A DNA stretch of 21,892 nucleotides from a virus, in IMG/VR virus record IMGVR_UViG_3300025789_000174, positions 1-21,892 of that record; one strand, given 5' to 3'. Every line of letters begins with the position of its first letter. The stretch's first letter is position 1. Of this stretch, positions 1-21,892 are shown piece by piece. Under the pieces are notes generated by a model. That model was not told the DNA's origin. It worked only from the letters and a program-made list of their open reading frames with translations, and did no database searches. The position numbers were made by a program, and so were the translations under genes.

Positions 1-1
1 A

Positions 2-325
2 GCAAGAAAATTAACCGCTGGTGATTTTAAAAGACTTGTTGGTTTTAATTTTAAAGACTATGCAGAATTATTACATAATCACGGTGTTGTAGCCAATCTT
101 GGTCGTGGTTTTAAATACTCAATAGATAAAGAATTATCAGATGCTATGTGGGATAATGATTTTATATCTAGTATACTAGATTATATTGGTAGTTGGGGTG
201 TTCCATCGGGTGATTTAGAACGTCTTAATACATATGGTATAGTTAAAAGAGATGGTAAGGATACTATTGTAATTGTTGATTATGGCTTAACTGAAGAAGT
301 TCTTAATAAACATTATAAAAGATAA
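2..325 (+). CDS. C-terminal part of a kinase-fold-like phage protein (5' end outside window)
   Basis: Open from the window edge to TAA at 323-325 (107 residues visible). The last third reads like the catalytic loop and metal-binding segment of kinase-fold proteins: GDLERLNTYG, then an acidic/basic turn, then IVIVDYGL. The pattern is the kinase-like 'GDL...N.G...iiDyGl'. A second protein of this kind starts at 14168. I do not recognise a named family. The assignment to the kinase fold rests on these two short motifs only, and the N-lobe is not visible. The TAA overlaps the TTTG element region of the promoter for the next gene. Confidence 0.55.
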   Translation, partial: ARKLTAGDFKRLVGFNFKDYAELLHNHGVVANLGRGFKYSIDKELSDAMWDNDFISSILDYIGSWGVPSGDLERLNTYGIVKRDGKDTIVIVDYGLTEEVLNKHYKR

Positions 326-326
326 A

Positions 327-358
327 TTTGTTTAATTAAAATTTATGTCATATATTTG
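327..358 (+). promoter_or_regulatory. Bacteroidota-type housekeeping promoter
   Basis: TTTG at 327-330, a 20-bp spacer, and TATATTTG at 351-358, matching the Bacteroidota consensus TTTG-N19/20-TAnnTTTG. Transcription would begin a few bases before ATG 375. It overlaps the ATG at 345, which argues that 345 is not the real start. Confidence 0.8.
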
Positions 359-374
359 CTTTTTAAAAACAATT

Positions 375-692
375 ATGGACATACATAAGAAAATTAAAGA
401 CTTTGAAGATAGTTTAAAAATCTTTGCACACAAATTGGCTGAGCAAGGTAAAGAAACTGAGGTCGCAGCTAAAATTCTTGAGAAACACATAAAGGGTATT
501 GATGTTACACCTGAAGAAGATGTGTTATTAAAACAAAACATTTACGATACCTTAAAAATAGCTGGAATTGGTATACCATTTATGCTGATACCAGGTGCTA
601 GTGTCATATTACCAGCGTTAATTATACTAGCGAAAAAAAACAATATTAATTTATTACCGTCAAAATTTATTGAAGATGAAAAAAGTAATTAA
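375..692 (+). CDS. LETM1-like small protein
   Basis: 105 residues from ATG 375. An in-frame ATG at 345 lies upstream but falls inside the promoter -7 element, so 375 is preferred. The first 60 residues are charged and helical. The C-terminal 45 residues hold a hydrophobic stretch (GIGIPFMLIPGASVILPALI) followed by NINLLPSKF. This 'PF...PG...P...LPS.F' pattern resembles the C-terminal signature of LETM1-related proteins found in Bacteroidota and mitochondria. LETM1 proteins are linked to membrane and ribosome association; the function in a phage is unknown. The 3' end overlaps the next gene by 17 bp, suggesting co-translation. It could instead be an unrelated small membrane protein. Confidence 0.55.
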   Translation: MDIHKKIKDFEDSLKIFAHKLAEQGKETEVAAKILEKHIKGIDVTPEEDVLLKQNIYDTLKIAGIGIPFMLIPGASVILPALIILAKKNNINLLPSKFIEDEKSN

Positions 693-1608
693 GCAAATCT
701 TAAGAGAAAACACTGAGAAGAATATTTTAGGTATTACCGTAACAAGACCTAATCAAGAGTTGATTATTATGAGAGGAATCTCTGGTAGTGGTAAAAGCAC
801 AATGGCTAAATCATTAGTTAAGGGTGGTGTCATACATTCAACCGATGACTTAATAGAAGCAACTGGTGATTATAATGGATTCTTTGCTAAAATGATAGAA
901 GCAAATAACTTTGCTGATTTAAGTCGTATGCACTCTAATAACCTCAAGAATGCGATGAAATCTATGGATAATGGTATAAGTCCAGTCATAATAGATAACA
1001 CGAATTTAAGACCTAGTGAGGCTAAACCATACGTAATGTATGCGTTAGAGATAGGCTATGCTGATGATAATATTAAAATTGTTGATGTTGGTACTGGTGG
1101 GTTAAGTGCTGAAGCTTTAGCGGCTAGAAATTCTCATGGTGTTCCATTAGAGAATATTCAACGAATGATTAATACTTATAATGGTGTCGGCCCTTTAACT
1201 CTCAATAAAATTATTGAGGCTAGTGACATGTATAAATCATCTAATGTTTTATATTCTTGTGTTTTATTAGATGATAATTCACGTAATTTATTATTATTAA
1301 CATTTGCCGATGTTATACCGAATGGATGGAAAACGATAGCACATCATATGACAATTGTTTTTGGTAAGGGTATTGACGATAAAAATGAGTTGGGTAAAGA
1401 AGTTGTATTAACAGTTACAAACGTTGGATGGAATGATAAAGCAATAGCTGTTTTGGTTGATGGTTATCCATCTAAAAATGCTAATCCACATATTACATTA
1501 GCTATTAATCCAGATGGTGGTAAACCTAAGGATTCTAATGAAATTACAGATTGGAAAAAAATTAGACCATTTAAAATAAATGGTGTTGTGACAGAAATTA
1601 AAAAATAA
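676..1608 (+). CDS. Polynucleotide kinase fused to 2H cyclic phosphodiesterase (RNA end-healing enzyme)
   Basis: 310 residues from ATG 676 (a TTG at 670 is possible). Residues 1-12 form a basic amphipathic leader (KKVIKQILRE) also seen at 14168. Residues 34-42 are a Walker A P-loop (GISGSGKST). HSTDD near 54-58, IDNTNLRPSE near 106-115 and RNSHGVPLENIQRM near 151-164 are typical of the PNK/N4BP2 kinase family, the last being the arginine lid. The C-terminal third has two 2H phosphoesterase motifs, HMT at 224-226 and HIT at 272-274. Kinase plus 2H phosphodiesterase is the end-healing arrangement of yeast tRNA ligase Trl1: it opens 2',3'-cyclic phosphates and phosphorylates 5'-OH ends. An Rnl1-type ligase is encoded two genes downstream, so healing and sealing are neighbours. 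The substrate (cleaved tRNA) is inferred. Confidence 0.85.
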   Translation: MKKVIKQILRENTEKNILGITVTRPNQELIIMRGISGSGKSTMAKSLVKGGVIHSTDDLIEATGDYNGFFAKMIEANNFADLSRMHSNNLKNAMKSMDNGISPVIIDNTNLRPSEAKPYVMYALEIGYADDNIKIVDVGTGGLSAEALAARNSHGVPLENIQRMINTYNGVGPLTLNKIIEASDMYKSSNVLYSCVLLDDNSRNLLLLTFADVIPNGWKTIAHHMTIVFGKGIDDKNELGKEVVLTVTNVGWNDKAIAVLVDGYPSKNANPHITLAINPDGGKPKDSNEITDWKKIRPFKINGVVTEIKK

Positions 1609-1609
1609 A

Positions 1610-1641
1610 TTTGTTTGTTTGGTTTCTATTCTGTATATTTG
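1610..1641 (+). promoter_or_regulatory. Bacteroidota-type housekeeping promoter
   Basis: TTTG at 1610-1613, a 20-bp spacer, and TATATTTG at 1634-1641. It overlaps the first possible start of the next gene (1619) and leaves a leader of about 10 bases before ATG 1655. Confidence 0.8.
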
Positions 1642-1654
1642 CAAAAAGTTTTTT

Positions 1655-2029
1655 ATGACAAAAGAAGAAAGAAGGCTTGACCTAAGCGGTAAGCTATTAA
1701 AAATGGGTGAGTCTTTAATATTAGAGGGTCGAGATTCTATGGATGGTTGTGTCATGGAAACTGGTAGTGCGTTAATTTTATTGGCTAATATCATTGAATC
1801 AGAAGATGATATGTTTGTTTTTGGTGAATTTGTATCTATGTTTTCAGCTAAGAAAGTATTAGAGGAAATGGAAAATAAGAAAAAACCTAATACAACTGAA
1901 GATTTACTAAAGGAAATTCTTGATTCATTTAAGAATGTCGGTAGTGATTTACCAAAAGAAACACCCAAAAAGACTCGTAGACCAAGAAAAAAAAGAAACG
2001 ACAATGATGAACCAGAATCTGGTTCATAA
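1655..2029 (+). CDS. Unknown small protein with a basic, disordered tail
   Basis: 124 residues from ATG 1655, chosen because an upstream in-frame start at 1619 lies inside the promoter. The first 75 residues look like a helical globular domain (MTKEERRLDLSGKLLKMGES, then a hydrophobic ILLANII patch). The last 40 residues are disordered: a lysine/proline/arginine-rich segment (KKTRRPRKKR) followed by an acidic end. The basic patch suggests nucleic-acid contact, but that is inference. I recognise no family. It is the first gene of the transcript that continues into the Rnl1 gene 23 bp downstream. Confidence 0.75.
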   Translation: MTKEERRLDLSGKLLKMGESLILEGRDSMDGCVMETGSALILLANIIESEDDMFVFGEFVSMFSAKKVLEEMENKKKPNTTEDLLKEILDSFKNVGSDLPKETPKKTRRPRKKRNDNDEPESGS

Positions 2030-2052
2030 TTTTTAATATTAAAAAATAAAAT

Positions 2053-2643
2053 ATGTTAGCAATAGTAGAATACATAAAGAAAAATGGTTTAGATAATGCT
2101 ATCGAAACTTTTAATTTAAAGGCTAAATTATACGAAAATAAGGTTCACATTAAATATGACCAAATAGGTTCGGATATGTCTCTTAAGGAGGTTCAAGAAT
2201 GTCGTGGACTTATCCTAGATAGAAATACATTTGATGTAATCTCAATGTCCTTTTTCAAGTTCTTTAATAACGGTGAAACTAATGCTGCTAAGATAGACTG
2301 GGATACAGCTCATGTATTTGAAAAAGTTGATGGTTGCCTTGATGAAAATACGTTGATAACGACTAATGAAGGTGTTAAAACGATTAAGGAAATTTGTGAA
2401 GAAAAACTTAATTGTAAAGTCTTGTCATATTGGGTTAATAGTAATGAGATTATCTTTGATGATATAATTGGATGGTCAATTAAGGATAATATTAATGATT
2501 GGTATGAAATTAAATTGGATGACGAAACTTCAATTAAACTGACTGGTAATCATAAGGTTTGGTTACCAAAGCTAAATTGTTATAGACAAGTTTCAGATTT
2601 AACGGAAGCGGATGAATTCTTATTAAGTACTAAAAAAAATTAA
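2053..2643 (+). CDS. rnlA: RNA ligase Rnl1 N-terminal part fused to split-intein N half
   Basis: 196 residues. Residues 1-94 are the N-extein of a T4 Rnl1-type RNA ligase; ECRGLILDR and the motif I core EKVDG (predicted adenylated Lys91) are visible. At residue 95 the sequence switches to an intein: Cys1 with CLDENTLITTNEG (block A) and LTGNHKVWL (block B, with His). It ends after LTEADEFLLSTKKN at TAA 2641-2643, giving an IntN of 102 residues. The partner half starts at 3019. Removing the intein joins KVDG to S and gives a 374-residue ligase, the length of T4 Rnl1. Without splicing the ligase lacks everything after motif I, so trans-splicing should be essential for activity. The stop is preceded by an A AAA AAT slippery heptamer. 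Confidence 0.88.
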   Translation: MLAIVEYIKKNGLDNAIETFNLKAKLYENKVHIKYDQIGSDMSLKEVQECRGLILDRNTFDVISMSFFKFFNNGETNAAKIDWDTAHVFEKVDGCLDENTLITTNEGVKTIKEICEEKLNCKVLSYWVNSNEIIFDDIIGWSIKDNINDWYEIKLDDETSIKLTGNHKVWLPKLNCYRQVSDLTEADEFLLSTKKN

Positions 2644-3138
2644 ATTCTGGCAGCAATGTTTCAAATTTAGAAAAACGAATTGGTTATACTTTAGATAATT
2701 TAAATATTAAATTTGAAACTCAATATTTAATTAATAGGTTTTCTTATGATTATTATATCAATGATATAAATTTATTAATAGAGGTTAATGGTGATTTTTG
2801 GCGTGCTAACCCAATAAAATATTTACCTGATGATATATTACCATTTCCGAAAAGTATTGAAATTAAAGCCAAAGATTTATGGTTAAAGGATAAACGAAAG
2901 AATGAATTAGCGATTAAAAATGGTTTTAATATAGTTACAATTTGGGAAATGGAGATTAATAATTTAAATAGTGTTGAACTTGAAATATTTTTGTTAAATA
3001 AATTAAATAACTTTATAAATGGAGACTAACGTAGTTAAAATAAAATCAATTAAAAAAATTGATTCTAATTCGAAAAGATATGACATACAAACAAAATTAA
3101 CTAATAACTTTTTCGCTAATAATATTCTAGTTCATAAC
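2335..3138 (+). mobile_element. Split intein with embedded Vsr-like homing endonuclease, inserted in Rnl1 motif I
   Basis: The element runs from Cys1 (codon 2335) to the terminal His-Asn (3133-3138), with Ser as +1 residue (3139). It has three reading segments: IntN (ends 2643), an endonuclease frame (about 2634-3029) and IntC (starts 3019). The IntC half is 40 residues and ends YDIQ...NFFANNILVHN, closely like the NrdJ-1 class of natural split inteins as I remember it. Insertion between KVDG and S of ligase motif I is a typical choice of a slow-evolving active-site sequence. Confidence 0.85.
2634..3029 (+). CDS. Vsr-like (EDxHD-type) homing endonuclease frame inside the split intein
   Basis: This frame is open from just after a stop at 2631-2633 to TAA 3027-3029 and codes about 131 residues with no ATG before the C-terminal region. 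It lies -1 relative to the IntN frame. Visible motifs are YDYYINDINLLIEVNGDFW near the front and KDKRKNELAIKNGFNIVTIW later, the pattern of Vsr-fold homing endonucleases found between halves of split inteins. It would cut ligase alleles that lack the intein. Because it has no ordinary start, it may be made by -1 frameshifting from IntN at 2634-2640, from a non-AUG codon, or appear detached only because of a homopolymer error. Its end overlaps the IntC start by 11 bp. Confidence 0.7.
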   Translation, partial: KKLNSGSNVSNLEKRIGYTLDNLNIKFETQYLINRFSYDYYINDINLLIEVNGDFWRANPIKYLPDDILPFPKSIEIKAKDLWLKDKRKNELAIKNGFNIVTIWEMEINNLNSVELEIFLLNKLNNFINGD

Positions 3139-3981
3139 TCGATGATGCAAGTTTATTGGGACCCTTACGCTAATAAGTGGTTTGCTGGAACTACAGGTAC
3201 TGCCGAAGGTGAGGGTGAAGTAAACAATAAGTCTGGGACAACGTTTAATGATTTGTTTTGGCAAGTTGTAAACGACAAAGCTCCAAATATGCTTAGGTGG
3301 TTAAATAAGTTAAAGCATTGCACGTTTGTGTTTGAATTAACAACACCTTATAACATTGTGGTTAAGCCGCATGGTGAATCTAGTATTACACTTTTAGCTG
3401 CAAGAGATAATCAAACACTTAAAGAGTTAAGGTATATTGATTTAAAGGTATTAGCAACAACTTTTGGTGTGCCAATAGTTAAATTATTCGACTTAAAAGC
3501 TAAGAACTTTGGTGACTTGATTAGAACATTTGAAGGAATGCCATGGTCTGAAGAAGGTTATGTCGTAATGGATGAAAACTTCAATCGTGTTAAAGTTAAG
3601 AACCCAGCATACTGCGCTGTACATTTACTAAAAGGTAAATCAGCTGAACATAACATTTTAACAATCGTTAAGTCTAACGAAATTGAAGAATTCGCATCAA
3701 CTTTCCCAGAAAGAAAAGAAGAATTATTTAAGCTTAAGGCCAACTACGATTTGTTGAATGCAAAGTTAAATTCAGTGTGGGATGAACTAATACCAAGAAA
3801 GCCTAAAAACATAACAGCTAATGAAAAGAAGTTGTTTGCGGCTGCTGTATTTGAAGTTTGTAAGAAGCATAAGGTTGATAATTTCACTGGGTTATTCTTC
3901 CAATTGGAAGCTGGTAAAATAGAATCAGTTGATGAGTATTTGATGGAATATGACAATAAAAAGTTGTACCATATACTTTAA
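3019..3981 (+). CDS. rnlA: Split-intein C half fused to RNA ligase Rnl1 C-terminal part
   Basis: 320 residues from ATG 3019. Residues 1-40 are IntC with block F (KRYDIQTK...NNFFAN) and block G (NILVHN). Residue 41 is the +1 Ser, which completes ligase motif I (KVDG/S). Residues 41-320 are the rest of the ligase: motif III (FVFELTTPYN), motif IV (SEEGYVV) and motif V (RVKVKNPAY), followed by the helical C-terminal domain of Rnl1 enzymes. Rnl1 seals 5'-phosphate and 3'-OH RNA ends; in T4 it repairs tRNA cut by the host anticodon nuclease PrrC. The gene has its own ATG overlapping the end of the endonuclease frame, so the two ligase halves are separate polypeptides. A terminator hairpin follows at 3993. 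Confidence 0.88.
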   Translation: METNVVKIKSIKKIDSNSKRYDIQTKLTNNFFANNILVHNSMMQVYWDPYANKWFAGTTGTAEGEGEVNNKSGTTFNDLFWQVVNDKAPNMLRWLNKLKHCTFVFELTTPYNIVVKPHGESSITLLAARDNQTLKELRYIDLKVLATTFGVPIVKLFDLKAKNFGDLIRTFEGMPWSEEGYVVMDENFNRVKVKNPAYCAVHLLKGKSAEHNILTIVKSNEIEEFASTFPERKEELFKLKANYDLLNAKLNSVWDELIPRKPKNITANEKKLFAAAVFEVCKKHKVDNFTGLFFQLEAGKIESVDEYLMEYDNKKLYHIL

Positions 3982-3989
3982 AAAATAAA

Positions 3990-4021
3990 TTTGGTGGAAT
4001 GAAAGTTCCACCTTATTTTTG
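3990..4021 (+). promoter_or_regulatory. Bacteroidota-type promoter with a hairpin in its spacer
   Basis: TTTG at 3990-3993, a 20-bp spacer, and TATTTTTG at 4014-4021, upstream of the DNA ligase start at 4042. The spacer holds the terminator of the preceding gene. Confidence 0.72.
3993..4020 (+). terminator. Intrinsic terminator of the Rnl1 transcript
   Basis: Perfect 7-bp stem GGTGGAA (3993-3999) with TTCCACC (4006-4012), a 6-base loop, and the T-rich tail TTATTTTT. The tail doubles as the -7 element of the next promoter. Confidence 0.75.
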
Positions 4022-4041
4022 CACTCTAAATAAAATAAACA

Positions 4042-4773
4042 ATGACAATTAAGCAAATTTTCGATGAAATCGCAAGCGAATCATCTACGAACAAAAAAGT
4101 TGAAATCCTTAACAAGTATAAAGACAATGACTTATTAAAGAGGGTTCTGTATTTGGCTAATTCACCTCGTATTAAGTTTTATATCAAGCAAATTCCAGAG
4201 TATGAATCTGGTCCATTTAATCAAGACTTATCAGTTGGTTTGGATAGCTTGAGTCCATTATCCTTAAGGCAATTAACTGGACATGCTGCCATAAATCACT
4301 TAGCTGCAACTCTTGAGTTTTGTAGCGAAGATGATGCTTATATCATCGAGCGTATCATCGAAAAGGATTGCAAAATTAATTTGGGTACTTCACTTATTAA
4401 TAAAGTATTTCCTAAACTAATTGAAGAAACACCTTACATGGGTGCTAAGGCTTTTGATGAGAAATTAGCTAAGGCTATATTTAAAGATGGTTCAGCTTTA
4501 AGCCAAGTTAAGATGGATGGTCGTTATTGCAATGCTGTAATAGCGAATAATTCAGTTGATATGGAAAGCCGCCAAGGTGAACCAACGCTATTAGGTGATG
4601 CGTATTTTATAAGCGAATTAAATCAGCTTAAGGATTGCGTTTTAAACGGTGAGTTGACAATGAAGTGTATTGAATCTAAATTTACTTTTAATAAAGACGA
4701 TTTAATCGAAATTGACGGTATTAAATATACCACCAAAGAAATAAAAAATAAATTTTTACCATTAATTGAATAA
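4042..4773 (+). CDS. ATP-dependent DNA ligase (T4 gp30 type), N-terminal piece
   Basis: 243 residues. The start and first 200 residues follow the T4 gp30 plan: helical N-terminal domain with DNDLLKRVLYLANSP, then motif I KMDGR near residues 156-160 (adenylated Lys) and motif III NGELT near 202-206. Family homology stops at LTMK (205-208). The last 35 residues (C209-E243, beginning CIESKFTF) are a foreign tail. The rest of the ligase resumes in the gene at 5705 after a GIY-YIG endonuclease gene. Joining residue 208 to residue 26 of that gene gives a 459-residue ligase, close to the usual 480-490. Either the two pieces assemble as subunits, or the RNA or protein is rejoined. It has its own promoter at 3990. 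Confidence 0.85.
   Translation: MTIKQIFDEIASESSTNKKVEILNKYKDNDLLKRVLYLANSPRIKFYIKQIPEYESGPFNQDLSVGLDSLSPLSLRQLTGHAAINHLAATLEFCSEDDAYIIERIIEKDCKINLGTSLINKVFPKLIEETPYMGAKAFDEKLAKAIFKDGSALSQVKMDGRYCNAVIANNSVDMESRQGEPTLLGDAYFISELNQLKDCVLNGELTMKCIESKFTFNKDDLIEIDGIKYTTKEIKNKFLPLIE
4654..4665 (+). repeat. 12-bp direct repeat at the DNA ligase break, left copy
   Basis: TTGACAATGAAG, codons Leu-Thr-Met-Lys 205-208 of the N piece. An identical, in-phase copy is at 5768-5779 in the C piece. Recombination between the copies would restore one uninterrupted ligase gene. Confidence 0.9.
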
Positions 4774-4792
4774 AATGAAAGTTCAACATATT

Positions 4793-4800
4793 TATAAATA
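4793..4800 (+). promoter_or_regulatory. TATAAATA, possible T4-late-type promoter of endonuclease gene 1
   Basis: TATAAATA ends 11 bases before ATG 4812, inside a block (4789-4811) that is 20/23 identical to the block before the second GIY-YIG gene (8001-8023). TATAAATA is the T4 late promoter consensus. In an AT-rich genome this 8-mer is not rare, so the conservation and identical spacing carry the evidence. Confidence 0.45.
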
Positions 4801-4811
4801 AATATAAATTT

Positions 4812-5708
4812 ATGTATGTAACTTATTTAATTATTTATAATGGTGATAAATTACCACCATTATATATTGGGTCAACTAGTTTAGAAAAAATAGAGAATGG
4901 GTATCGAGGGTCAATCTCATCGAAGAAATATAAAAATATTTTTAAAGAAGAGTTAAAAAGTAATTTTAACCTATTCGATGTTATCATTCTATCAAAACAT
5001 GAAACTAGAATTGAAGCATTGGAAATGGAATTAGATTTACAAAAAAAGTTTGATGTGGTAAAATCAAATAAATTTATGAATCAATCCTTAGCATCAGTTA
5101 ATGGCATGTTTGGTATGGATGTAAATGGTAAAAATAACCCAATGTTTGGTAAGAAACATTCAGACAAAACAAGAAATGTACTAAAGGAAAAACGTGGAAA
5201 TAATAAACGATATGAATTAACCGATAAACATAAAGAAATTATTAGTAAAACACACGCTAATAAAGTTATTTCTGAAAACACAAAAAAATTAATTTCAGAT
5301 AAATTAAAGGGTAAATACATAGGTAAAGATAATCCTATGTTTGGTAAAAAACATAGTGAAGAGACTAAAATTAAAATATCTAAAAGTAACAGTGGTAAAA
5401 TTAGAACAGATGAATTCAAACAAAGAACATCCGAATTAAATAAGGGTAAAATTATTTCTGAAGATACCAAGATAAAAATATCTAGGGCTAAAATCGGAAA
5501 AAAACGTACTTCTTTTAGTAAAGAGTGGCGAGAAAATATATCTAAAGCTAATAAAGGTAGAATTCTTAGTGAAGAAACTCGAAAAAAACTGAGTAAACCA
5601 AGAGAATCAACAAAATCGGTATGCCCATATTGTGGGTTTATTGGTGGTGGCGGTAATATGAAACGCTATCATTTTGAGAATTGTAAAATAAATAAAAATA
5701 AGGTATGA
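4812..5708 (+). CDS. GIY-YIG homing endonuclease with NUMOD3 repeats, in the DNA ligase gene
   Basis: 298 residues. The N-terminal GIY-YIG domain shows IIYNG then PPLYIGSTS (residues about 7-23). The central region has two clear NUMOD3 DNA-binding repeats, both containing NPMFGKKHS followed by basic residues, and two or three weaker copies (SEDTKIKIS, SEETRKKLS). The C-terminus ends in a putative zinc finger (CPYC, then H-x4-C). The plan is that of I-TevI-like phage homing endonucleases. It sits between the two pieces of the DNA ligase. Its TGA overlaps the ATG of the C piece (ATGA at 5705-5708), so the C piece is probably translated by coupling. It is paralogous to the gene at 8024, most clearly over the first 100 residues. 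Confidence 0.88.
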   Translation: MYVTYLIIYNGDKLPPLYIGSTSLEKIENGYRGSISSKKYKNIFKEELKSNFNLFDVIILSKHETRIEALEMELDLQKKFDVVKSNKFMNQSLASVNGMFGMDVNGKNNPMFGKKHSDKTRNVLKEKRGNNKRYELTDKHKEIISKTHANKVISENTKKLISDKLKGKYIGKDNPMFGKKHSEETKIKISKSNSGKIRTDEFKQRTSELNKGKIISEDTKIKISRAKIGKKRTSFSKEWRENISKANKGRILSEETRKKLSKPRESTKSVCPYCGFIGGGGNMKRYHFENCKINKNKV

Positions 5709-6535
5709 ACATTAATTCTAATGAAATAAAAAAAATAATAGTTAATAACGATGGTAGTCTTGAAATATTGACAATGAAGGGTATATCTCGTTACGAGAGC
5801 AACGGCATCATAGCATCTCTTATTTCAATTAGAAAGAAAGAATTAGATGGTAAGGATGTACGCAAGGAAATACTTGAGTTTGAAAAAGAACACATGGTTT
5901 ATCAAACAGCGTTGGATTCAATTATTTTCACTGCTTGGGATATGATAACACTTGAAGAATATACTGCCGCTAAATCAGTTAGACAATATCGTGAAAGATA
6001 CGCTGAATTGGTTGCGCTATTAAACGCTAATAATTTTACCAATCTTTCAGTTGTTGAAACAAAAGAGGTTAAGACTTATGAAGAAGCTATTGAACACTTT
6101 CAAGAGGTTTTAGCTAGAGGTGAAGAAGGTACAATACTTAAATCATCTAAGGGTGCTTGGAAAGACGGTAAACCTAACCATCAAATTAAGCTAAAAAAAG
6201 AAATTAATCTTGATTTAAAAATTGTAGGTTTTAATTACGGAACGGGTAAAAATAAAGACGTTATATCATCCATTGATGTTGAGAGTTCAGATGGTTTACT
6301 TAAAACGAGCCCGACAGGAATTAATGAATCTATGATGAAATTTATCACAGAAAATCAGGATAAACTTTTGAACACTATTATTGAGGTAAAGTGTTCTGGG
6401 TTGTCAAAGGATTCAGATGGTAATTATTCTTTGTTACACCCAGTATTCAAATCTTTACGTACTGATGAAAAGAGTATTGCTGATTCATTAGATGAGTGTA
6501 TTAAAATAGATAAAGCTGCTATGGGGTTATCTTAA
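5705..6535 (+). CDS. ATP-dependent DNA ligase (T4 gp30 type), C-terminal piece
   Basis: 276 residues. Residues 1-21 are an unrelated head (MNINSNEIKKIIVNNDGSLE). Ligase sequence resumes at LTMKGISRYESNG (22-34), matching the gp30 region just after motif III. Motif IV is EEGTILK and motif V is IKLKKEINLDLKIVGF, so the rest of the adenylation domain and the OB-fold are complete. The gene starts inside the stop of the endonuclease gene. The head does not end in the Asn needed for intein splicing, so this is not an obvious split intein. The arrangement resembles Aeromonas phage Aeh1 NrdA, where an inserted endonuclease produced two tailed subunits that remain active together. Confidence 0.85.
   Translation: MNINSNEIKKIIVNNDGSLEILTMKGISRYESNGIIASLISIRKKELDGKDVRKEILEFEKEHMVYQTALDSIIFTAWDMITLEEYTAAKSVRQYRERYAELVALLNANNFTNLSVVETKEVKTYEEAIEHFQEVLARGEEGTILKSSKGAWKDGKPNHQIKLKKEINLDLKIVGFNYGTGKNKDVISSIDVESSDGLLKTSPTGINESMMKFITENQDKLLNTIIEVKCSGLSKDSDGNYSLLHPVFKSLRTDEKSIADSLDECIKIDKAAMGLS
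5768..5779 (+). repeat. 12-bp direct repeat at the DNA ligase break, right copy
   Basis: TTGACAATGAAG, identical to 4654-4665 and in the same codon phase (Leu22-Lys25 of the C piece). Confidence 0.9.
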
Positions 6536-6701
6536 CGGCGTACCAACCAATATACATTTTATTAGCAATTAATACTTCTTTTTTAATTGTATTTCCTTGG
6601 TATATTGGTTTACCATTATTGTAATAAGATTTTCTTAATGCCTTCGTTGGTAAACCATTTGTTTTACATATTGTTTCAAAATTACCGTTACACATGAACA
6701 T
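6519..6701 (-). pseudogene. Fragment of a homing endonuclease DNA-binding region
   Basis: A 60-residue reverse-strand frame reading FETICKTNGLPTKALRKSYY, then NNGKPIYQGNT and GWYAVKI. This pattern resembles the C-terminal helix-turn-helix modules of phage homing endonucleases. No nuclease domain is present upstream on this strand, and its 3' end overlaps the DNA ligase stop. I read it as a remnant, oriented opposite to all neighbours. It could be a chance frame, but its composition is protein-like. Confidence 0.4.
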
Positions 6702-6713
6702 AAGTAAGTTTAT

Positions 6714-7130
6714 TTGTTAAAAAAACAATGGGTGAAGAATAATCATCAAGGTGTAAATGAATATCGTAAAAATTACTATTTAAATAATAAAGAAAAAATA
6801 CTAACAAAAAATAAAGAATGGAATAAAAAAAATGCGCATATTGTATCTTGGCGCACCATTTTGAAATCGCAACTTAGGAGAATGGGTAATAGTAAAGAAG
6901 GAAAAACAATTGATTTATTAGGGTATTCAGCGTTAGAACTGAAAAACCATATCGAATCCTTATTTACTGAAGGTATGACTTGGGATAATCATGGTGAATG
7001 GCATATTGACCATAAAATACCCGTAACTAAATTTGAAAAAAATGTTCCTCCACATATTGTAAATGCGTTAAATAATTTACAACCATTATGGGCGAACGAA
7101 AACAGAAGTAAATATAATAAAATTTTATAA
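6714..7130 (+). pseudogene. HNH endonuclease, probably 5'-truncated
   Basis: 138 residues from a TTG; there is no ATG in the frame before the catalytic region, and a stop lies just upstream (6705). The C-terminal half is a clear HNH core: GEWHIDHKIPV, then ALNNLQPLWANENRSKYNKI. Complete relatives usually begin with a cysteine-rich zinc ribbon, which is missing here; only the basic spacer (YYLNNKEKILTKNKEWNKKN) remains. Together with the reverse-strand fragment at 6519 this marks a spot where homing genes have inserted and decayed. A TTG-initiated functional nuclease remains possible. Confidence 0.6.
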
Positions 7131-7146
7131 ATTAAAAATAATTGAA

Positions 7147-7980
7147 ATGACAAGTAAACGACATATCGGGTTTCCATCTATTGACCAGTTTAAGACAGTT
7201 GTCTCCAACATCAATAGAAGACACAATTTTGTTGGTTTGGATGCCAACGGTGATGCAATTTATGACCCATCAAAACCTAAGCCAAAGCTTAAGTTTAAGG
7301 GTACGGTAAAACTACATGGTACCAACTTCGGTGTATGTTATAATGACATCGCTGGATTATGGGCACAATCTAGGGAAAATATAATCACCTCCCAAAAAGA
7401 TAATGCTGGCTCCGCTTTTTTTGTTGAGTCCAATACAGAAGCTTTCTTGGATTTATTTAACCAAGTAAAGAATAAGTTAAATTTGGATTTGACTCAAAAC
7501 ACAATTTCAATTTATGGTGAGTGGGCTGGTAAGGGTATTCAAAAGTCTGTTGCGATTTCCAATTTGGATAAGTCTATGTTTATTTTTGGTGTTAAGATTA
7601 CACCTCATCCAAAGGATGAAGATGATAAGACACCAGCTTATTGGGTTGATTCGTCATACCTAAGGAACCATGAGCATAGGATTTACAATATTGAGGATTA
7701 TGAGACTTATGAGATTGAAATCGATTTCAATTATCCTCAATTGGCTCAGAATAAGCTAATTGAAATGACTATTGCTGTTGAGGATGAATGTCCTGTTGGT
7801 AAAGCCTTTGGTCATGTTGCGTTAACAGACAATACAGCATATGAAGAAAATGGTAAAATTTGGTTTGAACGAGAAAATAGTTTTACAGATATATTAAAAA
7901 ATCAATTAATTGATGAATTTAGAATACTTCGTAATAAATATCCGATAGGTATAAATAAAATATTTTTTACTATTCTATAG
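7147..7980 (+). CDS. rnlB: RNA ligase Rnl2 type, N-terminal piece
   Basis: 277 residues. It begins like T4 Rnl2 (FPSIDQFK). Motif I is KLHGTNFGVCY with the adenylated Lys, motif III is IYGEWAGKGIQKSV, and motif IIIa is MFIFGVKI. Family homology runs to about residue 230 (ECPVGKAFG, then LTDNT). The last 47 residues (beginning AYEENGKIWF) are an unrelated tail. Motifs IV and V are absent and are found in the gene at 9032. Rnl2 seals nicked or broken RNA in duplexes. As with the DNA ligase, a GIY-YIG endonuclease gene separates the pieces; here too homology breaks just before motif IV. The start ATG follows the HNH remnant by 16 bp. Confidence 0.85.
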   Translation: MTSKRHIGFPSIDQFKTVVSNINRRHNFVGLDANGDAIYDPSKPKPKLKFKGTVKLHGTNFGVCYNDIAGLWAQSRENIITSQKDNAGSAFFVESNTEAFLDLFNQVKNKLNLDLTQNTISIYGEWAGKGIQKSVAISNLDKSMFIFGVKITPHPKDEDDKTPAYWVDSSYLRNHEHRIYNIEDYETYEIEIDFNYPQLAQNKLIEMTIAVEDECPVGKAFGHVALTDNTAYEENGKIWFERENSFTDILKNQLIDEFRILRNKYPIGINKIFFTIL

Positions 7981-8004
7981 TCTTTTATACAATACCCAGA
8001 TATT

Positions 8005-8012
8005 TATAAATA
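8005..8012 (+). promoter_or_regulatory. TATAAATA, possible T4-late-type promoter of endonuclease gene 2
   Basis: TATAAATA ends 11 bases before ATG 8024, the same spacing as at 4793-4800, within a 23-bp block shared by both GIY-YIG genes. Confidence 0.45.
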
Positions 8013-8023
8013 AAGATAAATAT

Positions 8024-9019
8024 ATGGAAAAAAAATTTGTTGTGTATCGAACAATTTATTCTGGTGATAGATTACCGAAATATTACATTGGTTCAACTAG
8101 TTTAGAAAAGATAAAATCTGGTTATTATGGTAGTGTCAGAAGTAAAAAATATAAAGATATTTTCTATTCTGAATTAAAACTACATCCTAATTTATTTAGT
8201 ATTGAGATTTTGTCATACCATGATTCTAGGAATGATGCACTTTCAGAAGAATTATTACAACAAATTAAACACAATGTTGTTGAGTCGGACGAATACTTTA
8301 ATGAAAGTTTTGCTAGTATAAATGGTTATTTTGGTAGACATGTCAAAGGCATTAGCCATCCAAAATTTGGTTTATCAAATTACAAAATTTGGATTAATAA
8401 ATATGGTTTAGATATTGCTAATGAAAAATTAAAAGTTTATTTAACGAAACAAAGTATATCTAACGGCGGTAAGAATAATCCAATGTTTGGTAGAAATAAA
8501 GAAGTTGTTGCAATTGATGTAAATAGCGGTCTGAAGGTTCGTGTAAATAAAGTCGAGTTTGATAATCGAATTGATTTATCTGGTCATACACTTGGATATG
8601 TTACGGTTATTGATAAATCAACTGGTGAAAAAATAACGATTAATAAATCTAATTATAACTTAGAAAAACATTTACATCATAACACAAATAGAAAACATAA
8701 TGATACAGTTAAAGCTAAACTCTCAAAAATTAGAAAGGGTTTAATAACCGCTAAAGATTGGGATGGTAATTATTATCGGGTGAGTAAAGATGACCCTAGA
8801 TTTGAATCAGGTGAATTATCAAATATTTTTAGTAAACGTTGGATAGTTGTTGATAATTTTGGTAAGAAATATAATGTTATGAATATTAAAAAATTTATGA
8901 AAAGTAAAAATATTCATTTTAATGAAAAAATTATAATTAACTCTGATGGTAGTGTAACAAATCATAATGTTAAAAAATATAATTCATTAAATGGTTGGAA
9001 TTTAAAATGTTTAGATTAA
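8024..9019 (+). CDS. GIY-YIG homing endonuclease, in the Rnl2 gene
   Basis: 331 residues. GIY-YIG domain with TIYSGDRLPKYYIGSTSLEK (residues about 9-28), closely matching the gene at 4812 through residue 100. One NUMOD3 repeat (GGKNNPMFGRN) is visible near 148-158. The C-terminal half is different from the first paralogue: it contains TAKDWDGNYYRVSKDDPRFESG, a module common in phage homing endonucleases, and a final DNA-binding-like segment. The catalytic half has therefore been recombined with a new target-recognition half, as expected if each copy targets a different ligase gene. It ends 12 bp before the Rnl2 C piece. Confidence 0.85.
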   Translation: MEKKFVVYRTIYSGDRLPKYYIGSTSLEKIKSGYYGSVRSKKYKDIFYSELKLHPNLFSIEILSYHDSRNDALSEELLQQIKHNVVESDEYFNESFASINGYFGRHVKGISHPKFGLSNYKIWINKYGLDIANEKLKVYLTKQSISNGGKNNPMFGRNKEVVAIDVNSGLKVRVNKVEFDNRIDLSGHTLGYVTVIDKSTGEKITINKSNYNLEKHLHHNTNRKHNDTVKAKLSKIRKGLITAKDWDGNYYRVSKDDPRFESGELSNIFSKRWIVVDNFGKKYNVMNIKKFMKSKNIHFNEKIIINSDGSVTNHNVKKYNSLNGWNLKCLD

Positions 9020-9031
9020 AAATAAAATAAA

Positions 9032-9514
9032 ATGTATAAAATTAAATTAATTAGTGGTGGTTCGTCTGAACATCAAGAAGAAATTAACAAGGTTATTGAT
9101 TTGGATATAAATACAATCGGTGAGGGTATTGTTTTCTCTTATTATGCTGAGGATGGTGAGGTTTATCGGTTCAAATCTAAGGGAACTAAACACTCAAAGG
9201 CTTCTAAAGTTACAACACTTAAGCCAGTTGATGATGCTAAAATCAATAACATTATTGAAACTGTTAATAAGGTTTGTGTTTCTTGGAGACTTGAGCAAAT
9301 GCTTGACAAGACCTTTGACCTTATGAATGGTGGTACCATTGACATCAAAAGGCTTGGTGATTTTATTAGAAATGTTATCGCCGATATTCTTAAAGAAGAA
9401 TTGGAAACAATAGCTGAGGCTGGCCTTGAACCTAAAGACATTAATGCTAAGGTTTCTGAGAGATGTCGAAATTACTTTTTTCAAAAACAAAATGAAGAAG
9501 TTGGGCTTGTTTAA
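9032..9514 (+). CDS. rnlB: RNA ligase Rnl2 type, C-terminal piece
   Basis: 160 residues. Residues 1-27 are an unrelated head (MYKIKLISGGSSEHQEEINK). From residue 28 it follows Rnl2: motif IV TIGEGIVF and motif V YRFKSKGTKHS, then the helical C-terminal domain. Joined at NT (residue 230 of the N piece to residue 28 here) it would form a ligase of about 362 residues; T4 Rnl2 has 334. The codons AAT ACA occur at both break points (7831-7836 and 9110-9115), in phase. Whether the two polypeptides assemble is unknown, but both keep all catalytic motifs intact, which argues against simple decay. Confidence 0.82.
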   Translation: MYKIKLISGGSSEHQEEINKVIDLDINTIGEGIVFSYYAEDGEVYRFKSKGTKHSKASKVTTLKPVDDAKINNIIETVNKVCVSWRLEQMLDKTFDLMNGGTIDIKRLGDFIRNVIADILKEELETIAEAGLEPKDINAKVSERCRNYFFQKQNEEVGLV

Positions 9515-9536
9515 AGCCTGACTTTTACTTTATTTA
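9503..9536 (+). terminator. Weak hairpin after Rnl2
   Basis: 5-bp stem GGCTT (9504-9508) and AAGCC (9514-9518) spanning the stop codon, followed by an interrupted T-rich stretch. It is weak compared with the other terminators here. Confidence 0.3.
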
Positions 9537-9573
9537 CTAATTTAAAAGATTTATTATATTAAAATAAAAAATT

Positions 9574-9786
9574 ATGATACAAAACAAAGTTTTAAAACTA
9601 AAACAAGCCGCAACACTTGCGAACGGTGTTAATTTTCCAGCTGGTCAAGAGATTGAAATAGTTATGGATGTGGTATATATTGGTGGATTTCCATTACCCC
9701 CAAACATGCAAGGTAATATGCTAAACTGGATTAACAATAATCCAAATTTATTCACAGAAACAACAATGAAATGGAGCAAAAATTAA
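9574..9786 (+). CDS. Unknown 70-residue protein
   Basis: MIQNKVLKLKQAATLANGVN, then a short beta-rich stretch (EIEIVMDVVYIGGFPLPP) and a polar C-terminus with LNWINNNPNLF. It looks like a small compact domain, without signal peptide or membrane segment. I recognise no family. The 3' end overlaps the next gene by 16 bp in another frame, so translation is probably coupled. Confidence 0.7.
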   Translation: MIQNKVLKLKQAATLANGVNFPAGQEIEIVMDVVYIGGFPLPPNMQGNMLNWINNNPNLFTETTMKWSKN

Positions 9787-10448
9787 AGACTGGTTATGAG
9801 TGGTGTTTAGAGGAAAGACTTAGACTTCTAAGATTATCTCAATGGCCAACACAAGAAGCATTCTTTGCTGATTCATATTATGAAGAGAAAATAACCTTTG
9901 CTGATTTTTCTGAAAGGATTAAAGAATGTGATGTTAAACCTAATTCTATACCGAGAAAAACTGAGATGTATTTGGAATATCGTATGTATGGATTAGTTGC
10001 GTATCAATTATCTGGAACGATACATGCTGGTATTCAGTTCGGTCATGCAGTTGTTGAATATGGACAATACGTAAAGGACATTCCACTATTTGAAGCAGTT
10101 TATGATAAATTCGCTAATAAGGATAAGACTTTTATAATTCTTAATGGTGGAACTACTAATGAGAATCCAGAAAGACTTGGCACTCTTCAACAACATGCGC
10201 AAGCTCTAAAGGATAATCTTGTATTATTTGCTGAGTTTAGGGAACCAGATTTAAATGATGCTTTAACAGCTATTGTTTTCTTAGTGGATGAAAGAGTCTT
10301 TAAAAAAGACTTGTATCCAGATTTTGTTAGAGATGAAAAGGCTAGTTGGTCAAGAAATGAAATTCAATATCGTGAATGGCTTGAAAAAATTGGGGGTGAA
10401 AGAAATGTTTTCTTAAGAAGTTTCTTACCAAACTTTAGATTAGCATAA
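9771..10448 (+). CDS. PTH2-like (peptidyl-tRNA hydrolase II fold) protein
   Basis: 225 residues. A 65-residue N-terminal region is unassigned. The core reads YGLVAYQLSGTIHAGIQFGH followed by AVVEYG, then KDKTFIILNGG, then FAEFREPDLNDALTAIVFLV. This order (small-residue helix with Q and H, 'KT.I.L', 'f.EpDlnd.lTa') resembles the PTH2 fold, whose members cleave peptidyl-tRNA or act as related hydrolases. The usual strict PTH2 catalytic residues cannot be confirmed by eye, so enzymatic activity is uncertain. In context with tRNA genes and RNA repair enzymes, a tRNA-linked role is attractive but inferred. Confidence 0.5.
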   Translation: MEQKLKTGYEWCLEERLRLLRLSQWPTQEAFFADSYYEEKITFADFSERIKECDVKPNSIPRKTEMYLEYRMYGLVAYQLSGTIHAGIQFGHAVVEYGQYVKDIPLFEAVYDKFANKDKTFIILNGGTTNENPERLGTLQQHAQALKDNLVLFAEFREPDLNDALTAIVFLVDERVFKKDLYPDFVRDEKASWSRNEIQYREWLEKIGGERNVFLRSFLPNFRLA

Positions 10449-10485
10449 TATTGATTTATTTTTTAGTATTCGTATAGTTATTTAT

Positions 10486-11043
10486 ATGGGTATTATTGAA
10501 AATCAAGTTTTGGATTATCTCAAAAAGAATTATAGTGTTAAGAACTTTAGGTTTTTACATGAGGTTAATAAAGAATATGAGTTTGGTGTAAACATTGTTG
10601 ATTCAAATTGTTTAATATTTGATATAGACTTTGTAACATCTGAAAATACTTTTGTTAAATGGGCTGAAATGTTTGATTTTAGTCGTAAGGACTTAGAATG
10701 GCTCACAGCTTATTTACCAAGAAAACTTAAAACAAAATGGTCTGTTGAATTAGCTCAAGATTTATCATGGCATACTACTTTTGATGTTGAATCATTTAAT
10801 AAGATTTTAGATATGCTAATGCTTGAGTTAAACACTAAAGTATTTGATGATTTAAAACCCAAGATAAAAACACCTGAGGAATTATTGAGCGTTATGAGGT
10901 GCATTGGTTATGGGTTAACAGCAACGTATTACGACCCAAACAACTTTTTACCCTTTAAAAATTTTATATCGTTACCATTCACGGAAGTTTTAAATGAGCG
11001 AAAAATTAACCATAACTGGCAAGATTGGGTTCGAACCAATTAA
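10486..11043 (+). CDS. Unknown 185-residue protein
   Basis: Starts at ATG 10486 immediately after a TATTTAT motif. The protein is rich in Trp, Phe and Asp, with an SWHTTFD segment in the middle and a helical second half (SFNKILDMLMLEL). No signal peptide, membrane span or recognised motif. Its 3' end overlaps the next gene by 50 bp in another frame, a long overlap for this genome. I recognise no family. Confidence 0.7.
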   Translation: MGIIENQVLDYLKKNYSVKNFRFLHEVNKEYEFGVNIVDSNCLIFDIDFVTSENTFVKWAEMFDFSRKDLEWLTAYLPRKLKTKWSVELAQDLSWHTTFDVESFNKILDMLMLELNTKVFDDLKPKIKTPEELLSVMRCIGYGLTATYYDPNNFLPFKNFISLPFTEVLNERKINHNWQDWVRTN

Positions 11044-11515
11044 CAAAACCAAGAAGCATGAATCACAGGCCTCTTGGAAACGTATTGCCATGGTTTTCTT
11101 CGGTGGTGACATTTCTGATTACTATGCTTGGTTTATAAACAAGCGATATAATTTAGAGCTTGTAAAACCGCTTAGGGGTGGCCATATTTCGTTTATAAAT
11201 GACCATGTGAGGGATATGATTAAAAATTGTAATTGTGATGAGGAAGAGGCTAATATTGCTTGGGATAACGCAAAGGCTAAGTGGGATGGAATTTATATTC
11301 CAATAACACTTGATTTATCACCTAGAACTAACGAAAAGCACTGGTGGTTAAATATACCAACAGATTCTTGTGAAATTTTTAATACTATCAGGCGAGAGGT
11401 AAATTTAGGACCACCGACATATAGGTACCACATGAGTATTGGTTATGCGAACGAAAAATGGTTGTCACATTCACGTTACATACATAGTTGTGTAAAATCT
11501 GGTTTAATAAAATGA
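10994..11515 (+). CDS. 2H phosphoesterase-family protein
   Basis: 173 residues. Two H-x-S motifs in the right setting are visible: GGHISFIN (His64, Ser66) and YHMSIGYA (His146, Ser148), separated by about 80 residues with a beta-rich core (IPITLDLSPRTNEKHWWLNI). This is the LigT/2H phosphoesterase pattern, with Ser in place of the commoner Thr. Family members open 2',3'-cyclic phosphates, cut 2'-5' linkages, or, as phage Acb1, degrade cyclic oligonucleotide signals of CBASS defence. The exact substrate cannot be read from sequence. The TGA overlaps the ATG of the next small gene (ATGA). Confidence 0.72.
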   Translation: MSEKLTITGKIGFEPINKTKKHESQASWKRIAMVFFGGDISDYYAWFINKRYNLELVKPLRGGHISFINDHVRDMIKNCNCDEEEANIAWDNAKAKWDGIYIPITLDLSPRTNEKHWWLNIPTDSCEIFNTIRREVNLGPPTYRYHMSIGYANEKWLSHSRYIHSCVKSGLIK

Positions 11516-11604
11516 ATAAAGTAACACCAATTACACCACAAGAGGCAAAAGATGAAATTGAAAAGAATTTTCCAGATTTTGTTATTGAAGGTAAAAGAAA
11601 ATAA
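11512..11604 (+). CDS. Tiny 30-residue protein
   Basis: ATG 11512 overlaps the stop of the 2H gene. It encodes MNKVTPITPQEAKDEIEKNF followed by PDFVIEGKRK. The sequence looks like the first 25 residues of a longer protein family that continues past 'FPDFVIE', so it may be a truncated remnant. The start overlap favours translation. Confidence 0.5.
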   Translation: MNKVTPITPQEAKDEIEKNFPDFVIEGKRK

Positions 11605-11629
11605 TAATAATTAAAAAAAAAGAGAAAAA

Positions 11630-12352
11630 ATGAAAAAAACGCTTATCACATTAATGTTAGTATTCAGTGCATTACTAACATTTGCACAAAACACAATTAC
11701 AATTAAGCACACGTATTATACAATTGAAGCGTATGATACCGCACACAGGTCTGAACTTATTGGGTTTTATATTCAGACTAAAGAGCATGCTCTTATATCG
11801 ATGGATAAGACAAGTGCTATTGACAGGTCATCAGTTGGTGTTTTTAAACAAGACCCTTTAATTCCACTTTATATCCAAGAAATAGTAACTAATGATGTTT
11901 ATTCTGATTGGAATAAAGCTCATAAGAATCAAAAAGTAGATAAGGGGCATCTAGTACCTTATTCAGCGATGGATTTTAATTTAACAGCAGCTTTAGAAAG
12001 TATGTATCTTGAAAATACATGCCCACAGGCACCCAGATTCAACGAACATCAATGGGAACAAGTTGAAATGTACGTTCTAAAGACTGTATCACCACAATAT
12101 GGTGATGTTAAAGTTTGGACTGGCGTTTTAATTGATGATAAAAAAGCGTTAAGGATTGGGCCATTATATATGCCAGATTTTTATTGGAAAGTTATTGAGT
12201 ATGTAAAGGATGGTAAAAAGGTTCAAGAAGCTTGGCTTGGCGTTAACAATTGGAGTAACGCTGATACTGACCCAACACACATCGCAACTAGTGTCGCAGC
12301 TGTAAAACAAAAGGTTTCACAGTATTATCCAAAAATAAAGTTGGATTTCTAA
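11630..12352 (+). CDS. Secreted DNA/RNA non-specific endonuclease (NUC1/EndA family)
   Basis: 240 residues. Residues 1-19 are a signal peptide: KK, hydrophobic LITLMLVFSALL, then TFA-Q cleavage. The catalytic motif is DKGHL (His107; the family has DRGH). The metal-binding helix is present as NTCPQAPRFNEHQWEQVE, with Asn138 and Glu146 eight residues apart as in Serratia nuclease. Length fits a single compact domain. It should act outside the cytoplasm (periplasm) on DNA or RNA. A secreted nuclease in a lytic phage might digest extracellular DNA, superinfecting genomes, or host DNA at lysis; which is unknown. It is likely to have been captured from a bacterial genome. Confidence 0.85.
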   Translation: MKKTLITLMLVFSALLTFAQNTITIKHTYYTIEAYDTAHRSELIGFYIQTKEHALISMDKTSAIDRSSVGVFKQDPLIPLYIQEIVTNDVYSDWNKAHKNQKVDKGHLVPYSAMDFNLTAALESMYLENTCPQAPRFNEHQWEQVEMYVLKTVSPQYGDVKVWTGVLIDDKKALRIGPLYMPDFYWKVIEYVKDGKKVQEAWLGVNNWSNADTDPTHIATSVAAVKQKVSQYYPKIKLDF

Positions 12353-12370
12353 AATAAATCCATATATTTG
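12341..12370 (+). promoter_or_regulatory. Bacteroidota-type promoter for the nucleotidyltransferase gene
   Basis: TTG at 12341-12343, a 19-bp spacer and TATATTTG at 12363-12370. The -33 element lies inside the end of the nuclease gene. It gives a leader of about 150 bases before ATG 12530. That leader holds a possible 17-residue reading frame at 12460-12513 and no convincing terminator hairpin. Confidence 0.72.
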
Positions 12371-12529
12371 CATAAATGATTTGGGTAATTTAAATTAGTA
12401 TTGAGATTGAAACATTAAAAAAACTAAGGTTTATTGAGCGAAAATCAATAAGGGAAATAATGAGTATAATGAAAATAAATCAAACTAAATATTACCATTA
12501 TATCAATTTATAATTAAATAAAAAATAAA

Positions 12530-13552
12530 ATGGGCGGTAGGGCATTAAAAGGTGGTACTTTTACTAGAAGGTATGAAAGACAAGAGTTCGATGATATAAG
12601 TAAGGAATTAACAGAAAGACTTAAGTTAACTTTCAAGCGTGTTGATGTTCCATTGTTTTATAAAAACAAGGGAACATTTGGTGATGCTGATATTCTTGTT
12701 TCATTAGATGGGTTAGAAAATGGGTTTAATATGCGTGAATTTATAGTAAATGAATTTAAACCTAATGAAATATTTCATAACGGTAATTGTTGGTCCTTTG
12801 ACTATAAGGAGCTACAGGTAGATATAATCACAGTTTCTGTTGAACATTATGACTCAACGTTCAACTATTTATCATACAATGACCTGGGAAATTTAATTGG
12901 GAGACTAGCGCATGGATTTGGGTTGAAATATGGCCAGACTGGTTTATTTTATGAACATGAATTTAAGGGTAGTAATATTGGTACTATTATGGTATCTAAG
13001 AATTATCCTGAAATATTCAAATTTCTTGGTCTGTCATATGACAAATTTGTTGATGGTTTTGAGTCACTTGAGGAAATCTTCATTTATATTGCTGAATCAC
13101 CATACTTCAATTGGAAAAAGTATCAGTTTGAAGAACTTAACAAGATTAACCGTGACCGTAACAAGAAAAGAGCTTCTTACACAGCCTTCTTAGAATGGGT
13201 TGATTTACATGCCGCTGATGAAAATCACGAGTATAAGTTTGCTGAGGATAAATCAACATACTTCAATATGATTAACGATGCGTTCCCAGAAGCGGACATC
13301 GTAACACAAGTTAGAAGACTTGAATACTTAGAGTGCAGAAAGCTTTATGTTCAATCTAAATTTAACGGTGGTGATGTAATGAGAAAGTATGGCCTTGAAG
13401 GTAAGAAATTGGGTGATGCGTTAAGTGGTTTTAAAAACTATATAACCGCTGAGTATGATTCATATAATGATTATATTATACATACCGATGCTTTCGATAT
13501 TTATATGGAATTTGAAGGGTATTTGAGTAAACATGAATTGGAAGTTAGATGA
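12530..13552 (+). CDS. Nucleotidyltransferase (Pol beta superfamily), possible tRNA nucleotidyltransferase
   Basis: 340 residues. The N-terminal domain has the nucleotidyltransferase metal motif GDADILV (Asp52, Asp54) and the third carboxylate in ELQVDIITV (Asp98). The middle is helical. Near residues 280-300, YGLEGKKLGDALSGFK resembles the short helical motif near the end of CCA-adding enzymes and poly(A) polymerases. The phage tRNAs here do not encode CCA, so a CCA-adding or end-repairing role is plausible; this is inference. It could equally modify another RNA. It has its own promoter at 12341, and its TGA overlaps the start of the next gene (ATGA). Confidence 0.65.
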   Translation: MGGRALKGGTFTRRYERQEFDDISKELTERLKLTFKRVDVPLFYKNKGTFGDADILVSLDGLENGFNMREFIVNEFKPNEIFHNGNCWSFDYKELQVDIITVSVEHYDSTFNYLSYNDLGNLIGRLAHGFGLKYGQTGLFYEHEFKGSNIGTIMVSKNYPEIFKFLGLSYDKFVDGFESLEEIFIYIAESPYFNWKKYQFEELNKINRDRNKKRASYTAFLEWVDLHAADENHEYKFAEDKSTYFNMINDAFPEADIVTQVRRLEYLECRKLYVQSKFNGGDVMRKYGLEGKKLGDALSGFKNYITAEYDSYNDYIIHTDAFDIYMEFEGYLSKHELEVR

Positions 13553-13803
13553 GAATAATATATATAGATAAATCGTTACAATGTGATACAACACATGATA
13601 ATATTCAATTAATTGATGGTAAAATATATCATTGGTGTGTTAAAACAGAAATGTTAAAACATAATGAAACATTGCAGTTATTCTTAAAACGAAAAACAGC
13701 TTATGTGAATTTAAAAAAACCAGAAATTAATACTATATTAATTTATGATGTGGTACCAATTGAATCAGCCTTAATGGTAAGGTATGCTTTAATTACTACT
13801 TAA
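13549..13803 (+). CDS. Unknown 84-residue protein
   Basis: ATG 13549 overlaps the stop of the nucleotidyltransferase, so it is probably translated with it. MRIIYIDKSLQCDTTHDN, a middle segment with HWCVKTEMLKHNE, and a beta-like C-terminus (INTILIYDVVPIESALMVRY). I recognise no family. Its end overlaps the convergent gene on the other strand by 8 bp. Confidence 0.7.
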   Translation: MRIIYIDKSLQCDTTHDNIQLIDGKIYHWCVKTEMLKHNETLQLFLKRKTAYVNLKKPEINTILIYDVVPIESALMVRYALITT

Positions 13804-14122
13804 AAAATGGGTTATCTCGCAATAAGAGTTCGATGGTTTCATCGAGCTTTTTGCATGTTTGTTGGAACCCAATTACTTCTTCATCACTTAACCTAAAGAA
13901 TTCATTCTTTGCAAGCGTTTGTTTATAGTTGTATTTTGCGTGAAGCATTGCTTCAACTTTCTTATAGTTTTTAGATTCATAAGTATTAAGAATTGAAAGC
14001 TTATTCGAATTTCCAGTTTGCAAATTCTTAAGTCTTTGTTCTGCTGGATTCTTTGAAACACCAATCTTATGCGCTTCATCGCCATTCTTGTCCACCTCTA
14101 ATATCAAGTATACATAACCCAT
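13796..14122 (-). CDS. T5orf172-type GIY-YIG domain protein
   Basis: 108 residues on the reverse strand, the only confident reverse gene. GYVYLILEV near the start, HKIGVSKNPAEQRLKNLQTG, then YKKVEAMLHAKYN and NEFFRLSDEEV match the T5orf172/Mug113 group of the GIY-YIG nuclease superfamily. Such proteins are common in phages as short stand-alone proteins of unknown role; many may be nucleases. It converges on the gene at 13549 and diverges from the gene at 14168 with only 45 bp between starts. Its orientation suggests separate acquisition. Confidence 0.75.
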   Translation of the reverse strand: MGYVYLILEVDKNGDEAHKIGVSKNPAEQRLKNLQTGNSNKLSILNTYESKNYKKVEAMLHAKYNYKQTLAKNEFFRLSDEEVIGFQQTCKKLDETIELLLRDNPFFK

Positions 14123-14167
14123 ACCAAATAATATGGATTTATGTTTAAATTGTAAATATTTATTGGT

Positions 14168-14755
14168 ATGAGAAAATTAATAAAAAAACTCTTAAGGGAA
14201 AATTTGTATGAAGCTATCACACAAAAACCAATGTTTGCTAGAGGTGTTGAACATCAAATTTATTTATCAAAGTCAGACCCAAATATAGTCTTTAAAGTTG
14301 GATACCCTAAATCTGTTGATAGATTCGTATCGGTGTTTACATCTAATCCTGAGTATTTTCCAAAAATTTTTAAAGTTGGTAATTTAACATGGCAGGGTAA
14401 ACCATTTAAATATGCTAAAATTGAAAGACTAAATACTGAAAGAGTCATTAGTGAGTGGAATTATATTACTGGTAAATTAGATGAAGTTGGTATATTAGAT
14501 ACTGACTCAAATTTATTAGAAGATGTTAGCGATATTTTTAAATCGGCCATAACTGAAGATTCAGAATATGAAACGTATATTACATCTAAACTACAACAGC
14601 ATGATAAAAAAGCCTACAAGTTATTCATAGATTGGCTTAATTTTTTACATCATGTAAATTCGATAGTTGAACCAGTAAAACATAAAATTCTTGATATTCA
14701 TAAGTATAATTTTGGTTATGATTCCAGTGGTAAAATGAAGTGTTTAGACATATAA
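14168..14755 (+). CDS. Kinase-fold-like phage protein
   Basis: 195 residues. Begins with the basic amphipathic leader MRKLIKKLLRENLYE, close to the start of the gene at 676. GVEHQIYLSKSDPNIVFKVG resembles the glycine-loop and Lys strand of a kinase N-lobe. Near the end, DIHKYNFGYDSSGKMKCLDI has the catalytic-loop spacing 'H..N.G' plus a final 'lDi'. The fold assignment is supported at both ends, but the canonical catalytic Asp is replaced by the DIHKYN arrangement, so activity is uncertain. ATG follows a TATTTAT motif by 4 bases. Confidence 0.6.
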   Translation: MRKLIKKLLRENLYEAITQKPMFARGVEHQIYLSKSDPNIVFKVGYPKSVDRFVSVFTSNPEYFPKIFKVGNLTWQGKPFKYAKIERLNTERVISEWNYITGKLDEVGILDTDSNLLEDVSDIFKSAITEDSEYETYITSKLQQHDKKAYKLFIDWLNFLHHVNSIVEPVKHKILDIHKYNFGYDSSGKMKCLDI

Positions 14756-14768
14756 AAAAATATTTTTA

Positions 14769-14809
14769 AAAAAAAACTTGACAATTCAAAAACTTTTCGT
14801 ATATTTGCA
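14769..14809 (+). repeat. 41-bp direct repeat carrying a promoter, copy 1
   Basis: Eight As, then CTTGACAATTCAAAAACTTT and on through GCA at 14809. Identical to 20462-20502, and similarity continues to about 14822 with one inserted G. Each copy starts a tRNA cluster. Confidence 0.9.
14778..14807 (+). promoter_or_regulatory. Promoter of tRNA cluster 1
   Basis: TTG (14778-14780, within TTGACA), a 19-bp spacer, and TATATTTG (14800-14807), preceded by an A/T tract that could act as an UP element. Confidence 0.82.
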
Positions 14810-14844
14810 GTATATTTATTAAAAGAGATTAAAAGATAACAAAA

Positions 14845-14925
14845 ATGAGAAATTTAAACAACATATTGGTCCTTGTGTTATGTGTGCTAGTGTTAACTAG
14901 TTCTACTGGGTATTCCATGTTTTAA
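14845..14925 (+). CDS. 26-residue hydrophobic peptide, first gene of tRNA cluster 1
   Basis: MRNLNNILVLVLCVLVLTSS then TGYSMF. Basic-polar start, 12-residue hydrophobic core with one Cys, and a polar end: a membrane peptide or a signal-peptide-like leader. It lies between the cluster 1 promoter and a strong terminator. It may be a real small membrane protein or a leader peptide that influences read-through into the tRNAs. Confidence 0.55.
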   Translation: MRNLNNILVLVLCVLVLTSSTGYSMF

Positions 14926-14949
14926 ATTTAACATTTAAAAATAATTGAG

Positions 14950-14980
14950 AAGCTCAGTCCGAAAGAACTGAGCTTTTTTT
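14950..14980 (+). terminator. Intrinsic terminator or attenuator ahead of tRNA cluster 1
   Basis: 8-bp stem AGCTCAGT (14951-14958) with ACTGAGCT (14967-14974), an 8-base loop, then seven Ts. It ends 2 bases before tRNA-Cys. Confidence 0.85.
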
Positions 14981-14982
14981 AT

Positions 14983-15054
14983 GTGCCTTTGTCCGAGCGG
15001 TTTAGGTAGAGTTCTGCAAAAGCTCTTACGGCGGTTCAAATCCGTCAAGGCACT
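14983..15054 (+). tRNA. tRNA-Cys (GCA)
   Basis: Acceptor GTGCCTT/AAGGCAC. Anticodon stem GAGTT/AGCTC with loop CTGCAAA (anticodon GCA). T-arm GGCGG TTCAAAT CCGTC. No encoded CCA. The D-stem is short. Confidence 0.88.
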
Positions 15055-15071
15055 CTTTAAAATTAAAAACA

Positions 15072-15234
15072 ATGGAAAAAAAATGACATCAAAAAAGCAT
15101 TGTATAAGGAAAAGCCATTAGCCACCTTATCACATTATGAAGAAGGATGGAATTGGCATAACCGAAACCTACCCAACCATAAGTGGAGAGAGTATAAGAG
15201 TTGGAAGTATAATAGAAAAACTAAGTGGAAATGA
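15072..15234 (+). pseudogene. Small basic aromatic protein with a frame break at an 8-A run
   Basis: ATG 15072 opens MEKK and hits TGA at 15084. Losing one A from the 8-A run (15076-15083) gives one frame to TGA 15232-15234, containing ALYKEKPLATLSHYEEGWNW, NLPNHKWREYKSWKY and a lysine-rich end. The Trp/Tyr/Lys-rich style matches the next gene at 15282, so the frame is probably a real protein, with either +1 frameshifting, mutation or a sequencing error. Confidence 0.5.
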
Positions 15235-15281
15235 AAAAGAGATTTGATGCCTTGTAACACTCTAATGTGTAACAATGCAAA

Positions 15282-15551
15282 ATGAAAAAAATGAACAAGA
15301 AGCTGTATGATAGAACAGTTGACAACAAAACGTACAAGTTATGCCATTATCAACAAGAAAATATTTGTTGTTTAAGATGTGCGAAAAGAAGAAGAAGAAA
15401 TTATTTTTATTATGACTATGACGGTGGGAAACATTGTTATCCAAGTTGGAAATTAGTAAGTAAAAATAAGAAGCAATGGATGCCAAAAAAACTTAAGATT
15501 GAGGAAGAAAAACCCAATCGTTGGTATAGTAGAGGTGACATTACTTGGTAA
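15282..15551 (+). CDS. Small basic cysteine-containing protein
   Basis: 89 residues. CHYQQENICCLRCAKRRRR near residues 20-38 has a possible C-x8-CC-x2-C metal-binding cluster. It is followed by an aromatic stretch (NYFYYDYDGGKHCYPSWKLV) and a basic C-terminus. A nucleic-acid-binding small protein is a reasonable guess; no family is recognised. It lies between tRNA-Cys and tRNA-Leu on the same strand, so it is probably on the same transcript. Confidence 0.7.
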   Translation: MKKMNKKLYDRTVDNKTYKLCHYQQENICCLRCAKRRRRNYFYYDYDGGKHCYPSWKLVSKNKKQWMPKKLKIEEEKPNRWYSRGDITW

Positions 15552-15623
15552 TTGCGACATCAAGACATATTAAAGTGTCGTGATAGGTTTAAAAGTTACA
15601 AATTGTTGCAATAATTGCGACAT
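15549..15623 (+). repeat. Pair of 12-bp direct repeats
   Basis: TAATTGCGACAT at 15549-15560 and again at 15612-15623. The first copy spans the stop region of the preceding gene. No function is evident. Confidence 0.7.
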
Positions 15624-15645
15624 TTCACCAGATAAATGGTGAAAT
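15622..15645 (+). other. 9-bp hairpin just before tRNA-Leu(TAA)
   Basis: ATTTCACCA (15622-15630) pairs with TGGTGAAAT (15637-15645), loop GATAAA. There is no T-tract, and it ends 2 bases before the tRNA, so it suits a processing signal better than a terminator. Confidence 0.6.
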
Positions 15646-15647
15646 AT

Positions 15648-15732
15648 GGGGGTGTGGTGGAATGGTAGACACGCAGGTCTTAAAAACCTGTGGACCGTAA
15701 GGTCCGTGTGAGTTCGACTCTCATTGCCCCTA
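15648..15732 (+). tRNA. tRNA-Leu (TAA)
   Basis: Acceptor GGGGGTG/TGCCCCT with wobble ends. Anticodon stem CAGGT/ACCTG with loop CTTAAAA (anticodon TAA). Long variable arm (GGACCGTAAGGTCC). T-arm GTGAG TTCGACT CTCAT. No encoded CCA. Confidence 0.92.
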
Positions 15733-15745
15733 CACAACTGTGTTT

Positions 15746-15841
15746 CTGATAGGGTTGCTCAGTAGGAGCTCCAGTAAACCTTATCCGTTGATGAATAGTG
15801 GTCATGACATGAGTTCATTTTTCTGGTACGACAATCCAGAA
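15746..15841 (+). ncRNA. Structured spacer between two tRNA-Leu genes, possible small RNA
   Basis: Three hairpins in 96 bases without a reading frame: GATAGGGTT (15748-15756) with AACCTTATC (15777-15785), enclosing GCTC/GAGC; ATGAA (15791) with TTCAT (15814); and TTCTGG (15821) with CCAGAA (15836). The first 5' half (GATAGGG TT GCTC..GAGC) looks like a tRNA acceptor and D-arm, so this may be a tRNA remnant or processing structure. Confidence 0.35.
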
Positions 15842-15844
15842 TAC

Positions 15845-15932
15845 GGCCCTATGAGCAAATTGGTAAAGCTTGCGGTCTAAGAAACCGTGGAAAACATTAG
15901 AAACGTTCTCAGTTCAAATCTGAGTAGGGCTA
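15845..15932 (+). tRNA. tRNA-Leu (AAG)
   Basis: Acceptor GGCCCTA/TAGGGCT. D-arm AGC..GCT with TTGGT loop. Anticodon stem GCGGT/ACCGT with loop CTAAGAA, anticodon AAG (15879-15881), codon CUU. 19-base variable arm typical of Leu. T-arm CTCAG TTCAAAT CTGAG. A34 is unusual for a bacterial tRNA-Leu. No encoded CCA. Confidence 0.82.
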
Positions 15933-15934
15933 CT

Positions 15935-16156
15935 ATGAGTTTTAATTTTGATGAAAAGAAAATTGGTGATATAGTTCAGATGACGGATTATTTTATAAGT
16001 ATAAATCCTAGTGAACATATTCAGGAATTTAAAGATTGTGAAGGCGAAGTTATTGGTTATAGTGATGAAGGTTATACTGATTACTTAGATGTTAGATGGC
16101 AACCTAGTGGGTTAAGATATGGTTATCATTGGGTACATTTAAAACTAGTCCAATAA
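15935..16156 (+). CDS. Small protein with SH3-like pattern
   Basis: 73 residues from ATG 15935, which lies 2 bases after the tRNA-Leu(AAG) 3' end; an upstream in-frame start at 15887 is inside the tRNA and is rejected. KKIGDIVQMTDYF, then GEVIGYSDEGYTDYLDVRW and GYHWVHLKLV give the alternating beta pattern of a small SH3-like barrel. The fold is a guess from pattern only. TAATG overlap with the next gene implies coupling. Confidence 0.65.
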   Translation: MSFNFDEKKIGDIVQMTDYFISINPSEHIQEFKDCEGEVIGYSDEGYTDYLDVRWQPSGLRYGYHWVHLKLVQ

Positions 16157-16329
16157 TGGCTAAAAAAGTATCAAAAGAAGTTCAGATTAAACATTCTGAG
16201 GATTATGTTGAATTTCTAATTAAGCGGTTAAATTCTAACAACTATAAGTTAGCAGCAACTAAGGAAGAGTATGCGGCAACTAAAGCTAAATTAGATAAAG
16301 AGCGATTGATACTTAAGTTGTTAAAATAA
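16156..16329 (+). CDS. Small coiled-coil-like protein
   Basis: 57 residues from ATG 16156, overlapping the previous stop (TAATG). MAKKVSKEVQIKHSEDYVEF starts an almost entirely helical, Lys/Glu/Leu-rich chain ending LDKERLILKLLK, suited to a coiled coil. No family recognised. tRNA-Leu(TAG) begins 2 bases after its stop. Confidence 0.65.
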   Translation: MAKKVSKEVQIKHSEDYVEFLIKRLNSNNYKLAATKEEYAATKAKLDKERLILKLLK

Positions 16330-16330
16330 T

Positions 16331-16412
16331 GGGGGTATGCTGGAAATGGTATACAGCTACGGTTTAGACCCGTAGGTCAAAAGATTTGCAAGTTCGAACC
16401 TTGTTACCCTCA
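16331..16412 (+). tRNA. tRNA-Leu (TAG)
   Basis: Acceptor GGGGGTA/TACCCTC. D-arm CTG..CAG. Anticodon stem TACGG/CCGTA with loop TTTAGAC (anticodon TAG). Long variable arm. T-arm GCAAG TTCGAAC CTTGT. No encoded CCA. Confidence 0.9.
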
Positions 16413-16416
16413 CAAA

Positions 16417-16496
16417 GATGATTTCAGCAAATAAATAGGATAAAAATTTACACTTAAAATGCAAATCGAAAGGGTTCAAATCCCTAAAAATCATCT
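16417..16496 (+). tRNA. Degenerate tRNA-like element with TAA anticodon loop
   Basis: An end-to-end stem (GATGATTT with AAATCATC), T-arm AGGG TTCAAAT CCCT, and a loop CTTAAAA on a stem with one mismatch (TTACA/TGCAA). Spacing between anticodon arm and T-arm fits a short-variable-loop tRNA. The D-arm does not pair well although TAGGAT is present. Leu tRNAs need a long variable arm, so this may be a decayed tRNA or a tRNA mimic. Confidence 0.45.
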
Positions 16497-16520
16497 TGTT
16501 TTTTATTAACATATTAAATA

Positions 16521-16560
16521 ATAGTAGAGTTTATATTTACATTTTCATAAACTCTACTAT
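16521..16560 (+). repeat. Perfect 14-bp inverted repeat upstream of the HNH gene
   Basis: ATAGTAGAGTTTAT (16521-16534) and ATAAACTCTACTAT (16547-16560), 12-base loop. The TATTTAT motif starts at its last base, and ATG 16571 follows by 10 bases. No T-tract. It may regulate expression of the endonuclease. Confidence 0.8.
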
Positions 16561-16570
16561 ATTTATTAAT

Positions 16571-17239
16571 ATGAGAAAAGATATTATAGAAAAAGAAAAT
16601 GATGTTTTACAAATGATTGCAAATAATGACCCTAAAGCAATGATTTGTAGGTTTTTAAATTGTAGACCAGAGGTTCTTGAAAAATATTTAAAATTAAAGG
16701 GTATTAAATATAGTGGTAATCGTAGAATGGTTGGTCGGAGAAATCATCCGCATAAAAAATCTGTGGATGAATATTTGGCTCAAGATAGGATATCAATACA
16801 TAAATTAAGAATTAAACTTATAGAAGAGGGTATTAAAAAAAATGAGTGTGAAAATTGTAAATTAACTGAATGGTGTGGAAGTAAAATTCCTTTAGAGTTG
16901 CATCATATAGATGGAAATAAATTAAATAACGATTTAAATAACCTACAAATCTTATGTCCAAATTGCCATGCGTTAACACCAAATCACGCTGGAAAAAAGA
17001 ATAAAAAGAAATTTGAAGATAAAGCTATCCATAAAAGAATAAAACTTTGTAAATGCGGCAAGACAATAAAAAAAACTAGTAATGAATGTCTTAGTTGTTA
17101 TCATGAAAAACAACGTAAGATTAAAAATGCTAATTTAACGGAATTAATAGATAGTGTTAATAAAATTGGTTATTTAGCGACTGGTAGAAAATATGGTGTT
17201 AGTGATAACACAATTAGAAAATATATAAACAAAAAATAA
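16571..17239 (+). CDS. HNH homing endonuclease
   Basis: 222 residues from ATG 16571 (the frame is open upstream to 16496, but that stretch is the inverted repeat). N-terminal helix-turn-helix-like region. HNH core: Cys93-x2-Cys96, LELHHIDGNKLNNDLNNLQI with His111/His112 and Asn124, then Cys129-x2-Cys132-His133. A second zinc ribbon (C160, C162, C173, C176) follows, then a final DNA-binding segment TGRKYGVSDNTIRKYINK. Multi-module architecture is typical of free-standing phage homing endonucleases. It lies at the end of tRNA cluster 1 next to the degenerate tRNA-like element. The stop is directly followed by the ATG of the next gene. Confidence 0.88.
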   Translation: MRKDIIEKENDVLQMIANNDPKAMICRFLNCRPEVLEKYLKLKGIKYSGNRRMVGRRNHPHKKSVDEYLAQDRISIHKLRIKLIEEGIKKNECENCKLTEWCGSKIPLELHHIDGNKLNNDLNNLQILCPNCHALTPNHAGKKNKKKFEDKAIHKRIKLCKCGKTIKKTSNECLSCYHEKQRKIKNANLTELIDSVNKIGYLATGRKYGVSDNTIRKYINKK

Positions 17240-18040
17240 ATGTTTTACGTTATTCAAGAGAATGTCTTTAGGGAAGAACATTATGATATGTTAATTGATT
17301 TAATCAAACGACATAAGTTTGAATATGATATAGTTAAATATCGACCATTTTTAAATGAGATAGTTGCACTTCCAGTTGAAAATGATGGTGAACAACAAGA
17401 AGACGTTATTTATAAAACAGACCGTAAAAATGTTTTTTGTTTCGGTGCTGTTTCAATGGCCAAAGCTGCCACAAAGTATGGTTGGAACCCTGGTTCAATG
17501 ATGAATAAAAACCATGACTATGAAGTATATGGAAAAGCATTTGGATTTGAAAACATGTTAAATGGCGAGGGTCATGTTATCAATTTTATTGATAAAATAC
17601 CTATTGATAACTTTTTATTCTTCGCAAGACCAACAAGAGATACGAAGGTTTTTTCAGGACAAATATTTACACAAGATTCTTGGAAAGAATACGTTGCTGC
17701 TGTTAGACATATCAGTGATGAAACAAAAATTCTTATTTCTCCCTTAAAACAGATTCAACAAGAAGTTAGATGCTGGGTTATTGGTGGTAAGATAGTAACT
17801 GCAAGTTCATATAAGATAGGTACTCGTGTAGTTTATACCAACTATGATGATGAAACATTCTTTACAGACTTCGCACAAAAGATGATTGATGTATATCAAC
17901 CAGCCGAAGCATTCGTTATTGATATTGCCTTGGCTAACGACAAATTGAGTGTCATTGAAATTAATAATATCAATTCAGCTGGATTTTATGATTGTAATAT
18001 GGTAAAACTCATAACAGCGTTAGAAAATCATTTTAATTAA
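17240..18040 (+). CDS. ATP-grasp (R2K-type) protein
   Basis: 266 residues, ATG adjacent to the previous stop. The C-terminal half shows an ATP-grasp ligase pattern: VRCWVIGGKIVTASSYKIGT followed by EAFVIDIALANDKLSVIEIN and NINSAGFYDCN, giving the Asp/Glu/Asn metal-binding set. This matches the R2K clade of RimK-like ATP-grasp proteins common in phages. Such enzymes usually join a carboxylate to an amine, for example peptide or protein tagging; the substrate here is unknown. A strong terminator follows at 18039, ending this transcription unit. Confidence 0.75.
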   Translation: MFYVIQENVFREEHYDMLIDLIKRHKFEYDIVKYRPFLNEIVALPVENDGEQQEDVIYKTDRKNVFCFGAVSMAKAATKYGWNPGSMMNKNHDYEVYGKAFGFENMLNGEGHVINFIDKIPIDNFLFFARPTRDTKVFSGQIFTQDSWKEYVAAVRHISDETKILISPLKQIQQEVRCWVIGGKIVTASSYKIGTRVVYTNYDDETFFTDFAQKMIDVYQPAEAFVIDIALANDKLSVIEINNINSAGFYDCNMVKLITALENHFN

Positions 18041-18066
18041 GCTACTTTCGGGTAGCTTTTTTATTT
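18039..18066 (+). terminator. Intrinsic terminator after the ATP-grasp gene
   Basis: Stem AAGCTAC (18039-18045) with GTAGCTT (18052-18058) around TTTCGG, followed by a T-rich run. Confidence 0.85.
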
Positions 18067-18095
18067 TATAGAAATATTTATATAAAAGTCGTTTA

Positions 18096-20414
18096 ATGAA
18101 ATTATATAAATTATATTCCCAATTACTTAACGAGGATTTTAAATCACAAACTGTTAATTTTATCAGACAAGGATTTGAACCAGATATTGTTAAGTCATAC
18201 ATTGATAAATTCAAACACATACGAGATAATAAATACAAAGAAATCTTTGATGAAAATTTAAAAGTATCTGTACCTTCAAAAGAAAGGTTAAATATTGATG
18301 CTTATAAAAATTTCCATGATTTGGAGGTTGTTGTTGATTATGTATCTGGTAAAAGAGCCGTCAATACCAATATGACAAAAGGCGGTAAAGAAAATATTGA
18401 AGTTGATGGAACCCCAATTTATGATGATAAAAATTATGAAGTTTATTATGCTGATACACCTAGAGCTTGTATAAAGTATAAGGGTAAATTTCCGTATTCT
18501 TGGTGTGTTGCTAGGTCGGATTCAGCGAATATGTTTTACACTTATCGTTTTAAACCCTACGAACCAGCTTTTTATTTCATTAAGAATAAAAAGGAAACTG
18601 ATAAGGAATTTAGTCTTTGGAACATGGGTAAGAATGTGTTTCAAGGTAAATTTAGTAACCCTTATCACTTTTTTGTTATTCAAGTTCCAAAAAATGCAAA
18701 TATTGATGATAACAAAACACAACAGTATATTGTAACATCAGCAAATAATGATGGTGATAAACAAATGAGTTGGGATGAAATTATTGCTATAAATCCTAAT
18801 TTAAATTCAATTAAAGAAGTCTTAGTACCTAAACCACTCAGTGAAGGTGAAAGAAAGAAAATTGAAAGATTTAAAAATGGTATTAATGATAAGGAATTTG
18901 CTAAGTTAACCTATGAAGAAAAAAGAGATTATCTGGATATATACCCAACAATTGGTAGACCAATAACATCAAAACAATTAAAGGAGTTACCAGATGACCT
19001 ACTAAATTTATATGTTTCTTTTGGTATTGGTTTAGATGATGAAGGTTTTGAATTTATAAAACCTAAAAAAGACATTCTTAAAAGATATGCTCAAATAAGC
19101 AAAAGAAAACTTGAAGAATACTTAAAAACAGACAATTATCAGAGAAAACAACTTAAGATGATGTATAGTGAGTTAATTGTTTTATCCGATGAAGACATTA
19201 AGAGTTATTTGGAAAGTTTAAAACCTTATGAGATAAAACAATTTATACGTTTAAATGGTGAAGATAAATTTGAATTATTAGAAAAGCATTTACCTGATAA
19301 ATTTGGTGCTCAGTTTCAATCTAATAAACAGCTTATTTTAATGGCCCAGTCTGGTGATGAAGAAGCATTAAACAAATTAGCTTCATTAATACCAGAAGAT
19401 ATCGAATTTGATTTTTATGGTAAGTACATAGTATTTGAATTTGACAATACTGATAGTGAAAAGTTAAAAAGAGAATTAGATAACGATACATTGGATTTTT
19501 ATAGTAGACTAGATTATAACGAATGGAATAGCAGTTATAATAATGATTATTATTTTGATGATGAATCTTCCCTAAATGATACTTACGATTTTCATATTGA
19601 ATCGGTGTTAAAAGATGATGAAACACTAAGAGATGATTTACTTAGAATTGGAATCCAACCAGATTTAGAGTCTGTTAAGGATTTATTAGTAACATATAAA
19701 AAAGATTCATCAATTAAAGAATACATGGAAGAAAAGTATTCAGAAGGTAGAGATAATGCTCAAGAAAAAACATGGGAAAAACTTAGGGATGGTATAAAAT
19801 CAATAGCTTATATTGATGATTATCGTAATTATAGTGTTTATATTAATGTTGCTTCTTTTGTATTTTACTTGAACGATAATGAATTTTTAACATCGGATAT
19901 TGATAATTTTATTACAAAAATGGCATATTTACTTGAAAATATAATGGAGGATAACGACCAAATTAGTTATGTTGAAAGCATGTATGATGAGGTAAATGAA
20001 GGTGGTTATGATTTTACCGTTGGTAATGAAGTAAATGAAAGAGTTAAAAGTGAGATTCAAGATGCCATATATGAATTTACATCTCAAGATGATGAAGATG
20101 AAACAGATTATGCGAATAATTTAGATTCATCAAAAATTCATAAACTTAAAGGTGAGGTTATTAAATTATTAAATGATACACTTCGTAATCTAGGTCAATC
20201 AGAAACTGCGTCAACAATTGAAAATGACATTGTAAGAATTGATATTGATAGACAAAGATTCCATTTAGATGGTAAAGTATTTGTTAGTATAACTGACAAA
20301 CAAAATAATAAAAAACATGATGGTTATGTTTATATAAAAGACTTACCAACTTACTTTAAAAATTATAAATTGTTTGAAACAATACAAAGAATAAAATCAA
20401 TAATTAAGTATTAA
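18096..20414 (+). CDS. Large unknown phage protein (772 residues)
   Basis: Starts MKLYKLYSQLLNEDF, a leader of the type seen in other genes here, 14 bases after a TATTTAT motif. Residues about 110-190 are the most distinctive: CIKYKGKFPYSWCVAR, NMFYTYRFKPYEPAFYFIKN and FSLWNMGKNVFQGKFSNPYH, rich in aromatics with two Cys. The middle (250-450) is helical with repeated LxxLP-type segments. The last 300 residues are very acidic and Tyr/Asp-rich. No signal peptide or membrane span. I recognise no family. The size, acidity and leader would suit a virion-packaged or internal protein, which is inference only. Confidence 0.8.
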   Translation: MKLYKLYSQLLNEDFKSQTVNFIRQGFEPDIVKSYIDKFKHIRDNKYKEIFDENLKVSVPSKERLNIDAYKNFHDLEVVVDYVSGKRAVNTNMTKGGKENIEVDGTPIYDDKNYEVYYADTPRACIKYKGKFPYSWCVARSDSANMFYTYRFKPYEPAFYFIKNKKETDKEFSLWNMGKNVFQGKFSNPYHFFVIQVPKNANIDDNKTQQYIVTSANNDGDKQMSWDEIIAINPNLNSIKEVLVPKPLSEGERKKIERFKNGINDKEFAKLTYEEKRDYLDIYPTIGRPITSKQLKELPDDLLNLYVSFGIGLDDEGFEFIKPKKDILKRYAQISKRKLEEYLKTDNYQRKQLKMMYSELIVLSDEDIKSYLESLKPYEIKQFIRLNGEDKFELLEKHLPDKFGAQFQSNKQLILMAQSGDEEALNKLASLIPEDIEFDFYGKYIVFEFDNTDSEKLKRELDNDTLDFYSRLDYNEWNSSYNNDYYFDDESSLNDTYDFHIESVLKDDETLRDDLLRIGIQPDLESVKDLLVTYKKDSSIKEYMEEKYSEGRDNAQEKTWEKLRDGIKSIAYIDDYRNYSVYINVASFVFYLNDNEFLTSDIDNFITKMAYLLENIMEDNDQISYVESMYDEVNEGGYDFTVGNEVNERVKSEIQDAIYEFTSQDDEDETDYANNLDSSKIHKLKGEVIKLLNDTLRNLGQSETASTIENDIVRIDIDRQRFHLDGKVFVSITDKQNNKKHDGYVYIKDLPTYFKNYKLFETIQRIKSIIKY

Positions 20415-20461
20415 AACTAGTTCTTAAAGTCACTAAAAAAAAAATTTTTTAAAAATAATTC

Positions 20462-20502
20462 AAAAAAAACTTGACAATTCAAAAACTTTTCGTATATTTG
20501 CA
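20462..20502 (+). repeat. 41-bp direct repeat carrying a promoter, copy 2
   Basis: Identical to 14769-14809; similarity continues to about 20514. Confidence 0.9.
20471..20500 (+). promoter_or_regulatory. Promoter of tRNA cluster 2
   Basis: TTG (20471-20473), a 19-bp spacer, TATATTTG (20493-20500), with A/T tracts upstream. The region 20415-20470 otherwise holds only A/T-rich sequence. Confidence 0.82.
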
Positions 20503-20536
20503 TATATTTATTAACAACAAGTAACAATTAAAAGAT

Positions 20537-20635
20537 ATGAAAAAGGCATATACATATTATCAACCGAAAACGCAAGGGGGCAAAACTCCTAATAGGCTGG
20601 GTGTATCTTTTTCTGATGAAGATGATTGTAAGTAA
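20537..20635 (+). CDS. 32-residue peptide, first gene of tRNA cluster 2
   Basis: MKKAYTYYQPKTQGGKTPNR then an acidic end (SFSDEDDCK). Polar and unlike the hydrophobic peptide of cluster 1, but in the same position between promoter and terminator. No family recognised. Confidence 0.5.
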   Translation: MKKAYTYYQPKTQGGKTPNRLGVSFSDEDDCK

Positions 20636-20655
20636 ACAATTAGTAAGATATAAGT

Positions 20656-20697
20656 AAACCCCAGTCTGATGAAAATTCAAACTGGGGTTTTTAATTT
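20656..20697 (+). terminator. Intrinsic terminator or attenuator ahead of tRNA cluster 2
   Basis: Perfect 10-bp stem AAACCCCAGT (20656-20665) with ACTGGGGTTT (20681-20690), 15-base loop, then TTAATTTT. It ends just before tRNA-Pro. Confidence 0.82.
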
Positions 20698-20698
20698 T

Positions 20699-20773
20699 CG
20701 GGAAGTTCCACAGATGGCTATATGGGCTTGTTTTGGAGACAAGTGTTCGCTCGTTCGAATCGAGTTTTCCCGA
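20699..20773 (+). tRNA. tRNA-Pro (TGG)
   Basis: Acceptor CGGGAAG/TTTCCCG with C1-G72, D-arm CCA..TGG, anticodon stem CTTGT/ACAAG with loop TTTGGAG (anticodon TGG), T-arm GCTCG TTCGAAT CGAGT. No encoded CCA. Confidence 0.9.
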
Positions 20774-20787
20774 CACAGATTGGTTGG

Positions 20788-20817
20788 TACCGTAGACAGC
20801 AAAAATAAGGAACGGTA
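20788..20817 (+). other. Hairpin between tRNA-Pro and the next tRNA
   Basis: TACCGT (20788-20793) pairs with ACGGTA (20812-20817), 18-base purine-rich loop, no T-tract. Confidence 0.4.
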
Positions 20818-20822
20818 TAAAA

Positions 20823-20910
20823 CTAAGTGTGTAGTCAATCGAAGACGACTCCCTTTGGAGCGGAGAATAGCTGTAAAAGGCTTATGCAGGTTCGAGCCCT
20901 GTCACTTAGA
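20823..20910 (+). tRNA. Atypical long tRNA, isotype uncertain (TGG loop, long variable arm)
   Basis: 88 bases. Acceptor CTAAGTG/CACTTAG, T-arm GCAGG TTCGAGC CCTGT. The best anticodon arm is CTCC/GGAG around C-TTTGGAG-C (anticodon TGG with a C-C mismatch), giving the same loop as tRNA-Pro. A 20-base variable region (about 20866-20885) can fold as an arm. Shifting the loop one base would give GGA (Ser), which fits a long variable arm but pairs less well. The D-loop lacks the usual GG. Confidence 0.6.
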
Positions 20911-20917
20911 CTAAAAT

Positions 20918-20989
20918 TGGGTTGTGGTGTAATGGTAACTACGTGTGGTTTTGGTCCACAAGTTTGGGGTTCGAGTCCCTACAACCCAA
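20918..20989 (+). tRNA. tRNA-Gln (TTG)
   Basis: Acceptor TGGGTTG/CAACCCA, D-loop with ATGGT, anticodon stem TGTGG/CCACA with loop TTTTGGT (anticodon TTG), T-arm TGGGG TTCGAGT CCCTA. No encoded CCA. Confidence 0.92.
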
Positions 20990-21074
20990 CAAAGTAAAGA
21001 AGTAATTGGGTTAGCTGTTTTCCGTGGCTGGTCTGATGAAGGTTAAGTCCTTATGATTAAATAACGGATAAATT
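20990..21074 (+). other. 85-base spacer with nested hairpin
   Basis: TCCGT (21021-21025) pairs with ACGGA (21064-21068), enclosing AAGG (21039) with CCTT (21049). No reading frame and no tRNA fold found. Confidence 0.35.
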
Positions 21075-21146
21075 GGGATAGCCAGCAGGGTTCTGAAGAC
21101 AGTCTGTAAAACTGAACTTCGTGTGTTTCGAGTACACCCTATCCCA
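21075..21146 (+). tRNA. tRNA-Tyr-like (GTA), short variable loop
   Basis: Acceptor GGGATAG/CTATCCC, D-stem CAG/CTG, anticodon stem CAGT/ACTG with loop CTGTAAA (anticodon GTA). 72 bases, no long variable arm, unlike normal bacterial tRNA-Tyr. The T-arm has one mismatch. Confidence 0.8.
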
Positions 21147-21151
21147 CATTT

Positions 21152-21233
21152 GGGTCAGTCGCATAGAGGCAATTGCCGCGGACTGTAAATCCGCTCTCTT
21201 CGGAGTTCACAGGTTCGAGTCCTGTTTGGCCCA
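21152..21233 (+). tRNA. tRNA-Tyr (GTA), standard long-arm form
   Basis: Acceptor GGGTCAG/TTGGCCC, D-arm GCA..TGC, anticodon stem GCGGA/TCCGC with loop CTGTAAA (GTA), variable arm around CTCTTCGGAG, T-arm ACAGG TTCGAGT CCTGT. No encoded CCA. Confidence 0.92.
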
Positions 21234-21241
21234 CAAAAAAT

Positions 21242-21312
21242 GCCTCCAAAGCATATATGGTGATGTACCTGACTTGTAATCAGGGAAGTTGATTCGAGTT
21301 CAACTGGAGGCT
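21242..21312 (+). tRNA. tRNA-Thr (TGT)
   Basis: Acceptor GCCTCCA/TGGAGGC, anticodon stem CCTGA/TCAGG with loop CTTGTAA (TGT), T-arm GTTGA TTCGAGT TCAAC. No encoded CCA. Confidence 0.92.
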
Positions 21313-21333
21313 CAAGAGTCTTATATAAAAAAT

Positions 21334-21405
21334 GCGGATATAGCACAGTGGTTAGTGTTGGGGTCTTCCAAACCTCAGACGTCAGTTCGAATCTGACTAT
21401 CCGCT
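21334..21405 (+). tRNA. tRNA-Gly (TCC)
   Basis: Acceptor GCGGATA/TATCCGC, anticodon stem GGGGT/ACCTC with loop CTTCCAA (TCC), T-arm GTCAG TTCGAAT CTGAC. No encoded CCA. Last tRNA of the cluster. Confidence 0.93.
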
Positions 21406-21455
21406 CATTGGCTAATTTATTTTATAAAATAAATTTGTTTTGATTATGGAAAAAA

Positions 21456-21487
21456 ATTGACTTTTATTGTATTTATATGTATATTTG
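21456..21487 (+). promoter_or_regulatory. Bacteroidota-type promoter for the last gene
   Basis: ATTG (21456-21459), a 20-bp spacer and TATATTTG (21480-21487). A TATAAATA octamer also lies at 21504-21511. The leader to ATG 21565 is about 70 bases. Confidence 0.72.
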
Positions 21488-21564
21488 TGACGTAAAAAAG
21501 TTTTATAAATAGTGCTTTTGAAATATCTAAGCCACACATAACAAATAAAAATTAATTAATTAAA

Positions 21565-21837
21565 ATGGATTTAAAGTCTGGTATCAGAAATCCCGAACAG
21601 TTACGGGTTGCAATTGAGATTGCTAAGTTAAATAATGAATTTTATTCTGATGCTGTATGGGCAATCCATAAGTATAAGTGGTATAATTGGTATCAGAATC
21701 TGCACATTAAAGAAAATAGTCTAGAGGATATTGAGAATACTAAAATCTTTAATCAATTAGAAACTGAATATCCGAGTATTCATGCGGATATTGAAAAAAA
21801 TATTGATTATGAGATTATCAAAGCTAGTGCAAATTAA
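21565..21837 (+). CDS. Unknown 90-residue protein
   Basis: MDLKSGIRNPEQLRVAIEIA, then AVWAIHKYKWYNWYQNLHIK and an acidic helical end. Single-gene unit with its own promoter (21456) and terminator (21851). Soluble, helical, aromatic in the middle. No family recognised. Confidence 0.75.
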   Translation: MDLKSGIRNPEQLRVAIEIAKLNNEFYSDAVWAIHKYKWYNWYQNLHIKENSLEDIENTKIFNQLETEYPSIHADIEKNIDYEIIKASAN

Positions 21838-21850
21838 TTTAAGATTTAAA

Positions 21851-21877
21851 AAGACGTAGAAATACGTCTTTTTTTAT
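21851..21877 (+). terminator. Intrinsic terminator of the last gene
   Basis: 8-bp stem AAGACGTA (21851-21858) with TACGTCTT (21863-21870), GAAA tetraloop, followed by a T run. Confidence 0.9.
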
Positions 21878-21892
21878 TTAGTTGAGATTCAA

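What the first reader, a model, noticed from the sequence alone, without database searches (positions are those of the whole stretch)
2335..3138. New natural split intein in the active-site motif of an RNA ligase
IntN (102 residues, Cys1, block B His) and IntC (40 residues, own ATG, ending HN before Ser) flank the KVDG/S junction of motif I. Halves and lengths are close to the efficient NrdJ-1 class as I recall it. The ligase can only be active after trans-splicing, and the joined product has exactly 374 residues.
Basis: partly seen in the sequence, partly recalled or inferred. Interest (0 to 1): 0.85.

Follow-up and report, generated by a model that had tools for sequence, protein, structure and literature searches.

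The report
Split intein breaking phage RNA ligase
A phage RNA-ligase gene is cut in two, in the middle of its catalytic motif, by a natural split intein that should stitch the two protein halves back together; it is a well-supported new member of a known kind of mobile element whose DNA-cutting partner gene is decaying here.

Summary
A 94-aa ligase N half (ends KVDG) runs into a 102-aa IntN with its own stop. A separate ATG gene carries a 40-aa IntC ending HN, followed by Ser and 280 aa of ligase. Splicing would give 374 aa. The two nearest relatives (84% and 75% identical) have uninterrupted 374-aa ligases joined at the same point (KVDG|SMMQVYW). Both halves match NrdJ-1 best among solved structures.

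(1) The gap holds a truncated EDxHD/Vsr-type homing-endonuclease gene without a start codon. Relatives have it intact (about 300-370 aa, own ATG). The locus is therefore a "fractured gene" of the kind Dassa et al. described in 2009, with its endonuclease decaying. (2) The same split intein sits at the same ligase site in 11 distinct phage lineages, scattered over the ligase tree (8 gains/losses; 74 of the 80 best ligase loci are empty). It is a mobile element seen at every stage: intact, decayed or lost endonuclease. (3) Kin of it occupy motif I of other RNA-ligase types.

Trans-splicing itself is inferred, not shown. Verdict: real, a new member of a known kind.

The parts
2053..2334 (+). Rnl1-type RNA ligase, N extein (94 aa), ends in motif I K91-V-D-G94
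   Evidence: Pfam RNA_lig_T4_1 28.6 bits vs cut-off 28.3; PHROG 562; 80% identical to the same stretch of uninterrupted L003
2335..2640 (+). IntN, 102 aa: Cys1, block B T70-G-N-H73; stop TAA 2641-2643
   Evidence: NCBIfam TIGR01445 above cut-off; C1, T70, N72, H73 invariant in 10 aligned members; profile best PDB hit NrdJ-1 8ubs
2634..3026 (+). Remnant of an EDxHD/Vsr-type homing endonuclease, 131 codons, -1 frame relative to IntN, no ATG/GTG/TTG start; N-terminal zinc-finger/linker region lost; FWH to FWR
   Evidence: Best PDB I-Bth0305I 3r3p E 1.4e-5; 46-54% identical to endonucleases of relatives; open frame in 0 of 5000 shuffles, no usual start codon
3019..3138 (+). IntC, 40 aa, own ATG, ends H39-N40; +1 residue is Ser95 of the ligase
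   Evidence: NCBIfam TIGR01443 above cut-off; NrdJ-1 8ubs E 8e-6; start, H39 and N40 positions invariant in 10 aligned members, the L007 start codon being GTG
3139..3978 (+). Rnl1-type RNA ligase, C extein (280 aa), carries motifs III-V (FELTTPY, EEGYVV, KVKNPAY); stop 3979-3981
   Evidence: PHROG 562 E 3e-24; 85% and 76% identical to L003 and L004; E66, E139-G140, K152 and K154 invariant

Best explanation
The RNA ligase is made as two polypeptides: Lig(1-94)-IntN and IntC-Lig(95-374). IntN and IntC fold together into one Hint domain. Cys1 of IntN takes the acyl group of Gly94, which passes to Ser95. The terminal Asn of IntC cyclises, and the halves become one 374-aa ligase with a complete motif I (KVDGS). 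The element spreads as DNA: in relatives a free-standing EDxHD/Vsr-type homing endonuclease between the halves would cut intein-free ligase alleles at this conserved spot, and repair copies the whole IntN-endonuclease-IntC cassette in. In this phage the element arrived fairly recently and its endonuclease has since lost its start and DNA-binding half. The splicing halves stay intact because the phage needs the ligase. Shown here: anatomy, boundaries against empty alleles, conservation, sporadic distribution, endonuclease decay. Inferred: trans-splicing, homing by the intact relatives, need for the ligase.
For: Both halves pass curated intein cut-offs and match NrdJ-1 best among solved structures. 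Empty alleles of identical spliced length, 374 aa. Eleven distinct bearers all have IntN closed by a stop (at 99-102 aa in ten; 171 aa in L011) and IntC with its own start, always before Ser. Relatives hold a complete own-start endonuclease between the halves: six at this ligase site, two in other ligases. On a 68-row ligase tree the 11 bearers need 8 gains or losses, at least 6 forced by supported branches; the window nests (100/99) among five intein-free ligases. The intein halves are kept while the endonuclease is decayed (window, L007, L025, L061) or gone (L038, L050).
Against: No splicing experiment exists. A single-sequence IntN search against PDB is weak (E 0.02 at best), and the IntN structure model is low confidence (pLDDT 58.6; intein hits rank first but are not significant). 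Homing is inferred from distribution and homology only.
Confidence: 0.9

Rival explanations
1. It is an ordinary contiguous intein with an inserted endonuclease, and the two frame changes (after the A8 run at 2632-2639 and before 3019) are assembly or sequencing errors.
For: IntN and IntC are in the same frame, with the endonuclease frame open between them; one base at the A8 run would fuse IntN to the endonuclease.
Against: A contig from another metagenome record is identical. Ten distinct relatives also have the stop after IntN and a separate start before IntC, several of them around a complete own-start endonuclease.
Confidence: 0.02
2. The locus is dead: the halves no longer splice and the ligase is a broken gene on its way out.
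For: The endonuclease is decaying.
Against: All intein catalytic residues and ligase motifs are intact, and the ligase halves are together 84% identical to an intact relative without any stop. A dead ligase would not be expected to keep a 280-aa C half, with its own start codon, open.
Confidence: 0.05
3. The endonuclease remnant is still made, as an IntN-endonuclease fusion by -1 ribosomal slippage on the A8 run (ACT AAA AAA AAT TAA), so the element is still mobile.
For: The 131-codon frame is stop-free at 22% G+C (0 of 5000 shuffles); the -1 frame continues directly as KKLNSG, where relatives have the start of the nuclease domain.
Against: The His of the FWH motif, present in all the intact relatives of the alignment, is Arg. 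The zinc-finger and linker region is gone. No relative seen here uses a frameshift at this place. A recent deletion explains the open frame as well.
Confidence: 0.05
4. The two halves work without splicing, by non-covalent association or RNA-level splicing.
For: Genes split by a homing endonuclease without an intein are known in phages (Aeh1 nrdA/mobE, PMC2988022), and the neighbouring DNA ligase may be one.
Against: Exact Cys1...HN|Ser boundaries and conserved splicing blocks; no intron family matches in the window.
Confidence: 0.02

Closest known systems
Fractured genes with split inteins and free-standing EDxHD/Vsr-like endonucleases (Dassa et al. 2009, NAR 37:2560; not held here, recalled; cited in PMC12350094 and PMC7090010)
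   Same: Conserved enzyme broken by a split intein; own-start IntC; free-standing Vsr-type endonuclease between the halves in relatives; phage genomes
   Different: Host gene is an Rnl1-type RNA ligase cut inside motif I (I do not recall this host gene there and could not check); in this window the endonuclease is a start-less remnant
NrdJ-1 split intein (PDB 8ubs, 9omb)
   Same: Best PDB match of both halves; similar half lengths; IntC ending FFAN.ILVHN
   Different: Different host protein and site; IntN only distantly related (found by profile, not by the single sequence)
Split intein in DNA polymerase of Campylobacter phage CP21 (L041)
   Same: IntN, endonuclease and IntC as three separate consecutive ORFs, with Cys1 and HN|Ser; nuclease domain 42% identical to the remnant over the matched part
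   Different: Host is gp43 DNA polymerase; endonuclease is intact
Contiguous motif-I intein in RNA ligase of Mycobacterium phage Beem (L039)
   Same: Inserted in motif I of an RNA ligase, KLHG|S, and ends FFANHVLVHN
   Different: Contiguous, larger insert (apparently with a LAGLIDADG-type domain, judged by eye); another ligase type

Membership tests
Intein (Hint splicing domain, class 1) | Nucleophile Cys/Ser at position 1 | tested here: met
   Cys1 invariant in 10 aligned members
Intein (Hint splicing domain, class 1) | Block B TxxH | tested here: met
   T70-G-N-H73, T and H invariant; TIGR01445 35.2 bits vs 24.5
Intein (Hint splicing domain, class 1) | C-terminal His-Asn followed by Cys/Ser/Thr | tested here: met
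   HN|S; TIGR01443 16.6 bits vs 15.6; invariant in relatives
Intein (Hint splicing domain, class 1) | Precise insertion relative to an intein-free allele | tested here: met
   L003 and L004; 74 of the 80 best ligase loci are empty at the site
Intein (Hint splicing domain, class 1) | Catalyses splicing | not testable with these tools
   Needs expression
Natural split intein | Halves on separate reading frames with own stop and own start | tested here: met
   TAA at 2641, ATG at 3019, TAA at 3016-3018 in the IntC frame just before it; same layout in 10 other lineages
Fractured gene (split intein + free-standing endonuclease) | Complete free-standing homing endonuclease gene between the halves | tested here: not met
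   In the window only a start-less, truncated remnant; met in L006, L008, L009, L010, L011, L014, L059, L060
EDxHD/Vsr-type endonuclease | Homology to the I-Bth0305I or Vsr catalytic domain | tested here: met
   3r3p E 1.4e-5 for the remnant, 1.6e-4 for the profile; Vsr 1cw0 E 0.046
EDxHD/Vsr-type endonuclease | Conserved acidic residues and His of the nuclease domain | tested here: inconclusive
   E13, D39 and E50 of the remnant are in invariant alignment columns; the His of FWHANP is Arg in the window
T4 Rnl1-type RNA ligase | Pfam RNA_lig_T4_1 domain and motifs I, III, IV, V | tested here: met
   Intact L003 57 bits vs 28.3; motifs invariant. The T4 RnlA equivalog cut-off (242 bits) is far from met by the C half (37 bits), so it is not filed as an RnlA equivalog

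The most novel reading that the evidence does not exclude
This is a dedicated lineage of split inteins that has specialised on motif I of nucleic-acid ligases (Rnl1 KxDG|S, KxHG|S-type and KMDGEN|C RNA ligases). It moves between them with a matched endonuclease, and trans-splicing of the broken active site acts as a post-translational switch for phage RNA repair.
Probability: 0.12. Interest if true: 0.65.

Novelty: new member of a known kind. Interest (0 to 1): 0.45.

Why it matters
The locus is one of 14 distinct natural split inteins found here in phage RNA ligases (11 at the Rnl1 site, 3 in other ligases). They are candidates for the fast, orthogonal protein-joining tools now taken from NrdJ-1 and gp41-1. 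The set also shows the homing cycle caught at several stages (endonuclease intact, truncated, frameshifted, gone) in split rather than contiguous inteins, so the loss of the endonuclease after fixation can be studied directly. A split inside the KxDG nucleotidyl-transfer motif gives a very clean activity test for splicing.

Tried and rejected
(1) Assembly error breaking a contiguous intein: rejected by the identical second contig and ten split relatives. (2) Group I or II intron around the endonuclease: no Rfam match at gathering thresholds in the window, and intein boundaries fit exactly. (3) IntN structure prediction: pLDDT 58.6, not usable as proof; the top Foldseek hits are Npu/Ssp DnaE inteins but at E 0.07 or worse. 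(4) IntN in one genome per prokaryote species: no relative found, so these inteins appear phage-borne. (5) Whether the intein tree conflicts with the ligase tree: both trees of bearers are too poorly resolved. (6) Excess of Ser over Thr at +1 in bearers (11/11 vs 21/57, Fisher p 8e-5): not used as evidence, since the sequences are related. (7) The papers on fractured genes (2009) and I-Bth0305I (2011) are not held; their content is recalled. (8) No paper found on a split intein in an RNA ligase among those held.

Full report
OBSERVATION. The window is a 21,892-base IMG/VR virus record. ORF 2053-2643 encodes 196 aa and ORF 3019-3981 encodes 320 aa. The first is 94 aa of an Rnl1-type RNA ligase ending KVDG, followed by 102 aa starting CLDENTLITT. 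The second is 40 aa ending ILVHN, followed by SMMQVYW and the rest of the ligase. Joined, the exteins give exactly 374 aa. The coordinates, lengths and residues in the finding are all correct.

IS IT AN INTEIN? IntN exceeds NCBIfam's curated cut-off for intein N-terminal regions (35.2 vs 24.5 bits) and IntC that for C-terminal regions (16.6 vs 15.6). Pfam's Intein_splicing matches each half, in the expected part of the profile, below its whole-domain cut-off. Against PDB sequences IntC hits NrdJ-1 first (8ubs, E 8e-6). IntN as a single sequence hits DnaE inteins weakly, but a profile of ten members hits NrdJ-1 first over almost its whole length (E 1.2e-5).

EMPTY SITES. The nearest ligases, L003 (84% over 374 aa) and L004 (75%), are uninterrupted 374-aa proteins with EKVDG|SMMQVYW at the junction. 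Among the 80 best ligase loci, 74 are empty at this site and 6 carry the intein.

THE GAP. Between the halves, frame 0 is open from 2634 to 3026 (131 codons, 22% G+C; 0 of 5000 shuffles open) but has no usable ATG, GTG or TTG start. It matches the I-Bth0305I catalytic domain (3r3p, E 1.4e-5). In relatives the same place holds a complete free-standing gene of about 300-370 aa with its own ATG. That gene begins with a CxxC...H...H zinc-finger-like segment (KCxKC...KMFKLHIKNSH), passes through a DUF7487 stretch, and ends in the Vsr/EDxHD-like domain. In the window about 200 N-terminal residues are missing and FWHANP reads FWRANP. The ORF begins where the relatives' nuclease domain begins, directly behind IntN. 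The ATG of IntC overlaps the end of the endonuclease frame, in the window as in L014, so IntC was probably once coupled to endonuclease translation and now starts alone (inference).

FAMILY AND MOBILITY. Eleven distinct lineages carry this split intein at the same Rnl1 site: the window, L006-L011, L014, L025 (with near copies L026-L030), L038 and L050/L136. All have a stop after IntN (99-102 aa in ten; 171 aa in L011), an IntC with its own start, and Ser at +1. On a 68-row ligase tree the label needs 8 changes, at least 6 of them forced by supported branches. The window nests at 100/99 support among five intein-free ligases. Recurrent gain and loss is what a mobile element gives. The endonuclease is intact in L006, L008, L009, L010, L011 and L014; frameshifted in L007; truncated in L025 and the window; absent in L038 and L050. 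The splicing halves are complete in all of them. This is the pattern of the homing cycle (BMC Evol Biol 6:94, PMC1654191, abstract): the endonuclease is free to decay after invasion, while splicing stays under selection through the host protein.

OTHER LIGASES. Split inteins of the same family, again with a stop after IntN and an own-start IntC, interrupt motif I of other RNA ligases: KMDGEN|C in L059, KLHG|S in L060 and KIHG|S in L061. The endonuclease is intact in L059 and L060 and a 49-aa remnant in L061. Mycobacterium phage Beem has a contiguous intein at KLHG|S. Motif I of ligases is thus a repeated intein target.

MECHANISM. Motif I (K91) lies in the N half. Motifs III (FELTTPY), IV (EEGYVV) and V (KxKNP) lie in the C half, and their key residues are invariant. 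From general knowledge of covalent nucleotidyltransferases, neither half alone should be active. Standard class-1 protein trans-splicing would restore KVDGS. This step is inferred.

RELATION TO KNOWN SYSTEMS. The arrangement is that of the fractured genes of Dassa et al. 2009 (recalled; the paper is not held; cited as the source of the EDxHD/Vsr family in PMC12350094). Campylobacter phage CP21 shows the same architecture in its DNA polymerase. A split intein in an Rnl1 RNA ligase was not found in the papers searched, so the host gene and site appear new, but the kind is known. Strictly, the window itself no longer meets the fractured-gene definition, because its endonuclease gene is a remnant; it is a split intein derived from one.

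UNEXPLAINED. The remnant has no stop although it has no start. A recent deletion is the simplest reading. Low-level -1 slippage on the A8 run (2632-2639) would also do it, and is untested.

Noticed in passing
window 4042-4773, 4812-5708, 5705-6535; L144, L145, L146: The neighbouring ATP-dependent DNA ligase is split at GELTM|GISRY by a GIY-YIG/NUMOD3 endonuclease ORF, with a 12-nt repeat TTGACAATGAAG at both edges and no Rfam intron match. In three other phages the N part ends at the same site with a protein-conserved 32-36-aa tail (..IEIDGvKYt..EIxNKF..), and in two of them the C part bears a conserved head (MNSNxIKxIxxNNDGS). There is no Cys1 or HN, so it is not an intein; the pieces may reassociate non-covalently. 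Worth a look of its own.
   Followed up: partly
window 7147-7980, 8024-9019, 9032-9514: The Rnl2-type RNA ligase is likewise split, at AFG|IGEGIVF next to motif IV, by a second GIY-YIG ORF of the same PHROG family (10820). Three adjacent ligase genes are thus each broken by a mobile element, while L003 and L004 have all three intact.
   Followed up: partly
L059, L060, L061: Split inteins of the same family in motif I of other RNA-ligase types (KMDGEN|C, KLHG|S, KIHG|S), two with intact endonucleases and one with a 49-aa remnant.
   Followed up: partly
L039 899-3301; L040 1082-3205: Mycobacterium phage Beem RNA ligase carries a contiguous intein in KLHG|S that its record does not name; Pseudaeromonas phage KLEP7 Rnl2-like ligase has a contiguous intein at GEWAG.
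   Followed up: partly
window 14983-21405: Eight tRNA genes, all on the + strand.
   Followed up: no
window 6714-7130 (+), 13796-14122 (-), 16496-17239 (+): Further small ORFs that look like HNH and GIY-YIG-type nucleases from their sequences, so this contig is rich in homing-type nucleases (by eye).
   Followed up: no
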